Shown here in pieces: positions 1 to 64,000 of a stretch of DNA of 64,000 nt (position 1 is its first letter; each line of letters begins with the position of its first letter). This stretch comes from Aromatoleum diolicum (GTDB lineage Bacteria; Pseudomonadota; Gammaproteobacteria; Burkholderiales; Rhodocyclaceae). A program made the position numbers and the translations under genes. Under the pieces are notes generated by a model. That model searched no databases, was not told the origin of the DNA, and saw nothing but the letters and a program-made list of their open reading frames with translations. The DNA lies in the NCBI RefSeq assembly GCF_012910955.1, contig NZ_WTVQ01000020.1:1-64000 (forward strand), read 5' to 3'.

Positions 1-27
1 TTCCCCGCTTGTGGGTCGGCAGGTGGG

Positions 28-40
28 GGGGAATTTCCCA
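28..40. promoter_or_regulatory. GGGGAATTTCCCA palindrome upstream of sigma-54 promoter P1
   Basis: Arms GGGAA and TTCCC flank a central T (29-39). It ends 51 nt before the -24 element of P1, almost exactly the spacing of the site in front of P2. A half site TTCCCC at 1-6 suggests a second copy cut by the window edge. Inferred to be an upstream activator site for a sigma-54 enhancer-binding protein; the protein is not in the window. Confidence 0.55.
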
Positions 41-91
41 CGTGCATCCGCATAAAACTTTAAGTTATTGAAAATAAGCAATTTTATAAAT

Positions 92-107
92 TGGCACGCG
101 GTTTGCT
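92..107 (+). promoter_or_regulatory. Sigma-54 promoter P1
   Basis: TGGCACGCGGTTTGCT matches the sigma-54 (RpoN) consensus TGGCACG-N4-TTGCW, with the GG and GC elements 10 nt apart. A very AT-rich stretch (50-90) lies just upstream, where IHF could bend DNA towards an upstream activator. It would drive the secreted 131-residue protein that starts at 239. A perfect 6-1-6 palindrome, CGGGATTATCCCG (118-130), follows near the expected transcript start. Confidence 0.8.
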
Positions 108-238
108 CAATGTCCCTCGGGATTATCCCGTTGAGCACCCGCTGCTGCCGTAGTAACCAAACAGCGGGGGCGATCGGAGCGCGGCGATCATCTTGAAAGC
201 CGGCTTCATGAATCCACAACCCCATCAGAGGTGTCAAA

Positions 239-634
239 ATGACCATCCGTCTTCGTCACATTGCAGCACTCGCATTCGTTCCCTTGTCGCTCGCCGCAGG
301 TTCGGCCAGTGCTGCGCTCGGAGACTATTCGGGCATGAAGGTATGCAGCACCGAGTTCGCGCAAGTGTACTGGGAGATCCAAAACGCCACATACACCTCA
401 GCGAAAAACGCGGCGTGGAACAAGAGCGCTCTGGTCGTAAAACTCGACTCGGCGGAAAGCAAAGTGGCTGGCGGCAAGTTCGGCGAGGCGGTGGACTACC
501 TTCAACAAATTTCGGCCAAGGCCACGGAGTGGGCCGACTTCACGCCGAAGCCGAAGCTCGAAAGCGCCGATGGGATCAATACCAGCGTTTCGGCCGCGAT
601 CGGTTGCGTGACGGTTAATACGCCAGCGATCTAA
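239..634 (+). CDS. Small secreted protein of unknown function
   Basis: A 131-residue protein with a clear Sec signal peptide: the positive start MTIRLR, a hydrophobic core, and likely cleavage after the SASA motif near residue 25. The mature part is about 106 residues, mostly polar and probably helical in the middle, with two cysteines (C36 and C123) that could form one disulfide. I recognise no family. The ATG follows AGAGGTG. It has its own sigma-54 promoter and palindrome, matching the arrangement before the giant oxidase gene downstream, so the two are probably co-induced. A role as an accessory or binding protein for the oxidase system is inference only. Confidence 0.75.
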   Translation: MTIRLRHIAALAFVPLSLAAGSASAALGDYSGMKVCSTEFAQVYWEIQNATYTSAKNAAWNKSALVVKLDSAESKVAGGKFGEAVDYLQQISAKATEWADFTPKPKLESADGINTSVSAAIGCVTVNTPAI

Positions 635-778
635 GGAAGGGGCTGCGACCGGCAGCCGCGGCCGGCCCTTCTGAGGCCGGCTGCCCGCCGGAGCATCCCC
701 GCGCGGGAAATCGGCCCAGGTCCGCTTCGTTGCGGACGCGCCCCGCCCCGCGCACGACGGCTTCGATGCCGCGTTTCA

Positions 779-810
779 CGAAGGCCCCGCCTGAAAAGGC
801 GGGGCCTTCG
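779..810 (+). terminator. Strong hairpin after the small secreted protein gene
   Basis: A perfect 13-bp stem (CGAAGGCCCCGCC / GGCGGGGCCTTCG) with a TGAAAA loop. It lacks a clear U-tract, so it is a probable rather than certain intrinsic terminator. It lies about 145 nt after the stop at 634 and separates that unit from the oxidase operon. Confidence 0.55.
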
Positions 811-1199
811 TGCGTCAACGTCCCCCTCCGTCGCGCATCGCACGGCGTCCTGCAGATCCCTGTCTCGCGCCCGCACGCTTCGATCGGGCCCGCATCGAGT
901 GGGGAATTTCCCCCTGTCCTGGGGATTCTCCCCCCGATGTGGCCCCGCATCCCCGCGGCCGCGCCCGAGTCGCGGATGTTGCGTCGCGGCACGCCCTTTT
1001 GTCTCCGCATGTTTCAACCGGCCACGTGCGATTTGCATGGGGGGCGCAGCCACGCTGCGCGCCGGTTCGTCCAGGACTGCCTGTCTGTGGGGGATTGGGG
1101 AATTTTCCCCACCCGCATTGGGGGGATACAGCTGGGGAAAATTCCCCGGTCGCATCTGTGAGATTTTGTAAAGCATTGATAAATAGTGAAATTATGTAA
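811..1199. promoter_or_regulatory. Regulatory region with four GGGGA/TCCCC palindromes
   Basis: No credible gene lies here. Four palindromes of one design are visible: GGGGAATTTCCCC (901-913), GGGGATTCTCCCC (921-933), GGGGAATTTTCCCC (1097-1110) and GGGGAAAATTCCCC (1134-1147). The distal pair is centred 20 nt apart and the proximal pair 37 nt apart. The last ends 52 nt before the -24 element of P2, and an AT-rich stretch (1160-1199) lies between. This is the layout of an enhancer for an NtrC-family activator. The binding protein is unknown. Confidence 0.65.
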
Positions 1200-1215
1200 T
1201 GGCACGCAGGTTGCG
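1200..1215 (+). promoter_or_regulatory. Sigma-54 promoter P2 of the multicopper oxidase operon
   Basis: TGGCACGCAGGTTGCG matches TGGCACG-N4-TTGC with correct GG-N10-GC spacing. It is nearly identical to P1 at 92 through the -24 element. It lies 125 nt before the chosen oxidase start, which rules out the ATG at 1199 as the translation start. An AATGTCCC motif follows (1231-1238), as it does after P1 (109-116). Confidence 0.85.
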
Positions 1216-1339
1216 AGAGCAGCCCCGGGGAATGTCCCAATGGGGCGCGCGCTCTCTTGCGGTTTCGGTTGCAGGGCGCGGGCTACGAGGTCTGTGGGGA
1301 GTTACAGACCGAAGCGTTGTAATCGATGGGAGAGCGACG

Positions 1340-4300
1340 ATGAAATACCTGTACCCGATAGGGCGGGCACCAGCACACGACGGCCGTCCAGGCCGCCGGC
1401 TGCGTCTGGCCAGCCTGCTCATGGCGGCCGGTGCCACGTTGTTTGCGGGCGTCCAAGTCGAGGCGGCACCGCCGAGCGGCGGCGGCGGCACGACGACGAC
1501 CGGCGCGATCGCGTGCTCGCGCACGCTGGTTGCCAACGTGGTGGCGATCGACCAGCCGCTGATGTTCAACCGTCTCGGCGCGCAGAACGTCAACGGCATG
1601 ATGTTTGCGCTTGAAGACGACGTGGTCTACCACGATGACGCCACCAACAAGGACACCCCGCTGACACTGGGCGGCGCGGCGACGCCGGGCAAGGTCCAGC
1701 TGCGCGCCGACAAGCGCCCGCGTCCGCTGGTGCTGCGCATCGCGGCGGGCGAATGCCTGACTGTCAATCTGAAGAACCTGCTTACCGCGACGGCCAACCC
1801 GCGCAACGCGACGCCGCCCGAGATGCATATCGACGACCAGGTCGCAGACCGCAACGTCGGTTTCCTCGTGCAGGGCCTGCAGGCGGTCAATTCGATCGCC
1901 GACATCTCCGACAACACCGGCAAGAACCCCAGCGCACTGGTGGCCCCGGGCGGTAGCCGGACCTACACGCTGTACGGCGAGCGCGAAGGCGCTTTTGCCG
2001 TGCATAGCTACGGTGCCACGTTCGGCGCCGACGGCACCGCCGGCAACGTCGCCAACGGCCTGTTCGGCCAGGTGGTGGTGCTGCCCAAGGGCGGCCGCGC
2101 CTACCGCAACGCCGTGACCGAAGAAGAAATGCGGCTCGCGACCATCGGTCGCACGGCCGCCGGCCAGCCGATCGTCAACTACGCCGCGGTGTACCCGGCG
2201 ACCGAACCGTGGAAGACCGAAGGCAAGAGCGGCGCGCCGATCCTGTCGATGGTCAATGGCACGCGCATCGTGCATAGCGATGGCGACGCGGTGGTGCTCG
2301 GGCCGAACGCCAATGGCAGCTTCCCGGCAACGACCTACCCGCTCGAAAGCATGGGCAAACGCAACCCGCCCTACCCGAACCGCCTCGAACCGTTCCGCGA
2401 CTTCGCGTCGGTCTGGCACGACGAGGTCGCGACGGCGCAGGCCTTCCCGGGTTTCTACAACGACCCGGTGTTCGGCTACGTGCTGCAGGCCACCCGCGAC
2501 GCGTTCATGATCAACTACGGTTCCGGCGGCATCGGTTCCGAGATCATCGCCAACCGCCTCGGCGTCGGCCCGATGCACGACTGCCTGTCCTGCGCGTACG
2601 AGGAGTTCTTCCTCACCGCCTACGTCGTCGGCGATGCGGCCCAGTTGGTCGACATCCCCGCCAACGTCGGCCTCGAAGCGCTGAAGCCGGGCCAAGTGCC
2701 GCCGGCCGGCACGACGGGCATCAAGGCGACCAAGCCGCTGTACCCGGCCGACCCGGCGAACGTGCATCACAGCTACATCGGCGACTTCGTCAAGATGCGC
2801 AACACGCACGTGGGCCAGGAACAGCACGTGTTCCACCTGCACAACCATCAGTGGCTGTTCAACCCCAACGACGACAACTCCAATTATCTCGACGCGCAAG
2901 GCATCGGACCCGGGTCCAGCTACACGTACGAGATGGTGAATGGCGGCTCCGGCAACCGCAACCGCTCGCCGGGCGACGCCATCTACCACTGCCACTTCTA
3001 CCCGCACTTCGCGCAGGGCATGTGGTACATGTGGCGCATCCACGACACCTTCGAGGAAGGCACCAAGCTCGCGGTCTCGGGGAATGGCTACCATGCCGCG
3101 CCTTTCGCGTTGCGTGACGGTTCGCCCGCTGCGGGTGCCCGTGCGCTGCCGGACGGCGAACTGGTGGTCGGTGCGCCGATTCCCGCGATCGTGCCGCTGC
3201 CGGGCAAGGCGATGCCGCCGATGCCGGGCAAGGCGAGTGTCGTGGCCAAGGTGATGGATAACAACGTGGTTGCCGGATCGAAGGTGCTGGTCGATCGGAG
3301 TGCCGCCAACAAGAACGCCGATGGCACGCTGAAGAATCCGGGCTATCCGTTCTTTGTCGCCGGGATCGAATCGACGATGGGTCAGCGTCCGCCGACCCCG
3401 CCGCTCGACATGCTGACGCCCGAACAGGCGCAGGCGCTGCGCGGCAGCGGCAATGCGCTGTGGGCCGGGCTGGAGCCGGCACAGGCGGGTGGCTGGGACG
3501 GCGGTCTGCCGCGGCATGCGCTGGAAGGCATCCTGGCGGGCGGTTCCGCTGCAGTGACGACGAGCCCGGTGGACTTCCTGAAGCACCTTACCGCCGCGAA
3601 GCCGGTGTACTTCCCCGAGGAAGGCACGGACGTCGAGCAGGCGGCAATGGCGTTCCACTCGAAGACCTCGCACGCGAGCTGGTCGGTGCTGCCCAACGGC
3701 ACCTCCGTCACGGCGGCGAACTTCCGCACCAACGGTGCGAAGCCTTCGGTCGCGGCGCCGTTCGCCGAACCCTGCGTGGATGACACGCAGAAACAGCTGA
3801 CCAGCACCGCCGGAGCGGGCACCTGGAACAGCGGTTCGTCGATGACCGCGATGTGGACCGGCAAGGCCTCGCCGTTCAATGCGACCACGCCGCGCGTCTA
3901 CAAGGGCGCCAACATCCAGTTCGACGCGGTGCTCAACAAGGCTGGCTACCACTTCCCGCAACAGCGCATCATCGCCCTGTGGGAAGACGTCATGCCGGTG
4001 ATCGACAAGCTGCAGCCGCCCGAGCCGTTGGTGATGCGCATGAACACCTTCGACTGCACGATGTACCACCACACCAACCTGGTGCCCGAGTTCTACGAGC
4101 TCGACGACTACCAGGTGCGCACGCCGACCGACATCATCGGCCAGCACATTCACCTGCCCAAGTGGGATCTTTCGACCACCGACGGTGCGGCGAACGGCTG
4201 GAACTATGAAGACGGCACGCTGGCGCCGGGAGCGGTGGTCGAACGCATCCATGCGATCCGCCACTTCAACCATTGCACCGAACCGACCGACCCGCGCGAC

Positions 4301-7126
4301 GGGACCGGTGTATGCCCGGTGCCCAAGGCTCACCCCTATTTCGGACAGTTCAACCGTCCGGACTGGATGGGCGCCCGCACCACCCAGCAGCGCTGGTTTG
4401 CCGACCCCTTGCTGAACCAGTACGACATCGATCGTGGTCTGGGCAACATCTTCACGCATGACCACTACGGCCCCTCGACGCACCAGCAGGTCGGGCTGTA
4501 CGCGACGGTACTGACGCAGCCGGCGGGCTCGACCTGGTACCACGGCGAGACCGGCACCCCGTTGTACACCCGTGCAGACGGCGGCCCGACCTCGTGGCAG
4601 GCAGTCATCAACAGCGGCGACTTCGACGGCGACAAGGTCGACGACAGCTACCGCGAGTTCTACCTCGAGTTCACCGACTTCCAGCATGCGTACGAAGCCG
4701 GTGTGTATGTAGGTGCAGGCCCCGACGGCATCCCTGATGCGACGGCCTACCCGACCAGCACGGAGAGCTTCCGTTACGCCATCAACCCGCCCGCCAAGAA
4801 GACCACGCTGCCGATCTTCCCGGATATGCAGCGCATCGTGGCCGGTGGCGAGAAGGCCGGTTGCCCGGTACGTCCGTGCCCGCAGGCGATCTCGGCAGAT
4901 GATCCGGGGATGTTCGTGGTGAATTACCGCAACGAACCGGTGGCGCTGCGCATCTACGATCCGGCCAAGACGGGTCCCGACGGCAAGCCCGGCATGCAGG
5001 CGGACGGGCTCGGCGGCGACCTTGCCTATGCGCTGCAAACCCGCACCGACCGCAAGATCCCGGCGTTCAACCTGGCGCCGAGCGCGATCACCCAGGCAAC
5101 CGGCCCGACCGGTGGTGTCACGAAGTTCCCGCCGCACATCAACAAGGCGGGCGACGTGGCGGGCGACCCCTTCACGCCGATGCTGCGCACCTATGCGGGC
5201 GATATCACCCGCATCCGCGTGCAGGCCGGCGGGCAGGAAGAAGCCCACAGCGTCAGCATCCACGGCGTCAAGTGGCTGCAGGGTGGTTCGTCCTTCGGTG
5301 CAGCAGGCAACTCGGGCTGGCGCAATGGCCAGATGGTTGGCATCTCCGAGCAGTTCAGCTTCGGCGTTCCGGTCGCGATGTATGCGGACCCGGCACGTAC
5401 CCAGGCCGACTACCTGTATGCGATCAATTCGTCGATCGAGGGCTACTGGAACGGCGCCTGGGGGGTGATGCGCAATTACTCCGAACTGCGTGACGACCTG
5501 TTCCCGGTGCCGAACAACCCGAAACCGGTGGGCGTCGCCAACGCGGCGGACTTCAACGGCATCTGCCCGAAGAACTACGTCGATCCGAAGCTCGGCTCGC
5601 TGCCGGTCACTCAGCGCAATTTCAACGTAGTGGTCGCGCTCGCCAACGACATCCTGCCCAACCCGTACAACCTGACGATCGGTATGCCGGGTAGCGACGG
5701 TCAGCATGTCGGCGGTCCGCTCAAGGCCAACGGTGGCACCCTGGTGTACAACCAGCGCGCAACCAGCATCCCGGCCGCGACGGTAATCGACGAAGTCACC
5801 GGCGAAACGATGACGATCGGTGGTCATGCGGGTCCGCTGCACGACCCGACCGCGGCGATGTACGTGCGTGCCGAGGATCTCGATCCGACTACCGGCAAGC
5901 TCAAGGCCGGCGTGCCGGTGGAGCCGATCGTGCTGCGGGCCGCGGCTGGCGATTGCGTCAATGTCACGCTGGAGAACCGTCTGCCGGCCGTGATGCCTGA
6001 CCTGCCGTCGCCCAACCTGATGTCGCCGGTCGTGATTCGTGACCGCTTCAGCACCGTGGGCACCACCAGCTTCAACAACAACCTGATGCGTCCGTCAAGC
6101 CATGCTGGCTTCCACACCCAGCTGGTGACCTTCGACGTGACCAAGTCTGACGGCACCAACGTCGGCATCAACCCGGTGCAGACCGTCGCACCGCGGGCGG
6201 GCACGACCGGCAGCTACCCGACGACGTCCTATCAATACTACGTAGGAGACCTGGCACGCGCGTATTCCGCGCAGACATCCACACTGAAGATGAGCACCGA
6301 TACCGTCACGGCGGTCGGGGTCGAGTTCGGCGGCGTCAACATCATGCCGGCGGACAAGATCAAGCAGACGCAGAAGGGTCTGAACGGAGCGCTCGTTGCA
6401 CTGCCTCCGGGTTCCACCTGGGTCGAGGACGCGAACATGCGTGCCGCGGCCACGGTGACCAAGATCACGAAGCCGGAACTGCCGACCTACCGCGATTTCG
6501 CGCTGCAATGGGCGAAGGGTCTCAACATGCGCTGGGCTGACGGTCAACCGGTGGAGAACATCGCCGCCGAAGGTCCGATGGTGCATGAGGATCCGGAGGA
6601 CAACTCGGCGATGGCGGTGAACTACAAGGTCGAGCCGCTGTGGTATCGCTTCGCGAAGGCGCCGGATGCGCCGTTCGGTCACGCCAACGGTGCGGGTTTC
6701 GCCGCTGTGCCGAACGCCAACATGGCATACAGCAACGCGCTGGTCGGAGGCGACCCGGTGACCCCGGTGCTGACGGTCAATCGCGGTATGCCGTTCCGCA
6801 TCCACGTCGTGCAGTCCTCGGGCGGCAGCCGTGGCGGCACCTTCGGCCTCCATGGCCACGTGTGGCAGCGTGATCCGTACCGTTCGCACAACAGCGACGC
6901 ATCGGGTTACCCGGCGCGCAAGTTCGGTGTGGGTTCGACACGCATCCTGTTCAACCCGCTCGGCATGTTCATGGGCGGTCAGGAAAGCATCCTGCCGGCC
7001 AGCCACTTCACCTTCAACATGGCCAGCGCGGGTGGCGGCAACGGCGTCGTCGGCGACTACCTGTACCGCGACTTCGAATCGCTGGGCAACCTCGGCGGTC
7101 GCTGGGGCATCGTGCGGGTGCAGTAA
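1340..7126 (+). CDS. Giant MnxG-like multicopper oxidase
   Basis: A protein of about 1,928 residues, several times longer than laccases but similar in size to MnxG-type Mn(II) oxidases of pseudomonads. An export signal spans residues 1-35; GRRLRLAS just before the hydrophobic stretch could make it Tat-type. Copper motifs are visible: HVFHLHNHQW near residue 497, the HCH-x3-H-x4-M cluster YHCHFYPHFAQGM near 549, HIHLPKW near 934, THDHYGPSTHQQ near 1039 and HGHVWQRDP near 1837. Several cupredoxin domains are therefore implied. The ATG at 1340 follows GGGAGAG; an upstream in-frame ATG lies inside the promoter. The family oxidises Mn(II), but other metals or organics are possible. It heads an operon of copper chaperones and a cytochrome. 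Confidence 0.85.
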   Translation: MKYLYPIGRAPAHDGRPGRRLRLASLLMAAGATLFAGVQVEAAPPSGGGGTTTTGAIACSRTLVANVVAIDQPLMFNRLGAQNVNGMMFALEDDVVYHDDATNKDTPLTLGGAATPGKVQLRADKRPRPLVLRIAAGECLTVNLKNLLTATANPRNATPPEMHIDDQVADRNVGFLVQGLQAVNSIADISDNTGKNPSALVAPGGSRTYTLYGEREGAFAVHSYGATFGADGTAGNVANGLFGQVVVLPKGGRAYRNAVTEEEMRLATIGRTAAGQPIVNYAAVYPATEPWKTEGKSGAPILSMVNGTRIVHSDGDAVVLGPNANGSFPATTYPLESMGKRNPPYPNRLEPFRDFASVWHDEVATAQAFPGFYNDPVFGYVLQATRDAFMINYGSGGIGSEIIANRLGVGPMHDCLSCAYEEFFLTAYVVGDAAQLVDIPANVGLEALKPGQVPPAGTTGIKATKPLYPADPANVHHSYIGDFVKMRNTHVGQEQHVFHLHNHQWLFNPNDDNSNYLDAQGIGPGSSYTYEMVNGGSGNRNRSPGDAIYHCHFYPHFAQGMWYMWRIHDTFEEGTKLAVSGNGYHAAPFALRDGSPAAGARALPDGELVVGAPIPAIVPLPGKAMPPMPGKASVVAKVMDNNVVAGSKVLVDRSAANKNADGTLKNPGYPFFVAGIESTMGQRPPTPPLDMLTPEQAQALRGSGNALWAGLEPAQAGGWDGGLPRHALEGILAGGSAAVTTSPVDFLKHLTAAKPVYFPEEGTDVEQAAMAFHSKTSHASWSVLPNGTSVTAANFRTNGAKPSVAAPFAEPCVDDTQKQLTSTAGAGTWNSGSSMTAMWTGKASPFNATTPRVYKGANIQFDAVLNKAGYHFPQQRIIALWEDVMPVIDKLQPPEPLVMRMNTFDCTMYHHTNLVPEFYELDDYQVRTPTDIIGQHIHLPKWDLSTTDGAANGWNYEDGTLAPGAVVERIHAIRHFNHCTEPTDPRDGTGVCPVPKAHPYFGQFNRPDWMGARTTQQRWFADPLLNQYDIDRGLGNIFTHDHYGPSTHQQVGLYATVLTQPAGSTWYHGETGTPLYTRADGGPTSWQAVINSGDFDGDKVDDSYREFYLEFTDFQHAYEAGVYVGAGPDGIPDATAYPTSTESFRYAINPPAKKTTLPIFPDMQRIVAGGEKAGCPVRPCPQAISADDPGMFVVNYRNEPVALRIYDPAKTGPDGKPGMQADGLGGDLAYALQTRTDRKIPAFNLAPSAITQATGPTGGVTKFPPHINKAGDVAGDPFTPMLRTYAGDITRIRVQAGGQEEAHSVSIHGVKWLQGGSSFGAAGNSGWRNGQMVGISEQFSFGVPVAMYADPARTQADYLYAINSSIEGYWNGAWGVMRNYSELRDDLFPVPNNPKPVGVANAADFNGICPKNYVDPKLGSLPVTQRNFNVVVALANDILPNPYNLTIGMPGSDGQHVGGPLKANGGTLVYNQRATSIPAATVIDEVTGETMTIGGHAGPLHDPTAAMYVRAEDLDPTTGKLKAGVPVEPIVLRAAAGDCVNVTLENRLPAVMPDLPSPNLMSPVVIRDRFSTVGTTSFNNNLMRPSSHAGFHTQLVTFDVTKSDGTNVGINPVQTVAPRAGTTGSYPTTSYQYYVGDLARAYSAQTSTLKMSTDTVTAVGVEFGGVNIMPADKIKQTQKGLNGALVALPPGSTWVEDANMRAAATVTKITKPELPTYRDFALQWAKGLNMRWADGQPVENIAAEGPMVHEDPEDNSAMAVNYKVEPLWYRFAKAPDAPFGHANGAGFAAVPNANMAYSNALVGGDPVTPVLTVNRGMPFRIHVVQSSGGSRGGTFGLHGHVWQRDPYRSHNSDASGYPARKFGVGSTRILFNPLGMFMGGQESILPASHFTFNMASAGGGNGVVGDYLYRDFESLGNLGGRWGIVRVQ

Positions 7127-7139
7127 GCAGTTGCAGCAC

Positions 7140-7166
7140 GGGGCGCGGCGCGAACCGCCGCGCCCC
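7140..7166 (+). other. Intercistronic GC hairpin after the oxidase gene
   Basis: A perfect 11-bp stem (GGGGCGCGGCG / CGCCGCGCCCC) with loop CGAAC, 14 nt after the oxidase stop. No U-run follows, so it may cap the oxidase mRNA or dampen read-through into the next gene. The remaining sequence to 7366 shows no gene. Confidence 0.45.
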
Positions 7167-7366
7167 GCAAGCAGGAGTTTCAAGAGCAGTGGCAACACGC
7201 AGTACCGCAAGTGCTTTTGATTTGGGGGGGGTCATCATGGCAGAGGAGACTCCCTCACTTTTTCCGGATGAGTAAGTCGCTGCTCAGGGCAGTGGCCTCC
7301 ATCCGATCGAATTCGCAGTCCGGGTCGGCTCCACCAGGTTCCGACCCTGCAATTGGGGAGACAGAC

Positions 7367-9313
7367 GTGCGCAAACTTCGCTTCGCAACAATCTCGGTGC
7401 TTTTGTCGTGTGCATTGTCGGGCAGCCTCGCCGCCGCGCCGGCGCCGGCCTCCGCCCTGCCGGGCGCCAAGGACGCGGCCCCCGCAGCCAGCGGTCGCCT
7501 GGTGCGCGACGGGGTGGCGATCGATTTCGAAGCGCGCCCGACGGCCGGCGGTAGCGAGCTGGTCGAAGGCGGGCTCGCCGACATCCGTTTCCGCATCAGC
7601 GACGCCAAGAGCGGCAAGGCGCTGAGCGGCCTCGCGCCGGGCGCGTGGCTGGATCTCGCGCAGGTCATCTCCTCCCCGAAAGGCGAGCAGAAGGAATGCA
7701 AGGACAAGATCGCGCTCTACCTCAAGGGCGTGGTCGGCGTGCGTCCGATGGTCGACCTCAACAGCTATTACCTGCTGGTGCTCAACAAGGACGCCAGCAT
7801 CACCGTGGTGGACCCGCTGATGTCGGTGGCGGGCACCACCAGCACGCTGACGCGCATCATGTTGAAGCGGCCGCCGGTCGATTGGGTCAAGAGCGCCGAC
7901 GGCAAGCATATTTTCGTGTCGATGCCGATCGCCGATCAGGTGGCGGTCGTCGATGCGGCGAATTTCAAGGTCGTGCGCGACGTCGATGCCGGCGACGAGC
8001 CGGTGCGCGTCACCGTGCAGCCGGACGGCCGCTACCTGTGGGTCGGCAACAACTCGCGCGACCCCAACAAGAGCGGCGTCACGGTAATCGACGCGAAAAC
8101 TTTCAAACCGGTGAAAAGCTTCGCCACCGGCAAGGGCCATCACGAGATCGCCTTCAGCGAGGATTCGCGCCACGCCTTCGTGACCAACCGCGACGCGGGC
8201 ACCGTGAGCGTCTTCGACGTCGCGAAGATGCAGAAGCTGCAGGACGTGGCGACCGGCCCGCGGCCGATTTCGGTGGCGCTGTCGGCGCTGTCCAAGGCCA
8301 TCTACGTCGCCGACGGCGAGGCCGGCACGATCAGCGTGATCGACGCGCACAGCCTCAAGCCGCGCAAGCTGATCCAGGCCAAGCGCGGCCTCGGGCCGGT
8401 GCGCTTTACCCTCGACGGGCGCTACGCCTTCGCGCTGAACACCCTGGAGAACACCGCCACGGTGGTGGATGCGGGCAGCGACGAGGTGGTGCATGACATC
8501 AAGGTCGCCGCCGAACCCTACCAGGTCACCTTCACGAAAACCTTCGCCTACGTGCGCGGGCTCGCGACGGAGCACGTGACGATGGTGAACCTCGGCTCGC
8601 TCGGCAAGGGCCGCGAACCGACGCTGCAGAGCTTCGCCGCCGGCCCGGAGGCGCCCAAGCTCGCCGGCGACCTGCCGCTCGCCACCAGCCTCGCCGCGCG
8701 CAACGACGAGTCCTCGGTGTTCGTCGTCAATCCGGTGAACAACACCACCTACTTCTATATGGAGGGCATGAACGCGCCGATGGCCGGTTACCTCAACCGC
8801 GGCCACACCGCGCGCGCCGTGACGGTGGTCGACCGGGCGATGCGCCAGGCCGAACCGGGCGTGTTCACGACGCAGGTGATGTTGCCCGCGGCCGGGCGCT
8901 TCGACGTCGCCTTCATGCTCGACCGCCCGCAAGTGCTGCACTGCTTCAGCGCCGAGGTGAAACCCGGCCAGGCCACCGACGCCAAGCTCGCGATCCCGCG
9001 CCTGGAATTCCTGCCGGCGCCGGTGACGGTGCAGGCGCCGTCGAAGGCCGCGGTGCGCTTCCGCCTGGTGCAGGGCCGCAAGGACGAACCGCGGACCGGC
9101 GTCACCGACCTGCGTGTGCGCTATTTCCTCGCGCAGGGCGGACGTCGGCTCGACGCGCCGGTGCGCGAAGTCGGCGACGGGGTGTATGAGGCGCAAATCG
9201 ACGTCACCGATACCGGTGCGTACTACGTCCATGTCGATTCCGCCGCGCTCAAGGAAGACCGCGACCGGCCCTACCTGACGCTGCGCGCCGTACCTGCGGT
9301 CGCACAGAAATGA
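7367..9313 (+). CDS. Secreted YVTN-type beta-propeller protein
   Basis: A 648-residue protein. The chosen GTG start is preceded by GGGGAG and gives a clean signal peptide (VRKLRFATISVLLSCALSG, cleavage near ASA). The middle, roughly residues 130-450, carries repeats such as VVDAANFKVVRDVDAGDEP, IDAKTFKPVKSFATG and VFDVAKMQKLQDVATGP, typical of YVTN/lactonase-like propellers. The C-terminal 200 residues look like immunoglobulin-like beta domains. Propellers of this kind often scaffold periplasmic redox enzymes or bind metals and cofactors. Its place directly after the oxidase suggests a partner or assembly factor (inference). An upstream ATG at 7268 is in frame but has a weak ribosome site and would bury the signal peptide. 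Confidence 0.8.
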   Translation: MRKLRFATISVLLSCALSGSLAAAPAPASALPGAKDAAPAASGRLVRDGVAIDFEARPTAGGSELVEGGLADIRFRISDAKSGKALSGLAPGAWLDLAQVISSPKGEQKECKDKIALYLKGVVGVRPMVDLNSYYLLVLNKDASITVVDPLMSVAGTTSTLTRIMLKRPPVDWVKSADGKHIFVSMPIADQVAVVDAANFKVVRDVDAGDEPVRVTVQPDGRYLWVGNNSRDPNKSGVTVIDAKTFKPVKSFATGKGHHEIAFSEDSRHAFVTNRDAGTVSVFDVAKMQKLQDVATGPRPISVALSALSKAIYVADGEAGTISVIDAHSLKPRKLIQAKRGLGPVRFTLDGRYAFALNTLENTATVVDAGSDEVVHDIKVAAEPYQVTFTKTFAYVRGLATEHVTMVNLGSLGKGREPTLQSFAAGPEAPKLAGDLPLATSLAARNDESSVFVVNPVNNTTYFYMEGMNAPMAGYLNRGHTARAVTVVDRAMRQAEPGVFTTQVMLPAAGRFDVAFMLDRPQVLHCFSAEVKPGQATDAKLAIPRLEFLPAPVTVQAPSKAAVRFRLVQGRKDEPRTGVTDLRVRYFLAQGGRRLDAPVREVGDGVYEAQIDVTDTGAYYVHVDSAALKEDRDRPYLTLRAVPAVAQK

Positions 9314-9342
9314 TCGCCCCGGAACATGTCGAGGAGAAGATG

Positions 9343-10125
9343 ATGAACGCCACCCGCAAAACCGTCCTCCAGTCCTGCGTTCTGGCGCTGGCGCTGGCCG
9401 GCGGCCTGACCCAGCCGCATGAGGCGACAGCCCATTCGGAACATGCACAGCGCGCTGTCACCGCTCGCGCCGACCATGCTTCGCATGACGTCAATGCCCA
9501 CGCCGAGCACGCGGTCAAGCCTGAACATGCCGGCCACGCCAGCGCCACCTCCCCTGCGGATCATGCCAACCACGCGAATCATGCAGATCACGCCAAGCAC
9601 GCCGCCGCCGGGAAGAACGCGGAAGGCGTGAATGTGCGTTTCGCCGACGTCGCGCTGCTCGACCAGGACAGCCGCGAACGCCGCCTCAAGTCCGACGTCA
9701 TCGGCGACCGCATCGTCGTGATGGACTTCGTCTACACCAGTTGCACCACGGTGTGCCCGGTGGTCTCCGCGATCATGAGCGAAGTCCAGAGCAAGCTCGG
9801 CGCGCGCGTCGGCCGCGACGTCGCGCTGGTGTCGATGACGGTGGACCCGGTCCGCGACACCCCGGCCCGGCTGCGCGATTACGCGCGCTCGCGCGGCGCA
9901 GGGCCGGGGTGGTCGTGGCTCACCGGCAGCACCACGGCGATCAACGACACCCTCAAGGGGCTCGGCACCTGGACGCCGGACTTCGAGGATCACCCGGTCG
10001 TGATGATGGTCGGCGACGGCCGCAGCGGCCAATGGACACGTTTCTACGGCTTTGCCGATCCCGCCGCGCTGGTGGCCCAGGTCGAATCGCTTACCGCGGC
10101 GCGTGGCGCCACTGCCAAGGAGTAG
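9343..10125 (+). CDS. SCO1/SenC copper chaperone with His-rich linker
   Basis: A 260-residue exported thioredoxin-fold protein. The copper-binding CxxxC is in SCTTVCP near residue 133, and the distal conserved His is in FEDHPVV near residue 220. TVDPVRDTP is typical of SCO1. Between the signal peptide and the SCO domain (residues about 28-85) is an unusual His-rich stretch with many DHA/EHA/NHA units, likely a metal-buffering tail. The ATG at 9343 is chosen for GAGGAG at ideal spacing; ATGs at 9310 and 9340 are also in frame, the first overlapping the upstream stop. SCO proteins deliver copper to oxidases, here presumably to the giant multicopper oxidase. Confidence 0.88.
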   Translation: MNATRKTVLQSCVLALALAGGLTQPHEATAHSEHAQRAVTARADHASHDVNAHAEHAVKPEHAGHASATSPADHANHANHADHAKHAAAGKNAEGVNVRFADVALLDQDSRERRLKSDVIGDRIVVMDFVYTSCTTVCPVVSAIMSEVQSKLGARVGRDVALVSMTVDPVRDTPARLRDYARSRGAGPGWSWLTGSTTAINDTLKGLGTWTPDFEDHPVVMMVGDGRSGQWTRFYGFADPAALVAQVESLTAARGATAKE

Positions 10126-10129
10126 GACC

Positions 10130-10855
10130 ATGAACATTGCACGCTCGATCACCGCCGCTTCGGCTTCCGTTTCCGCTTCTGCATTGACCCTCGCCGTCGC
10201 GCTTGCCCTCGCGCTTCAGGGCGGCGCCGCGTTCGCGCACGGCAAGGATCATCCCGAGGCGGGCGCCGCGGCGGCGTCGCAGCCCTCCGCCACCAAGGCG
10301 GCCCCGGTGGCGCAGCCGGTGTCGGCGGGCACGCGCGATGCGCGCGCCTACTTTTCCGACACCCTGTTGCTGACGCAGGACGGCCGGCAGGTGAAGTTCT
10401 ACAGCGACGTGCTGAAGGACCGCGTCGTGTTGCTGAACGTGGTGTTCACCAATTGCAAGGATGCGTGCCCGCTGATCACGCGCAAGCTCAAGGAAGTGCG
10501 CGCCGCGCTCGGCGAGCCGCTCGCGAGCAAGGTGCATTTCATCTCGATCAGTTCCGATCCCGAAAAGGATTCGCCGCAGGCGCTGAAGGCCTTCGCCGCG
10601 AAGAACGAAGCCGACAATCCGAACTGGACCTTCCTCACCGGCGACAAGGCGAACGTCGATTTCGTGCTCGCACGCCTCGGTCAGCTGGGCGAGAGCCCCG
10701 AAGGGCACTCGACCCTGCTGATTGCCGGTGACGTCGGCGCCAAGCGCTGGAACAAGATCCGCCCGGATGCCGCGCCGGTCGCGATCGCCGAGCGCCTGAA
10801 AATGCTCGCCGATCCGGTCGCAAGCGCCGCGCTGAACGCGGGCGCGGGCAAGTAA
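10130..10855 (+). CDS. Second SCO1/SenC copper chaperone
   Basis: A 241-residue exported protein, 4 nt after the first SCO gene. The signal peptide is long and Ala/Ser-rich, ending near AFAHGKDHPE. The copper motif NCKDACP is at about residue 108, ISSDPEKDSP matches the family, and the distal His is in SPEGHSTLL near residue 198. It lacks the His-rich linker of its neighbour, so the two are diverged paralogues that may have different roles, for example copper delivery and thiol reduction. ATG follows AGGACC, a weak site consistent with translational coupling. Confidence 0.88.
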   Translation: MNIARSITAASASVSASALTLAVALALALQGGAAFAHGKDHPEAGAAAASQPSATKAAPVAQPVSAGTRDARAYFSDTLLLTQDGRQVKFYSDVLKDRVVLLNVVFTNCKDACPLITRKLKEVRAALGEPLASKVHFISISSDPEKDSPQALKAFAAKNEADNPNWTFLTGDKANVDFVLARLGQLGESPEGHSTLLIAGDVGAKRWNKIRPDAAPVAIAERLKMLADPVASAALNAGAGK

Positions 10856-10860
10856 CGATC

Positions 10861-12447
10861 ATGGCGAGCCGCCGCATCTTCCATTGCCTCGGTGTTGCCG
10901 CCGCGCTGACATGCGCCGCGGGCACCGCTGCCGCAATCGAACTGTCGGCCTCGGAGCGTGCCGGCAAGCGGATCTTTCTCGAAGGTCGCAGCGCGACGGG
11001 CAGCAGCATCGCCGCCCGCGTCGGCGCAGGCGACACCGCGATGCCGGGAACGGTGGTGCCGTGCGCGAACTGCCACGGCGCCGACGGGCGCGGCCGCCGC
11101 GAAGGCGGCGTGCGTCCCTCCGACATTACGTGGCGGCGGCTCGCCACCCCCTACGGCCAGCGCCTCGAAAGCGGGCGCGAGCATCCCGCCTACGACGCCG
11201 CCAGCCTCGCGCGCGCCGTCAGCCACGGTGTCGACCCCGCCGGCAACCGGCTCGACCCGGCGATGCCGCGCTTCGTGATGTCGGCGCGCGACCTCGAGGA
11301 TCTCACCGCGTATCTGAAGCGGCTCGAGGACGATCGCGACCCCGGCCTCCTCGAGGACGTGCTGCGCCTCGGCACGCTGCAGCCCGCGAGCGGCCCGCTC
11401 GCCGAACTCGGCGGCACCGTTACCGCGGTGCTGCGCGGCGCGATCGACGCCGTCAATGCCGACGGCGGCATCCACGGCCGGCGTGTCGAACTGATCGTTG
11501 CCGACGCGGGCAGCGACGCCGCGGCGGGTGAGGCGGCGCTGCGTCGCCTGGTCGAGCAGGACAAGGTCTTCGCGGTGCTCGCGCCGCTCGCGCCGGCGCT
11601 CGACGGCAGGCTCGGCGAACTGGCCGACGCCGCGCGCATTCCGCTGGTCGGACCGCTTGCCCAGCTGGCAAGCGGTGGCGGCCGTTTCGTGTTCGACCCC
11701 CTGCCCGGATTGGGCGAACAGCTCGGCGCGCTCGGCGAATACGCCGCGACGACGCTGAAGCTCGGCAATCCGCCCGCCGCGATCGTGCACCCCGACGACC
11801 GCCGTAGCGCCAGCCTCGCGACCGCACTCGCCGAGCGCCTTGGCCGTCGCGGCTGGTCGCAGGTGCGCGCGTATGCCTACGCTCCCGGCGCCTTCGATGC
11901 CGCCGGGGCGGGCACGGCACTGGCCGGGCAGGGGGCGAAGGCCGTGTTCTTCGTCGGCCGCGACGACGATTTCGGCGCCCTCGCGGCGCAGAAATCCGTG
12001 CAGAAGTCTGCGCCGTGGCTGTTCGCCGCGGCGACCCAGGTCGGGCCGGCGGCGCTCAAGCTCGCCCCCGCGCAGGCCGAACGCGTGTTCGTCGCCTACC
12101 CGACGCTGCCGCAGGACTGGTCCCCGCAGGGGGCCGGCTTGCTGCGGGCGATGCGCGAGCGCAGCGGCGTGGGCGAGCGGCACCCGGCTTTCCAGGTCGG
12201 CGCGTACGCCGCGGCGCTGGTGATGATCGAAGGGCTCAAGCGCGCCGGGCGCGACGCGAGCCGCGAAAAACTGGTCGCCGCGCTGGAGAACCTGCACGGC
12301 TTCCAGACCGGGCTGACGCCGGCGATCGGCTTCGGGCCGGGGCAGCGGGTCGGCGCGCCGGGGGCGCACATCGTCGCGGTCGACGCGGCCAAACGCACGT
12401 TCCGTCCGACGGGCCGCTACGTCCGGCTGGACACGACGCAAGAGTGA
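10861..12447 (+). CDS. Cytochrome c fused to periplasmic substrate-binding domain
   Basis: A 528-residue exported protein. After the signal peptide (residues 1-25) comes a class I cytochrome c domain with one haem site CANCH at residues 67-71 and a likely axial Met in MPRFVM near residue 137. From about residue 180 the protein matches the type 1 periplasmic-binding fold (ABC branched-chain amino-acid receptor type), with VLRGAIDAVNADGGIHGR and AYAAALVMIEGLKRAG as family-like stretches. No ABC transporter genes are nearby. Such a fusion suggests a redox partner that docks on or senses a ligand. It starts 5 nt after the second SCO gene. Electron acceptor from the oxidase pathway is inference. 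Confidence 0.82.
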   Translation: MASRRIFHCLGVAAALTCAAGTAAAIELSASERAGKRIFLEGRSATGSSIAARVGAGDTAMPGTVVPCANCHGADGRGRREGGVRPSDITWRRLATPYGQRLESGREHPAYDAASLARAVSHGVDPAGNRLDPAMPRFVMSARDLEDLTAYLKRLEDDRDPGLLEDVLRLGTLQPASGPLAELGGTVTAVLRGAIDAVNADGGIHGRRVELIVADAGSDAAAGEAALRRLVEQDKVFAVLAPLAPALDGRLGELADAARIPLVGPLAQLASGGGRFVFDPLPGLGEQLGALGEYAATTLKLGNPPAAIVHPDDRRSASLATALAERLGRRGWSQVRAYAYAPGAFDAAGAGTALAGQGAKAVFFVGRDDDFGALAAQKSVQKSAPWLFAAATQVGPAALKLAPAQAERVFVAYPTLPQDWSPQGAGLLRAMRERSGVGERHPAFQVGAYAAALVMIEGLKRAGRDASREKLVAALENLHGFQTGLTPAIGFGPGQRVGAPGAHIVAVDAAKRTFRPTGRYVRLDTTQE

Positions 12448-12460
12448 GGGAGGGAGCGCA

Positions 12461-13183
12461 GTGAGAGCGAACCAGGCACAGGGCAGGATCGCCGTGAAGG
12501 CGCGGGAAGGGAGAGAGGGACAGTCGCGTGCGGGCCGACGGTGGCTGCGTCGCGGGGCTGTGTTCGCCCTGTGCCTGGTTGTGGCTCTCAGCCTCGCCGT
12601 ACCGGCGATGGCGCAGGAAGTGGGCGTGGTCGCCCGCGTCAATGGATCGGACATCACCGTTTTCCGGCTGGAACGGCACTTCGAGGATTACCTCAAGCAG
12701 CAGGCGCGCAATGTCGCCGCGATCCGCAATCCGGAAGTCTTCAAGCGTCTCAAGCGCGAGGCCCTCGATCAGCTGATCGACAAGGAACTGCTGTGGCAGG
12801 AGGCGCAGCGCCGCGGCATCGTCGTCGACGACGCGGTGGTGCGCGAGGCGCGCGCCGGGATTGCATCCGGCTTCCGCACCCCCGAGGCGTTTCAGCGGCG
12901 CATGCAGGAGGCCGGCTTCGACGACGCCGCCTACGATGCCTATCTGCGCCGCGAACTCGCCTCCAGTCGGGCATTGAGCGAGCTGATCGGTCCGGTGAAA
13001 GTGTCCGACGAGGACGTGAAGCGCGTGCTCGCGCAGCAGTCGCCGCCCCCCGACATGCCCAAGGCCGCGGTCGAGGCGCAGGTGCGCGAGCAACTGCTCG
13101 CCGGCCGCCGTGCCGAAGCCAGCCGCGCAGCGCTGCAGCGACTGCGCACCGGCGCGCAAATCCAGACCTTGCAGCGGTTCTGA
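12461..13183 (+). CDS. SurA-like periplasmic chaperone without PPIase domain
   Basis: A 240-residue protein with a GTG start behind GAGGGAGGGAG. After a long basic N-tail and signal segment (about residues 28-51, ending AMAQ) it shows the SurA N-terminal chaperone pattern: VGVVARVNGSDIT, then EALDQLIDKELLWQEAQRRG and a C-terminal helix. No parvulin domain is present, and the protein ends about where one would begin. It is the last gene of the oxidase operon and probably helps fold or export an operon product (inference). Confidence 0.75.
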   Translation: MRANQAQGRIAVKAREGREGQSRAGRRWLRRGAVFALCLVVALSLAVPAMAQEVGVVARVNGSDITVFRLERHFEDYLKQQARNVAAIRNPEVFKRLKREALDQLIDKELLWQEAQRRGIVVDDAVVREARAGIASGFRTPEAFQRRMQEAGFDDAAYDAYLRRELASSRALSELIGPVKVSDEDVKRVLAQQSPPPDMPKAAVEAQVREQLLAGRRAEASRAALQRLRTGAQIQTLQRF

Positions 13184-13368
13184 CGGGGCACCCGACGCCA
13201 ATGCGCCCGACAGGGGCTTCGGTGGCGGTCGAGCATGGGGATACACCCGCTTTGGGGTGCGAACGGGCGTGGCGCAATGGGGCGCCCCCCACTTTCGGGG
13301 TCACGGTGCAAAAAAGCGTTTTGTTATTGAATCAACGGTCTGCGCAGAACCTGCAACTTTCTTTTGCG

Positions 13369-13384
13369 TGGCACGAAGCATGCT
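13369..13384 (+). promoter_or_regulatory. Sigma-54-like promoter P3 before the response regulator
   Basis: TGGCACGAAGCATGCT keeps a perfect -24 TGGCACG and the GG-N10-GC spacing, with one mismatch in the -12 TTGCW. It lies 68 nt before the regulator start. An AT-rich block (13310-13345) precedes it, and a GGGGCGCCCC palindrome sits at 13279-13288, but the GGGGAA/TTCCCC sites of P1 and P2 are absent. An overlapping weaker candidate begins at 13384. Confidence 0.6.
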
Positions 13385-13451
13385 GGCAAAGTTCATGCAC
13401 AACCTTCACCCGGTGCGAGTCACCCACGGGTTTCGGAGAAAGGAACATTAC

Positions 13452-14003
13452 ATGCCAGCGGCGAAACGAGTGCTGATTGTCGAGGACGAGGAAATCCTCG
13501 CCGGCAATCTCAAAGCTCACCTGGAGCGCGCATCCTGCAATGCGCGGATCGCTGCCGACGGTGCCAGCGCGATCCGCGTTTTTGACGACTTCGCCCCCGA
13601 CGTGCTGGTCCTCGATTACCGCCTGCCGGACATGAACGGCTTCGAGGTGCTCGATGCGATCCGTTGCCGCTGCAGCCTGTGCGAATGCGTACTGATGACC
13701 GGCCACCCGACCAGCGAGGTGTATAGCGGCGCCGCCGAACGTGGCATCCGGCACATCCTGTTCAAGCCGTTCCCGATGCTCGAACTGTCGAGACTGGTGT
13801 GCGCGACCGCGCCGTTCCTGCTCGCCGGTCCGCTGCATGGCGACCTTGCGCCGCACGATACGCACCTGCCGGTGCCGGGGGAACGCCGCCACAACACGCG
13901 GCGCGGTTTCCCGATGCGCCTATTCGACGGGACTTGGTTGTATGCTGATCGTCGTCACCCCGTCGGCATGAGTCCGGACGAAGACAAGAGCGACGGGGAC
14001 TGA
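13452..14003 (+). CDS. Stand-alone response regulator receiver protein
   Basis: A 183-residue protein with one CheY-like receiver domain (about residues 5-120). VLIVEDEE gives the acidic pair, VLVLDYRLPDMNGFEVL contains the phosphoacceptor Asp near residue 53, and the conserved Lys is in LFKPF. The C-terminal 60 residues are low-complexity and show no DNA-binding helix-turn-helix, so output is probably by protein contact. The ATG follows GAAAGGAAC. It has its own sigma-54-like promoter and sits between the oxidase and secretion operons. No partner kinase is adjacent. It cannot itself be the sigma-54 activator, since it has no AAA+ domain. Confidence 0.82.
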   Translation: MPAAKRVLIVEDEEILAGNLKAHLERASCNARIAADGASAIRVFDDFAPDVLVLDYRLPDMNGFEVLDAIRCRCSLCECVLMTGHPTSEVYSGAAERGIRHILFKPFPMLELSRLVCATAPFLLAGPLHGDLAPHDTHLPVPGERRHNTRRGFPMRLFDGTWLYADRRHPVGMSPDEDKSDGD

Positions 14004-14097
14004 AGCGCTGCAAGACTGAAGCAATGAACGATGCGGCGGCCACGTGATCGCCGCGACGCGAAGCCGCTCATGACGAGCGGACTTGAGGGTTCTGCCA

Positions 14098-15819
14098 ATG
14101 GATCACCTTCCTGTCTCTGCCATGTGTGCGACACATGACCAGGCGCCGGCCGCGCGCCTTGACGTGGCCTTGTTGCGTGCTGCGCGCGAGCGCGCCGCGG
14201 TGCAGGGGCGGCGCGTGATCGACGAGCTCGAAGAGCAGGCCGCTCTCGAACCGGGCGAATTCGTCCGCCGTCTCGGCGCGACGCTGCATTACCCGGTGAT
14301 GGACGGCGAACTGCTGTTTGCCAGCGCCCCGGATTTTGCGCGCGTGCCGCTGGCCGAGGCGCTGAAGCACGAGTTCGTGATGGTGCGGCGCCCCGACGAC
14401 CCGGCGGGCGTCGTCGTCGGCGTGTTCTCGGACCCCTTCGATGGCGGGCGCCTCGCGTGGATCGACGAACGCCTCGGCAGTGCGTCGCTCTGTCTGGTGC
14501 ATCCGGCCGACCTCGCCGCCTATCTCGCGCGCCACGAGGAAGATTTCCACGCCGTCGACTCGCTGGCCGCCGGCGCTGACGAAACCGCCGAAGCGGAAGA
14601 CATCGAAACGCTGTCCCTGGCGCGCATCAGCGAGGATTCCAGTGTCGTCGTCAAACTGGTCAATTCGACCCTCTACGACGCCCTCAAGCTGCACGCCAGC
14701 GACATCCACCTCGGCGTCACCGGCACCGGGCTGGTGATCAAGTACCGCATCGACGGCGTGCTCAACACCGCCAGCCGGGTGCATGGCGCCGAAGTCGCCG
14801 AGCAGGTGATCTCGCGCGTCAAGGTGATGGCCGAACTCGACATCGCCGAAAAGCGCGTGCCGCAGGACGGCCGCTTCAAGGTCGCGATCAAGGGCCGCCA
14901 GATCGACTTCCGCGTCTCGATCATGCCCAGCATCTTCGGCGAGGACGCGGTGCTGCGCGTGCTCGACAAGCAGGATCTGGCCGACCAGATCCACGGCGTG
15001 CGCCTCGACGCGCTCGGTTTCGAGGCCTCGGTGATGCGCACCCTGCGCCGCCTCGCCAGCGAACCCTACGGCATGGTGCTGGTGACCGGCCCCACCGGCA
15101 GCGGCAAGACGACGACGCTGTACGCGATGCTCACCGAGATCAACCGCGGCGTGGACAAGATCATCACCATCGAGGATCCGGTCGAATACCAGCTCCCCGG
15201 CGTGCTGCAGATCCCGGTCAACGAGAAAAAGGGCCTCACCTTCGCGCGCGGCCTGCGCTCGATCCTGCGCCACGACCCGGACAAGATCATGGTCGGCGAA
15301 ATCCGCGACCCCGACACCGCGCAGATCGCGGTGCAGTCGGCGCTCACCGGCCACCTGGTGTTCACGACCATCCACGCCAACAACGTGTTCGACGTCATCG
15401 GCCGCTTCGTGCAGATGGAGGTCGACCCCTACAGCTTCGTCTCGGCGCTCAACGGCATCCTCGCGCAGCGCCTGATCCGCCTGTCCTGCCCGGCCTGCGC
15501 CGTCGAAGTCACGCCGGGCGACGACGAACTGCTCGCCTCCGGCCTCAACCCCTCCGACATCAAGGGCTACCGCTTCGTGCACAGCCCCGGCTGCGGCCGC
15601 TGTCGCGGCACCGGCTACAAGGGGCGGACGGCGATCGCGGAATTGCTGCTGCTCGACGACGAATTGCGCCAGACCATCATCGATCGCCAGCCGATCTCGC
15701 GCCTCAAGGAACTGGCGCGGCGGCGTGGCCTGCGCCTGCTGCGCGAATCGGCGCTGGACCTCGTGCGCGAAGGCAAGACCACGCTGGAGGAGATCAACCG
15801 TGTCACTTTTGTCGCGTGA
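14098..15819 (+). CDS. gspE: GspE/PilB-type secretion ATPase
   Basis: A 573-residue assembly ATPase. An N-terminal GspE domain is followed by the motor domain, with Walker A GPTGSGKTTT near residue 330, the Asp box, Walker B IMVGEIRDPDTAQ near 397 and the His box LVFTTIHAN. A zinc-binding module, CPAC with CGRCRGTGYKGR, spans about 463-505. It powers pseudopilus assembly in type II secretion or type IV pili. The ATG at 14098 follows GAGGG at 8 nt. It begins a nine-gene operon whose next gene overlaps by 20 nt. No GspF platform protein is present, so the ATPase must work with one encoded elsewhere. Confidence 0.9.
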   Translation: MDHLPVSAMCATHDQAPAARLDVALLRAARERAAVQGRRVIDELEEQAALEPGEFVRRLGATLHYPVMDGELLFASAPDFARVPLAEALKHEFVMVRRPDDPAGVVVGVFSDPFDGGRLAWIDERLGSASLCLVHPADLAAYLARHEEDFHAVDSLAAGADETAEAEDIETLSLARISEDSSVVVKLVNSTLYDALKLHASDIHLGVTGTGLVIKYRIDGVLNTASRVHGAEVAEQVISRVKVMAELDIAEKRVPQDGRFKVAIKGRQIDFRVSIMPSIFGEDAVLRVLDKQDLADQIHGVRLDALGFEASVMRTLRRLASEPYGMVLVTGPTGSGKTTTLYAMLTEINRGVDKIITIEDPVEYQLPGVLQIPVNEKKGLTFARGLRSILRHDPDKIMVGEIRDPDTAQIAVQSALTGHLVFTTIHANNVFDVIGRFVQMEVDPYSFVSALNGILAQRLIRLSCPACAVEVTPGDDELLASGLNPSDIKGYRFVHSPGCGRCRGTGYKGRTAIAELLLLDDELRQTIIDRQPISRLKELARRRGLRLLRESALDLVREGKTTLEEINRVTFVA

Positions 15820-16612
15820 GCGTTACCTCGCGGTCATCACCCCGACGCGCGTGAGCCTGCTGCGCGGCCGCGGTCGTGGCGCCGTCGATGCGCTCGGCAG
15901 TGTCGCGTGCGCCGGCGACAGCGCGGGCTGGACCGCCGCTGCCGACGCCTTGCAGCGCCTGCTGACCGAATCCGGTGTACATCGCGGCGAACTGGAGGTG
16001 GTGCTGTCGAGCCATTTCGCCCGTTTCCGCCTGGTGGCGTGGAGCGACGCGATCGGCTCGCCAGACGAACTCGAGGCCTACGCGCGCATCGGTTTCGAGG
16101 AGGTGTACGGCCCGGTCGCCGCCGGCTGGGCGCTGCGGGTGTCACCCGAATCTGCCGGGCGGCCGCGTCTGGCCGCCGCGATCGAGCAGGCGCTGCTCGA
16201 CCGTCTGCACGGCCTCGCACAAAGCGCAGGGCTGAACCTGGTGTCCGTGCAGCCGCATCTGATGGCGGCCTACAACCGCCTGTTGCCGCGCCTGCGGCGC
16301 GACGATTTCCTGTTCGCCGTGGCCGAACCCGGCCGCTGCAGCGTGCTGCTGGCGCGCGCCGGGCGCTGGGTCAGTGTGCGTTCGAGTGCCGCCGACGACT
16401 CCGAGGGCGCGGTGGCGGCACTGCTCGAGCGCGAGTGCGAACTCCACGGCCTCGCCGGCGAGGCCATGCCGCCGGTGTATGTGCACGCGCCGGGGCGTCC
16501 GCAGGGGGCCTGGCGGCCGGTGCATGGCGCCGCGCCGCAAGCGCTGGCGATCGGCGCGCCCGCCGCGGCGACGTCCGACCCCTGGCTCGACATGGCACTG
16601 GCGGTGGCCTGA
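15800..16612 (+). CDS. PilM/GspL-like assembly protein
   Basis: A 270-residue protein starting at a GTG (after GGAGGA) inside the end of the ATPase gene. It looks like a divergent actin-like (PilM/MshI/GspL cytoplasmic) domain: a short N-terminal strand set RYLAVITPTRVSLLRG, a central region, and LNLVSVQPHLMAAYNRL, which resembles the family's second subdomain. No transmembrane segment is visible. Position between the ATPase and PilN/PilO-like genes supports the call more than sequence does. Its 3' end overlaps the next start by 1 nt. Confidence 0.65.
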   Translation: MSLLSRERYLAVITPTRVSLLRGRGRGAVDALGSVACAGDSAGWTAAADALQRLLTESGVHRGELEVVLSSHFARFRLVAWSDAIGSPDELEAYARIGFEEVYGPVAAGWALRVSPESAGRPRLAAAIEQALLDRLHGLAQSAGLNLVSVQPHLMAAYNRLLPRLRRDDFLFAVAEPGRCSVLLARAGRWVSVRSSAADDSEGAVAALLERECELHGLAGEAMPPVYVHAPGRPQGAWRPVHGAAPQALAIGAPAAATSDPWLDMALAVA

Positions 16613-17151
16613 TGCGCAGACTCGAACTCGACTTCCGTCGTCGCCCCCGGCCCAGTGCGGCAGGGTGGGGGCTGCTCGCCTGCGGTGTGATCGCGCTGGC
16701 TGCCGTGCTGGGGGTCGAACGACAGTTTGCCGCCGATACCGCCACCCACGAAGCCACCGTGCGCCGCATCGAACAGACCCTGCCGGGCGCGGCACAGGCA
16801 CCGCTGTCGGTGGCCGACACCCGGGCGCGTGACGCCTCGCTGGGCGACGTGCAGCGCGTGCAGGCGCAACTCAATCTGCCCTGGGGCGAACTCTTCGCCA
16901 CGCTCGAATCGCTCGCCAGTGCCGATGTCGCGCTGCTGGGGCTGACCCCCGATGCGCGCAAGCGCCAGGTGCGCATCTCGGCCGAAGCGCGCAACCTCGC
17001 GGCGATGCTCGAATTCCACCGCAAGCTCGAAGACAGCGCCGCCCTGCACGACGTGTCGCTGATCAGTCACGAAATTGCCGACGATGCGCAGGGGCAGCCG
17101 GTGCGCTTCAGCCTGGTCGCAGGATGGGTGATCGACAATGCGCGTCCATAG
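16612..17151 (+). CDS. PilN-like inner-membrane assembly protein
   Basis: A 179-residue bitopic protein. A basic cytoplasmic start (MRRLELDFRRRPRP) leads to one transmembrane helix at about residues 20-38, then a coiled-coil-like segment and a small ferredoxin-like periplasmic domain (VALLGLTPDARKRQVRISAEA). This is the PilN/GspL C-terminal architecture. The start overlaps the preceding stop (TGATG) and its end overlaps the PilO-like gene by 14 nt, so translation is probably coupled. Confidence 0.68.
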   Translation: MRRLELDFRRRPRPSAAGWGLLACGVIALAAVLGVERQFAADTATHEATVRRIEQTLPGAAQAPLSVADTRARDASLGDVQRVQAQLNLPWGELFATLESLASADVALLGLTPDARKRQVRISAEARNLAAMLEFHRKLEDSAALHDVSLISHEIADDAQGQPVRFSLVAGWVIDNARP

Positions 17152-17686
17152 ACTTACCGCCATCGAAGACGTGCGCCGCCTCGGCCTGCCCGGCCTGGCA
17201 GGGGCGCTGCTGCTGCTTGTTGCGATGGCCTGGACGCTGCTGTCGGTGTTGCCGGCGCGTGAGGCACGCGACCGCGCGCAGGCCAGTGCGCAGCGCGCCG
17301 AAGCGCGGCTCGCCAGCGTGCAGCGCGGTGAAGTGCCGGTCAGCGAGGCGCCGGGCCGGCTGCTGCAGGACTTTTTCGCCGGCCTGCCGGCCCAGCCCGG
17401 CGCGACGACCGCCATCGACCGCCTGTTTGCGGCCGCCGAGCAGGAACGCCTGTCGCTGGCGCGCGGCGAATACGCCCTCGTCGTCGAGCGTGACATGGCG
17501 CTGGCGCGCTACCAGATCCTGCTGCCGGTGCGCGGCGCCTATCCGCAGGTGCGCCGTTTCCTCGCCGGCGCGCTCGAAGCGGTGCCGGCGCTCGGTCTGG
17601 AAGACCTCGATCTGCAGCGCAAGCAGGTGTCCGATACCGAACTCGAAGGGCGCATCCGCATGACCCTGTATCTGTCGAGGCGCTGA
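17138..17686 (+). CDS. PilO/GspM-like inner-membrane assembly protein
   Basis: A 182-residue bitopic protein with a transmembrane helix at about residues 19-38, a helical linker rich in Ala/Arg/Glu (about 40-66), and a C-terminal alpha/beta domain with YQILLPVRGAYPQVRRFLAG, which resembles PilO. It would pair with the PilN-like protein to form the platform linking the ATPase to the secretin. Stop and next start are adjacent (TGATGG). Confidence 0.7.
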   Translation: MRVHRLTAIEDVRRLGLPGLAGALLLLVAMAWTLLSVLPAREARDRAQASAQRAEARLASVQRGEVPVSEAPGRLLQDFFAGLPAQPGATTAIDRLFAAAEQERLSLARGEYALVVERDMALARYQILLPVRGAYPQVRRFLAGALEAVPALGLEDLDLQRKQVSDTELEGRIRMTLYLSRR

Positions 17687-18291
17687 TGGCGAAACGGCGC
17701 AATGTTTTCTGGCTGATCTTTCTCGGCGCCGCCATCGTGCTGGCGCTGATTCCCGAATTTTTCGACGCGCCACCCGAGGAGGTGGTGCAGCCCGTGCCGC
17801 CGACGCAACGTCGCGGCCAGCTGGCCGAACTGCGCTCGCCGCCTGCCGCGACCGCCACTACGGCGACGCCCGCGGAGGGCACTGCGGCCTTGCCGACGCC
17901 AGGCGACGCAGTGTCGCCCGCCGGCACCGCCGCGGCACCGTCCCAGGCTGCGCAACGCGCCGGCTCGGCTGCCGGCCCGGAAGTCGACCTGTTCGCCGCG
18001 CACAGCTGGTACGTCGCCCCGCCGCCGCCGCCAACGTCCGAGCAGCCCGTTGCCCCGGTCGCGCCGCCGAAACCCGTCGCCCCGCCGCTGCCCTTCGAAT
18101 ATTTCGGCAAGCTCGACGACAGCGAGCGCGTACGGGTCTTCCTGCAGCGCGGCGACAGAATCTACACCGTCGGTGTCGGCGATGTCATCGATGGCACCTA
18201 CAAGGTGAAAAGCATCACCGACTCGCAGATGACATTGATTTATCTTCCGCTTGACCTCACCCAGACCCTGTCAGTGGGAAGCAAACTATGA
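17686..18291 (+). CDS. PilP/GspC-like linker protein
   Basis: A 201-residue protein: one transmembrane helix (about residues 7-24), a long Pro/Ala-rich periplasmic linker (about 25-138), and a short C-terminal beta domain with FEYFGKLDDSERVRVFLQ and YTVGVGDVIDGTYKVKSI. This last part resembles the homology region of GspC/PilP that contacts the secretin. It overlaps the secretin start by 4 nt. It completes an inner-membrane set of PilM-N-O-P type rather than standard GspL-M. Confidence 0.68.
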   Translation: MAKRRNVFWLIFLGAAIVLALIPEFFDAPPEEVVQPVPPTQRRGQLAELRSPPAATATTATPAEGTAALPTPGDAVSPAGTAAAPSQAAQRAGSAAGPEVDLFAAHSWYVAPPPPPTSEQPVAPVAPPKPVAPPLPFEYFGKLDDSERVRVFLQRGDRIYTVGVGDVIDGTYKVKSITDSQMTLIYLPLDLTQTLSVGSKL

Positions 18292-20582
18292 CCGATCTCA
18301 CTTTCCGCCGTGGCGTCCGCCCCTGCCTTGCGGCGCTGCTGGTGATGCTCGCGCTGTCGGGTTGCGCCACCAACGCGTTCCAGCGCGAAGGCCAGCAGTT
18401 GATCGAGGAGGGCCGCTACGAAGAGGGACTGGCGAAGCTCGAGCAGGCGGTGCACGAGTCGCCGCGCGACACCCGGGTGCACATGACCCTGTCGGCGCAG
18501 CGCGAACGCGCGGTGGCGGCGCTGCTGGCGAGTGCCGACCGCGCCCGCATCGCGCGCGACCTGACGGCGGCGGTCAGGACCTACGAGCGCGTGCTGACGA
18601 TCGAGCCGGCCAACGAGCGCGCCCGTTCGGCGCTGCAAGAGATCGAGCAGCTGCGCAATGTCACCGAGATGCTGCGCCAGGCCCAGCTCGCATTGCGCCG
18701 TGGCGATCCCGACAGCGCCGAGCGGCAAGTGCGCCAGATCCTCGTGCTCGATCCGCGCCACGAGGGCGCGCTGGCATTCAAGCGCGAAATCGAGGATCTG
18801 CGCGTGCGCAGCGTCACGACCTATCCGCAGCTGCGTTCGAAACTCGCGCAGCCGGTGTCGCTGGAGTTCCGCGACGGCAACATGAAGCAGATCTTCGAGG
18901 TGCTGGCGCGCACCGCCGGCATCAACTTCATCTTCGACAAGGACGTGAAGCCCGACCTCCGGGCCACGCTGTTCGTGCGCCAGGTGCCGGTCGAACAGGC
19001 GGTCGAACTGCTGCTGATGCAGAACCAATTGCAGCAGAAGCTCATCAACGAAAACACCGTCGTCATCTACCCGGACACGCCGCAAAAGCAGCGCGAATAC
19101 CAGGACCTGACGATCCGCACCTTCTATCTCTCCAACACGGACGCCAAGACGGCGCTGAACTTGGTCAAGACCCTGCTCAAGAGCAAGGACGTGTTCATCG
19201 ACGAAAGGCTCAACACGCTGACGCTGCGGGACACTGCCGATGCCGTGCGAATGGCCGAGAAGCTGCTGTTTGCGCAGGGCCAGCCCGACCCGGAAGTGGT
19301 GCTGGAAGTCGAAGTGCTGGAGATCTCGCGCCAGCGCATCCTCGACCTCGGCATCCGGTGGCCGAGCGTCTTTACCGCGCTCAGCGACGAACTCGGTCCG
19401 ATCGAGATGCTGAATCAGCTGAAGGGCATCGGTTCGCGCCGCATCGCCGTCGATACCGGCCCGGTGGCGCGCATCAATGCCAGCGACAACGACGTCAACA
19501 CCCTCGCCAATCCGGTGATCCGCGTCAGCAACAAGGAAAAGGCGCGCATCCACATCGGCCAGCGCGTGCCGGTGGTGAGCGCCACCTCGACGCCATCGAC
19601 GCAGGGTCCGGTGATCACCGAAAGCATCCAGTACCTCGAAGTCGGTCTCAAGCTCGAAGTCGAGCCGACCGTGCACCTCAACGACGAGGTGCTGATCAAG
19701 ATCGGCCTCGAAGTCAGCAAGGCCACGGCGCTGGCGCCCACCCGCAACGGCACCATCCCGGTGCAGGTCGATACGCGCAATGCCGCCACCGTGCTGCGCC
19801 TCAAGGATGGTGAAACCCAGGTGCTGGCGGGGCTGATGCGCAACGACCACGACATCACCGGCGACCGCATCCCCGGGCTGGGCGACATCCCCGGCGTCGG
19901 CCGGCTGTTCGGCAGCAACAAGGACTCCATCGGCAAGGCCGAGCTGGTGCTGTCGATCACCCCGCGCATCGTGCGCAACATGCCCTACATGAACCCGTAC
20001 GACATGGAATTCACGTCCGGCACCGAAGGATCGCTGCGCATGCGCCCCGACCCCGGCCTGCGCCACGCGGCGACCGCACTGGCCTCGGTTTCGCAGGCCG
20101 TCGCTGCGCCCGCGGGGGCAGCGGCTGCCGACCTTGGCGCCCCGGATGTGGCCCCGGCCAGCGGCATCGCCTTGTCCTGGAGCGGCCCCGCGCAGCTCAA
20201 GGTCGGCGAGGAAACCGAGCTGGTGTTGCGCGCCAGCGCCGCCCAGTCGTTCAAGAGCACGACGCTGCAGCTCGCTTACGATCCCGCCGCGCTGCGGGTC
20301 GTCGCCGTCACCGAGGGCGATGTGATGAACCGCGACGGTGCGATTTCCTCGTTCGCGCCACGCATCGACGAGAAAAACGGCCGCATGTTCGTCGCCTTGT
20401 CGCGCTCCGGCGCGCAGGGCGCGAGCGGCGAGGGCGCGCTGCTGCGCCTGCGGGTCGTCGCGCTGCAGGCGCAGGATGCGCCGGCTTCGCTGCGGGTGAC
20501 GAGCGTGTCGGCGGTGGGCGAGAGCAATCGCCCGGTGTCCGCGCCCCTGCCGGCGGCGCTGGAACTTCCGGTGGTACGCTGA
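18288..20582 (+). CDS. gspD: Lipoprotein secretin with TPR-like and cohesin-like domains
   Basis: A 764-residue outer-membrane channel protein. A lipobox (LALSGC) places the lipidated Cys at residue 26. Residues about 30-175 form TPR-like helices. N-domains follow, with LEFRDGNMKQIFEVLARTAG near 190, then the secretin core ending in the signature RIPGLGDIPGVGRLF near 527. After a Pro/Ala linker, the last 140 residues resemble a cohesin domain (LKVGEETELVLRASA, LQLAYDPAALRVVAV). TPR and cohesin additions are not part of classical GspD; they suggest self-piloting by the lipid anchor and an extra docking surface. It overlaps the previous gene by 4 nt. Confidence 0.85.
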   Translation: MTDLTFRRGVRPCLAALLVMLALSGCATNAFQREGQQLIEEGRYEEGLAKLEQAVHESPRDTRVHMTLSAQRERAVAALLASADRARIARDLTAAVRTYERVLTIEPANERARSALQEIEQLRNVTEMLRQAQLALRRGDPDSAERQVRQILVLDPRHEGALAFKREIEDLRVRSVTTYPQLRSKLAQPVSLEFRDGNMKQIFEVLARTAGINFIFDKDVKPDLRATLFVRQVPVEQAVELLLMQNQLQQKLINENTVVIYPDTPQKQREYQDLTIRTFYLSNTDAKTALNLVKTLLKSKDVFIDERLNTLTLRDTADAVRMAEKLLFAQGQPDPEVVLEVEVLEISRQRILDLGIRWPSVFTALSDELGPIEMLNQLKGIGSRRIAVDTGPVARINASDNDVNTLANPVIRVSNKEKARIHIGQRVPVVSATSTPSTQGPVITESIQYLEVGLKLEVEPTVHLNDEVLIKIGLEVSKATALAPTRNGTIPVQVDTRNAATVLRLKDGETQVLAGLMRNDHDITGDRIPGLGDIPGVGRLFGSNKDSIGKAELVLSITPRIVRNMPYMNPYDMEFTSGTEGSLRMRPDPGLRHAATALASVSQAVAAPAGAAAADLGAPDVAPASGIALSWSGPAQLKVGEETELVLRASAAQSFKSTTLQLAYDPAALRVVAVTEGDVMNRDGAISSFAPRIDEKNGRMFVALSRSGAQGASGEGALLRLRVVALQAQDAPASLRVTSVSAVGESNRPVSAPLPAALELPVVR

Positions 20583-20598
20583 ACGGCACCCGGCGACG

Positions 20599-21066
20599 AT
20601 GCGCGCGCGCGGCTTCTCCCTCGTCGAAGTTGTCGTCACGGTCGCGATCGTCGCCCTGCTCGCGTCGATTGCCGCGCCGCTGACGGAGACGGTCGTGCGC
20701 CGCGGCAAGGAGAACGAGCTGAAGACGGCGCTGTACCGCATTCGCGATGCCATCGACGCCTACAAGCTGGCTGCCGACGCCGGCTACATCGAAAAACTCG
20801 CGGACGCCACCGGCTACCCGCCGACGCTGAAGGTGCTGGTCGAGGGCGTGCGCGACGTGCGCAGTGCCGCCGGGGCCCGTGTCTATTTTCTGCGCCGCAT
20901 CCCGCGCGACCCCTTTGGCGACCCGAACCGGCCGCCGGAGGAAACCTGGGGCCTGCGCAGCTACGCCAGTCCGCCGGACAGCCCGCGCGCTGGCGTCGAC
21001 GTGTTCGACGTCTATTCGCTGGCGCCCGGTAACGGCCTCAACGGCACACCCTACCGCGAGTGGTGA
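20599..21066 (+). CDS. Type II secretion pseudopilin
   Basis: A 155-residue prepilin-like protein. The short leader MRARG precedes FSLVEVVVTVAIVAL, with the conserved Glu at +5 after the G-F cleavage site. The rest resembles GspG: a long N-terminal helix, then a globular domain with YPPTLKVLVEG and a C-terminal Gly-rich segment ending GTPYREW. It starts 17 nt after the secretin gene. The C-terminal Asp/Gly motif resembles the calcium-binding end of major pseudopilins. Confidence 0.82.
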   Translation: MRARGFSLVEVVVTVAIVALLASIAAPLTETVVRRGKENELKTALYRIRDAIDAYKLAADAGYIEKLADATGYPPTLKVLVEGVRDVRSAAGARVYFLRRIPRDPFGDPNRPPEETWGLRSYASPPDSPRAGVDVFDVYSLAPGNGLNGTPYREW

Positions 21067-21148
21067 TGGCTGAGGTGAATACTGCAGTGATGACAACCGA
21101 GGCAAGCCATGAACAACACCATTCCGGCTTCCCGATGAGGCCAACGCA

Positions 21149-21523
21149 ATGAAACGACGCGCCGGCTTCACGCTGATCGAACTGCTGGTGGTGCTGTCGA
21201 TCATCGCCACGCTGTTGGCGATCGCCGTGCCGCGCTATTTCGGCAGCATCGAGAAGTCGCAGGAAACGGCGCTGCGGCAAAGCCTGTCGGTCATGCGCGA
21301 GGCGCTCGACCACCACTACGGCGACATCGGCAGCTATCCGGATTCGCTGCAGGCGCTCGTCGAAAAACGCTACCTGCGCAGCGTGCCGATCGATCCGATC
21401 ACCGAGCGCAACGACACCTGGGTCCTGATGCCACCGCCCGCCGGCGTCACCGGCAACGTCGGCGACGTGCGCAGCGGCGCCCCCGGTAACGGCCGCGACG
21501 GCACGCCCTTTGCGGAGTGGTAG
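21149..21523 (+). CDS. GspG-like major pseudopilin
   Basis: A 124-residue prepilin with leader MKRRAG and FTLIELLVVLSIIATLLAIA, the standard type IV prepilin signal with Glu at +5. YPDSLQALVEKRYLRSVPIDPI matches the GspG family, and the protein ends in SGAPGNGRDGTPFAEW. It is close in ending to the preceding pseudopilin, so the two are probably paralogues. A gap of 82 nt separates them; a short hairpin-free spacer is all I see there. Confidence 0.85.
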   Translation: MKRRAGFTLIELLVVLSIIATLLAIAVPRYFGSIEKSQETALRQSLSVMREALDHHYGDIGSYPDSLQALVEKRYLRSVPIDPITERNDTWVLMPPPAGVTGNVGDVRSGAPGNGRDGTPFAEW

Positions 21524-21526
21524 GCG

Positions 21527-22114
21527 GTGCGTAAGCGCGAGCACGGCTTCACCTACCTCGGCGCACTGTTTCTCATCGTGCTGATGGGCCTGGCGCTCGC
21601 CGGTACCGGCGAAGTGTGGTCCACGGCCAGCCAGCGCGCCCGCGAAAGAGACCTGCTGTGGGTCGGCAACCAGTACGCACAGGCGCTGCGGCGCTATTAC
21701 GAGAACTCTCCGGACATCAAGCTGTACCCGCTGCGGCTCGCCGAGTTGCTCGAGGACCAGCGACGTCCGACGCCGCAACGGCACTTGCGTCGCCTCTATC
21801 CCGACCCGATTACCGGCAGCCGCGAGTGGGGCCTGATCCTGGGTTCCGATGGCCGCATCGTCGGGGTGCACAGTCTGTCGGAACGTCCCACCCGCAAACG
21901 CAGCCGCTTCCCTCCCGCGTGGTCGGATTTCGACGGCGTGGCGACGTACGCCGAATGGAAGTTCCTGGGGGACCGTGCGTTCAGTGACGCCGCGAAACCC
22001 GGTCCGGATGAGGCCTCCCCGACACCGGGGGCGGATCCACGCAAAAGCTTGAAGGAGCTGACGCGCCCCTTGACGGGCGCCGGCACGACCAGCCCGCTTC
22101 TGCCAGCGCGTTGA
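21527..22114 (+). CDS. Minor pseudopilin-like protein
   Basis: A 195-residue protein with GTG start 3 nt after the previous stop. The leader MRKREHG precedes FTYLGALFLIVLMGLALAG, a prepilin-like signal lacking the usual Glu at +5. Minor pseudopilins of the tip complex (GspK type) also lack it. QYAQALRRYYENSP and LEDQRRPTPQRHLRRLYPDP are family-like features of type II secretion prepilins. A Pro/Arg-rich tail follows. It is the last gene of the operon, before a bidirectional terminator. Confidence 0.75.
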   Translation: MRKREHGFTYLGALFLIVLMGLALAGTGEVWSTASQRARERDLLWVGNQYAQALRRYYENSPDIKLYPLRLAELLEDQRRPTPQRHLRRLYPDPITGSREWGLILGSDGRIVGVHSLSERPTRKRSRFPPAWSDFDGVATYAEWKFLGDRAFSDAAKPGPDEASPTPGADPRKSLKELTRPLTGAGTTSPLLPAR

Positions 22115-22183
22115 GCGCGGCCATCGGGGCAGGGGTGCGAGGGGTGCGCAATGGCCCAGATCGGCCGGGCGCAACAAATAAAA

Positions 22184-22209
22184 AAAGGCCCGGCTTGCGC
22201 CGGGCCTTT
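22184..22209. terminator. Bidirectional terminator between secretion operon and csp
   Basis: A 10-bp perfect stem AAAGGCCCGG / CCGGGCCTTT with loop CTTGCG. It is preceded by a run of A (22178-22186) that gives a U-tract on the minus strand, and followed by TTTC on the plus strand. It can end both the convergent secretion operon and the cold-shock gene. Confidence 0.85.
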
Positions 22210-22236
22210 CTCACTTAAATCGTGCCGTTGGGCAGA

Positions 22237-22440
22237 TTAGAGCGGGCGGATGTTGCCAGCCTGCTTGCCCTTCGGGCCGGACGTTTCGTCGAACTGAACT
22301 TTCTGACCTTCGGCCAGGCTCTTGAAGCCATTGCCTTGGATCGCGGAGAAGTGCGCGAACAGGTCTTCGCCGCCGTTGTCCGGGGTGATGAAGCCGAAGC
22401 CTTTGGAGTCATTGAACCACTTAACGGTACCAGTTGCCAT
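22237..22440 (-). CDS. Cold-shock protein, CspA family
   Basis: A 67-residue single cold-shock domain. RNP1 KGFGFITP and RNP2-like DLFAHFSAI are intact, with the family opening [11 protein letters not shown]. It binds single-stranded nucleic acid and acts as an RNA chaperone. The longer open frame upstream is 5' leader: csp genes usually have long structured leaders, and only this ATG gives the family's normal length. Downstream is a shared bidirectional terminator. Confidence 0.95.
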
Positions 22441-22642
22441 TTTGAATTTTCCCAAATCGGAGTTAATCAGGGGCGGTTGCCCATAGTTGCGACAATCGGG
22501 ATCGGGGAAAGACGGACTGAGTACCAATGGACGTCGAGCTCGAAAAACCACGCGATTACTGATGCGCACCTGCAGTCTGGTCAAAAACTGCGCCGCGGTC
22601 AACTGCCATCGGATAAACGATGCCTGGTGTGCTGCCCGCGAG

Positions 22643-22659
22643 ATGCCCATGATGGGCAT
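22643..22659. promoter_or_regulatory. 17-bp perfect palindrome in csp/nfeD region
   Basis: ATGCCCAT-G-ATGGGCAT, arms of 8 bp around one base. It lies about 200 nt upstream of the csp start and 80 nt upstream of nfeD. It has the shape of a dimeric repressor operator; the protein is unknown. Confidence 0.45.
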
Positions 22660-22694
22660 TTACCCCTGAACAAGGGCGTGCAGTACCCCTGTGG

Positions 22695-22723
22695 CGGACA
22701 CGCTCGTAACATCCCGCTACAAT
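22695..22723 (+). promoter_or_regulatory. Sigma-70 promoter before nfeD
   Basis: CGGACA and TACAAT with a 17-nt spacer, 19 nt before the ATG at 22743. The -10 is strong and the -35 partial. Confidence 0.5.
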
Positions 22724-22742
22724 CGCCCGCAAGGAGAACGCT

Positions 22743-23186
22743 ATGAATATCGAATGGTGGCAGTGGGCGGTCGCCGGTATCGTGATGATCCTCGCCGAGT
22801 TGGCGGTTCCGTCCTTCTTCTTGATCTGGTTCGGCATCGCCGGCCTGGTGATGGCGGGCGTGCTGCTGATTGCGCCGGGGCTCTCATTCACGACCCAGCT
22901 CGCGCTGTGGACGGCGCTGTCGCTGGTCATGGTCGCGCTGTGGTTCCGCGTGTTCAAGCCGGGATTCCACAAGACCCGCATCGGCACCGCCGACGGCGAG
23001 GTGCTGGGCGAAGTCGGCCTGCTGGTCGGCGCGGTCGCGCCGTTCAAGCGCGGCAAGGTACGTTTTCAGCGTCCGGTGCTTGGGTCCGACGAATGGGTGT
23101 GCCTTGCCGAGACCGCGATCCCGGCCGGCGAGCGGGTGCGCGTCGTCGCCGTGGAAGGCAGTTTTCTTAAAGTTGTGAAAGCCTGA
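22743..23186 (+). CDS. NfeD-family membrane protein
   Basis: A 147-residue protein of the short NfeD1b type: two to three membrane helices in residues 5-75 (WWQWAVAGIVMILAELAVPS, then LALWTALSLVMVALWF) and a soluble C-terminal OB-fold (about 85-147). NfeD proteins act together with the SPFH/stomatin protein encoded next, organising membrane microdomains. It has a strong ribosome site (AAGGAGAA) and lies 9 nt upstream of the stomatin gene. Confidence 0.88.
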   Translation: MNIEWWQWAVAGIVMILAELAVPSFFLIWFGIAGLVMAGVLLIAPGLSFTTQLALWTALSLVMVALWFRVFKPGFHKTRIGTADGEVLGEVGLLVGAVAPFKRGKVRFQRPVLGSDEWVCLAETAIPAGERVRVVAVEGSFLKVVKA

Positions 23187-23195
23187 GGAGGCAGC

Positions 23196-24062
23196 ATGAG
23201 TGAAGGGTTCATCGTCGTAGTCGCAGTACTGATTTTCGTCGTCGTCACCCTCGCGAAGGGGGTGCGCATCCTGCCGCAGGGCGAGGAGTGGATCGTCGAG
23301 CGGCTGGGCAAGTACCACGGTACGCTCAAGCCCGGCCTCAACATCATCATTCCCTACCTCGACCGCATCGCCTACAAGCTCGTCACCAAGGACATCATCC
23401 TCGACGTGCAGGAACAGGAAGTGATCACCCGCGACAACGCGGTGATCCGGACCAATGCGATCGCTTTCGTCAAGATCACCGATCCGGTCAAGGCGGTGTA
23501 TGGCGTCACGGACTTTTCCGAGGCGATTCGCAACATGATCATGACCACGCTGCGCTCGATCGTCGGCGAGATGGATCTCGACGCCGCGCTGTCGTCGCGC
23601 GACAAGATCAAGGCGCGCCTGCGCGAGAGCATCGCCGACGAGGCCGTCGACTGGGGCCTCACCGTCAAGTCGGTGGAAATTCAGGACATCAATCCGTCCG
23701 AATCGATGCAGCGCGCGATGGAACTGCAGGCCGCCGCCGAACGCGAGCGCAAGGCCGCGGTGACCAAGGCCGAAGGCGCCAAGCAGGCGGCGATCCTGGA
23801 AGCCGAAGCGCGCCTCGAATCCGCCAAGCGCGATGCCAACGCCCAGGTGATGCTGGCCGAAGCCTCGGCCGAAGCGATCCGCCGCGTCGCCGCCGCGGTC
23901 GGCGACCAGACCGTGCCGATGATGTACCTCCTCGGCGAAAAATACATCGCCGCGATGGAACGCCTGGGGGCCGGCGATAACGCCAAGGTCGTCGTGCTGC
24001 CGGCCGACCTGCAGGAAACCGTGCGCGGGCTGATGGGGCGCGGCAAGTCGGCCGGGCTGTAG
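23196..24062 (+). CDS. SPFH/stomatin-like membrane protein (QmcA type)
   Basis: A 288-residue protein: one N-terminal membrane helix (about 4-21), an SPFH domain (about 22-190, with VRILPQGEEWIVERLGKYH and LDVQEQEVITRDNAVI), then a Glu/Ala-rich coiled coil (about 165-230) and a short C-terminal tail. These proteins oligomerise into membrane cages and scaffold quality-control proteases such as FtsH. It is co-transcribed with nfeD, the usual pairing. Confidence 0.92.
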   Translation: MSEGFIVVVAVLIFVVVTLAKGVRILPQGEEWIVERLGKYHGTLKPGLNIIIPYLDRIAYKLVTKDIILDVQEQEVITRDNAVIRTNAIAFVKITDPVKAVYGVTDFSEAIRNMIMTTLRSIVGEMDLDAALSSRDKIKARLRESIADEAVDWGLTVKSVEIQDINPSESMQRAMELQAAAERERKAAVTKAEGAKQAAILEAEARLESAKRDANAQVMLAEASAEAIRRVAAAVGDQTVPMMYLLGEKYIAAMERLGAGDNAKVVVLPADLQETVRGLMGRGKSAGL

Positions 24063-24515
24063 GCGGGGCCCCTGCGGATACGGTCGGGCGCCGTGACGGC
24101 ATCGACCGGTCCGACAGTGACGCTGCTGCGACGCGCGCGCGTGGCCGAAATACACATTGTTACTGCCGCGTAATACGGTCGCAGGCGTGCCGTTCGTCCG
24201 TGGCGGCCGCGGCACATCTCTGCGCGACGGCAGTCTGAATGTAATCAACAGCTTACGCAGATCTCGCCAAGCGCCCGAATGTCGACATGACCCGTCTATC
24301 GGGCGGGCCGCGCAGCCTTGCGGCCCTTGTGCGCCGCTTGCGCCCCGGAACTTGGCAACCTGTTGATCGATCGAAGACTTACCTCGATCCACCGGCCGCC
24401 AGCGAGCCGTCTTGAATCGTGCGTGCTTGCTGCGGGCGCGAGCTGGATCGATGCCAGGTACTCGTCCCAGGTGCGGGCGAGACGTTCGGACGGACACCAC
24501 AGGCAGGAGGATGAT
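24063..24515. other. Intergenic region, 453 nt
   Basis: No gene, tRNA or convincing promoter is seen. Short open frames here lack ribosome sites and family resemblance. Confidence 0.5.
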
Positions 24516-25082
24516 ATGAGTTCCCTATATCGCAAGTCTTTGCTGGTCGGCGCCATCGCAGCGCTGGTTGCGGTCCCGACGGGAGCCCTCGCGGGCTCGT
24601 ACACGGAGGGTCAGACCAAGCAGCCGATGCGCTCGCAGATGGGCACTTCAGGACAGGTGCAGACGATGACGCCGAGCCAGTTGCGTGGCACCGAAGTGGT
24701 CGGCATCAACGGTGAAACGATCGGGTCGGTGAAGAGGGTCGTCCAGAGCCGTCAGGAGAAGAACATCCATGCGGTGATTTCCGCCGGCGGACTCCTCGGT
24801 TTCGGCGACAAGGAAATCACCGTGCCGCTCGACCGCATGCGTTATGAGGACGGCAAGCTGCGGCTGAGCGCAACCGCGGACGAACTGAAGGCAAGGCCCG
24901 AGTATCGCGCCGAGCAGTACGTCGAACTGCGACCCATGGACCAGCCGATCAGCGAATTCTCGGCGTTCGAGACGGTGCCGGACAGGCCCGCGATGTATCG
25001 CGGCAAGGGGAGCACGTGGGATGGCGGGCGCAGTACCGACCCGAACGCGTTTTACCCGGAAAGGCCGGTGTTCACGCCGTAA
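24516..25082 (+). CDS. Exported PRC-barrel domain protein
   Basis: A 188-residue protein with a signal peptide (MSSLYRKSLLVGAIAALVAV, cleavage near ALAG). A PRC-barrel spans about residues 52-125 (LRGTEVVGINGETIGSVKRVV and FGDKEITVPLDRMRYEDGKL). The tail is Pro-rich. PRC-barrel proteins of this exported type are common in alpha- and betaproteobacteria, with no settled function. A perfect AGGAGG lies 5 nt before this ATG; an ATG at 24511 lies in another frame. It is a single gene followed by a strong terminator. Confidence 0.85.
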   Translation: MSSLYRKSLLVGAIAALVAVPTGALAGSYTEGQTKQPMRSQMGTSGQVQTMTPSQLRGTEVVGINGETIGSVKRVVQSRQEKNIHAVISAGGLLGFGDKEITVPLDRMRYEDGKLRLSATADELKARPEYRAEQYVELRPMDQPISEFSAFETVPDRPAMYRGKGSTWDGGRSTDPNAFYPERPVFTP

Positions 25083-25133
25083 GTGCCCGGAAACAACGCC
25101 GCTTCGGACGAGGATCGCCTGAATGCGGCAACG

Positions 25134-25167
25134 GCCGGCACGCCGCATGACGTGCCGGCATTTTTTT
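25134..25167 (+). terminator. Intrinsic terminator of the PRC-barrel gene
   Basis: A 9-bp stem GCCGGCACG / CGTGCCGGC with loop CCGCATGA, followed by A and seven T. It overlaps the end of the convergent protease gene. Confidence 0.88.
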
Positions 25168-25691
25168 CAGTTGTCGAAGGCCGCGAGGTCGGCGGTGTCG
25201 GCGGTGTCGGCCGACGGGTTCGCCGCGGTGGCAAGGCAGTTGCTGAGCACCAGGCGCGGCGGCTCGAACGAGAAGATGAACGGCGCCGCGCGCTGCAGCG
25301 CATTGAGCCCCAGGATGGCGCGCGTGGCGCCCGGAAAGACTGCCGCTTCGACATCCTTGAGCCAGCATCCGCCGCCGATGCTCAAGGCCTCGATCGCGTA
25401 CACCGGCACGTTCAGTTCGCTGCCGTTGGCGAGCCTGCCGCGCAACTGCTTGACGTAGCGCACCTGGCCCGTTTCTTCCAGCTGCGCGAGCATCTCCTCG
25501 TTGATCGTCATGTAGCCGGAGCCGGTGTCGACCATCAGGTCCACGTTACCGAGTCCGGCAATCCGCCCTTCGACGTAGAAGGTCGTTGCGCTGGTCGCAC
25601 GCATGTCGACGGTGGTGTCGAACTCGCCGGCGGACGCGAGGCGGAATGTGCCTGCAAGCAGTGCGGCCAAGAGGCACAAAAATTTCCTCAT
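25167..25691 (-). CDS. Secreted retropepsin-like aspartic protease
   Basis: A 174-residue protein with a signal peptide (MRKFLCLLAALLAGTFRLAS). The catalytic motif VDTGSGYMTI is near residue 52 and the second family motif AILGLNALQ near 130, as in single-domain bacterial retropepsin-like proteases (clan AA, which act as dimers). Two Cys (in GGGCWL and LSNCLA) might pair. Substrate unknown. It is monocistronic and convergent with the PRC-barrel gene. Confidence 0.8.
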   Translation of the reverse strand: MRKFLCLLAALLAGTFRLASAGEFDTTVDMRATSATTFYVEGRIAGLGNVDLMVDTGSGYMTINEEMLAQLEETGQVRYVKQLRGRLANGSELNVPVYAIEALSIGGGCWLKDVEAAVFPGATRAILGLNALQRAAPFIFSFEPPRLVLSNCLATAANPSADTADTADLAAFDN

Positions 25692-26003
25692 CGAACGATC
25701 CCCGGAAAAGCGGTTTAACGGTTACGCCCGGATCTCCGGACATACAGATACTAAACGAAGCAATGGCCGTGCCGTCGAAAAGCGAGCACGATAACCATAA
25801 CGGCCCGGCCCATGATTTCTTTAGGCTGCTGACGCGCCGACACATCGGCCGGCCGGCGAGGAATTCGTGACGCAAGGGCGGGAATGGCAGTTCTCCGCAG
25901 CATTCCCGAACCCGAGTCCTATATTTGAGAACCGCGCGGGTGCGCTGATGTCGATCATTGCGCGCCCCTGCGGGCAGTTCGCAACGTACTGATGGAGGTT
26001 TCC
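25692..26003. other. Intergenic region between protease and small Pro/Asp gene
   Basis: Carries the upstream region of the minus-strand protease and the leader of the small gene at 26004. No further gene is seen. Confidence 0.4.
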
Positions 26004-26141
26004 ATGCGAGCGACTGTTCCACCCGGCCCTGGCCACGATCCGGCGCCCGATCCGGCGCCCGAGCACGACCCGGTTCCCGATCCGAGCAAGGATCCGGATC
26101 CGGAAACGGACGATGACGCGGCCGAAGTGAAGACCGCCTAG
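26004..26141 (+). CDS. 45-residue Pro/Asp-rich small protein
   Basis: A short frame with an excellent ribosome site (ATGGAGGTTTCC then ATG). The product is very acidic and Pro-rich, with repeats of the form PAPDP, PVPDP and DPDPE, and it ends DDDAAEVKTA. It has no signal peptide, membrane segment or cysteine and is likely disordered. No family recognised. The in-frame repeat of GATCCGG units in DNA makes it partly low-complexity, so a chance frame is possible; the Shine-Dalgarno match argues for translation. Confidence 0.5.
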   Translation: MRATVPPGPGHDPAPDPAPEHDPVPDPSKDPDPETDDDAAEVKTA

Positions 26142-26247
26142 GCTCGCACCGGCAGTTGCACGCTGTTCGGGCGTATGGCAACCCGGTCGCCCTATCCTGG
26201 TGCGGCGCGCCGCGGCGACCGCGGGTGAGGACGGCAAGGGCGGCCGT

Positions 26248-27075
26248 TCACCGTACCGCCAATCGCTCGCGGCCGAGGCCGCTGCGCATCAGCCAGTCGA
26301 ACGCCGAATCGGCGGTGACCGTGTCGATGCGGTCGCTGAAGCGCCGCGCCGCGGGGTGGTCGTCAAAGGCGATGTTGGCGCTGCCGACGCGGGCGCCGAG
26401 GCGGCGTACGGCATTGATGTGCAGCGTCGTGGGCTGGTAGCCGCGCAGGCGTAGCCAGGCCTGTGCGCGGTGGCGGTCGGTCGCGGCCGGTTCCAGCACG
26501 TGGGCGAGCGTCTCCAGCGCCCACTGGTTGCTCTGCTGGTAGCGCGTCGCCCACGCATAGGCAAGCATGTTGTAGCGCGGTTCGTGCAGGCGCGCGACGG
26601 TGAAGTTGTCGCGCAAGCGTGCCGCCAGCACCGCGCCCGCCGCGGGCTCGAGCGTCACGATGCCGGCCTCGAAGTCGTACAGGTCCTCGCCGAAGAACTC
26701 GGCCAGGCCGTGGCGAAACAGGCTCGCGCGGTCGCTGCCGCAGTGGTTGAGCTTGTGCACGACGCGCCAGGCGCCGTGTCCGCCCGCGGCATCGCCGTCG
26801 CGGTAGGCGATCGCGATGTGCGAGTAGCGCAGACCCCATTCGCGCAGATCCTGCCCAGCGCGTGCGACGATCGCAGCGCGTGCGCCGCTGCGCTCGAGCG
26901 CAGCTGCGGTGCGTGCGGCGAGTTCCAGGCTGCGCACGAGTTCATCGGCCGTGAGCCTGCGTTCGGTGCAGGGCTGGCCGGCGAGCGCCGGCGGCGCGAG
27001 CCAGGTGGCGACGGCGACGAGGAGGGCAGTGATGGCGGCGCGCAGGCCGCGCTGCAGGACGTCGCGGGCGTTCAT
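26248..27075 (-). CDS. DUF2145 family exported protein
   Basis: A 275-residue protein with a signal peptide (residues 1-33, ending PPALAG). The mature part has the DUF2145 pattern: RYSHIAIAYRDG, VHKLNHCGSDRASLFRHGLAEFF and TLHINAVRRLGARVGSANIAFDDHP. Function unknown in the family; conserved His/Cys suggest an enzyme, perhaps amidase-like. Start chosen because the ATG overlaps the upstream stop (ATGA). It is the last of three minus-strand genes. Confidence 0.82.
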   Translation of the reverse strand: MNARDVLQRGLRAAITALLVAVATWLAPPALAGQPCTERRLTADELVRSLELAARTAAALERSGARAAIVARAGQDLREWGLRYSHIAIAYRDGDAAGGHGAWRVVHKLNHCGSDRASLFRHGLAEFFGEDLYDFEAGIVTLEPAAGAVLAARLRDNFTVARLHEPRYNMLAYAWATRYQQSNQWALETLAHVLEPAATDRHRAQAWLRLRGYQPTTLHINAVRRLGARVGSANIAFDDHPAARRFSDRIDTVTADSAFDWLMRSGLGRERLAVR

Positions 27076-27515
27076 GGCGTGATCCGCTCGCTGTAGAGCA
27101 GCGATTGCCCCAGCGCATTGGGCACGAAACACAGGGCGGCGCCCGCCGCCGACAGGATCCAGCCTGCTGACAGCGCGGTGACGGTGATGAGCGTGCCGAC
27201 TGCGACCAGCGATGCGCCGACCGCCTCGGCCCCCAGTTCGATGCTGGCGCGCACGCCGTCCGAGGCGCGCTCGAGGATCCACAGCGTACCGTGCGCGGAG
27301 GCTTCGACCGCGGTGACGGTAAGCACCGCCCCGGCCGACAGGATCATCACCGGCGCGGCCACCACGGAGGCGAGCGGCAGGGCCAGCGACAAGGCCGAGA
27401 CGGCACTCGCTTCCGACGGCCCGCCATGGGCGCGCGCCGCGCCGCAGCCGAGCGCCAGTGGCACGGCGAGCAAAAGGGAGAGGGCCTTGCGGCGTTCGCG
27501 TTGTTCCAGTTTCAT
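27072..27515 (-). CDS. Small exported or membrane protein of unknown function
   Basis: A 147-residue protein with a signal-like start (MKLEQRERRKALSLLLAVPL, to ARAHGG), then two or three hydrophobic stretches (LALPLASVVAAPVMILSAGAVL; ASLVAVGTLITVTALSAGWIL). I do not recognise a family. ATG follows GAGGAGA. It overlaps the DUF2145 gene by 4 nt and is probably translated together with it. Confidence 0.7.
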   Translation of the reverse strand: MKLEQRERRKALSLLLAVPLALGCGAARAHGGPSEASAVSALSLALPLASVVAAPVMILSAGAVLTVTAVEASAHGTLWILERASDGVRASIELGAEAVGASLVAVGTLITVTALSAGWILSAAGAALCFVPNALGQSLLYSERITP

Positions 27516-27544
27516 GATGTTCTCCTCGGGTGGTGCCCGGCGCC

Positions 27545-27991
27545 TCAGCGCGCGGGCAAAGTAGTGGTCTCGGTGTGGTGTGTGGCGCGTGCGGCGACGT
27601 GCGCCGCGCCACACAGTTCGGGCTCGCCGGCGGCGCTCAGGCGGGCTTCCGCACGGTCGGCCTCCCACGCGTCGCGCAGCGTCTTGGCCAGCGTGAAGGC
27701 GCAGGAAATCAGGTACAGCCAGCTCACCAGCAGATAGGCTTTCCAGGTCGGGTTGATCTCCATGCGCCACAGCGGGGTGTCCTTCGGCCCACCTTCCGAG
27801 TCGCGTACGAATTTCGCCAGTGCGAACGCGCTGGTGAGGCAGAATGCATAACCCATGACCATGAAGGCGCGATCGAGCTCGGCGCCGGGCAGCGCCACCA
27901 GACCGCCGGTACACACCAGCAGCGCCAGCCCGAAGGAAATCCAGACCTGCATGCGCCAGGCGCGGGTATCGCGGCGAACAATCGTTTCCAT
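27545..27991 (-). CDS. YiaAB-type inner-membrane protein
   Basis: A 148-residue protein with two predicted helix pairs: MQVWISFGLALLVCTGGLVAL with AFMVMGYAFCLTSAFALAKFVRD, then KAYLLVSWLYLISCAFTLAKTLRD. This matches the YiaA/YiaB two-helix domain. A soluble Ala-rich tail follows. ATG follows GGGAG. It is the first gene of the three-gene minus-strand operon and is divergent from the XRE regulator, which may control it. Confidence 0.75.
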   Translation of the reverse strand: METIVRRDTRAWRMQVWISFGLALLVCTGGLVALPGAELDRAFMVMGYAFCLTSAFALAKFVRDSEGGPKDTPLWRMEINPTWKAYLLVSWLYLISCAFTLAKTLRDAWEADRAEARLSAAGEPELCGAAHVAARATHHTETTTLPAR

Positions 27992-28178
27992 CTCGTGCTC
28001 CCTTGCGTTGATGACGTGGCCGATGATTCCCTTGTTGCGCTGCCGGTACAATTTCACCGCGCGAAGTCCGCTGCAGATGCGCTGAAGGTATCGAAATGCG
28101 ATACTTGATGACGTTCGCTCGTGCCGGATATCGCATGTCGATAATCTGGGCGCCAGGCTGTCACCAACGGAACCGACC

Positions 28179-28946
28179 ATGAGCACCACCGCCGATCTCG
28201 TCACCGCGCTGAAGGCAGAACTGAAGGCCTCCGCGCTTACCTACGCCGCGCTGGCCGAACGTCTCGGCATCGCCGAGTCCAGCGTCAAGCGCATGTTCTC
28301 CGCGAGCGGCGACATGCCGCTGTCGCGCATCGATGCGGTGTGTCGCGCGCTGAACCTCGACTTCGCCGATCTGGCGCGCAGCGTCGCCGAGAAGGAACCG
28401 CTGCTGATGGAGTTGTCGCTGGCGCAGGAAAAGGCCGTCGTCGGTGATCGCAAACTGCTGCTGGTCGCGATCTGCTGCCTGAGCCACTGGACGCTGGAAC
28501 AGATCGTCGCCACCTACCGGCTCGGCGAGGCGGAAGTCGTCAAGCACCTCGTGCGCCTCGACCGCCTCGGCGTGATCGACCTGCGCCCGGGTAACCGCTA
28601 CCACCTCAAGCTCGCCAAGGGCTTCCGCTGGCGCGCGCAAGGGCCGGTGATGCAGTATTTCCGCGCCGAGGTGCTGGACGATTATTTCGCCGGTGGCTTC
28701 GACGGCGAATCGGAGATGCTGATGGTGGTGCATGGGCAGATCGGCCGCGGCCTGGCGAATTCCTTTCGCGAGCGCCTCGCGCGCATCGGCCAGGACTTCG
28801 CCCAGCAGCACATCGCCGACCAGAAACTGGCGCCCGCGGACCGCCGCCCCTACACGATGGTGATCGGCATGCGCTCCTGGCTGATGGCGGCCTTCCGCGA
28901 CATGAAACGCCCCGAAGTGATCTGGCCCGACGCGCCGCCGCGCTGA
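28179..28946 (+). CDS. XRE-family transcriptional regulator
   Basis: A 255-residue protein with an N-terminal Cro/C1-type helix-turn-helix (about residues 8-62; YAALAERLGIAESSVKRMF as the DNA-reading part). A second segment (about 95-150, LEQIVATYRLGEAEVVKHLVRLDRLGVI) looks like a winged helix. The C-terminal part contains no recognised ligand domain. It is divergent from the YiaAB operon and upstream of the lipid gene cluster. Confidence 0.85.
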   Translation: MSTTADLVTALKAELKASALTYAALAERLGIAESSVKRMFSASGDMPLSRIDAVCRALNLDFADLARSVAEKEPLLMELSLAQEKAVVGDRKLLLVAICCLSHWTLEQIVATYRLGEAEVVKHLVRLDRLGVIDLRPGNRYHLKLAKGFRWRAQGPVMQYFRAEVLDDYFAGGFDGESEMLMVVHGQIGRGLANSFRERLARIGQDFAQQHIADQKLAPADRRPYTMVIGMRSWLMAAFRDMKRPEVIWPDAPPR

Positions 28947-29004
28947 CGCTCGCTCGCGCCCGACCGCCATCCCCTTTCACGCCATCGAACGACGAGACCC
29001 GACC

Positions 29005-31146
29005 ATGTTCCGCCCGCTCATCAAGATCGTCCTGCGCAGCTTTGCCCGCGTGCTGTTCCGCGTGCGCGTCAGCGGCAGCGTCCCTTCGGGGGAAGCGCGC
29101 CTGCTGGTGATCGCGAACCACGAATCCTTTCTCGACGGCCTGTTGCTGGGCCTCTTCCTGCCGCTCGACCCGGTCTTCGTCGTGCATACCGGCGTGGCGA
29201 AGAGCCGCTGGTTCCGCCTGGTGCTGTCGCTGGTCGATTACCTCGCGGTGGACCCGACGAGCCCGATGGCGATGAAGAAAGTGGTGCGCCTGCTCGAATC
29301 CGGCCGGCCGGTGGTGATCTTCCCCGAAGGGCGCATCACCACGACCGGCAGCCTGATGAAGACCTACGACGGCCCGGCCTTCGTTGCCGCGCGCACCGGT
29401 GCGACGATCCTGCCGGTGAAGATCGACGGCGCCGCGCGCACCTACTTCTCGCGCATGGGCGGGCGTTTTCCGCGGCGCCTGTTTCCGCAGCTCGCGCTGA
29501 CGATCCACCCGGTGACGCGCATCGACATGCCCGTCGCCCCCGTCGCGCGCGAGCGCCGCCGCAAGGCCGGCGAGGCGATGCGCCGCATCATGCAGGAGAT
29601 GATCTTCGCCAGCCGGCCGCAGCAGACGCTGTTCGAGGCCCTGCTCGACGCCGCGGCGATCCACGGGCGCGCGCGCCGGCTGGTCGAGGATCTCAAGCAG
29701 GAGGAGTATTCCTACGGCGATCTCATCAAGATGGCGCTGGCGCTCGGTCGCCTCGTCGCGAAGGAATCGGCGCCCAATGAACACGTCGGCGTGCTGTTGC
29801 CGAATCTTGCGCCGACGCTCGCGCTCGTCTTCGGGCTCAGCGCCTTCCGCCGCACGCCGGCGATGCTCAACTACACCGCCGGCGCCGACGGCATGCAGGC
29901 GGCGTGCACCGCGGCGCAGATCCGCACCGTCGTCACCTCGCGCGCTTTCGTCGAACAGGCCAAACTCGGCGACAAACTGGCTGCGCTCGAAGGCGTGCGT
30001 TTCGTGTATCTGGAAGAACTGCGTGCCGGCATGGGACTCGCCGACAAGTTGTGGCTGATGTCGTGGGCGGTGCATTTCCCGCGTGCCGCGACGCACATCG
30101 GCGCGCCCGAGGATGCCGCGGTGGTGCTGTTCACGTCGGGTTCCGAAGGCAAGCCGAAAGGCGTCGTGCTGTCGCATCGCGCGCTGCTGGCGAACATCGC
30201 GCAGATCCGCGCGGTCGTCGATTTCTCGGTCGACGACAAGATCCTCAACGCGCTGCCGCTGTTCCATTCCTTCGGTCTCACCGCCGGCGGCCTGCTGCCG
30301 CTGCTCTCCGGCGCCAGCGTGTTTCTCTACCCCAGCCCGCTGCATTACCGCGTGATCCCGGAGCTCGCCTACGACCGCGGCTGCAGCGTGCTGCTGGGCA
30401 CCAGCACCTTCCTCGGCAACTACGCGCGCTTCGCCCACCCCTACGACTTCTACCGCCTGCGCTACGTCATCGCCGGCGCCGAGAAACTCGCCGAACCGGT
30501 GCGCCAGACGTGGTTCGAACGCTTCGGCATCCGCATTTTCGAAGGCTACGGCGCGACCGAAACCGCACCGGTGATGGCGGTGAACACCCCGATGGCCTAT
30601 CGCAGCGGCACCGTCGGCCCCTTCCTGCCGGGGCTGCAGGCGCGCCTGCTGCCGGTGCCGGGCATTGCCGAGGGCGGCATGCTGCATGTCTCGGGTCCTA
30701 ACCTGATGAGCGGTTACCTCAAGGTCGACCAGCCGGGCGTGCTGCGGCCGCCGGTCTCGGACGCGGGCGAGGGCTGGTACGAGACCGGCGACGTCGTGAA
30801 AGTGGACGACGACGGTTTCGTGCGCATCGTCGGCCGCGTCAAGCGCTTCGCCAAGGTCGCCGGCGAGATGGTGAGCCTCGAAGCGGTCGAGAAGCTCGCG
30901 GCCGCGACCGCCCCCGCGGCCCAGCATGCCGCGTCGACGCAGCCGGATGCCGCCAAGGGCGAGGCATTGGTGTTGTTCACCAGCGACCGCGAGTTGAGCC
31001 GCGAGCGCCTGCTCGTCAGCGCGCGCGAGCACGGCTTGCCGGAGCTCGCGGTGCCGCGCAAGATCGTGCCGATCGACGCGCTGCCGCTGCTCGGGACCGG
31101 CAAGATCGACTACGTGACGCTCAGGCAGTGGGCGGAGGCGGCGTGA
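29005..31146 (+). CDS. aas: Aas-like acyltransferase / acyl-ACP synthetase
   Basis: A 713-residue bifunctional protein. Residues about 1-195 are a PlsC-type acyltransferase: NHESFLDG is the HX4D catalytic site and FPEGRITTTGS motif III. Residues about 225-713 are an AMP-forming synthetase: VVLFTSGSEGKPKGVVLSH, GYGATETAPVMA and YETGDVVKVDDDGFVRIVGR. This is the domain order of E. coli Aas, which re-acylates lysophospholipids at the inner membrane. The stop overlaps the following ATG by one base. Together with the LplT-PlsC fusion two genes on, it forms a lysophospholipid recycling set. Confidence 0.9.
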   Translation: MFRPLIKIVLRSFARVLFRVRVSGSVPSGEARLLVIANHESFLDGLLLGLFLPLDPVFVVHTGVAKSRWFRLVLSLVDYLAVDPTSPMAMKKVVRLLESGRPVVIFPEGRITTTGSLMKTYDGPAFVAARTGATILPVKIDGAARTYFSRMGGRFPRRLFPQLALTIHPVTRIDMPVAPVARERRRKAGEAMRRIMQEMIFASRPQQTLFEALLDAAAIHGRARRLVEDLKQEEYSYGDLIKMALALGRLVAKESAPNEHVGVLLPNLAPTLALVFGLSAFRRTPAMLNYTAGADGMQAACTAAQIRTVVTSRAFVEQAKLGDKLAALEGVRFVYLEELRAGMGLADKLWLMSWAVHFPRAATHIGAPEDAAVVLFTSGSEGKPKGVVLSHRALLANIAQIRAVVDFSVDDKILNALPLFHSFGLTAGGLLPLLSGASVFLYPSPLHYRVIPELAYDRGCSVLLGTSTFLGNYARFAHPYDFYRLRYVIAGAEKLAEPVRQTWFERFGIRIFEGYGATETAPVMAVNTPMAYRSGTVGPFLPGLQARLLPVPGIAEGGMLHVSGPNLMSGYLKVDQPGVLRPPVSDAGEGWYETGDVVKVDDDGFVRIVGRVKRFAKVAGEMVSLEAVEKLAAATAPAAQHAASTQPDAAKGEALVLFTSDRELSRERLLVSAREHGLPELAVPRKIVPIDALPLLGTGKIDYVTLRQWAEAA

Positions 31147-32402
31147 TGCCCACGCCATTCTCGCCCGTGCGCCGCCGCTGGCTCGCTGCCGGCCTCGGCC
31201 TCGGCGCGCTGTCCGCGACCGGTGTCGCCGCGATGCTGGGCCGGCCGTGGCTGCTCAATCCCTGCCGTGCTGCGCTGCCGCCGGAACTGGCGCAGCACGA
31301 TCTGGTGCTGGGCGCCTGGGAAGGACTCGATCCCGCGCAGGTGTGGGACTGCCACGCGCACCTCGCCGGCATCGGCGATGGCGGCAGCGGCGTGAGGATC
31401 TCGGAGACGATGCTGAGCCCGCTCCACCCGCTGCAATATCTGCAGCGCCTGTTCTACCTCAACGCCGGCTGCGCGCACGAGGCGCCGGGGCGCGTGGACC
31501 AGAGCTACGTCGAACGCCTGCACAACCTGATGGAAGGCATGGCGCCGGGCTTCAAGCTGATGCTGTTCGCCTTCGATCACGCGCATGACGAGGCCGGCCG
31601 CGCGCAGCCCGAGCGCTCTGCCTTCTTTGTTCCGAACGCCTATGCGCGCGACGTTGTTCGGGCCGCGCCGCAGTGGTTCGAATGGGTGTGCTCGGTCCAT
31701 CCGTACCGGCCCGATGCCGTCGCGGCGCTCGAAGCGGCCGTCGCCGACGGCGCGCGTGCGGTGAAATGGCTGCCGCCGGCGATGGGCATCGATCCCGCCT
31801 CGCCCGCCTGCGACCGCTTCTACGCGGCGCTGGTGCGCCTCGACCTGCCGCTGATCACCCACGTCGGCGAGGAGCAGGCGGTCGCCGGCGCGGGTCACCC
31901 AGGGTGGGGCAATCCCCTGCGCCTGCGGCGTGCGCTCGAGCATGGCGTGCGCGTCGTGATGGCCCATTGTGCGAGCATCGGCGAAGATATCGACCTCGAT
32001 CGCGGCGAGAACGGGCCGCGCGTGGCGAGCTTCGAACTCTTCGCCCGCATGATGGCCGAGCCGCGCCACGCGCCGCGGCTGTTCGGCGACATCTCGGCGA
32101 TCATCCAGCGCAACCGCAAACTTGCCGTGCTGCGTGCAATCGTCGAACGCGAGGAATGGCACCCGCGCCTGCTGTTCGGCACCGACTACCCCCTGCCGGG
32201 CATCGTGCCCCTGGTGTCGCCGGCGCTGCTCGCCAGCGAGGGCATGCTCGATGCCGCCGCGGTACCGGTGCTTGAAGCGATTCGCGAGCACAATCCGCTG
32301 CTGTTCGCCCTGGTGCTCAAGCGCCACCTGCGCAGCCGCGGCAAGCGACTGGCGCCACAGATTTTCGAAACCCGACGTTTTTTCTCCCGGACCCCGACAT
32401 GA
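31146..32402 (+). CDS. Metal-dependent amidohydrolase-like protein
   Basis: A 418-residue protein. A basic/hydrophobic N-terminus (RRRWLAAGLGLGALSATG) suggests an anchor or a Tat-like signal. The body is a TIM-barrel amidohydrolase_2-type: DCHAHL near residue 69, VKWLPPAMGIDP, THVGEEQ, VVMAHCASIG and FGTDYPLPG provide the metal-binding His and Asp series. Substrate unknown. It overlaps the previous gene by 1 nt and the next by 4 nt, so it belongs to the lipid-recycling operon; an ester or amide lipid substrate is inference. Confidence 0.8.
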   Translation: MPTPFSPVRRRWLAAGLGLGALSATGVAAMLGRPWLLNPCRAALPPELAQHDLVLGAWEGLDPAQVWDCHAHLAGIGDGGSGVRISETMLSPLHPLQYLQRLFYLNAGCAHEAPGRVDQSYVERLHNLMEGMAPGFKLMLFAFDHAHDEAGRAQPERSAFFVPNAYARDVVRAAPQWFEWVCSVHPYRPDAVAALEAAVADGARAVKWLPPAMGIDPASPACDRFYAALVRLDLPLITHVGEEQAVAGAGHPGWGNPLRLRRALEHGVRVVMAHCASIGEDIDLDRGENGPRVASFELFARMMAEPRHAPRLFGDISAIIQRNRKLAVLRAIVEREEWHPRLLFGTDYPLPGIVPLVSPALLASEGMLDAAAVPVLEAIREHNPLLFALVLKRHLRSRGKRLAPQIFETRRFFSRTPT

Positions 32403-34279
32403 GTTCCCAATTCAAGCTGATGGGCGAGCGGCGCTTCCTGCCCTTCTTTCTGACCCAGTTCCTCGGCGCCTTCAATGACAACCTGTACAAGAACGCGCTG
32501 GTGGTGCTGCTCACCTTCCAGGCCGCGCGCTACACCACGCTGTCGCCGGGCGTGCTGGTGAATCTCGCCGCGGGCCTGTTCATCCTGCCGTTCTTCCTGT
32601 TCTCGGCGACCTCCGGGCAGCTGGCGGACAAGTTCGAGAAGACACGCCTGATCCGCTTCGTGAAGCTGTTCGAAATCGCCGTCATGGCGCTCGCGGCCGT
32701 CGCGTTCGCGCTCGATTCGCTGACGCTGCTGTTCGCCGCGTTGTTCCTGATGGGCGTGCATTCGACGATCTTCGGCCCGGTGAAGTACGCGGTGCTGCCG
32801 GTGTACCTGCGCGAGGAGGAACTCGTCGGCGGCAATGCGCTGGTCGAATCCGGCACCTTCATCGCGATCCTGCTCGGCACGATCGCCGGCGGCGTGACGA
32901 TCGCGCTGCCCGGTGGCGCCGCGTGGCTGTCGGCCGCGGTGCTGGCGGTCGCGGTGCTGGGCTACCTGACGAGCCGCGCGATTCCCGCGGCGCCGGCGGC
33001 CGACCCGAACCTCCGGATCAATTGGAACCCGCTCACCGAGACCTGGCGAAACATCGGCTTCACGCGCGGCAACCGCACCGTGTTCCTGTCGATCCTCGGC
33101 ATTTCGTGGTTCTGGTTCTACGGCGCGCTGTTCCTGTCGCAGTTCCCCGGCTACGCCAAGGACGTGCTGGGCGGCGACGAGCACGCGGTGACGCTGCTGC
33201 TGGCGCTGTTCTCGGTGGGCATCGGTACCGGCTCGCTGCTGTGCGAGCGGCTCTCCGGCAAGCACGTCGAGATCGGTCTGGTGCCCTTCGGCTCGATCGG
33301 CCTGACCCTGTTCGCCCTCGACCTGTGGTGGGCGAGCCCCGTCGCGATCCACACCGGCGACCCATTGCCGCTTGCGGCGGTGCTGATGAACCCGCTGAGC
33401 TGGCGCGCATTGTTCGACCTCGTGATGATCGGCCTGTTCGGCGGCTTCTTCATCGTGCCGCTGTATGCGCTGGTACAGTCGCGTTCCGAACCGGCGCACC
33501 GCTCGCGCATCATCGCCGGCAACAACATCCTCAACGCGCTGTTCATGGTCGTCGCGGCCGGCATGGGCGCGGGACTGCTCGCCGCCGGCATGACGATCCC
33601 GCAGCTGATCCTGATCACCGCGCTGCTCAACGCCGCCGTGGCGCTCTACATCTACACCCTGGTGCCGGAATTCCTGCTGCGCTTCATCGTCTGGCTGCTC
33701 GTGCACACCGTGTATCGCCTGCGCGTCGAAGGCATCGAGCACGTGCCGGAGGAGGGGCCCGCGCTGCTGGTGGCGAACCACGTCAGCTTTGTCGACGCGT
33801 TGATCATCACGGCCGCGTCGCGCCGTCCGATCCGCTTCGTCATGGATCATCAGATCTTCCGCTGGCCGCTGCTGTCCTTCGTGTTTCGTTCCAGCCGCGC
33901 GATCCCGATCGCCTCGGCGAAGGAGGATGCGGCAATGATGGAGCGCGCCTTCGAGGAGGTCGCCCGGGCGCTGGAAGCCGGCGAACTGGTGGGCCTGTTC
34001 CCGGAAGGCAAGATTACCGCCGACGGCGAGATTCAGCCCTTCCGTCCGGGCATCCGCCGCATCGTCGAGCGCACGCCGGTGCCGGTGGTGCCGCTGGCCT
34101 TGCGCGGCCTGTGGGGCAGCACTTTCAGCCGCAAGGATGGCCCGGCCTTCAGCCGCCCGTTCCGCCGCGGCCTGTTCAGCCGCATCGAGCTGGTCGGCGG
34201 CACGCCATTCCCGCCCGATGCGGCGACGCCCGAAAGCCTGCACTCGGCGGTGGCGGGACTGCGCGGGGAAGTGCGTTAG
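32399..34279 (+). CDS. LplT-like lysophospholipid transporter fused to PlsC acyltransferase
   Basis: A 626-residue fusion. Residues about 1-410 are an MFS permease of the LplT type (FLTQFLGAFNDNLYKNALVV is the typical opening helix). Residues about 430-626 are a PlsC-type acyltransferase, with ANHVSFVDAL (HX4D) and FPEGKITADGEI. LplT flips lysophospholipids inward for Aas. Here a second acyltransferase is joined directly to the flippase, beyond the one in the Aas-like protein upstream. It overlaps the convergent hydrolase gene by 4 nt. Confidence 0.9.
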   Translation: MSSQFKLMGERRFLPFFLTQFLGAFNDNLYKNALVVLLTFQAARYTTLSPGVLVNLAAGLFILPFFLFSATSGQLADKFEKTRLIRFVKLFEIAVMALAAVAFALDSLTLLFAALFLMGVHSTIFGPVKYAVLPVYLREEELVGGNALVESGTFIAILLGTIAGGVTIALPGGAAWLSAAVLAVAVLGYLTSRAIPAAPAADPNLRINWNPLTETWRNIGFTRGNRTVFLSILGISWFWFYGALFLSQFPGYAKDVLGGDEHAVTLLLALFSVGIGTGSLLCERLSGKHVEIGLVPFGSIGLTLFALDLWWASPVAIHTGDPLPLAAVLMNPLSWRALFDLVMIGLFGGFFIVPLYALVQSRSEPAHRSRIIAGNNILNALFMVVAAGMGAGLLAAGMTIPQLILITALLNAAVALYIYTLVPEFLLRFIVWLLVHTVYRLRVEGIEHVPEEGPALLVANHVSFVDALIITAASRRPIRFVMDHQIFRWPLLSFVFRSSRAIPIASAKEDAAMMERAFEEVARALEAGELVGLFPEGKITADGEIQPFRPGIRRIVERTPVPVVPLALRGLWGSTFSRKDGPAFSRPFRRGLFSRIELVGGTPFPPDAATPESLHSAVAGLRGEVR

Positions 34280-35154
34280 TCGCGCCGCAGGAAGGCTTCG
34301 AGCGCCGCGGCGACCTGCTCCGGCTGGTCGTGCTGCAGGTTGTGGCCGGAGTCGGTGACGGTCACGCGCTGCAAGTTCGCGAAGCACGCCAGCCGCCGTT
34401 CGATCTCGTCGGGCGTTTCGCCGAACCGCTTCAGCACGTAGCCCTGGTCCGACAGCAGCAGCAGCACCGGCGCCTCGATCGCCCGCCACGCCTCCAGCGC
34501 ATCGTCGGACTGGTAACGGACCGGCGACGCCACCCTGTGCCAGGGGTCTCCGCCCATCGTGACCTGCCCGTCGGGCAGCGTGCGCGAGACCGTGTGCGCG
34601 AGGAAGGCTGCGCGTTCCGCCGTCAGGCGCGGATTGACCTGCAGCAGGCGGCGTGCGAACGCGTCGTGATCGGGATAGTTTCGCTGCGGCGGATCGCTTT
34701 GCAGGCTGTCGAGCCAGCGCGTGATGTGTCCGGGCGCTTCGTGCGGCCGGGTCGTCGTCAGGCCGAGAAAATCCATCATCACCAGCTGCGCGACCCGCGC
34801 GGGCCGCACGCCCGCGTAAGCGCTCGAGATGCCCGCGCCCATGCTGTGTCCGACGAGGCGCGCGGGGCGATCCGGCGAATAATGGGCGAGCAGTGCGTCG
34901 AGGTCGCCGTAGTAATCGGGATACCAGTACGGTCGCCGCAGCCACTCGCTCTCACCATAGCCGCGCCAGTCCGGCGCGATCACATGCCAGTCCTGCTTCA
35001 GCGCGTCGACGACGAACTGGAAGGTCGCCGACGTATCCATCCAGCCATGCAGGAAGAACACCACGGGGGCGTCCGGCGTGCCCCAGTGGCGGACGTTGTA
35101 GCGCAGCCCGCGGATGTCGAGCTGTTCGCAGCGGGAGTCGAGAAAGGCGTTCAT
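34276..35154 (-). CDS. Alpha/beta hydrolase
   Basis: A 292-residue cytoplasmic alpha/beta-fold hydrolase. FLHGWMD is the oxyanion region, VGHSMGAGIS the nucleophile elbow (Ser near residue 103), and DSGHNLQHDQPE carries the catalytic His near residue 273. An acid is probably in LLLLSDQGYV. Substrate unknown. Monocistronic, convergent with the lipid operon. A hairpin without U-tract (35175-35198) lies upstream. Confidence 0.88.
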   Translation of the reverse strand: MNAFLDSRCEQLDIRGLRYNVRHWGTPDAPVVFFLHGWMDTSATFQFVVDALKQDWHVIAPDWRGYGESEWLRRPYWYPDYYGDLDALLAHYSPDRPARLVGHSMGAGISSAYAGVRPARVAQLVMMDFLGLTTTRPHEAPGHITRWLDSLQSDPPQRNYPDHDAFARRLLQVNPRLTAERAAFLAHTVSRTLPDGQVTMGGDPWHRVASPVRYQSDDALEAWRAIEAPVLLLLSDQGYVLKRFGETPDEIERRLACFANLQRVTVTDSGHNLQHDQPEQVAAALEAFLRRD

Positions 35155-35212
35155 GCACGCGATGATAGCAATCCCCGGCGCCCTTGCGACGGCGCCGGTC
35201 TCATCGCGCCGA

Positions 35213-36331
35213 TCACGCCGCCGTGATCTCCCGCGCTGTCAGCGTGTAGCGGAATTTCGCCGGGTCGAGGCTGTCGAACCGCCCGTCGCGGTTTTCGCCC
35301 TGCGGGTACATCAGGTAGGGTACTTCCGGCCCGTCGCTGCCGGGCAGGCGGAGGTCGTGGCCGACGTTGTACGCCACCCAGTTCATTTCCCAGGCGCCGA
35401 ACAGCACCTGACGCGCCGCGGCGACCTTTGGGTCGAGCATCGACAACTGGCCCGGCGGTTCCTCGAGCGCGACCTTGCGCACGTCAGCGGGGTCCACGGG
35501 CACCCAGCCGAAGCGTTCCAGCCACACTTCGGCGCGGCAGTGCTGCGCCTTCGACACGTCGCCGCTCTTGCCCAGGCTCTTGTAGCCATAGCGCGAATCC
35601 GCGACACGTACGCCATACACGTCGCGCGCCGGCACGCCCACCGAACGTGCCAGGCCCACATACAGCGCGTTGAGGTCGGCACATTTGCCCGACAGGTCGC
35701 CGGTTTCCAGCATCGTGCGGATGTCGCCGAGCCCGCAGCCGCGGGTCTTGGGGTTGCGGAACGTGTTGGCGACGATCCATTCGTAAATCGCACGTGCCTT
35801 GTCCACGTCCGATGTGGCACCGCGCACGATCTCGCTGGCGGTGTCGCGCACGATGCCGTCGGTCGGCAGCAGCACCGTGGCACGGGTGTACAGCGTGCGT
35901 TCATCCGCCGCCAGCTGACGCACCGGTCCGGGGCGTGACAGGTCCACCGCGCGGTCGCGCGTGGCGAAGCGGCTGACCACTTCGACTACCGGCGCGGCCG
36001 TGCCGGCGGCCCATTCGGCGGACAGCATCGACGCGCCGTACACCGGGTCGGTCAGCACGCGCATCTGCTGCGCATTGCCCTGCCACTGATTGCCCATCGG
36101 GCGAATCCACTCGGCGTCGCTCACGGACGGCAGTGGCACCCACACGCGGGTGATGCCATCCGTGGCGGACGGTTCGATGCGGCTGCTCAGCTCGAACACG
36201 CGCCAGCCGTTGTCCGGCGTCGGCGCGAACGCGGGCTGGTGGACGGGGTCGGGCGTTGCGGCGCGGCTCCACGCGGGCAGCGTGAGGCCGGCGGCGATGG
36301 CGGAGGTCTTGAGGAAGTCTCGGCGGTTCAT
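35213..36331 (-). CDS. Tat-exported transglutaminase-like protein
   Basis: A 372-residue protein with a textbook Tat signal (MNRRDFLKTSAIAAG). The transglutaminase-like core has Cys in SGKCADLNALY (near 215), His in QHCRAEVWL (near 262) and Asp in PVDPADVR (near 278), a complete triad. Such proteins are periplasmic cysteine proteases or amidases. Start chosen on the Tat signal; longer frames upstream overlap the neighbouring gene. It lies 22 nt after the TlpA-like gene, probably co-transcribed. Confidence 0.85.
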   Translation of the reverse strand: MNRRDFLKTSAIAAGLTLPAWSRAATPDPVHQPAFAPTPDNGWRVFELSSRIEPSATDGITRVWVPLPSVSDAEWIRPMGNQWQGNAQQMRVLTDPVYGASMLSAEWAAGTAAPVVEVVSRFATRDRAVDLSRPGPVRQLAADERTLYTRATVLLPTDGIVRDTASEIVRGATSDVDKARAIYEWIVANTFRNPKTRGCGLGDIRTMLETGDLSGKCADLNALYVGLARSVGVPARDVYGVRVADSRYGYKSLGKSGDVSKAQHCRAEVWLERFGWVPVDPADVRKVALEEPPGQLSMLDPKVAAARQVLFGAWEMNWVAYNVGHDLRLPGSDGPEVPYLMYPQGENRDGRFDSLDPAKFRYTLTAREITAA

Positions 36332-36353
36332 GGTCGGGTTTCCGGAATCGGTT

Positions 36354-36908
36354 TCAGGCTTGTGTCGGCCGTTTGGCCGCGAAGGCGCGGAGATGCGCGC
36401 GCACGCTGTCATGGTGCCAGTCGAGTTCGCCGCGCACGCGCAGTTGCGGCTGGTGGGCGGCGTCGAGCAGCAAGGTGGTGGGCAGGTAGCTGACGTCCCA
36501 GGCGCGGGCGATGACCTGCTCCGGGTCGGCGACCACGGTCGGTTCGAGCAGGTGCTCGTCGAAGAAGCGGCGCACGTCGTCGGCACGGTCGGCGACCGCA
36601 ACGGTCACCAGCGCGATGCCGGGTTCGGCTTCGTCGAGGCTGACCAGCGCGGGCATCTCGATGCGGCAGGGCTCGCACCAGCTTGCCCAGAAATTCACCA
36701 GCACCGCCCGCCCGCGCAGCGGTTCGAGCGCGCGCCGCAAGGCTGCGGGAGGCAGGGCCGCGAGCTTGAATGGCTCGAAACGTGCACTCGGTGAGGTGGT
36801 CCGTGTCGAGCCGGGCACGGACAGGGCGGGCGGCGCGAACGCTGCCGCAACGAGGCCTCCCATCGAGGCGAGCACGCGCCTTCGCATGGCGCGACGCTGG
36901 TGGGACAT
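36354..36908 (-). CDS. TlpA-like thiol-disulfide protein
   Basis: A 184-residue exported thioredoxin-fold protein. The signal segment MRRRVLASMGGLVAAAFAPP leads to VLVNFWASWCEPCRIEMPAL, with the active CEPC near residue 76. The cis-Pro is in VSYLPTTLLLD. It probably reduces periplasmic disulfides. The neighbouring transglutaminase-like protein has a catalytic Cys that such a reductase could keep active (inference). The ATG at 36908 is chosen; a Met eight residues on is an alternative. Confidence 0.8.
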   Translation of the reverse strand: MSHQRRAMRRRVLASMGGLVAAAFAPPALSVPGSTRTTSPSARFEPFKLAALPPAALRRALEPLRGRAVLVNFWASWCEPCRIEMPALVSLDEAEPGIALVTVAVADRADDVRRFFDEHLLEPTVVADPEQVIARAWDVSYLPTTLLLDAAHQPQLRVRGELDWHHDSVRAHLRAFAAKRPTQA

Positions 36909-37381
36909 GACAATGTTTCCCGATTCCGTTACGGGAAGTTCCGGAGCGCTTGCCGTGCGGCGGCATGACCGCGGGGCACGGCTCTCCAGCACTTCCCTAG
37001 CCACCCCGGTGCGGAAGCCGCCGGGGTTTAATCGGGGAGCGCCGTGGCGCCCCCGTCGGTACATCAAGTGCGGTACACAGACCGCGGGGCCGGGCGGCCG
37101 ATACGCCGATCGGCCCGATTTTCCCGGGGACCGCCGATTCGCATCGGCGGTCCTTCGTCCGCCGGCAGGCTGTTGCCTGCTGCGCCGGACTATGCGCATT
37201 ATCCCAGCTTGCGCCGTTTTGCAGAAACAGTAATGGCGACCGCGGGTAAGGGGTTGGCGGCGGTTTGCGGGTCCTGTTACAAATCGCACCGCCGGGTATC
37301 CGCATGGGATTGTTTTTGCGGTGTGATAAAATTAACGTTTAGGCATGGCCACTTGGCACTGCCATTTTGCGGAGAATTCCT
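36909..37381. other. Intergenic region, 473 nt
   Basis: No credible gene. It contains a 10-bp stem hairpin with TTCGCA loop (37128-37153) lacking a U-tract, and an AT-rich promoter-like stretch (37310-37340) before the NrfJ-like lipoprotein gene. Confidence 0.45.
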
Positions 37382-38077
37382 GTGAATCGTTGGTTGTTGC
37401 TTGCTGTGGCCGCATCGGTCGGCCTGTCCGCCTGTTCCAAGAAAGAAGAGACCGCTGCGCCCGCCGCTGTGGCACCGGCACCGGTAGCTCCCGCCGCCGC
37501 GCCGACGGTGTCCGCCGCAACGCCGAATTCCGGCAAGGTCATCGAGTTGCTGCAGGGCGGTGGCTACACATATGCGGAAGTCGAAACCGGCAACGGCGAG
37601 AAGGTGTGGCTGGCCGGTGGGCAGATTGACATCAAGGTAGGCGATGCCGTGCAGTGGGGCGACGCCGCGGTGATGACGAATTTCGCTTCCAAGTCGCTGG
37701 GTCGCAGCTTCGACCGTATCCTGTTCGTGAATGCCTGGGGCCCGGTCGGTGCCGCCATCACCGGCGTCGCGCCGCACGGCACGGCGCCGATGGGTCAGCA
37801 AGCGCCGATGCCGACGCCGCAAGCCGCGCAGCCGGCACAGACCGCTCCGGCCAACGTCGGCGAGGTCAAGAGCGTCATCAGTGGCGGCGGTTATACCTAC
37901 CTGGAAGTGCTCAAGGGCGACAAGACCGTGTGGGTCGCCGCGCCGGAAACCGCAGCCAAGGCCGGCGATACGGTGAGCTGGAGCGACGGCATGGTGATGA
38001 CCAACTTCACCAGCAGCTCGCTGAACCGCAAGTTCGATGAAATCATCTTTGCCAGCGCGGTGAAGATCGGCAAGTAA
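37382..38077 (+). CDS. NrfJ-like lipoprotein with two tandem domains
   Basis: A 231-residue lipoprotein; lipobox LSAC places the lipidated Cys near residue 18. GTG start after GGAGA at 6 nt. After a Pro/Ala linker, two copies of a domain of about 70 residues follow: GKVIELLQGGGYTYAEVETG to FDRILFVNA, and GEVKSVISGGGYTYLEVLKG to FDEIIFASA. The GGGYTYxEV...VWxA pattern resembles small NrfJ-type periplasmic proteins associated with multihaem cytochromes. The copies are clearly homologous but diverged, joined by a Pro/Gln-rich linker. Role unknown. Confidence 0.78.
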   Translation: MNRWLLLAVAASVGLSACSKKEETAAPAAVAPAPVAPAAAPTVSAATPNSGKVIELLQGGGYTYAEVETGNGEKVWLAGGQIDIKVGDAVQWGDAAVMTNFASKSLGRSFDRILFVNAWGPVGAAITGVAPHGTAPMGQQAPMPTPQAAQPAQTAPANVGEVKSVISGGGYTYLEVLKGDKTVWVAAPETAAKAGDTVSWSDGMVMTNFTSSSLNRKFDEIIFASAVKIGK

Positions 38078-38133
38078 GCGCACGCGCGGCGCCGGCGGCT
38101 TTGCTGCCGCGTCCGCCGACCCGGTGTTTCCGC

Positions 38134-38166
38134 AAGGGGCCGTGCCTGCACGGCCCCTTGCTTTTC
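38134..38166 (+). terminator. Intrinsic terminator of the NrfJ-like gene
   Basis: An 11-bp perfect stem AAGGGGCCGTG / CACGGCCCCTT with loop CCTG, followed by GCTTTT. Confidence 0.82.
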
Positions 38167-38209
38167 GCCCCTCCTATGCGCCGCGCCGATGCCGCCGCCA
38201 GCGCCGCGC

Positions 38210-38698
38210 TCAGCGCACCGGAATCGGGATGGCGCGGTCGACCGGTACCGCGGTGACGCTGTTCTGCGGGCTGCCTTCGATGATCTTGTCCGAGTAGGTC
38301 AGATAGACCAGCACGTTGCGTTTGGCGTCCACCATGCGCACCACCTGCAGGCGCTTGAACAGCACCGACAGGCGTTCGGAGAACACTTCCTGCTTCAGCG
38401 GCAAGGGCTCGCGAATCTTGATCGGTCCGACCTGACGGCACGCAATCGAGGCTTCGGACAGGTCTTCGGCGAGGCCGACGGCGCCCGACAGCCCGCCGGT
38501 CTTGGCGCGCGATACGTAGCAGGTCACCCCCTCCACGCGCGGATCGTCGTAGGCTTCAACCACTACCTTGTGATTGGGGCCGATCAGCTTCCACACGGTG
38601 GATACGTCGCCGATCGTTTCGGCATGTGCCGTGCCGATGGCGCACAGGGCGCCGCTCAAGGCGAATGCCGCAAGGTGCCGCGGGGCTGCAAGGGTCAT
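38210..38698 (-). CDS. creA: CreA family exported protein
   Basis: A 162-residue protein with signal peptide (cleavage near AHAE). [24 protein letters not shown], and the two cysteines in VTCYVS and [10 protein letters not shown], are characteristic of CreA. Function of the family is poorly understood. It is convergent with the NrfJ-like gene and follows arfB by 22 nt. Confidence 0.92.
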
Positions 38699-38720
38699 GC
38701 TGGCCGGATCTCCGTGATCG

Positions 38721-39146
38721 TCATTGGTCGTGATGGGTGCGTCCGCTGCGGGTGCGCTTGCGTTCGCTCTGGGTGCGTTTGCTGTCGAGTCGGCGCCTGA
38801 CCGAGGCTTTGGTCGGCTTGGTGGCGATGCGCGGCGTCGGTGCCTCGTGGGCTCGCTGGATCAGCGCGGCAAGGCGTGCACGCGCATCGGCGCGATTGCG
38901 TTCCTGGGTGCGAAAGCGCTGTGCGCTGATCACGATGACGCCATCCGAGGTGGCGCGCCGCCCCGCCAGGCGGATCAGTCTTTCACGCACCGCGTCGTTC
39001 AGCGAGGGAGAATGCGCGGCATCGAAGCGCAGTTCGACCGCGGTGGATACCTTGTTGACGTTTTGGCCGCCCGGTCCGGAGGCGCGGACGAAGCGCTCTT
39101 CAAGCTCTTCTTCGGGAAGAACCGGCAGGGGCGGCAATGCTGACAT
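38721..39146 (-). CDS. arfB: Alternative ribosome-rescue factor ArfB
   Basis: A 141-residue class I release-factor-like protein. [20 protein letters not shown] carries the catalytic GGQ, and the C-terminal tail is basic ([14 protein letters not shown]), as needed to enter the empty mRNA channel of stalled ribosomes. Length is normal for ArfB/YaeJ. Start chosen at MSALPP for family length. Confidence 0.93.
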
Positions 39147-39381
39147 GACCGCAGTATAGACCGGCCGCCGGCATGTGGTCCGACGTGCATGCAAGGTGGC
39201 ATTTTCGGTGGCTTCGCGCCGACGAACGGGGCAGAATCGCGCGGAGCACGCGGGTTCATGTTCCGGCGTGCGGCGATTGCGGTCCCTTGGGGCGTCGCGT
39301 GCCGGGCGATCCGGTGGGCGTCGCGAATCTGGTGCCGAAATTGCCTTCGAGGCTTCGGCGAATGTCTGGACGTGTAATCCG

Positions 39382-40038
39382 ATGACGGGAAAACGATTCT
39401 TGCTCAGTCTGGTCGGGCTGTGCATGGCATTGATGGCGGGGGAGGGCGGAGATGCCGTCGCTGCCCTGAAGGCGGTCGAGGTGCCGTCTGCGGATGAGCC
39501 GCCACCTGCGCCGCAGCCTCAGTCACAGCCTGCCCACGCGGCAGAGCCGACGAGCGCGCGCGATGAATTCTACGATCCCAGCAACCCCGCCTTTGATCGC
39601 CTGCAGCGGGCGGGCGAGGCGCTCGACGGCATGCCGTTGGACCGCGACGGCAAGGTCGACTGGATGACCGCGCTGCGTCGCCAGACGATCGCACCGCGCC
39701 AGCGCCTCGACGGCAAGGATCGCCCGCCGCCGCTGGATCTCGACATCATCATGCGCAACACGCGCCTGATGCCGAACGTGCGTTTTCCGCATCGCGCACA
39801 CACCGAATGGCTCGATTGCAGCAACTGCCATCCATCACCGTTTGCAGAAAAGGCCGGCAGCACGCAAATCCGCATGGAAGACATATTCCGCGGGCAATTC
39901 TGCGGCAAGTGTCACGATCGGGTCGCCTTCATCACGCATCGCAACTGCTACCGCTGCCACAGCGTGAATCCCGACGGCACGCCGGCGCTGCCGCCGTCGG
40001 TATTGCCCGTGCATCCGGCCGCCCCGATCGCGCGCTGA
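39382..40038 (+). CDS. Exported triheme cytochrome c
   Basis: A 218-residue protein with a signal peptide (MTGKRFLLSLVGLCMALMAG). Three CxxCH haem sites: CSNCH, CGKCH and CYRCH, at about residues 151-196. FPHRAHTEWL before the first supplies extra axial His, as in c7-type triheme cytochromes. The first half of the mature protein is Pro-rich and haem-free. It probably moves electrons in the periplasm. It stands alone; neither a reductase nor maturation genes are adjacent. Confidence 0.86.
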   Translation: MTGKRFLLSLVGLCMALMAGEGGDAVAALKAVEVPSADEPPPAPQPQSQPAHAAEPTSARDEFYDPSNPAFDRLQRAGEALDGMPLDRDGKVDWMTALRRQTIAPRQRLDGKDRPPPLDLDIIMRNTRLMPNVRFPHRAHTEWLDCSNCHPSPFAEKAGSTQIRMEDIFRGQFCGKCHDRVAFITHRNCYRCHSVNPDGTPALPPSVLPVHPAAPIAR

Positions 40039-40109
40039 CCGCATCGCCGGCCGCATCGCCGGCCGGGAATTCGGGCACGGCCGGGCGCGCGGCGTCATCC
40101 ATTTGGCGA

Positions 40110-42587
40110 TTAGCGCGGGCGCGCCGCCAGCCAGGCCGGGAGCGCATCGGCCGGCAGTGGCTTGCTCAGCAGATAGCCCTGTATCGCGTCGCAGCCGGAC
40201 TGGCGCAGCAGATCGAATTGCGCCTGGGTTTCGACGCCTTCGGCGAGCACCTTGATGCCGAGTTTGTGCGCCAGCGCGATGATCGCATTGGTAATCGCGT
40301 GATCGCTCTCGTCGTGGATCACGTCGGTGATGAAGGAGCGGTCGATCTTCAGCAGTTCGATCGGGCAGCGCTTGAGCTGGCTGAGCGAGGAGTAGCCGGT
40401 GCCGAAGTCGTCAATCGACAGGTGGATGCCCAGGGCGCATAGCCGGTCCATGGTGTTCACGGCGGAGCCGACGTTCTCCATCACGATGTCTTCGGTGAGT
40501 TCGAGCTCCACCGACGAGGGGGGGACGCCCGCCTCGGCGATCGCGCGCGCCGCCATGTCGACGAGGTCTTCGCGGCGGAAGGACTGATTCGACAGGTTCA
40601 CCGCCACGCGCAGCTGGGGCCAGCCGGATTCACGCCAGCGGCGCAGCTCGGCGCAGGCCATGCGCAGCACGCTTTCATCGAGCGCCGCCATCAGGCCGGC
40701 TTCCTCGGCGGCCGGCAGGAACTGCGCCGGCGAAATCAGGCCGAGCTGCGGATGCTGCCAGCGCACCAGCGCCTCGAAACCGATCAGGCTGCCGTCGAGA
40801 TTCTGTTGCGCCTGGTAGTGCACCTGCAGCTGGTCCTCGGCGTCGAGCGCGCTGCGCAAGGCGTGCTCCAGCAGCAGGCGCAGCTCGGTGCGCGTGCGCA
40901 TCTCGGGGGCGTAACGCATGAAGTGGTTCTTGCCGGCGGCCTTGGCGGCGTACATCGCGAGATCGGCATTCTTCACCAGTTCATCGGCATCCAGCCCGTC
41001 GCCGGGGGCGCAGGCGGTGCCAACCGATGCCGTCACGTACAGCTCATGCGGGCCGATCTGCACCGGTTGGCGCAGCGACTCGACGATCTTCGCGGCGACG
41101 AGGTCGATGTCGTCGGGGCGTGCAATTTCGTCGAGCAGCACGACGAACTCGTCGCCCGCCCAGCGTCCGACGATGTCGCCCGGGCGCAACACGTCGCGGA
41201 TGCGCTCGGTGATGCGTTGCAGGAGCATGTCGCCAATGCTGTGGCCAAGCGAATCGTTCACGAACTTGAAGCGGTCGAGGTCGCAGAACAGCAGGCCGAT
41301 GTGCTGTTTGTTCCACGGCAGGCGGACGAGGCTGCTGCGCAGGTGGTCGAGGAACATGCGCCGGTTCGGCAGCCCGGTCAGCACGTCGTAGCTGGCGAGA
41401 TAGCTGAGCCGTTCCTCGTGGCGCTTGCGCTCGGTGACGTCCTGAACCAGCAGCACGCGGCCCTTGTTGCTGGCGCCAAGCATGATCGGGGAGACCGAGA
41501 CCGCGACCACGGTCGGCGGTTCGTGACGGCCCGCCAGGCGGCACTCGAAGCCCTGACGCGCCGTCGGATCTCCCATCAGGCCCTCGACATCGCTGTCGGT
41601 GACGAACACTTCGCGCAGGGCGCGACCCTCCAGCGCTCCCAGCACCGACTCGTCGTAGAGCCGGCGCATCGCCGGGTTGCAGCGTTCGATGCGTCCGGCC
41701 TCGTCGAGCACGACGACGCCTTCGGCCAGCGATTCGATGATCGATTCGACGTATTCGCGCGATACCAGCGAGTGCGCGAGATCATCCGCCATGTGGTTGA
41801 AAGTGTGTGCCAACAGGCCGATTTCGTTGCTCGACGTGATGGCGACGCGGGTATCGAGGCGCCCGCTGCCGAGTCGCAGTGCGGCGTGCCGCAGCGCGCG
41901 GATCGGGCGGGAGATGTGTGAGGCGAGCAGTCCGCCGCCTCCGATGGCTGCCAGCAGCGACACCAGGCACACCGCGACGATCGCGTACAGGTAGTGCATC
42001 GACTGGCTCTCGGCGCTTTCCTGCTGCTCGTGGAACTCCCTTTGCTCGCCGGCTGTCGCCTCGGCAACGGCTGCGAGCAGGGTATCGAGGGCGGCCTTGA
42101 TCCTGGCCAGCTGGGCGTGAACCGCCTTGTCGCTCAGGGTCGTGCCATCGATGCGCAGCATCTCGATGCTGTGGGCGAAGGCGTGCGCGTGCGCCTCGAT
42201 CACTCGCGCTTCATCCAGCTCGTTCGGAAAGGACTTCGCAACCAGGGTCCGGTAGGCATCGACCGAAGCCATGAGATCGGCAATCGACGGCGGCGCGGCG
42301 TGAGCCGGTGCGGCAGGGGCCTCCGCGGACTGTCCGGTCGAGGTGCTTGCGGTCGCCGCGCGTTCTTCCCGGTTCCGCGGCTGTGCCGCCACCGCTGCAG
42401 AAAATGCCAGCGACGTGGCGTCGGCGCGAACCGTCTGCAATGCCGTGAGTATCGGCTGAATGCGGTTGATGGCGGTGTCGAAGTCGCGCGATACGGCGCG
42501 CAGCGCCAGATAGCCGGTCGCGCCGACGACCAGCACGAGGAGTGCAAGCAGCGCGTAGCCGGAAAAGATCTGTGTGCGGAGCTTCAT
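40110..42587 (-). CDS. Membrane GGDEF-EAL protein with HAMP and PAS
   Basis: An 825-residue cyclic-di-GMP enzyme. Helix 1 (about 8-30), a helical periplasmic sensor (about 31-200), helix 2 (about 201-222), HAMP (about 223-275), PAS (about 280-395), GGDEF (about 400-560) and EAL (about 575-820). The synthase signature reads RWAGDEF (AGDEF) near 477. The EAL part has GFEALVRW near 604, LTEDIVMEN, DDFGTGYSSL and KIDRSFI, all intact, so it is probably an active phosphodiesterase. Whether the AGDEF domain makes c-di-GMP is open; such variants can be active. Confidence 0.92.
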   Translation of the reverse strand: MKLRTQIFSGYALLALLVLVVGATGYLALRAVSRDFDTAINRIQPILTALQTVRADATSLAFSAAVAAQPRNREERAATASTSTGQSAEAPAAPAHAAPPSIADLMASVDAYRTLVAKSFPNELDEARVIEAHAHAFAHSIEMLRIDGTTLSDKAVHAQLARIKAALDTLLAAVAEATAGEQREFHEQQESAESQSMHYLYAIVAVCLVSLLAAIGGGGLLASHISRPIRALRHAALRLGSGRLDTRVAITSSNEIGLLAHTFNHMADDLAHSLVSREYVESIIESLAEGVVVLDEAGRIERCNPAMRRLYDESVLGALEGRALREVFVTDSDVEGLMGDPTARQGFECRLAGRHEPPTVVAVSVSPIMLGASNKGRVLLVQDVTERKRHEERLSYLASYDVLTGLPNRRMFLDHLRSSLVRLPWNKQHIGLLFCDLDRFKFVNDSLGHSIGDMLLQRITERIRDVLRPGDIVGRWAGDEFVVLLDEIARPDDIDLVAAKIVESLRQPVQIGPHELYVTASVGTACAPGDGLDADELVKNADLAMYAAKAAGKNHFMRYAPEMRTRTELRLLLEHALRSALDAEDQLQVHYQAQQNLDGSLIGFEALVRWQHPQLGLISPAQFLPAAEEAGLMAALDESVLRMACAELRRWRESGWPQLRVAVNLSNQSFRREDLVDMAARAIAEAGVPPSSVELELTEDIVMENVGSAVNTMDRLCALGIHLSIDDFGTGYSSLSQLKRCPIELLKIDRSFITDVIHDESDHAITNAIIALAHKLGIKVLAEGVETQAQFDLLRQSGCDAIQGYLLSKPLPADALPAWLAARPR

Positions 42588-42704
42588 GAATGGGCGCGCG
42601 ATATGCGGTTTCGATGCAGCACCGGAAGTGGGGCAATCCGCCCATTCTCGATGATGGGGCCGCGCGCCGCAATGCGGACATCCGCATCGGGGGCAATCAC
42701 GTGG

Positions 42705-43364
42705 TCAATCGTTGCGCAGCGATTGCAGGATCGCTGCGCCGAGCGTCGCCGTGCTCTGCGCGCCGGAGACGGCGAGCTTGCGGTTGAGAATGAAGAATGG
42801 AACGCCGCTGACGCCCTGTTTCTGCACCTGTGCCGCCATGCGCTTGACCGTGGCGACGTCCTCGCGGCTGTCGAGGTAGTCCTGTACCTCGTCCCGGTCG
42901 TCGCCGTTGGCGACGGCAATATCGACCAGCGTGGCGATGTCGCCGATGTCGCGCCCTTCCTGGAAGTGCGCGGCGAACAGGGCTTCGCCCAGCGCGGTGA
43001 TGAGGGCCTGGGTGTGGCCGAGCGACTGCGCGCGGTAGGTCAGGCGATGGGCGTTGAGCGTGTTGGGGCGGGTCTTGATGCGCTCGAATGCAAAGTGCAG
43101 GCCGTCCGGCGCCGCGGCTTCGGCCACGCGTGCCAGTGCGTCGTCGGCCCCGCGCCGGCCGCCGAACTTGGCTTCCAGAAACGGGCGGTAGGGCTCGCCA
43201 CCGGCAGGCGTGTCGGGGTTGAGGAAGAAGGGCAGCCAATTGATGCGCACTTCCAGTTCCGGATGCGAGGTGCGCACCTGTTCCACGGCACGGGCAAGAC
43301 GCGTCTTGCCAAGGAAGCACCAGGGGCAGACGAAGTCGGAGACAAAATCAATATCGAGAATCAT
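42705..43364 (-). CDS. DsbA-family oxidoreductase, FrnE-like
   Basis: A 219-residue cytoplasmic protein with the active site CPWC at about residues 13-16 (SDFVCPWCFLGK) and the cis-Pro in GVSGVPFFIL near 185. RPNTLNAHRLTYRA is typical of the FrnE/polyketide-isomerase branch of DsbA proteins, often linked to oxidative stress. Start chosen at MILDIDF, which gives family length and no signal peptide. Confidence 0.9.
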   Translation of the reverse strand: MILDIDFVSDFVCPWCFLGKTRLARAVEQVRTSHPELEVRINWLPFFLNPDTPAGGEPYRPFLEAKFGGRRGADDALARVAEAAAPDGLHFAFERIKTRPNTLNAHRLTYRAQSLGHTQALITALGEALFAAHFQEGRDIGDIATLVDIAVANGDDRDEVQDYLDSREDVATVKRMAAQVQKQGVSGVPFFILNRKLAVSGAQSTATLGAAILQSLRND

Positions 43365-43443
43365 GAGGCGTGGGGATGCGATGAATGGTGGTGAGCCTGC
43401 CCGGGCAGCCTGCCGCGGAGGGGCTGCAATGCCTGTCAGGCGC

Positions 43444-44475
43444 TCAAGGCGCGTCCGGCCTGTCGTGAAGCCAGCGTGCTTCCCAGAGTGCCACATCCGG
43501 CAGATGCCGGGAATGCTTCGCGGCAACAAGTGTGTCGAGTTGCGCGATCAGTGCGCGCATTTCCGCGTCCGGGGCGTCGGGCAGCACCGGGGCAAGCTGC
43601 ACGATCAGGTCGCCCGCGGGCTGGCCGCCACGCCCGGGGAAACCGGCCCCCGCAACGCGCAGATCACGGGCGGTGGCGCTGCCGGGGGCGAGCTTGAGCA
43701 TGCGTGTCCCGCCCGGCATCGGAATCGCGAGTTCGCCGCCGATCAGCATGCGCAGGGCGCTGACCGGTCGGCTCAGGAGCAGGTTGCGGCCGTCGAGCCG
43801 ATACAGGGCGTGTCGCGCGAGGCGGACGCGCAGGATCAGGTCGCCGGGCAGGCCGGCTTCGTGTGCCTCGCCGGCGCCGGCGATGCGTAGCTCGTCACCG
43901 CCCAGCAGGCCGGGGGGCAGGGGCACGACGAGTGGACGGACGGTGCGCATGCGGCCGCTACCCGCACAGGCCGGGCAGGCGTGTTTCGTCAGATAGCCGC
44001 GTCCGGCGCAGTGCTTGCAGCCGAGCAGCCCATGCTTGCTGCGAATGCGGCCGGTGCCATGGCAGTGCGCGCACAGGCGCGTGTGCATGAGGACTTCCTC
44101 GCCGCTGCCCTGGCACTCGGCGCACTCGGTCTCGTCTTCGAGCTTGAGCGTTGTTTCGCCGCCGCAGTACGCTTCCTCAATCGTCAGTGTCAGGTCCTGC
44201 CGGCGATCGGCGCCGCGCGGGATGTCGTCGGCATCGGCACCCCGATCCTCCGCGGCCGCGTCGTCGGACTGATCGGCGCCGTCTTCATCGTCCGCTTCGA
44301 CAGCCAGACCGGCGAGCAGGTCTTCATAGGCCGCGCGCAGTGCCTTGAAATGCTCCAAGGCTGCGGGGTCGGCGTTGCGGTCGGGGTGCCAGCGCATCGC
44401 CAGACGGCGGAAGGCCTTCTTGATCTCTTTCGCGCTGGCACCCGGGGCGAGTCCGAGCAGGTCGTAGGCTTCCAT
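43444..44475 (-). CDS. DnaJ-like co-chaperone
   Basis: A 343-residue protein. The J domain (about residues 1-62) has the HPD motif in MRWHPDRNAD. After an acidic linker comes a DnaJ-type zinc region with four CxxCxGxG-like repeats (CAECQGSG, CAHCHGTG, CKHCAGRG, CPACAGSG) at about 117-190, then the C-terminal substrate domains. The Gly/Phe region of true DnaJ is replaced by an Asp-rich one, so this is a diverged second DnaJ, not the dnaK partner. Confidence 0.85.
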   Translation of the reverse strand: MEAYDLLGLAPGASAKEIKKAFRRLAMRWHPDRNADPAALEHFKALRAAYEDLLAGLAVEADDEDGADQSDDAAAEDRGADADDIPRGADRRQDLTLTIEEAYCGGETTLKLEDETECAECQGSGEEVLMHTRLCAHCHGTGRIRSKHGLLGCKHCAGRGYLTKHACPACAGSGRMRTVRPLVVPLPPGLLGGDELRIAGAGEAHEAGLPGDLILRVRLARHALYRLDGRNLLLSRPVSALRMLIGGELAIPMPGGTRMLKLAPGSATARDLRVAGAGFPGRGGQPAGDLIVQLAPVLPDAPDAEMRALIAQLDTLVAAKHSRHLPDVALWEARWLHDRPDAP

Positions 44476-44479
44476 GGGC

Positions 44480-45559
44480 TCAGCGCTCCGGTGCGGGCGA
44501 CAGCGGCGTCGCCAGGCGCTCGAGCATCGCGCGCACCGCCTTGATCTGTCCACCGTTACGCGTTGCATAGGCCGCGTCGGTATAGCCCCACCAGTCCCAG
44601 CAGCCCTTGGGGTTGTACACCCAGCGCAGCGATCCCCACGCCAGGCCGCTGCGCGGACGGGCCTGCGGGTACAGCACCAGCAGGCGGTTGGCGTCGGCCC
44701 ATTCGTTGTATCCCGCGCGCTCGACGAAACGCCGGCCGATCTGTGCCTCGCTCTGGCGGCAGCCGTGAAAGGCGACATGCACGCGGCAGCCGCCGCCGCG
44801 GCAGGCGGCGGGAACATAGACGTAACCCTGGTCGGCGATGCTCAGGTCGACGGGTGCCACGCCGGTGAAGGGACGCTGGTCGAACGCGAGGATCTCGCCG
44901 CCCGCGCTGGTGCTGCGTGGCGCGAGCGGACCGAGCAGGTGCGCGAGCATTTCGCCCGCGGCATCGAGGTCGCCGCAGCGGTTGATGTAAGGGGGCTCCG
45001 ACGTGCCGCAGGCGTTGGGTTGCGGATCGGCGACCGAGATCATCGCGTGTCCTGCCGGTGCAACGTCGACGAAGCGGATGGCGTCGCCCGCCACCTGCTG
45101 GCGGTAGAAACCCAGCAGCGCGTCGACGACCGGTCGTTCGACGGTGCGGTCCGCACCGCCTGCGAGCACCCACACGCGATCGTCGCGCAGGCCCGCCGGC
45201 GCGTCGATGCGCCCGGCGCGTGCCTGGGTGTCGATGCGGGCGAGGGTCCGTGCGGTGTCGGGGACGCGTGCGCCGGTGCCCGGTTCCATGCAGTTGTTGA
45301 GCGCGCGCCACATGCTGCCTTCGGCGCATTCGTAAGGGCCGGCGGCAAGGACGCCGATGCCCGCCACCAGTGAGGAATGGGCGACCTGGAACTGCACCGC
45401 CATGAAGCCCCCCGACGAAATGCCGGAAACCGTCAGCTGCGACAGTTGCGCGCCGAGCGCGGGCAAGGGCGACGCGCCTTGGGCAGCTGCGCCCGCGGCC
45501 AGTGCCGCAAGGCAGAACCCGCCCATAAGGCGCTTGAGGGGTGTGAGCAGCTCAGTCAT
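44480..45559 (-). CDS. PHB depolymerase-like exported hydrolase
   Basis: A 359-residue protein with signal peptide (MGGFCLAALAAGAAAQ region). The lipase-like box GISSGGFMA (Ser near residue 50), HVAFHGCRQS and CWDWWGY match extracellular polyhydroxybutyrate depolymerase-like esterases. Several Cys pairs fit a secreted fold. It would degrade short- or medium-length polyester outside the cytoplasm. It ends 4 nt before the DnaJ-like start. The ATG at 45559 has a weak ribosome site. Confidence 0.82.
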   Translation of the reverse strand: MTELLTPLKRLMGGFCLAALAAGAAAQGASPLPALGAQLSQLTVSGISSGGFMAVQFQVAHSSLVAGIGVLAAGPYECAEGSMWRALNNCMEPGTGARVPDTARTLARIDTQARAGRIDAPAGLRDDRVWVLAGGADRTVERPVVDALLGFYRQQVAGDAIRFVDVAPAGHAMISVADPQPNACGTSEPPYINRCGDLDAAGEMLAHLLGPLAPRSTSAGGEILAFDQRPFTGVAPVDLSIADQGYVYVPAACRGGGCRVHVAFHGCRQSEAQIGRRFVERAGYNEWADANRLLVLYPQARPRSGLAWGSLRWVYNPKGCWDWWGYTDAAYATRNGGQIKAVRAMLERLATPLSPAPER

Positions 45560-45577
45560 GCCGCACAAGATAACAGT

Positions 45578-46072
45578 TCAGCGGCGGTTCTCGCCGAGGC
45601 GTTGCAGGTCTTCGCTGCGCAGATGGGTCAGCAGCGCCTTGCCGTCGCTGTCGACGCGGAATTCGCCCCACTGTGCGCGAGCAAAGTCGGCGGCCCGTCC
45701 TTCCTGAAAAAAGAATCCGTTCGGCCCGATGCTGGTGATGCCGTCGCGCGAACGCAGTTTCATCGCCACCTGCGCGGGGGCGTCGGGCAGTCGGTCGCCG
45801 AGCGCCGCCAGCGATGCGCGTCCCTCGCCGTCGAGCGCCAGATGCGCATAACCGCCATGCGCTTCGCCGCGCAGGATTTCATTGTCGATCGCGTAGGCGA
45901 GCGCCATGTAGTCGCCCTGCATCAGCGAGCGCGGATCGACGGGCGCAAGACGCACGAGCACGATGCGACCGCTTTCGAGCATGCGCTCGTTGCCGCGCAC
46001 CGCGAACAGTGCGGTGCCGGCGACCAGCACGAATGCCGCGATCAGTGCGGCACGAATCATCCGGGTACTCAT
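45578..46072 (-). CDS. GDYXXLXY-domain membrane-anchored protein
   Basis: A 164-residue protein with one N-terminal anchor (about 6-24). The naming motif appears as QGDYMALAY near residue 55. VRLAPVDPRSLM precedes it, as in the family. It is the third gene of a conserved trio with DUF4401 and DUF2157 proteins; function unknown. The start overlaps the DUF4401 stop by 4 nt. Confidence 0.85.
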   Translation of the reverse strand: MSTRMIRAALIAAFVLVAGTALFAVRGNERMLESGRIVLVRLAPVDPRSLMQGDYMALAYAIDNEILRGEAHGGYAHLALDGEGRASLAALGDRLPDAPAQVAMKLRSRDGITSIGPNGFFFQEGRAADFARAQWGEFRVDSDGKALLTHLRSEDLQRLGENRR

Positions 46073-47130
46073 GCTGTCTTCCTTGTCTGGGCGCGTAGCG
46101 CGACTCGCAGTGCCAGGAGCAGTGCGCCACTGGCGGTAAGCGCGAGCGATTTGACCAGCAGCGTGCTTTGCAGGCTGTAGTAGAACTCGCCGAGGTAGAG
46201 CCCTGAAAACACGAGCGACATGACAATCCACGGCCGATGGCAGGCGTGGAAGCTTGCAAGCAGCAGCGTCGTGCCGACGATCAGCCCAGGGGCGGGATGC
46301 GCGGCGACGGCGAACAGCATCGCGGCGGCGAGCGCCGTCAGGCGCAGGGAGCCCGCCCGCCGGCACAACCACGCGACGGTGCAGAGCAGCACCAGCGCGC
46401 TGCCGATACGGTAGATCGGCAGCACCAGCGATGTCTGGCTGCCGAGCAGCAGTTCGCCCACGACGCCGATCGCCGACGGGCTATTGCCGTAGGGTGCCAG
46501 ACACAGCGCCGCCAGCGTCGTGGCATGGGCGGCAGCCTTGAGCAGCGGCGCCCGCGGGTAGGCAGCCCACGCACTGCGGCCGAGCCACAGGGCCGTCGCG
46601 GTGGCGGCAAGGCTTACGCCGAACACGGCCAGGCCGCTGCCGGCGCCGATCAGGTAGCCGAGGCTGGACAGCGCGATCAGCACGCACACGCTGCGGTGCA
46701 GTACCGTGGCCGGGATCGCCGCCATTACCGCACTGAGGGCGAGCGCCGCCAGCGCGACATCGTCGGAGCCTTCGAGCAGTTCGAAAAAGCGATCGGCGAC
46801 GGACGACAGCACCAGGCCTTGCCCGGCCAGCGAGAATGCCAGCGCCATCTGGTCGGTGAAGGCCTTGCGGCCGTGGAACAGGAAAGCACTGGCGGCGAGC
46901 AGCACCATGCCGCCGATGCCGCGCGTGACCGGACCATTGTCGAACATCATCAGCGGGCCGAAGAAGGAAGACATGATCATCAGCGCGGCGATCCACGCGG
47001 CAATTCCGAGCAGCAGCGCAAGCCACCAGGGCGTCGGGGTGCATGCGGCCAGCGTCGAGTGCTGCGCGTCGTCGATGATCGCGTTGCCGTGCAGGCGTTC
47101 GAGCAGCACGGGGGAGGGGGAATGACTCAT
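46069..47130 (-). CDS. DUF4401 multi-spanning membrane protein
   Basis: A 353-residue protein with about 10 or more hydrophobic helices (from WWLALLLGIAAWIAALMIM onward). FFGPLMMF and GPVTRGIGGMVLLAASAFLF are family-like. It overlaps both neighbours by 4 nt, so the three proteins are probably made together as a complex. Confidence 0.83.
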   Translation of the reverse strand: MSHSPSPVLLERLHGNAIIDDAQHSTLAACTPTPWWLALLLGIAAWIAALMIMSSFFGPLMMFDNGPVTRGIGGMVLLAASAFLFHGRKAFTDQMALAFSLAGQGLVLSSVADRFFELLEGSDDVALAALALSAVMAAIPATVLHRSVCVLIALSSLGYLIGAGSGLAVFGVSLAATATALWLGRSAWAAYPRAPLLKAAAHATTLAALCLAPYGNSPSAIGVVGELLLGSQTSLVLPIYRIGSALVLLCTVAWLCRRAGSLRLTALAAAMLFAVAAHPAPGLIVGTTLLLASFHACHRPWIVMSLVFSGLYLGEFYYSLQSTLLVKSLALTASGALLLALRVALRAQTRKTA

Positions 47131-48104
47131 GCGCCGCGTCCCTCCTTGTACAGCCGGGTCAGCCACACTCCGGCGAAGGCCGTGGTGGCGATGACGAACA
47201 CGGCGATCAGGTTCATCGCGAAGAAGTCCGCGCCGTGCGCGAGCAGGCGGGCCAGCGCGGCACTGGCGACCGCGATCGCCGCGAATATCGTCAACGCGAG
47301 CATCGGCACGTCGCGGCGCTGCCTGAGGTAGGCGCCGGAAAACGCCGCGGCAACGACCACGAAGACGGCGCCGACGCCGAGATATTCCTCCTCCCACCAG
47401 CCGACGCATGCGCCGAACGCCAGCGGGGCGAGCACGCCGAGGCCGGCAAGGCGCTGCACATGGCGGCGCGGTACGACGAGCAGCCTGTCCCCGGCGAATT
47501 CGAACGCGAGCAGCACCAGCGTGTTCAGCGCGGCGATCGCGAACAGCGACTCCGGCTCGCCGAGGGCACCGAGAAAGCGTGCCCAGCGCGACTCCGACAG
47601 GTAGCGCAGCAGGCCGGCGTTGGCCACGACGAGCCACAGGCTCCAGCACGCCGACGAGCGCGACAACAGTGCGAAGGGCAGCATCAGCGTCGCCCAGGCG
47701 ACGAACAGCTCCCACACGTCGGCGCCGGTCTGATAAGTCTGGCCGATCAGTGCCAGCAGGGCGCCGGTGGCGAGGCAGGCGGCGAGCAGGGCCGCGCGAT
47801 ACACCGTGCCGAAGGGCGCGGCGGCCAGTGCAGTGCCGATGCAGGCGGCGAGGGCCGCGAGCGCCATGCCGAGCTTGGCGAAGCGATGCAGATCGTCCCA
47901 GTTGTAGGCAAAGAAGAAGATCAGCCCCGCCGCCAGCAGCAGTGCACCGGCAAGCGCCAGGACCTGATCGGCGGCGCTCAGCCATTCTTCGCGTGCGGGC
48001 GACAGCGGCGCGATTGCCGTCGCACGTTCGAGTTGCTGTGGTGACAGCGTGCCCGCTTCGGCGAGCGCCAGCAGCGCTCCGCTATCTGTCAATTTCCACG
48101 ACAT
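47127..48104 (-). CDS. DUF2157 multi-spanning membrane protein
   Basis: A 325-residue protein. A cytoplasmic start (about 1-45) is followed by many helices; LIFFFAYNWDDLHRFAKLGM is the recognisable DUF2157 segment. First gene of the DUF2157-DUF4401-GDYXXLXY operon, divergent from gmk. Confidence 0.85.
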   Translation of the reverse strand: MSWKLTDSGALLALAEAGTLSPQQLERATAIAPLSPAREEWLSAADQVLALAGALLLAAGLIFFFAYNWDDLHRFAKLGMALAALAACIGTALAAAPFGTVYRAALLAACLATGALLALIGQTYQTGADVWELFVAWATLMLPFALLSRSSACWSLWLVVANAGLLRYLSESRWARFLGALGEPESLFAIAALNTLVLLAFEFAGDRLLVVPRRHVQRLAGLGVLAPLAFGACVGWWEEEYLGVGAVFVVVAAAFSGAYLRQRRDVPMLALTIFAAIAVASAALARLLAHGADFFAMNLIAVFVIATTAFAGVWLTRLYKEGRGA

Positions 48105-48312
48105 GTGCGTATCCGGAGTGTCGAAATATGCAGTTTAACAACAAGCGCAGCGCCTTGCCCGTGCGGCCGACGATTGGCGCGTCGCGCCGTGGCTGGCACA
48201 ATCCCCATGCGGCCCGCGGCGTTCAGGCGGACGCCCGGCCAGCGTCGGCAACCGTAACCACCATCGAACCACGGAGGTCGCCCGCTCCTCGCGATGCGGT
48301 GCGCAAAATTCC

Positions 48313-48927
48313 ATGCCAGGAACCCTGATCATCATCACTGCGCCCTCGGGCGCCGGCAAGACCACCCTGGTGAAGGGGCTGCTCGAGCGCGACCCGCAGA
48401 TGTTCCTGTCGGTGTCCTATACGACGCGCGACCCGCGCCCCGGCGAGCAGGACGGGCGCGAGTACCATTTCGTCGATGTCGCCACTTTCCGCGCGCTGCG
48501 CGATCGCGGTGAATTCCTCGAATGGGCCGAAGTGCACGGAAACTACTACGCCACTTCGAAGGTCTGGCTTAAGGAGCAGATCGCCGCCGGGCGCGACATC
48601 CTGCTGGAAATCGACTGGCAGGGCGCACAGCAGGTGCGCAAGAGCTTTTCCGACGCGGTCGGCGTGTTCGTGCTGCCGCCGTCGCTGGAGGCCTTGGAGT
48701 CGCGTCTGCGCGGACGCGGCACCGACAGTGATGATGTCATCTCCCGGCGCCTGCTTGGCGCGCGCGGCGAGATGCGCCATGTCGGCGAATTCGACTACGT
48801 TATACTGAACGATGAGCTGCGGCGTGCCGTCGACGATCTTGTGGCGGTGGTGAAGGCCTCGCGGCTGCGCTACGCCAACCAGCGTTTGCGGCACCTGCAG
48901 TATTTTGATTTTCTTCAACAGGACTAA
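48313..48927 (+). CDS. gmk: Guanylate kinase
   Basis: A 204-residue enzyme converting GMP and ATP to GDP and ADP. P-loop [12 protein letters not shown] near residue 9, GMP-binding [19 protein letters not shown] near 34-52, and [13 protein letters not shown] are all standard. Normal length. It is followed 2 nt later by rpoZ and then spoT, the usual proteobacterial order, linking GTP and ppGpp metabolism with transcription. Confidence 0.98.
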
Positions 48928-48929
48928 CC

Positions 48930-49145
48930 ATGGCTCGCGTCACCATCGAAGATTGCCTCAAAAGAATCCCCAACCGCTTCCAGCTCACCCTGGCGGCGAC
49001 CTATCGTGCCCGTCAGATCACCATCGGCTCGGCCCCCCAGGTCGAACTGGACAAGAGCGACAAGGACAAGCCCACCGTGATCGCCCTGCGCGAAATCGCC
49101 GCCGGCAAGGTCGGGCTGGAAATCCTCAACCGCGGGCAGGCCTGA
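48930..49145 (+). CDS. rpoZ: RNA polymerase omega subunit
   Basis: A 71-residue protein: [19 protein letters not shown] is the family opening and the C-terminal [15 protein letters not shown] the conserved helix. Slightly short of the E. coli protein, as is usual in betaproteobacteria. It stabilises RNA polymerase and forms a ppGpp-binding site; spoT follows 27 nt later. Confidence 0.97.
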
Positions 49146-49172
49146 TCCCCGCCGGGGAGGGGAGCTCGTGCC

Positions 49173-51377
49173 ATGGATGCTGCCGCCGCGATTCCCGCTC
49201 CCGAACCGTTCCGACCGGCGCCCTCGTGCGTGTTGTCGCTTGATTTCGCCGAACTCAAGGCCAAGCTCGCGACCTATCTGCGCCCCGAGGACGTCGGCCG
49301 CATCGAGGCCGCCTATCACTTTGCGGCGAGCGCCCACGAGGGCCAGTTCCGCATCAGCGGCGATCCCTACATCTCGCATCCGGTGGCAGTCGCCGACATC
49401 GTCGCCGACTGGCACCTCGACCCGCAGGCCCTGATCGCCGCGCTCCTCCATGACGTCATGGAGGACACCCACATCTCCAAGCAGGAGATCGCCGAACGCT
49501 TCGGCAAGACCTCCGCCGAACTCGTCGATGGCCTGTCGAAACTCGACAAGATCGAATTCCGCTCGCAGGAAGAGGCGCAAGCCGAGAATTTCCGCAAGAT
49601 GCTGCTGGCGATGGCGAGCGATCTGCGGGTGATCCTGATCAAGCTTGCCGACCGCCTCCACAACATGCGCACGCTGCACTGCGTGCGCCCCGCCAAGCGC
49701 CGCCGCATCGCCAAGGAAACGCTGGAGATCTACGCGCCGATCGCGAACCGGCTGGGGCTGAACAACCTGTTCCGCGAGTTGCAGGAACTCGCCTTCGAGC
49801 ACAAGTACCCGATGCGTTACCGCGTGCTGTCGCGCGCGATCAAGGCGGCGCGCGGCAACCGCCGCGAGGTGGTGGGCAAGGTGAGCCAGGCGGTCGAGGA
49901 GCGGCTGCCGCAATGGGGCATCGCCGCCGAGGTGTTCGGCCGCGAGAAGCACCTGTTCTCGATCTACCGCAAGATGGCCGAGAAGCACCTGTCCTTCTCG
50001 CAGGTGCTGGACATCTACGGCTTCCGCGTCATCGTGCGCGATGTGCCGAGCTGCTACCTCGCGATCGGCGCGCTGCATTCGATGTACAAGCCGGTACCGG
50101 GCAAGTTCAAGGACTACATCGCGATTCCCAAGGCGAACGGCTACCAGTCGCTGCACACCACGCTGATCGGACCCTTCGGCACGCCGGTGGAGGTGCAGAT
50201 CCGCACCGCCGAGATGCACCACATTGCCGAGAGCGGCGTCGCATCGCACTGGCTGTACAAGGAAGACGAGAAGACCCTGACCGAGCTGCAGCAGAAGACG
50301 CACTCCTGGCTGCAGTCGCTGCTGGAGTTGCAGTCGGCCTCGGGCGGCGCGACCGAATTCCTCGAACACGTGAAGATCGATCTGTTCCCGGGCGAGGTTT
50401 ACGTGTTCACGCCGCAGGGCAAGATCCTGTCGCTGCTCAAGGGGGCGACCCCGGTGGATTTCGCCTATGCGGTGCATACCGACATCGGCAACCGTTGCGT
50501 CGCCTGCCGCATCAACGGCGACCTGATGCCGCTGCGTACCGAGCTGCGCAACGGCGACCAGGTCGAGATCATCACCGCGGCACACGCCAATCCCAACCCG
50601 GCCTGGCTCGCCTACGTGCGTACCGGCAAGGCGCGCGCGCAGATCCGCCACTTCCTCAAGGGCGCGCAGCACGAGGAATCCGTCGCGCTGGGCGAGCGGC
50701 TGCTCAACCAGGCTTTGCGCCCGCACGGGCTGACGCTGGGCCAGATCAGCGCGTTTGCGTGGGACCGCTTCCTGCGCGACCGCGGCGTGCGCAGCAAGAA
50801 GGAAGTCTTCGCCGACATCGGCCTTGGCCGGCGTCTGCCGGTGATCGTCGCGCGGCGTGTGGCGCAGGCGCAGGATCTCGAATCCGGCCGCCCGGATGTG
50901 GTCAAGCCGAAGCCCGCCGGCGCGATCCTGATCCGTGGCAGCGAGGGCATCGCGGTGCAGCTCGCACGCTGCTGCCAGCCGATTCCGGGCGATCCGATCA
51001 TCGGCGTGATCCGCAAGGGCCAGGGGCTGGAAGTGCACCTCCACGACTGCCAGCTGGTGGCCAAGCTGCGCGGTGACCGCGGGCGCTGGGTGGACGTCGA
51101 GTGGGAGGCGGGCGAGGAGCGTCTGTTCGACGTCACGATCCGTGTCCTCACCAAGAACGTGCGCGGCGTGCTCGCGCGCGTGGCCAGCGCGATTGCCGAC
51201 GAAGATTGCAACATCCAGAACGTCGTCATGGACAATGAACAGGGCGGGCTGTACACGGCGATGAGTCTCACCGTGCAGGTGCGCGACCGCATGCACCTTG
51301 CCCATGTGATGCGTAGCGTGCGGCGGGTGCCCGAGGTCGTGCGCATCGGCCGCACCAAGAGCGACGTGCGCAGCTGA
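49173..51377 (+). CDS. spoT: Bifunctional (p)ppGpp synthetase/hydrolase
   Basis: A 734-residue RelA/SpoT protein. The hydrolase HD domain is intact: SHPVAVADI and LLHDVMEDTH near residues 70-97, and IKLADRLHNMRTL. The synthetase has YGFRVIVRD, YKPVPGKFKDYIAIPKANGYQSLHTT and VEVQIRTAEMH. TGS (about 385-445) and a C-terminal ACT domain follow. Both catalytic centres look complete, so this is SpoT rather than RelA. GAGGGG precedes the start. Confidence 0.96.
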   Translation: MDAAAAIPAPEPFRPAPSCVLSLDFAELKAKLATYLRPEDVGRIEAAYHFAASAHEGQFRISGDPYISHPVAVADIVADWHLDPQALIAALLHDVMEDTHISKQEIAERFGKTSAELVDGLSKLDKIEFRSQEEAQAENFRKMLLAMASDLRVILIKLADRLHNMRTLHCVRPAKRRRIAKETLEIYAPIANRLGLNNLFRELQELAFEHKYPMRYRVLSRAIKAARGNRREVVGKVSQAVEERLPQWGIAAEVFGREKHLFSIYRKMAEKHLSFSQVLDIYGFRVIVRDVPSCYLAIGALHSMYKPVPGKFKDYIAIPKANGYQSLHTTLIGPFGTPVEVQIRTAEMHHIAESGVASHWLYKEDEKTLTELQQKTHSWLQSLLELQSASGGATEFLEHVKIDLFPGEVYVFTPQGKILSLLKGATPVDFAYAVHTDIGNRCVACRINGDLMPLRTELRNGDQVEIITAAHANPNPAWLAYVRTGKARAQIRHFLKGAQHEESVALGERLLNQALRPHGLTLGQISAFAWDRFLRDRGVRSKKEVFADIGLGRRLPVIVARRVAQAQDLESGRPDVVKPKPAGAILIRGSEGIAVQLARCCQPIPGDPIIGVIRKGQGLEVHLHDCQLVAKLRGDRGRWVDVEWEAGEERLFDVTIRVLTKNVRGVLARVASAIADEDCNIQNVVMDNEQGGLYTAMSLTVQVRDRMHLAHVMRSVRRVPEVVRIGRTKSDVRS

Positions 51378-51383
51378 ATCTCG

Positions 51384-52517
51384 ATGAACGAGCCCCTGCA
51401 GCCGGCCGGCGGCGCGTCCGCCGCGACTGATCGCCGCGTTCCGGTGACGCTGCTCACGGGCTTCCTCGGTGCCGGCAAAACCACCCTGCTCAATCACCTG
51501 CTCGGCGATCCGGGCATGGCGCGCGCGGCGGTGCTGATCAACGAATTCGGCGAGGTCGCCATCGACCATCATCTGGTCGACAAGGTCGACGAGACCCTCG
51601 TCGTGCTGGATTCCGGCTGCGTCTGCTGCAGTGTGCAGGGCGATCTGGTGAAGGCGCTGAAGAACCTGTTCATGCGGGCCTTGCGCCGCGAGATTCCGGG
51701 GCTTGAACGCGTGCTGATCGAGACCACCGGCCTCGCCGATCCGGCGCCGGTGATCTACACGCTGATGCAGGAGCCCTTCATCGCCGAGCGTTACCGCTGC
51801 GATGGCGTGATCACCGCGGTCGATGCGACGCACGCGCAGGGCCAGCTCGACAGCCATCGCGAGGCGGTGCGCCAAGTGGCGATGGCCGACCGATTGCTGC
51901 TGACGAAATGCGATCTCGCGACCGCGGACGACCGCGCCGCACTGGCCGCGCGGCTCGCGATGCTCAATCCCGGCGCGCCGCAGGTCGAGGTGTACGGCGG
52001 CGAGGTGGCGGTGTCGGCGGTGTCCGGCTGCGGCCTGTACGACCCGGGCGGCAAGAATCCGGACGTCGCGCGCTGGCTGGGCGACGAGCAGGTGCGCGCG
52101 CAGGCGGAGCGCGCGGTGTCGCCGTCCGCGAGCTGGCGCCGGCCCGGTGCGAAACCGGCGCCGCCGGCAAGCCATGCCGCGCGTCACGACGACCGCGTCG
52201 CGAGCTACGTCCTCGCTTTCGACGAACCGCTCGACTGGCTGGGCTTTTCCGACGGCCTCGGCCTGATCCTGCAGGTGTATGGCGCACGCATCCTGCGCAT
52301 CAAGGGATTGCTGAACGTCGCCGGCGACCCGTTGCCGCGTGTCGTGCAGTGCGTCCAGCACGTCGCCTATCCGACCAGCAGCCTGCCCGCCTGGCCCACG
52401 GGCTCGCCTTACGACGATCGCCGCAGCCGGCTGGTCTTCATCGTGCGCGAGCTGCCGCGCGCCGAAGTGGAGAACATCCTCGCGAGCTTCTGCGGGCAGA
52501 TGCCGGCCGCGACGTAA
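51384..52517 (+). CDS. CobW-type G3E GTPase, probable metal chaperone
   Basis: A 377-residue protein. P-loop GFLGAGKTTLL near residue 26, the metal-binding GCVCCSV near 77, EFGEVAIDHHL, and LLTKCDLA for guanine recognition. A CobW C-terminal domain follows (about 270-375). These GTPases hand zinc or cobalt to client enzymes. The insert between domains has His/Arg-rich SHAARHDDR. It starts 6 nt after spoT and might share its transcript. Confidence 0.9.
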   Translation: MNEPLQPAGGASAATDRRVPVTLLTGFLGAGKTTLLNHLLGDPGMARAAVLINEFGEVAIDHHLVDKVDETLVVLDSGCVCCSVQGDLVKALKNLFMRALRREIPGLERVLIETTGLADPAPVIYTLMQEPFIAERYRCDGVITAVDATHAQGQLDSHREAVRQVAMADRLLLTKCDLATADDRAALAARLAMLNPGAPQVEVYGGEVAVSAVSGCGLYDPGGKNPDVARWLGDEQVRAQAERAVSPSASWRRPGAKPAPPASHAARHDDRVASYVLAFDEPLDWLGFSDGLGLILQVYGARILRIKGLLNVAGDPLPRVVQCVQHVAYPTSSLPAWPTGSPYDDRRSRLVFIVRELPRAEVENILASFCGQMPAAT

Positions 52518-52536
52518 CGATGCGCACGTTTGGTGT

Positions 52537-53985
52537 TCATTGCTGCTGGGCGACCAGTTCGCCGAGGCTCATCAGCGCATGCACGTAGCGGTCGGAGAAC
52601 GGGTAGCAGCCGGACAGGCGGATGTGCTGCGTGTAGCGGCCGCTGGGCGAGAACAGGTTGCCCGGTGTGATGCTGATCCTGCGCTCCAGGGCTGCGTCGA
52701 ACAGACGGTTCGCGTCGCCGCCGGCAGGCAGTTGCACCCACAGCAGGAAACCCCCGGTCGGCTGGGTGGCCCGCGTGCCGGCCGGAAAGGCGCTGTCGAT
52801 CAGCGCGCGCAGCCGGTCGATCTGGCCCGCGTAGGTGCGGCGCAGGCGGCGCAGGTGCTGGGCGTAGCCACCGTTCTCGAGAAACACGCCGAGCGCCTCG
52901 CACAGCAGCGCCGGCTGCGACACCGAGGTACAGAACTTGAGTTCGCTGAGTTCGCGCCGGAAGCGGCCGCCTTCCATCCAGCCGATGCGAAAGCCCGGCG
53001 CCAGCGTCTTGGTGTAGGACGCACACACGATCACCCAGCCGTCGCGGTCGAAGGCCTTCACCGCCGGTTGCAGTGGCGTCGCGTACTGCAACTCGGCGTA
53101 CAGCGCGTCCTCGATGACCGGCACTTGGTAGGTATTGGCGAGGTCCGCGAGGCGCCGCTTGGCGTCGAGCGGCATGCTGGTGCCGAGCGGGTTGTGCACG
53201 TTGGGCATCACGACGATGGCCTGCAAGCGCTTTTCCGACAGCAACAGTTCGAGCGCGTCGAGCGACATGCCGGCGTCGGGATGCGTGGGCACTTCGATGG
53301 TCTTGAGCCCGAGCCGTTCGGCGAGCGGAATCAGGTTGAAGTAGGTCGGTGATTCCAGCGCGATGGTGTCGCCCGGCCGCGTGACGGCGCGCAGCGCGAG
53401 CTGCAGCGCCTCCATGCAGCCATTGGTGAGGATGATGTCGTCCGGCGCCAGCGTCATCGCCAGATCCTGCGCATGGCGGCAGATTTCGCGGCGCAGCAGC
53501 AGCGAACCAGGCGGCAGCGAATAGTCGGTCAGCAGGTTGGGGCGGTGGCGTGCAAGGTCGGCGATCAGCCGGCCGAGGCGCTCGCCGGGGTAGAAGTCGC
53601 CCCCCTTGGGGCAGGCGAGGGACAGGTCGATGGTGTCGGGGCTGGACTGGGCTGCGAGGACGCGCGTGATCTGGTCGAGCACCACGGTTTCGGCAGGTTG
53701 CGCGGTGGTGCTGGCCGGCGCGAAGCGCGGCGCCGGCGGGGTAGGCAGGCGCGAGCGGACGAAATAGCCGGACTGCGGTCGCGCCTCGATCAGGCCGTGC
53801 GTTTCCAGCTGGCGGTAAGCAGCCAGCACCGTATTGATGCTTAGCCCGCGGCTTTTGGCCGCCTCGCGCACCGAGGGCAGGCGCTCGCCCGCCGGCAGGC
53901 GGCCGTCGTTCATCGCGTGGCGGAGCTCCTGCGCGAGGGTCTGGTAGAGCGGCTGCGGGGCGTCTTGCATCGTGTTGGCGGACAT
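52537..53985 (-). CDS. MocR/PdxR-type regulator (GntR + aminotransferase)
   Basis: A 482-residue fusion. A GntR winged helix (about 10-80; LPSVREAAKSRGLSINTVLAAYRQL) joins a class I aminotransferase domain (about 110-480). The PLP lysine is in SYTKTLAPGFRIGW near 324; NVHNPLG and ALYAEL support cofactor binding. Members use PLP to sense amines or amino acids. It is divergent from a LysE exporter, its likely target. The start is set by the helix-turn-helix; a longer open frame crosses the promoter and is discarded. Confidence 0.92.
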   Translation of the reverse strand: MSANTMQDAPQPLYQTLAQELRHAMNDGRLPAGERLPSVREAAKSRGLSINTVLAAYRQLETHGLIEARPQSGYFVRSRLPTPPAPRFAPASTTAQPAETVVLDQITRVLAAQSSPDTIDLSLACPKGGDFYPGERLGRLIADLARHRPNLLTDYSLPPGSLLLRREICRHAQDLAMTLAPDDIILTNGCMEALQLALRAVTRPGDTIALESPTYFNLIPLAERLGLKTIEVPTHPDAGMSLDALELLLSEKRLQAIVVMPNVHNPLGTSMPLDAKRRLADLANTYQVPVIEDALYAELQYATPLQPAVKAFDRDGWVIVCASYTKTLAPGFRIGWMEGGRFRRELSELKFCTSVSQPALLCEALGVFLENGGYAQHLRRLRRTYAGQIDRLRALIDSAFPAGTRATQPTGGFLLWVQLPAGGDANRLFDAALERRISITPGNLFSPSGRYTQHIRLSGCYPFSDRYVHALMSLGELVAQQQ

Positions 53986-54013
53986 GTAGGGGGCAGTACG
54001 CGACGATTTGAAT

Positions 54014-54045
54014 GGATACAGCTGAGAATCTGTCAATCTGTGTCC
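54014..54045. promoter_or_regulatory. Putative MocR operator (inverted and direct repeats)
   Basis: An imperfect inverted repeat GGATACAG / CTGTGTCC (7 of 8 pairs) encloses a direct repeat AATCTGT (54027-54033 and 54035-54041, 8-bp step). Direct repeats are known operators of PdxR/GabR-type proteins. The site lies between the divergent regulator and exporter genes. Confidence 0.5.
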
Positions 54046-54074
54046 AGTATAAATGTACTTTTCTGGTGCTGTAA
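54046..54074 (-). promoter_or_regulatory. Sigma-70 promoter of the MocR-type gene
   Basis: On the minus strand TTACAG and TATACT are separated by exactly 17 nt, ending about 60 nt before the regulator ATG. The -10 abuts the repeats at 54014-54045, so the regulator could repress itself. Confidence 0.6.
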
Positions 54075-54132
54075 CCACGTCGCGGCGATCTCTATCCTTG
54101 GTGGCATGTGAGCAGTCCCCCAAGGAGAAGTC

Positions 54133-54732
54133 ATGTTCGATGTGCCCTTGATGACCTACGTGGTCACGATGTCCGTCACGCCCGGGCCGAACAACCTTAT
54201 GCTCGCCGCCAGTGGCGTCAATTTCGGCTTCCGCCGCACCGTTCCGCACCTGCTCGGGGTCAGCGTCGGGCATGCCGTCCAGGTGATGCTGGTGGCCAGC
54301 GCACTCGCGTGGATGCTGGTATGGCTCGATACCGTGCGGCTGCCGCTGGTCGTCGTCGGCTGCAGCTACCTGCTGTGGCTGGCGTGGCGTCAGGCGCGTG
54401 CCGGTCAGCCGGGGGGTGCCAAAGACGCGCGCCCACTGGGATTTCTCGCTGCGGCGCTGTTCCAGTGGGTCAATCCCAAGGCGTGGATGATGGTGCTCAA
54501 CGTCGCGATCCTGTTCCTGCCGCGCGGTAGCGGCTGGCAGGCCGCAGCGACGCTGGCGCTGTGGTGCGCGCTGGTCAACCTGCCGTGCATCGCGCTGTGG
54601 GCAATCGCGGGGGACCGGCTCAGTGTATGGATGAAGAGTCCGCGGGTCCTTAAGGTGTTCAACTGGACGATGGCGGCGCTGCTCGCGGCGACGGCGGGCT
54701 GGATCCTGATCGACGAGACGCTGTCGCATTGA
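54133..54732 (+). CDS. LysE/RhtB-family exporter
   Basis: A 199-residue membrane protein with about six helices. VTPGPNNLMLAASG is the LysE/RhtB signature. FQWVNPKAWMMVLNV is also typical. It exports amino acids or similar solutes. ATG follows AAGGAGAAG. Divergent from the MocR-type regulator, the usual pairing. Confidence 0.92.
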   Translation: MFDVPLMTYVVTMSVTPGPNNLMLAASGVNFGFRRTVPHLLGVSVGHAVQVMLVASALAWMLVWLDTVRLPLVVVGCSYLLWLAWRQARAGQPGGAKDARPLGFLAAALFQWVNPKAWMMVLNVAILFLPRGSGWQAAATLALWCALVNLPCIALWAIAGDRLSVWMKSPRVLKVFNWTMAALLAATAGWILIDETLSH

Positions 54733-54862
54733 CAGAATGAGCTGGCGACGCCGAGGCACGCCCGCCTGCGACGCCTCGCCGCCCGCTTGGGGTCGCGTGC
54801 AATCGCATTGGCGTGAACCCGGCGTAGGTCTACAATGCGTCGCCTTGCATAGGGAGAATAAG

Positions 54863-55051
54863 ATGGCGATCTACGAATCGGAACACACCAAGTTCATGCG
54901 CGAGTGGATGGAAAAGCATCCACAGGAAATCCAGGAACAGAAAAAGGGGCGTGCGCTGTGGTGGGACAAGCCGCAGGAAGTCCGGACGCAGGCAAGCTAC
55001 GATGCGTCGAGCGTGCCCGTCAAAGCCTATTACTACGATACCAATCACTGA
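54863..55051 (+). CDS. DUF3460 family small protein
   Basis: A 62-residue soluble protein with YESEHTKFMREWMEKHP, ALWWDKP and VPVKAYYYD, matching the betaproteobacterial DUF3460 family. AGGGAGAATAAG precedes the ATG. Function unknown. Confidence 0.9.
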   Translation: MAIYESEHTKFMREWMEKHPQEIQEQKKGRALWWDKPQEVRTQASYDASSVPVKAYYYDTNH

Positions 55052-55125
55052 TCCCGCTGCCGTTTCGGTGCACCTAGGCGGCGCCGGAGCTGTGTTCTGC
55101 GGACTCCCGAACTTGCCCGATCCGC

Positions 55126-56532
55126 GTGTCGCTGCCTGAATCCCTGGTCCTGATCGACGTCGAAACTACCGGCGCGAATCCGGTGCGCGACCGCGTGACG
55201 GAGATTGCCGTGCTGCGCATCGAGCGGGGGGAGATCGTCGAGCGCTGGGAAAGCCTCGTCAATCCCGAGTGCCCGATCCCGTCGTTGATCCAGCGCCTGA
55301 TCGGGATTACCGATGAAATGGTCGCCGGCGCGCCGACCTTTGCCAACGTCGCCGACGAGGTGCGCGCACGGCTCGGCAGTGCTGTCTTCGTCGCCCATAA
55401 CGCGCGTTTCGATTACGGCTTCATCCGCAGTGAATTTACGCGCATCGGCCAGAGCTTCGATGCGCCGGTGCTGTGTACGGTGAAGCTGTCGCGCGCGCTG
55501 TATCCCGAACATCACCGCCATGGTCTCGATGCGCTGATTGCGCGCCACAGCTTCACCTGCGACGCGCGCCACCGTGCGATGGGCGATACCGAGGTGCTGT
55601 GGCAGTTTGCACGCCTGGTTACGGATGTCTTTCCCGCCGATGTGCTGGCGCGTGCCGTCGAGCGCGCGATGAAACAGCCGGTGCGTCCCGCCGAGCTGCC
55701 CGTGGGCGTGCTGGAAGGGCTGCCCGAGGCGCCCGGTGTGTATTTCCTGTACGGCGACAATGATCAGCTGCTGTACATCGGCCGTAGCGCAAGCCTGCGT
55801 GCGCGCGTGACGGAACATTTCTCGCCCTCCGTGAAGGGCAAGGATGCCGATCTGGCGCGCCGCGTGCGTCGCGTCGATTGGGAGGAAAGCGCGGGCGAAC
55901 TGACCACGCTGCTGCGCGAGGCGGAACTGCTGCGCAGTCGCCGCCCGCCGCACAATCGCCCGGCAAGCGGTGGCGATGAGGCCTTCGGCCTGCAGATGAT
56001 TCCGGGCCGCAAGCGGCCGCCCATCCTGCAGCGCGTGGTCCTGGGAGGCAGCGATCCGGCCGCCTGGGGCGACGTCCACGGCGCGTTCCGTACACGCAAG
56101 GAGGCCGACAACCTGCTGAGAGAGTTGGCACACGCCTACCAGCTGTGCCCGCGGCGCCTCGGGCTGGAGCATGGCAGCAACGGGGCGTGTTCGGCGCATC
56201 TGGCGAAACGTTGTGCCGGCGTATGTGCCGGCAAGGAAAGCATCACCGCACACGACGAGCGCCTGCTGGGGGCTCTCGGCGCAGTCAGGCTGCGAGCCTG
56301 GCCGTGGCCGGGCGCGGTGGTCGTGACGGAGCGTTGTGCGCACAGCGGCAGCGAGGCCTTCCACCTGCTGGACCGCTGGTGCCACCTCGGCAGCGCTGAC
56401 AGTCCAGACGGGCTTGCGCAGCTTCGAGCAAAACTGCCGTCGCGCCGCTTCGATCTGGATATCTACCGCATCCTGGTGCGCTGGCTGGCCGCCGATGCGC
56501 ACCATCGGGCGGTCACGCCGCTCGACAACTGA
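55126..56532 (+). CDS. DnaQ-type exonuclease fused to GIY-YIG nuclease domain
   Basis: A 468-residue protein with GTG start. Residues about 1-180 are a DEDDh 3'-5' exonuclease (LVLIDVETTGANP, FVAHNARFDYGF, HRAMGDTEVLW). Residues about 200-285 are a GIY-YIG domain (GVYFLYGDNDQLLYIGRSASLRARV, near the UvrC N-terminus). A Cys-bearing C-terminal half follows (CSAHLAKRCAGVCAG). This is the Cho-like/epsilon-like fusion seen in many proteobacteria, thought to act in DNA repair. No UvrC helix-hairpin-helix is present. Confidence 0.9.
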   Translation: MSLPESLVLIDVETTGANPVRDRVTEIAVLRIERGEIVERWESLVNPECPIPSLIQRLIGITDEMVAGAPTFANVADEVRARLGSAVFVAHNARFDYGFIRSEFTRIGQSFDAPVLCTVKLSRALYPEHHRHGLDALIARHSFTCDARHRAMGDTEVLWQFARLVTDVFPADVLARAVERAMKQPVRPAELPVGVLEGLPEAPGVYFLYGDNDQLLYIGRSASLRARVTEHFSPSVKGKDADLARRVRRVDWEESAGELTTLLREAELLRSRRPPHNRPASGGDEAFGLQMIPGRKRPPILQRVVLGGSDPAAWGDVHGAFRTRKEADNLLRELAHAYQLCPRRLGLEHGSNGACSAHLAKRCAGVCAGKESITAHDERLLGALGAVRLRAWPWPGAVVVTERCAHSGSEAFHLLDRWCHLGSADSPDGLAQLRAKLPSRRFDLDIYRILVRWLAADAHHRAVTPLDN

Positions 56533-56572
56533 GCGGGGGGCGCGTCCGTGCGTCGTTCGTCCCAGACCCGCT

Positions 56573-57262
56573 TCAGGCAGCGATGCGTTCGAGGCGCGGC
56601 AGGTCGGTCAACGTGATCGCGCGGCGGCCGCGCGGCAGGATGAACCCGTCGCGGGTCAGGCGATTGAGGACGCGCGAGAAGGTTTCCGGCGTCAGGTTCA
56701 GTTGCGAGGCGATGGTCTGCTTGTCGCACTGCAGGTGCACCTCGACGTTGCCGGCGTCGCGGTCGGCGTGCTGGACAAGGTAGTGCGCGACGCGCTGCGT
56801 GCTGCTGCGCTGGATGCACTGTTCCATGCCTTCCATCAATTCGCTCATGCGCTCCGACAAGCGTGCCATCAGCGCCATCGCGAAAGCCGGTTGCGCCGCC
56901 ATCGCAACCTGCAGGGCATTGCGCTGCAGGTGCAGCACCACGCTGTTGCGGGTGGCCTGCGCGGCAAGGGTCTGCCGGGTGTCGCTGAGAATGTTTTCCT
57001 CGCAGAAAGTGTCGCCGGTACCCGCCAGGCGGACGATCTTTTCCGCGCCTGCGCTGGAGATCAGGAATAATTTGACCTCGCCTTCAACGACCAGGAACAT
57101 CCCTCCGGGTTCGGCGCCCCGGTGCATCAGCATTTCGCCGCGCGAGGCGCGACAGGCCCGCACGCCGTGGGCAAGCCGACCGAGGGTGGCGGGGTCGAGG
57201 CGATTGAACGGGGCAATGTGTGCGAGCGTCTGAACGGTCTGGGGATGGGTCGTGGTCGCCAT
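56573..57262 (-). CDS. Dnr/FNR-type Crp-family regulator
   Basis: A 229-residue protein: cyclic-nucleotide-like sensor domain (about 15-130), dimer helix, and winged helix (about 150-225; KQTIASQLNLTPETFSRVLNRL as reading helix). The N-terminal Cys cluster of FNR is missing, which fits the Dnr/Nnr haem-NO-sensing group. Divergent from narX; the FNR-type box before napF is a plausible target. Oxygen or NO sensing is inferred from family and context. Confidence 0.85.
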   Translation of the reverse strand: MATTTHPQTVQTLAHIAPFNRLDPATLGRLAHGVRACRASRGEMLMHRGAEPGGMFLVVEGEVKLFLISSAGAEKIVRLAGTGDTFCEENILSDTRQTLAAQATRNSVVLHLQRNALQVAMAAQPAFAMALMARLSERMSELMEGMEQCIQRSSTQRVAHYLVQHADRDAGNVEVHLQCDKQTIASQLNLTPETFSRVLNRLTRDGFILPRGRRAITLTDLPRLERIAA

Positions 57263-57375
57263 GCTGTTTTTCTCCTTGGACAGGCCCGCCCCATGGCGGT
57301 CGATGACTCAAGGCGGAGTCTAGGTCGCGCTGTCGCGACAATCTACAAGGCATATTTTCGGCGATGTGCAATGCA

Positions 57376-57391
57376 TACCCCTTTGTAGGTA
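57376..57391. promoter_or_regulatory. NarL-type 7-2-7 binding site
   Basis: TACCCCT-TT-GTAGGTA fits TACYYMT-NN-AKRRGTA with one mismatch. It lies about 90 nt before narX and 115 nt before the divergent Dnr-type gene, so NarL could control both. Confidence 0.6.
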
Positions 57392-57481
57392 TTGGTGGTA
57401 TGTTGTAAGTGGTTGAATCATTGAGTTTAGTTTTTTTGAAGAGGCGTTCTGTGACGGAGCCGGGTATATGGAGGTATCTCC

Positions 57482-59434
57482 ATGAACATTGCCGTGGATG
57501 AGCGCTCCGGCGTGCCGCGCGGACTTTGGTTGCGGGTGTGGGACAAACTCGCAAGCCGGGCGATCCTGCTGTTGCTCGTGTTCGCGTTCGCGGCGGTCGC
57601 GCTGATCGGCGTGGTCGGCATCGGTGCGTCGGTCGTGGTGGTCGAGTCGGTGCGCGGCAGCGCCAGTGCCATCAATGTCGCCGGCAGCTTGCGGCGCCTG
57701 ACCCATCGCGCCGGCGGACTGGCACTGGCGCGCGGGCTGAATGGCGCCGCGGAGCAGGCGAGAGTCGAGGAGGCGGTTGCCCAGTTCGAGACCGCGCTCG
57801 CGCATCCGGCTCTGAAGGACGTGCTCGAGCGCGAGCCGAGTAGCGTGTTTTCATCGATCTTCCGCGGCGTCGATGCCGGCTGGCGTGCGCGGATCAAACC
57901 GCGCCTGCTGGAGATTCCGACGCCGGGGGAGGATGATCCCCTGGCCGTCGGCCATTACCAGGCATTGCTTGGCGAGGTGGATGCCTTCGCGGAGCAGATC
58001 AACACGCTGGTGGCGGTGCTGGAGACCGATGCCGAGTCGCGCATCCAGCAATTGCGCTCGATGCTCGCGGCAGCGCTGGTGCTGTTGCTGGCGGTGGTGA
58101 TTGCCGCGCTGTACGCGCTGCGCCGCAGCGTGTTCCAGCCGCTCACCGATCTGCGTGCCTGCGCGGCGCGCATCGCGCGGGGCGATTTCGACGTGCGCAG
58201 CCGCTATACCGGGCGCGATGAGCTCGGTCGCGTCGGTGAATCCTTCAACGCCATGGCGGGCGAGCTGTCGGCGGCTTATCGCGACCTGGCGACACGCGTG
58301 GACGAGAAAACCGCCGACCTGACGCGCAGCAACCGTGCGCTGGAACTGCTGTACTACGTCATCTCGCGCCTGTACTACGCTCCGACCAGCAGCGAAACCT
58401 ACGCTGAAACCCTGCGCGATCTCGAATACACGCTGGGGCTCAAGGGCAGTTTCGTGTGCGTCGAGGCCAAGCATGGCGGGGCCGCTACCGTGCTGTCGTC
58501 GACATTCGGCGACTGTGCACAGCGCGGCGACAGCGGTGACGCATGTGCCCATTGTCCCGGTCGCCAGGCGCCGTGGAGCTACCAGCGGGAAGGCGACGTG
58601 GACGTGCTGCTGGTGCCCCTGCGCGACACGGATCGGCAGTACGGCATGCTGCGCCTGGCCTTGCCGATCGGCCAGCGCCTGCAGGACTGGGAGCGCACGC
58701 TGCTTGAAGCCGTGTCGCGCCACATGGGCATCGCCCTTGGCATTTCGCACCAGAGCGAGCGCGACCGCCTGCTGGCGCTGCAGGAAGAGCGTTCGATCAT
58801 CGCCCGCGAACTGCACGATTCGCTCGCCCAGTCGCTGTCCTTCATGAAGATCCAGGTCAGCCTGCTGGCGCCGGCGCTCGCGGGACCGCAGCCGCGCGAC
58901 GAGGCCCAGGCCATTCTTGCCGACCTCAGGGAAGGCATCAATGCCGCCTACCGGCAGTTGCGCGAGCTGCTTGCCACCTTCCGTTTGCGCATGGAAGGCG
59001 ACTTTGCACGCCTGCTGGGCAACACCATTGCCGAGTATGCCGGCCGCAGCGGGATCCCGATCGACCTGGACATTCAGCTCGGGCGCTGCCACCTCAGCCC
59101 GAACCAGGAAATCCACGTCCTGCACATCATTCGCGAAGCGCTGTCGAATGCGACGCGCCACGCCCAGGCGAGCCGGATTCATGTGGGGCTGTCGTGCGAC
59201 GGAGATGGCGAAGTCAGCGTCGTCGTCGAGGACGACGGCAAGGGCCTGGACATCCCGTCGTTGGCCGAACCGCACCATTTCGGCTTGAGCATCATGAGCG
59301 AGCGGGCGCATGGACTGGGCGGCCTGCTCGACGTTCAGCCCCGACCGGCCGGCGGCACGCGTATCGTGGTGCGTTTTCACCCGCAGGCCGCCGAAACCTC
59401 GTCCTCCTTTCCCGCTTTTACGGACGCATCATGA
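57482..59434 (+). CDS. narX: NarX-like nitrate sensor kinase
   Basis: A 650-residue membrane histidine kinase. Helix 1 (about 27-51), then a P-box-like nitrate/nitrite site INVAGSLRRLTHR at residues 64-76, helix 2 (about 193-213), HAMP (about 213-265), a Cys-bearing GAF-like domain (DCAQRGDSGDACAHCPG near 342), a HisKA_3 box with ARELHDSLAQSLSF near 442, and a HATPase domain (about 540-640). It should phosphorylate NarL when nitrate or nitrite is present. It overlaps narL by 4 nt. Confidence 0.93.
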   Translation: MNIAVDERSGVPRGLWLRVWDKLASRAILLLLVFAFAAVALIGVVGIGASVVVVESVRGSASAINVAGSLRRLTHRAGGLALARGLNGAAEQARVEEAVAQFETALAHPALKDVLEREPSSVFSSIFRGVDAGWRARIKPRLLEIPTPGEDDPLAVGHYQALLGEVDAFAEQINTLVAVLETDAESRIQQLRSMLAAALVLLLAVVIAALYALRRSVFQPLTDLRACAARIARGDFDVRSRYTGRDELGRVGESFNAMAGELSAAYRDLATRVDEKTADLTRSNRALELLYYVISRLYYAPTSSETYAETLRDLEYTLGLKGSFVCVEAKHGGAATVLSSTFGDCAQRGDSGDACAHCPGRQAPWSYQREGDVDVLLVPLRDTDRQYGMLRLALPIGQRLQDWERTLLEAVSRHMGIALGISHQSERDRLLALQEERSIIARELHDSLAQSLSFMKIQVSLLAPALAGPQPRDEAQAILADLREGINAAYRQLRELLATFRLRMEGDFARLLGNTIAEYAGRSGIPIDLDIQLGRCHLSPNQEIHVLHIIREALSNATRHAQASRIHVGLSCDGDGEVSVVVEDDGKGLDIPSLAEPHHFGLSIMSERAHGLGGLLDVQPRPAGGTRIVVRFHPQAAETSSSFPAFTDAS

Positions 59435-60084
59435 CCGAGACCCCGCAAAGCGTCATCATCATCGACGACCATCCCCTGTTCCGCAAAGGGCTCATCCAGC
59501 TGCTGCGCACCGTCCCCGGTTTCCGTCTGGTGGCCGAAGCGGCCGACGGCAAGGAAGGGATCGCACACATCCTCCGCCTGCGGCCGGATCTCCTGCTGCT
59601 CGACCTCAACATGAAGGACATGTCCGGTCTGGAGGTGCTGCGTTTCGTCAAGCAGGCCGATCTCGATACGCGCGTGGTGATGGTGACGGTCTCGGATGCG
59701 GCCGAAGATCTTGTTGCCGCGCTGCGTGCCGGCGCCGATGGCTATCTGCTCAAGGACATGGAGCCGGAGGAGATGGTTGAGGCGCTCAAGTCTGCAGCCG
59801 CCGGGCGCATCGTCGTGTCCGATGCGCTCACGCACCTGATGGCTGCCGCGCTGCGCCAGGAAAAACGCCCCGAAAGCGCGTCCGCCGCCGGGCTCACCGA
59901 GCGCGAACAGCGCATCCTCGAGCGTATCGCCGGAGGCCTGTCGAACAAGCAGATCGCCCGCGAGCTCGACATCGCGGAAGGCACGGTGAAGGTGCACGTC
60001 AAGCACCTGCTGCGCAAGCTCAACTTCCGTTCCCGCGTCGAGGCTGCGGTCTGGGCGGTCGAGCACATGCGCACCGAACGCTGA
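59431..60084 (+). CDS. narL: NarL-like response regulator
   Basis: A 217-residue two-domain regulator. Receiver: VIIIDDHPLF and LLLLDLNMKDMSG (phospho-Asp near residue 57), conserved Lys in YLLKDME. The LuxR-type helix-turn-helix is at about 152-212 (LTEREQRILERIAGGLSNKQIARELDIAEGTVKVHV, split by the usual loop). The start ATGA overlaps the narX stop. Likely targets: the site before narX and the nap operon. Confidence 0.95.
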   Translation: MTETPQSVIIIDDHPLFRKGLIQLLRTVPGFRLVAEAADGKEGIAHILRLRPDLLLLDLNMKDMSGLEVLRFVKQADLDTRVVMVTVSDAAEDLVAALRAGADGYLLKDMEPEEMVEALKSAAAGRIVVSDALTHLMAAALRQEKRPESASAAGLTEREQRILERIAGGLSNKQIARELDIAEGTVKVHVKHLLRKLNFRSRVEAAVWAVEHMRTER

Positions 60085-60136
60085 GCGCACCAGCGCCTGC
60101 CGCAGCCGGGCCTTTTAGATATGAACGATTCTCGCC

Positions 60137-60150
60137 TTGATGCCAGTCAA
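60137..60150 (+). promoter_or_regulatory. FNR/Dnr box before napF
   Basis: TTGAT-GCCA-GTCAA matches TTGAT-N4-ATCAA in 9 of 10 positions and is extended by flanking CC/GG. It sits 67 nt before the napF start, compatible with activation from about -41.5. Confidence 0.7.
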
Positions 60151-60216
60151 GGTTCGGCTTCGTCCGTGCGTGTCCAATGAAAACCCATGGACAAGTCAGG
60201 GTAATGCAGGCGCTTC

Positions 60217-60717
60217 ATGTCGATCTCTCGTCGCGGCTTTTTGCAGGGCCGCCTCCGTCCTGACAGTGACGCGCTGCGCCCACCCTGGGTAGCACGTGGT
60301 GACATGTTCGAAGAGGTGTGCACGCGTTGCGGTGACTGTCTCAGGGTGTGCCCGACGTCAATCCTGATCGCGGGCGGTGGCGGATTCCCGGTCGTCGATT
60401 TCAGTCGCGGTGAATGCACCTTCTGCGGCGATTGCGTCACTGCGTGCAAGCCAGGTGCGCTGATGCGCCGCAGTGAAAGCGTCGCGCCGTGGAACGTGAA
60501 AGCAGCGATCGGCGATGCATGTCTGGCGCGCCGCGGCGTCGAATGCCGGGTGTGCGGCGAAATCTGCGGCGAAGCTGCGATCCGCTTCCGTCCGACTGCG
60601 GGCGGGGTCGCACAGCCGCAATTCGACGCGGGACGCTGCACCGGCTGCGGTGCCTGCTACGCACCCTGTCCGGTCGGCGCCATTGCGTTAACGAAGAATG
60701 TGGAGAAGCACGAATGA
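60217..60717 (+). CDS. napF: NapF ferredoxin-type protein
   Basis: A 166-residue cytoplasmic iron-sulfur protein. Cys clusters CTRCGDCLRVCP (near 35), CTFCGDCVTACKP (near 67), CRVCGEICGE (near 109) and CTGCGACYAPCP (near 141) fit [4Fe-4S] centres. The arginine pair in MSISRRGFLQGRL is common in NapF. It helps mature NapA in the cytoplasm. First gene of the nap operon; overlaps napD by 4 nt. Confidence 0.94.
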   Translation: MSISRRGFLQGRLRPDSDALRPPWVARGDMFEEVCTRCGDCLRVCPTSILIAGGGGFPVVDFSRGECTFCGDCVTACKPGALMRRSESVAPWNVKAAIGDACLARRGVECRVCGEICGEAAIRFRPTAGGVAQPQFDAGRCTGCGACYAPCPVGAIALTKNVEKHE

Positions 60718-61040
60718 AGATCGCAAGCCTCGTGGTCAGGGTCAGCCCCGAGCACATCGACACGCTCAAGACCGCGCTCGTGGAAATCCCGGGCGTCGAA
60801 GTGCACGGCGCGAATATCGAACAGGGGCGCGTGATCGTCACCGTCGAGGACGGCGAAGGCTACGCCATGACCGATTCGGTGCTGGCGGTGAATATGGTTC
60901 GCCATGTGCTCAGCGTGACGCTGGCTTACGAATACACGGACGAAGGTTTGGAAAACGAAATTGAACACCCGGAACCGATCCCGGGCCTGCCGCTTCAGGC
61001 GGCGGACGGTGTCGGCAGCGCTCAGGACAAGGAGGCTTGA
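60714..61040 (+). CDS. napD: NapD chaperone for NapA
   Basis: A 108-residue ferredoxin-fold protein ([20 protein letters not shown], then [21 protein letters not shown], and [11 protein letters not shown]). NapD binds the Tat signal of NapA so that export waits for cofactor loading. Start overlaps napF by 4 nt. The C-terminal 20 residues are extra and Glu/Pro-rich. Confidence 0.95.
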
Positions 61041-61041
61041 A

Positions 61042-63588
61042 ATGACCATGGATAGACGCGAATTCATCAAGACCAATGCGATTGCTGCGGCGGCCGCCGG
61101 CGCCGGCATCGGCATCCCGGTAGTGGCCGGGGCCCAGCAGCCCGCCAATGGTTCCACCAAGGTGCGTTGGGACAAGGCCGCCTGCCGCTTCTGCGGTGTC
61201 GGCTGCTCGGTACTGGTCGGCGTGCAGAACGGCCGCGTGGTGGCCACGCAGGGGGATCCGGATTCACCGGTCAACCGTGGCATCAACTGCATCAAGGGCT
61301 ACTTCCTGTCGAAGATCATGTACGGCAACGACCGGCTGACCAAGCCGCTGCTGCGCATGAAGAACGGCAAATACGACAAGAACGGCGAGTTCGCACCGAT
61401 CACCTGGGATCAGGCCTTCGACATCATGGCCGAGAAGTGGAAGGCCGCGATCAAGCAGCACGGTCCCGAATCGGTCGGCATGTTCGGCTCCGGCCAATGG
61501 ACGATCTGGGAAGGTTATGCCGCGGTCAAGCTGCACAAGGCCGGCCTGCGCAGCAACAACCTCGACCCCAACGCGCGTCACTGCATGGCCAGCGCGGTCG
61601 CAGGCTTCATGCGCACCTTCGGCATCGACGAGCCGATGGGCTGCTACGACGACATCGAGAACGCCGACGCCTTCGTGCTGTGGGGCTCCAACATGGCGGA
61701 GATGCACCCGATCTTGTGGTCGCGCATCACCGACCGGCGCCTGTCGAAGGAAGGCAGCGAAGTGCATGTGCTGTCCACCTACGAGCACCGCTCCTTCGAG
61801 CTCGCCGACAACGGCATGGTTTTCGTGCCGAACACCGATCTGGCGATCCTGAACTACATCTGCAACTACATCATCCAGAACAAGAAAGTTAACACCGAGT
61901 TCGTCAAGGCACACGTCAACTTCAAGAAGGGCGAGACCGACATCGGTTTCGGCCTGCGCCCGAACCATGCGCTCGAAGCAAATGCCACCAACAACGGCTA
62001 CGCCGGTGCCGACGGCAAGCCCAAGGGCAATACCGGCGCCGCAACCGACATCAGCTTCGACGAATTCGCCAAGTTCGTGTCCGAGTACACGCTGGAAAAG
62101 GTGTCCAAGCTCTCCGGCGTGCCGGCCGAGCGGCTTGAACGCATGGCGAAGCTCTACGCCGACCCGAAGAAGAAAATCATGTCGTTCTGGACCATGGGCT
62201 TCAACCAGCACACCCGCGGTACCTGGGTGAACAACATGATCTACAACGTGCACCTGCTGACCGGCAAGATCTCCGAGCCCGGCAACAGCCCGTTCTCGCT
62301 GACCGGTCAACCCTCGGCCTGCGGTACCGCGCGCGAAGTCGGCACCTTCGCCCACCGCCTGCCGGCCGACATGGTGGTCACCAATCCGATGCACCGCGCC
62401 ATCGCCGAAAAGATCTGGCAGCTGCCCGAAGGCACCCTGCCCGACAAGATCGGCCTGCACGCCGTGGCCCAAAGCCGTGCGCTGAAGGACGGCAAGCTCA
62501 AGTGCTACTGGACTGCCGTCACCAACAACATGCAGGCGGGGCCGAACATCAACGGCGAAATCTATCCGGGCTGGCGCAATCCGGAAGCCTTCGTCGTCGT
62601 GTCCGATGTCTATCCGACCGTGTCCGCGCTGTCGGCCGACCTGATCCTGCCCGCGGCAATGTGGACCGAGAAGGAAGGCGCCTTCGGCAACGCCGAGCGC
62701 CGCACGCAGTTCTGGCGCCAGCAGGTGTCCGCGCCGGGTCAGGCCAAGTCCGACCTGTGGCAACTCCTCGAATTCTCGAAGCGCTTCAAGGTCGAGGACG
62801 TGTGGCCGGCCGAACTCATCGCCAAGAAGCCCGAGGTCAAGGGCAAGACCCTGTTCGATGTCCTGTTCAAGAACGGCACGGTGAACAAGTTCCCCCTTGC
62901 GGACGTCGAGAAGGCCAATGGCCACGCGATTCCTGGCTACATGAACGATGAATCCAAGGAGCTGGGTTTCTACTTGCAGAAAGGCCTGTTCGAGGAATAT
63001 GCCGCGTTCGGTCGCGGACACGGTCACGACCTCGCCGATTTCGCCACGTACCACAAGGCGCGCGGCCTGCGCTGGCCGGTCGTCGAAGGCAAGGAAACCC
63101 TGTGGCGCTTCCGCGAAGGCTACGACCCCTACGTGAAGACCGGCGAGGGCGTGAAGTTCTACGGCCACAAGGACGGCCGTGCGGTGATCTTCGCGCTGCC
63201 CTATCAGGATCCCCCGGAAATGCCGGACAAGGAATTCGACATGTGGCTATGCACCGGCCGCGTGCTGGAGCACTGGCACACCGGGACGATGACCCGGCGG
63301 GTGACGGAACTGCACCGTTCGGTGCCCGAGGCGCAGGTGTTCATGAACCCGGACGATGCCACCAAGCGCGGGTTGCAGCGCGGCATGATGGTCAAGGTCG
63401 CCTCGCGCCGCGGCGAGATCACCGCCCGCCTGGAAACACGCGGCCGCAACAAACCGCCGGCGGGCCTGATCTTCATCCCCTTCTTCGATGAAGGGCGACT
63501 GGTCAACAAGCTCACGCTGGACGCGACCTGCCCGATTTCGAAGCAGACCGACTTCAAGAAATGCGCCGTCAAGGTGCTGAAAGTCTGA
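61042..63588 (+). CDS. napA: Periplasmic nitrate reductase catalytic subunit
   Basis: An 848-residue molybdoenzyme. Tat signal [15 protein letters not shown]. [4Fe-4S] Cys in [10 protein letters not shown] near residue 48, a further Cys in [15 protein letters not shown] near 82, and the Mo-ligating Cys in [12 protein letters not shown] near 180. [15 protein letters not shown] and the C-terminal [18 protein letters not shown] match NapA. Reduces nitrate to nitrite in the periplasm. An AAGGAGG site precedes the ATG at 61042; a longer upstream frame overlaps napD. Confidence 0.97.
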
Positions 63589-63647
63589 GGAGCCAGGCAT
63601 GAGGCAGGGTGGCGCTGCGGCGCCGCCCGGTTTCGGGTGAAGGGATC

Positions 63648-64000
63648 ATGAGCGACATTCAGGACAAACCGGCCGGACCCGTGGGCAACCCGCCCCGCCG
63701 CCGCTTCCTCAAGGAAGTGGCGGGGGTGGCGGGTGGCGCCTGCCTGCTGTCGCTCGGCGTCGGCCTGTATGCGAAGCAGGCGAGCGCGCGGCCGGCAACC
63801 GCCCTGCGCCCTCCCGGCGCGCTCGCCGAAAGCGACTTCCTTGCGGCCTGCGTGCGTTGCGGCCTGTGTGTGCGCGACTGTCCCTACGACACCCTGAAAC
63901 TCGCCGAGCTCGGCGACGGTGTCGCGACCGGTACGCCGTACTTCACCGCGCGCGACGTCGCCTGCGAGATGTGCGAAGACATCCCCTGCGTCGTCGCCTG
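63648..64000 (+). CDS. napG: NapG ferredoxin-type quinol dehydrogenase subunit (partial)
   Basis: The first 117 codons; the gene runs off the window. A Tat-type signal ([10 protein letters not shown]) is followed by [17 protein letters not shown] and [12 protein letters not shown], the first iron-sulfur motifs of NapG. It passes electrons from quinol (with NapH) to NapA. It lies 59 nt after napA. The rest of the operon (napH, napB, perhaps napC) should follow outside the window. Confidence 0.92.

Follow-up and report, generated by a model that had tools for sequence, protein, structure and literature searches.

Manganese oxides made by bacteria are a driving force in the cycling of carbon and metals, and the locus described here raises the question of how an enzyme that may form them is switched on, how it is exported and what purpose it serves. 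The window, a stretch of 64,000 nucleotides from contig NZ_WTVQ01000020.1 of Aromatoleum diolicum, probably encodes a Mn(II) oxidase system of the MnxG type, an orthologue of the Pseudomonas putida GB-1 mnxG operon, set inside a larger island that would also encode its control and export. To the questions above, the island offers a candidate operator of a Mn-responsive regulator, a candidate dedicated exporter and a set of accessory proteins (Table 1).

Table 1. Genes, promoters and palindromes of the island, in window coordinates.
Feature	Position	Strand	Remarks
Sigma-54 promoter, small secreted protein gene	92..107	+	TGGCACGCGGTTTGCT, exact match; same distance before the homologue in L049, L050, G406 and G411
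Small secreted protein, 131 aa	239..634	+	predicted four-helix bundle; model mean pLDDT 78.3
Palindrome, candidate activator site	901..913	.	GGGGAATTTCCCC
Palindrome, candidate activator site	1097..1110	.	GGGGAATTTTCCCC
Palindrome, candidate MnxR operator	1134..1147	.	GGGGAAAATTCCCC; 66 bp before the sigma-54 element
Sigma-54 promoter, mnxG operon	1200..1214	+	TGGCACGCAGGTTGC
mnxG, 1,928-aa multicopper oxidase	1340..7126	+	NCBIfam NF041487, 3260.6 bits; PDB 9bxa alignment; copper ligands 86/86
YVTN/lactonase-type beta-propeller protein	7367..9313	+	open frame from 7211, likely start 7367
SCO1/SenC protein 1	9343..10125	+	CXXXC, distal His, His-rich N-terminus; open frame from 9310
SCO1/SenC protein 2	10130..10855	+	CXXXC, distal His; open frame from 10052
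Cytochrome c (CXXCH) fused to Peripla_BP_6 domain	10861..12447	+	
SurA N-domain protein	12461..13183	+	
Sigma-54-type promoter, receiver/secretion operon	13369..13384	+	like site in 61/62 loci (among the best 80 of 431 relatives)
Stand-alone receiver-domain protein	13452..14003	+	
GspE-type secretion ATPase	14083..15819	+	
Conserved secretion-cluster protein	15725..16612	+	no Pfam match
PilN/GspL-like protein	16606..17151	+	
GspM-like protein	17138..17686	+	
Conserved secretion-cluster protein	17686..18291	+	no Pfam match
Secretin with cohesin-like domain	18288..20582	+	
Pseudopilin (N-methylation motif)	20599..21066	+	
GspG-like pseudopilin	21149..21523	+	
Conserved protein, last of the secretion cluster	21527..22114	+	no Pfam match

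The six genes that a sequence-only reading had placed at 1340-13183 are all present on the plus strand, in the order oxidase, propeller, SCO, SCO, cytochrome/binding-protein fusion and SurA-like protein. The tiny gaps it saw downstream of the propeller gene measure about 29, 4, 5 and 13 bp at the most likely starts, and the mnxG-to-propeller gap is ~240 bp. Its oxidase start at 1340 is preferred over the longest frame (1975 aa), because the ATG of the latter at 1199 sits at the edge of the sigma-54 promoter. These frames are considered real genes because their order is kept: of the 69 named related loci that extend 8.8 kb or more downstream, 61 have mnxG followed by propeller, SCO, SCO, cytochrome/binding protein, SurA, receiver and GspE. 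The related loci were collected by a contig search with two peptide patterns, in which the best 80 of 431 relatives gave 79 loci; nearly all belong to Pseudomonas, so that counts over loci are counts of non-independent events. A scan of window positions 1-16000 against Rfam gave nothing at gathering scores.

Two details refine the earlier description: in the fusion protein, one CXXCH cytochrome c domain is joined to a periplasmic binding domain of the LivK type, and the domain-model search of the SurA-like protein returned SurA N-terminal models only and no isomerase domain. After MnxG reaches the periplasm, the SurA-like protein would hold it and the two SCO proteins would help load copper, roles suggested by the motifs observed in them. 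The propeller, the cytochrome c/binding protein and the small secreted proteins may be accessories. The view of the six genes as a metal-oxidizing system is supported, but the unit is larger, and regulator and secretion genes go with the operon. The cytochrome domain is real, but the electron path of that reading is conjectural, since a multicopper oxidase reduces O2 on its own.

The operon is of a known kind, since in gene order and annotation alike it corresponds to the mnxG operon of GB-1, which consists of mnxG, a YVTN propeller, two SCO1/SenC proteins, a substrate-binding protein with a cytochrome c domain and a SurA domain protein (PMC11409713, Table 4). The sequence-only reading called MnxG-type enzymes best known from Pseudomonas; a betaproteobacterial mnxG has already been reported, in Leptothrix cholodnii SP-6 (PMC13386937). 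What is new here is the wider island, with its secretion set, regulators, promoters and palindromes and a small secreted protein, and it suggests how the parts of the operon belong together. Unlike GB-1, the present system resides in a betaproteobacterial host and has added small secreted proteins; in Aromatoleum, the regulator genes lie beside the mnxG operon, whereas those of GB-1 form a separate operon.

In some relatives, an MnxS/MnxR-like histidine kinase and sigma-54 activator adjoin mnxG; among the best 80 of 431 relatives, such a bEBP pair is found beside mnxG in 7 of the 63 named loci with enough upstream sequence. The corresponding pair of the host genome lies at the end of contig C107, which probably adjoins contig C59; no exact end overlap between the two contigs was found. 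Like an MnxR, the C107 activator has receiver, sigma-54 and HTH domains and is linked to mnxG, and its orthologue occurs in 10/10 mnxG-bearing versus 1/7 mnxG-less genomes of the host genus. Another activator candidate, on C112 (L150) at the contig start, was rejected because it shows 39% identity, while the C107 copy reaches 85%. From the domains and the linkage, we infer that the histidine kinase and the NtrC-type response regulator act as MnxS/MnxR, the first step of the proposed mechanism.

In the second step, the activator would bind the palindrome GGGGAA-N1-2-TTCCCC and IHF would bend the DNA, so that sigma-54 polymerase could transcribe the small protein gene, the mnxG operon and the receiver/secretion operon from the three sigma-54-type promoters at the island. 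Between the palindrome nearest to mnxG and its sigma-54 element lies a perfect match to the IHF consensus. By sequence match, a putative sigma-54 site precedes mnxG in 73 of 79 loci (from the best 80 of 431 relatives). Six loci without a single sigma-54 site in range (L051, L052, L064, L067, L085 and L090) were left out of the spacing comparison, and two of them, L064 and L085, have short upstream sequence. The palindrome occurs before the mnxG sigma-54 site in 60/73 segments (shuffle mean 0.62), a count that omits L055, whose upstream sequence is cut. The promoter scan of G408 (L169) is not a valid test, its mnxG being split and the start used falling inside the gene. Upstream of mnxG in the distant homologues G148 and G387, neither sigma-54 element nor palindrome was found. 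A sigma-54/IHF-type promoter is also predicted for the GB-1 operon (PMC11930936), and in Pseudomonas MS-1, rpoN::Tn5 is reported to abolish Mn oxidation.

These data make the palindrome at 1134..1147 a candidate MnxR operator. It is possible, if rather unlikely, that the palindromes are instead bound by another regulator such as FleQ, which affects Mn oxidation in GB-1 (PMC11409713), or that they are a repeat element. Their role is read from sequence, no such palindrome was found at the receiver/secretion promoter, and several genomes of the genus carry many copies (up to 123) of the backward pattern, CCCCTT-N1-2-AAGGGG, as a repeated element. However, not one copy of this backward pattern occurs in the host genome, whereas the strict GGGGAA-N1-2-TTCCCC pattern has four copies in its 5.1 Mb, all four at the island and one of them ~165 bp before the kinase-activator pair; furthermore, the 66-bp distance from palindrome to sigma-54 element recurs across genera, Pseudomonas included. 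Across the mnxG-bearing genomes of the host genus, 11 of 26 strict palindromes were not placed at the island.

The oxidase itself was called MnxG-like in the sequence-only reading, and this identification is upheld by the curated NCBIfam MnxG equivalog model NF041487, whose whole-protein cut-off of 3100 bits it passes with 3260.6 bits. All 12 expected copper ligands (type 1 and trinuclear, in MnxG motif order) are invariant in 86/86 sequences, and the copper motifs align with those of Bacillus MnxG in the Mnx complex (PDB 9bxa), which is far shorter (1,227 aa chain) and only weakly similar outside these motifs. The predicted model of residues 60-1100 was of too low confidence to use (mean pLDDT 35.7), so the copper-ligand result derives from the alignments. 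The assignment of individual ligand residues to individual coppers is presumptive. The nearest relatives are Aromatoleum/Azoarcus oxidases (82-83% identity), with which the protein groups in a 31-row tree, followed by a gammaproteobacterial MAG and beside the Pseudomonas clade; neither this tree, built without named McoA, MoxA or MofA sequences, nor the copper motifs refuted the MnxG-like reading.

By orthology at 63-67% identity to the Pseudomonas loci, the substrate would be Mn(II), whose electrons would enter at the type 1 copper and reduce O2 at the trinuclear cluster, with Mn(III/IV) oxide as the product. There is a small chance that the protein is an MnxG homologue by descent which mainly oxidizes something else, such as Fe(II), Cu(I) or an organic substrate, Mn oxidation being at most incidental. 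The substrate does not follow from the copper ligands or the fold class, and the host, a denitrifier related to degraders of aromatic compounds, is not known as a Mn oxidizer. Against this stand the passed equivalog cut-off and the retention of the whole accessory operon and sigma-54 control of a genetically proven Mn oxidase. A search for an animal haem peroxidase of the MopA kind gave no match in the host genome and likewise none in the control genomes, so that the host may still encode one.

For export, the Mn(II) oxidase reading turns to the type II secretion gene set that adjoins the mnxG operon both in the host genus and in Pseudomonas. Linkage and co-inheritance suggest that this system may carry MnxG to the cell surface. 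The island GspE is present in 10/10 mnxG-bearing and 0/7 mnxG-less genomes of the host genus, despite a second GspE (59-61% related) in 15 of the 17, and in the mnxG-less genome G404 a scar records the joint loss of mnxG and GspE. In G148 and G387 the secretion set still adjoins mnxG, in other arrangements. All this argues against the improbable alternative that the cluster serves another cargo or pili and stands beside mnxG for historical reasons, which draws on MnxG being a presumed cargo and on GspF/GspG, found upstream in 43 of 63 loci (best 80 of 431 relatives), so that some loci carry less than the full set. According to its title, a study of P. putida GB-1 describes a Gsp-related, type II-like pathway, Xcm, that is needed for secretion of the Mn-oxidizing factor; by description, Xcm may be the same system as the cluster beside mnxG.

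Another betaproteobacterium, Leptothrix discophora SS-1, encodes a giant putative Mn oxidase in its mof operon, next to genes for a cytochrome c protein and a helper in folding; this helper is mip-type, and no propeller/SCO/SCO set is named there, beyond a metallochaperone in Rubrivivax A210 (PMC8218464). Membership in MofA, considered for the betaproteobacterial host and the parallel with mofB and mofC, is very improbable, as the MnxG cut-off is passed and the gene content, on which the comparison with MofA was made, is that of GB-1 and lacks the mofA-mofB (mip-type PPIase)-mofC (cytochrome c) set.

The small secreted protein is likely a co-regulated accessory. A PDB fold search with its model gave no match below E 0.8, and its candidacy as a counterpart of MnxE/MnxF was unsupported, with no match to the Bacillus Mnx complex (9bxa), model search included. 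A broader proposal, to which we give about even chances, is that the Mn oxidase makes up one Pseudomonadota island together with its copper loading, a type II exporter of its own and a sigma-54 two-component switch, inherited and lost largely as a unit and marked by a conserved GGGGAA-N1-2-TTCCCC operator bound by MnxR ~66 bp before the sigma-54 element. If true, this would define the MnxR regulon, and in Aromatoleum the Mn-oxidizing apparatus would also include a co-regulated family of secreted proteins with a four-helix fold.

In the host genus, mnxG is carried by 10 of 17 genomes examined and absent from 7. A putative O2-dependent Mn oxidase is thereby placed among relatives of denitrifying aromatic-compound degraders, where Mn oxides could attack recalcitrant carbon. 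Nitrate reduction by the host, as the sequence-only reading had it, is borne out by NapA at 60961-63588, which scores above curated cut-offs; a kinase resembling NarX/NarQ, at 57482-59434, falls short of them.

The genes at 1340-13183 on the plus strand are a further example of an already known operon type. The six genes that a sequence-only reading had placed there as a giant MnxG-like oxidase operon are all present, and their reading as an MnxG-type operon is supported by the MnxG family score, the copper ligands and the gene order of Pseudomonas putida GB-1, which the window matches gene for gene. The GB-1 operon is given as mnxG, a YVTN propeller, two SCO1/SenC proteins, a substrate-binding protein with a cytochrome c domain and a SurA-domain protein in PMC11409713, including its Table 4, and the gene names also stand in a figure legend of PMC8218464. 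The mnxG gene is also on record in Leptothrix cholodnii SP-6 (PMC13386937); no report of mnxG or Mn oxidation in Aromatoleum was found among the top literature matches listed.

The oxidase scores 3260.6 bits against NCBIfam NF041487 (manganese-oxidizing multicopper oxidase MnxG), above the cut-off of 3100; its Pfam matches are weak and below the Pfam cut-offs. By sequence, the best solved relative is Bacillus MnxG (PDB 9bxa, E 1.3e-71), in which, as in the window oxidase, HXXHXH and HCH motifs precede HXH pairs. These motifs align with 9bxa, and the 12 expected copper ligands are invariant in 86/86 sequences, a set made up of the window oxidase, those of 79 named loci and six more distant homologues from the same order. 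The frame could also open at 1199, and the start listed below is preferred because the sigma-54 element begins at 1200.

Features of the mnx region (C59, the window's contig; C107, another contig of the same genome)
Feature	Position	Strand	Basis or remark
Small secreted protein	239-634	+	predicted four-helix bundle
Oxidase mnxG	start 1340	+	NCBIfam NF041487; 1,928 aa
Propeller	7367-9313	+	YVTN/lactonase-type; Pfam/NCBIfam
Two SCO1/SenC proteins	after propeller (first: 9343-10125)	+	family match
Cytochrome c + Peripla_BP_6 fusion	after second SCO gene	+	family match
SurA N-domain protein	last of six genes	+	family match
Strict palindromes	C59:901, C59:1097, C59:1134, C107:15265		GGGGAA-N1-2-TTCCCC

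Downstream of the propeller the intergenic gaps are about 29, 4, 5 and 13 bp. When the 79 named loci were searched, CXXXC was kept in 68/68 and the distal His in 67/67 aligned relatives of the SCO proteins, and CXXCH in 67/67 of the cytochrome fusion. In front of its domain the first SCO protein has an extended His-rich segment that is not seen in the aligned region of its relatives. The propeller is similar to TIGR03866, a PQQ-dependent catabolism-associated propeller, with a score of 92.8 bits, under the cut-off of 287.3.

The operon is followed by the gene for a receiver-domain protein and then by a type II secretion (T2SS) gene set, which encodes GspE, a PilN/GspL-like protein, GspM, a secretin, two pseudopilins and conserved proteins that match no Pfam family. 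All seven genes from the propeller to GspE occur in order in 61 of the 69 named loci (from the best 80 of 431 relatives) with 8.8 kb or more of downstream sequence. The other eight loci are L054, L067, L090, L115, L118, L119, L121 and L124, of which L054, L118 and L124 lack only the receiver at that place. Where 4.5 kb or more of upstream sequence is available, 43/63 loci have GspF and GspG upstream, encoded on the opposite strand. Within the window's genus, the island GspE (at least 83% identity) is found in 10/10 mnxG-bearing vs 0/7 mnxG-less genomes, a split that would arise by chance with a probability of about 5e-5 among independent genomes; these genomes are not independent. The mnxG-less genome G404 (one contig) holds a scar of the mnx island (L206, C1:2934156-2943488), where the kinase, activator, GspG, receiver and two pseudopilins are complete or almost complete in length. 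GspF, the transglycosylase-like gene, cytochrome/binding protein, SurA and secretin survive there as fragments, and mnxG and GspE have no match. The same secretion set adjoins mnxG, in other arrangements, in the distant homologues G148 and G387. Together, the gene linkage, the co-occurrence of GspE, the G404 scar and these two genomes point towards a dedicated MnxG exporter. The title of a 2003 study in the reference list of PMC4509608 names a novel Gsp-related pathway for secreting the GB-1 Mn-oxidising factor.

The regulatory genes stand near mnxG in L049, L050 and the one-contig genome G406. There a histidine kinase and an NtrC-type activator come first, then GspF and GspG on the reverse strand, a gene that resembles a lytic transglycosylase (judged by its sequence alone), small secreted proteins and mnxG. 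In the window's own genome, the kinase, activator, GspF, GspG and transglycosylase-like gene occupy the end of C107 (15441-20917 of 21049) and a small secreted protein gene begins C59; the two contigs probably adjoin, and no exact overlap of their ends was found. This small protein was detected by tblastn in 2/98 loci (L049, L050), where many of the remaining loci offer only a short upstream stretch; it also occurs in G406 and G411, with a paralogue at the G404 scar. Two Cys are invariant among five sequences, and a PDB search gave no notable match. The C107 activator, with receiver, sigma-54 and Fis-type HTH domains, is present at 77% identity or more in 10/10 mnxG-bearing genomes of the genus and 1/7 others (G404), and stands beside mnxG in 7/63 named loci. 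It is the natural candidate for MnxR, because MnxR of GB-1 has been predicted to be a sigma-54-dependent regulator and Mn oxidation in Pseudomonas MS-1 is abolished by rpoN::Tn5 and restored by complementation. The contig of mnxG also encodes a NarX/NarQ-like kinase and the periplasmic nitrate reductase NapA (57482-63588).

A sigma-54 site precedes mnxG in the window (1200) and in 73/79 named loci (best 80 of 431); for GB-1, IHF and sigma-54 sites have likewise been predicted at the mnxG promoter (PMC11930936). A second site lies before the small protein gene at equal distance in the window, L049, L050, G406 and G411. A third, TGGCAY-N6-TGC, precedes the receiver in 61/62 loci (0.028 per stretch expected from the loci's own background) and in the window (13369). 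Each of the seven loci of the genus whose start is valid (L162-L168; G408 was left out of this test) has the mnxG sigma-54 site, preceded by a palindrome at a distance of about 66 bp. Between palindrome and promoter, an IHF-like site (at most one mismatch to the IHF consensus) occurs in 43/74 (mononucleotide shuffle mean 7.2), and that of the window is a perfect match.

In the window, 66 bp separate the start of the palindrome at 1134-1147 from that of the sigma-54 element. Among 73 distinct upstream segments (72 named loci and the window), a symmetric GGGG-N4-6-CCCC starts 55-80 bp before the element in 60 (shuffle mean 0.62, maximum 4), and the stricter GGGGA-N3-4-TCCCC in 43 (mean 0.045). 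With up to two mismatches, GGGGAAWWTTCCCC matches the window only at 27-41, 900-914, 1097 and 1134 (0.34 expected). All four strict sites of the genome lie at the island, and about 165 bp separate that of C107 from the kinase gene downstream. Six sites fit the looser GGGGA-N4-TCCCC: two are at mnxG, one is at the C107 end and three are elsewhere. A palindrome followed by TGGCA gave 17 matches in 13 genomes, eight being mnxG promoters by their letters, vs six for the backward control; in the own genome, the single match is mnxG, against one control match. The backward pattern alone has no copies in this genome and is abundant in many of the genus: CCCCTT-N1-2-AAGGGG is a repeated element with 17 to 123 copies in G406, G413, G412, G403, G408, G414, G409 and G410. 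No strict site was found at the island in G408 or G414, no palindrome at the receiver promoter, and neither palindrome nor sigma-54 element before mnxG in G148 or G387. The seven mnxG-less genomes have five strict sites, one at the G404 scar. Of the 26 strict sites in the ten genomes that carry mnxG, 15 fall at the island (assigned from contig positions). The 11 not placed there weigh against an island operator bound by MnxR, as do the missing elements in G408, G414, G148 and G387 and at the receiver promoter, and the abundance of the backward pattern in many of these genomes. The literature matches listed contained no published MnxR binding site. In our judgement the balance lies evenly for and against an mnx island inherited and lost largely as a unit and marked by a GGGGAA-N1-2-TTCCCC operator bound by MnxR about 66 bp before the sigma-54 element. 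This candidate operator and the exporter linkage are the points worth follow-up.

Genes, motifs, linkage, co-inheritance and promoter elements were observed; the substrate, the cargo of the exporter, the binding of the activator and what the cytochrome fusion, the propeller and the small proteins do are inferred. The sensor and activator would turn on the sigma-54 operons, presumably by activator binding; the SurA-like protein would hold MnxG and the SCO proteins help to load it; the adjoining T2SS would export MnxG as its putative cargo, and MnxG would oxidise Mn(II), its likely substrate, with O2 at the cell surface. Since a multicopper oxidase reduces O2 directly, an electron path through the cytochrome is not required, although the cytochrome domain itself is present. 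In Pseudomonas, a published phenotype ties Mn oxidation to the genes for cytochrome c maturation, and the fusion may, as a conjecture, explain this.

The collection scanned (84,980 species by its own description) yielded 431 relatives. The best 80, at 79 loci, were retained: four from Aromatoleum/Azoarcus (82-83% identity), two from a single gammaproteobacterial MAG (71-72%) and otherwise Pseudomonas, one labelled Pantoea (63-67%). A 31-row tree places the window with Aromatoleum/Azoarcus, then the MAG, then Pseudomonas, with G148 and G387 as long branches outside. The family occurs in 10/17 genomes of the genus, eight above the cut-off, and in G410 as two partial pieces. In G408, mnxG (C1:232005-237658) is split into two frames, by pseudogene formation or sequencing error. 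A sample of the order had matches in 12/399 genomes, one (the own genome) above the cut-off and four with short matches only (16-22 bits); none was found in 12 listed genomes of other genera of the family. Two mnxG loci per genome were seen in the MAG (L051, L052) and Pseudomonas sp. GM21 (L066, L120), and the other operon genes had no match within the locus sequence searched at L051 and L120. Beyond the window, a 496-aa open frame at C59:83154-84443 is the only other PF07732 multicopper oxidase found in the genome.
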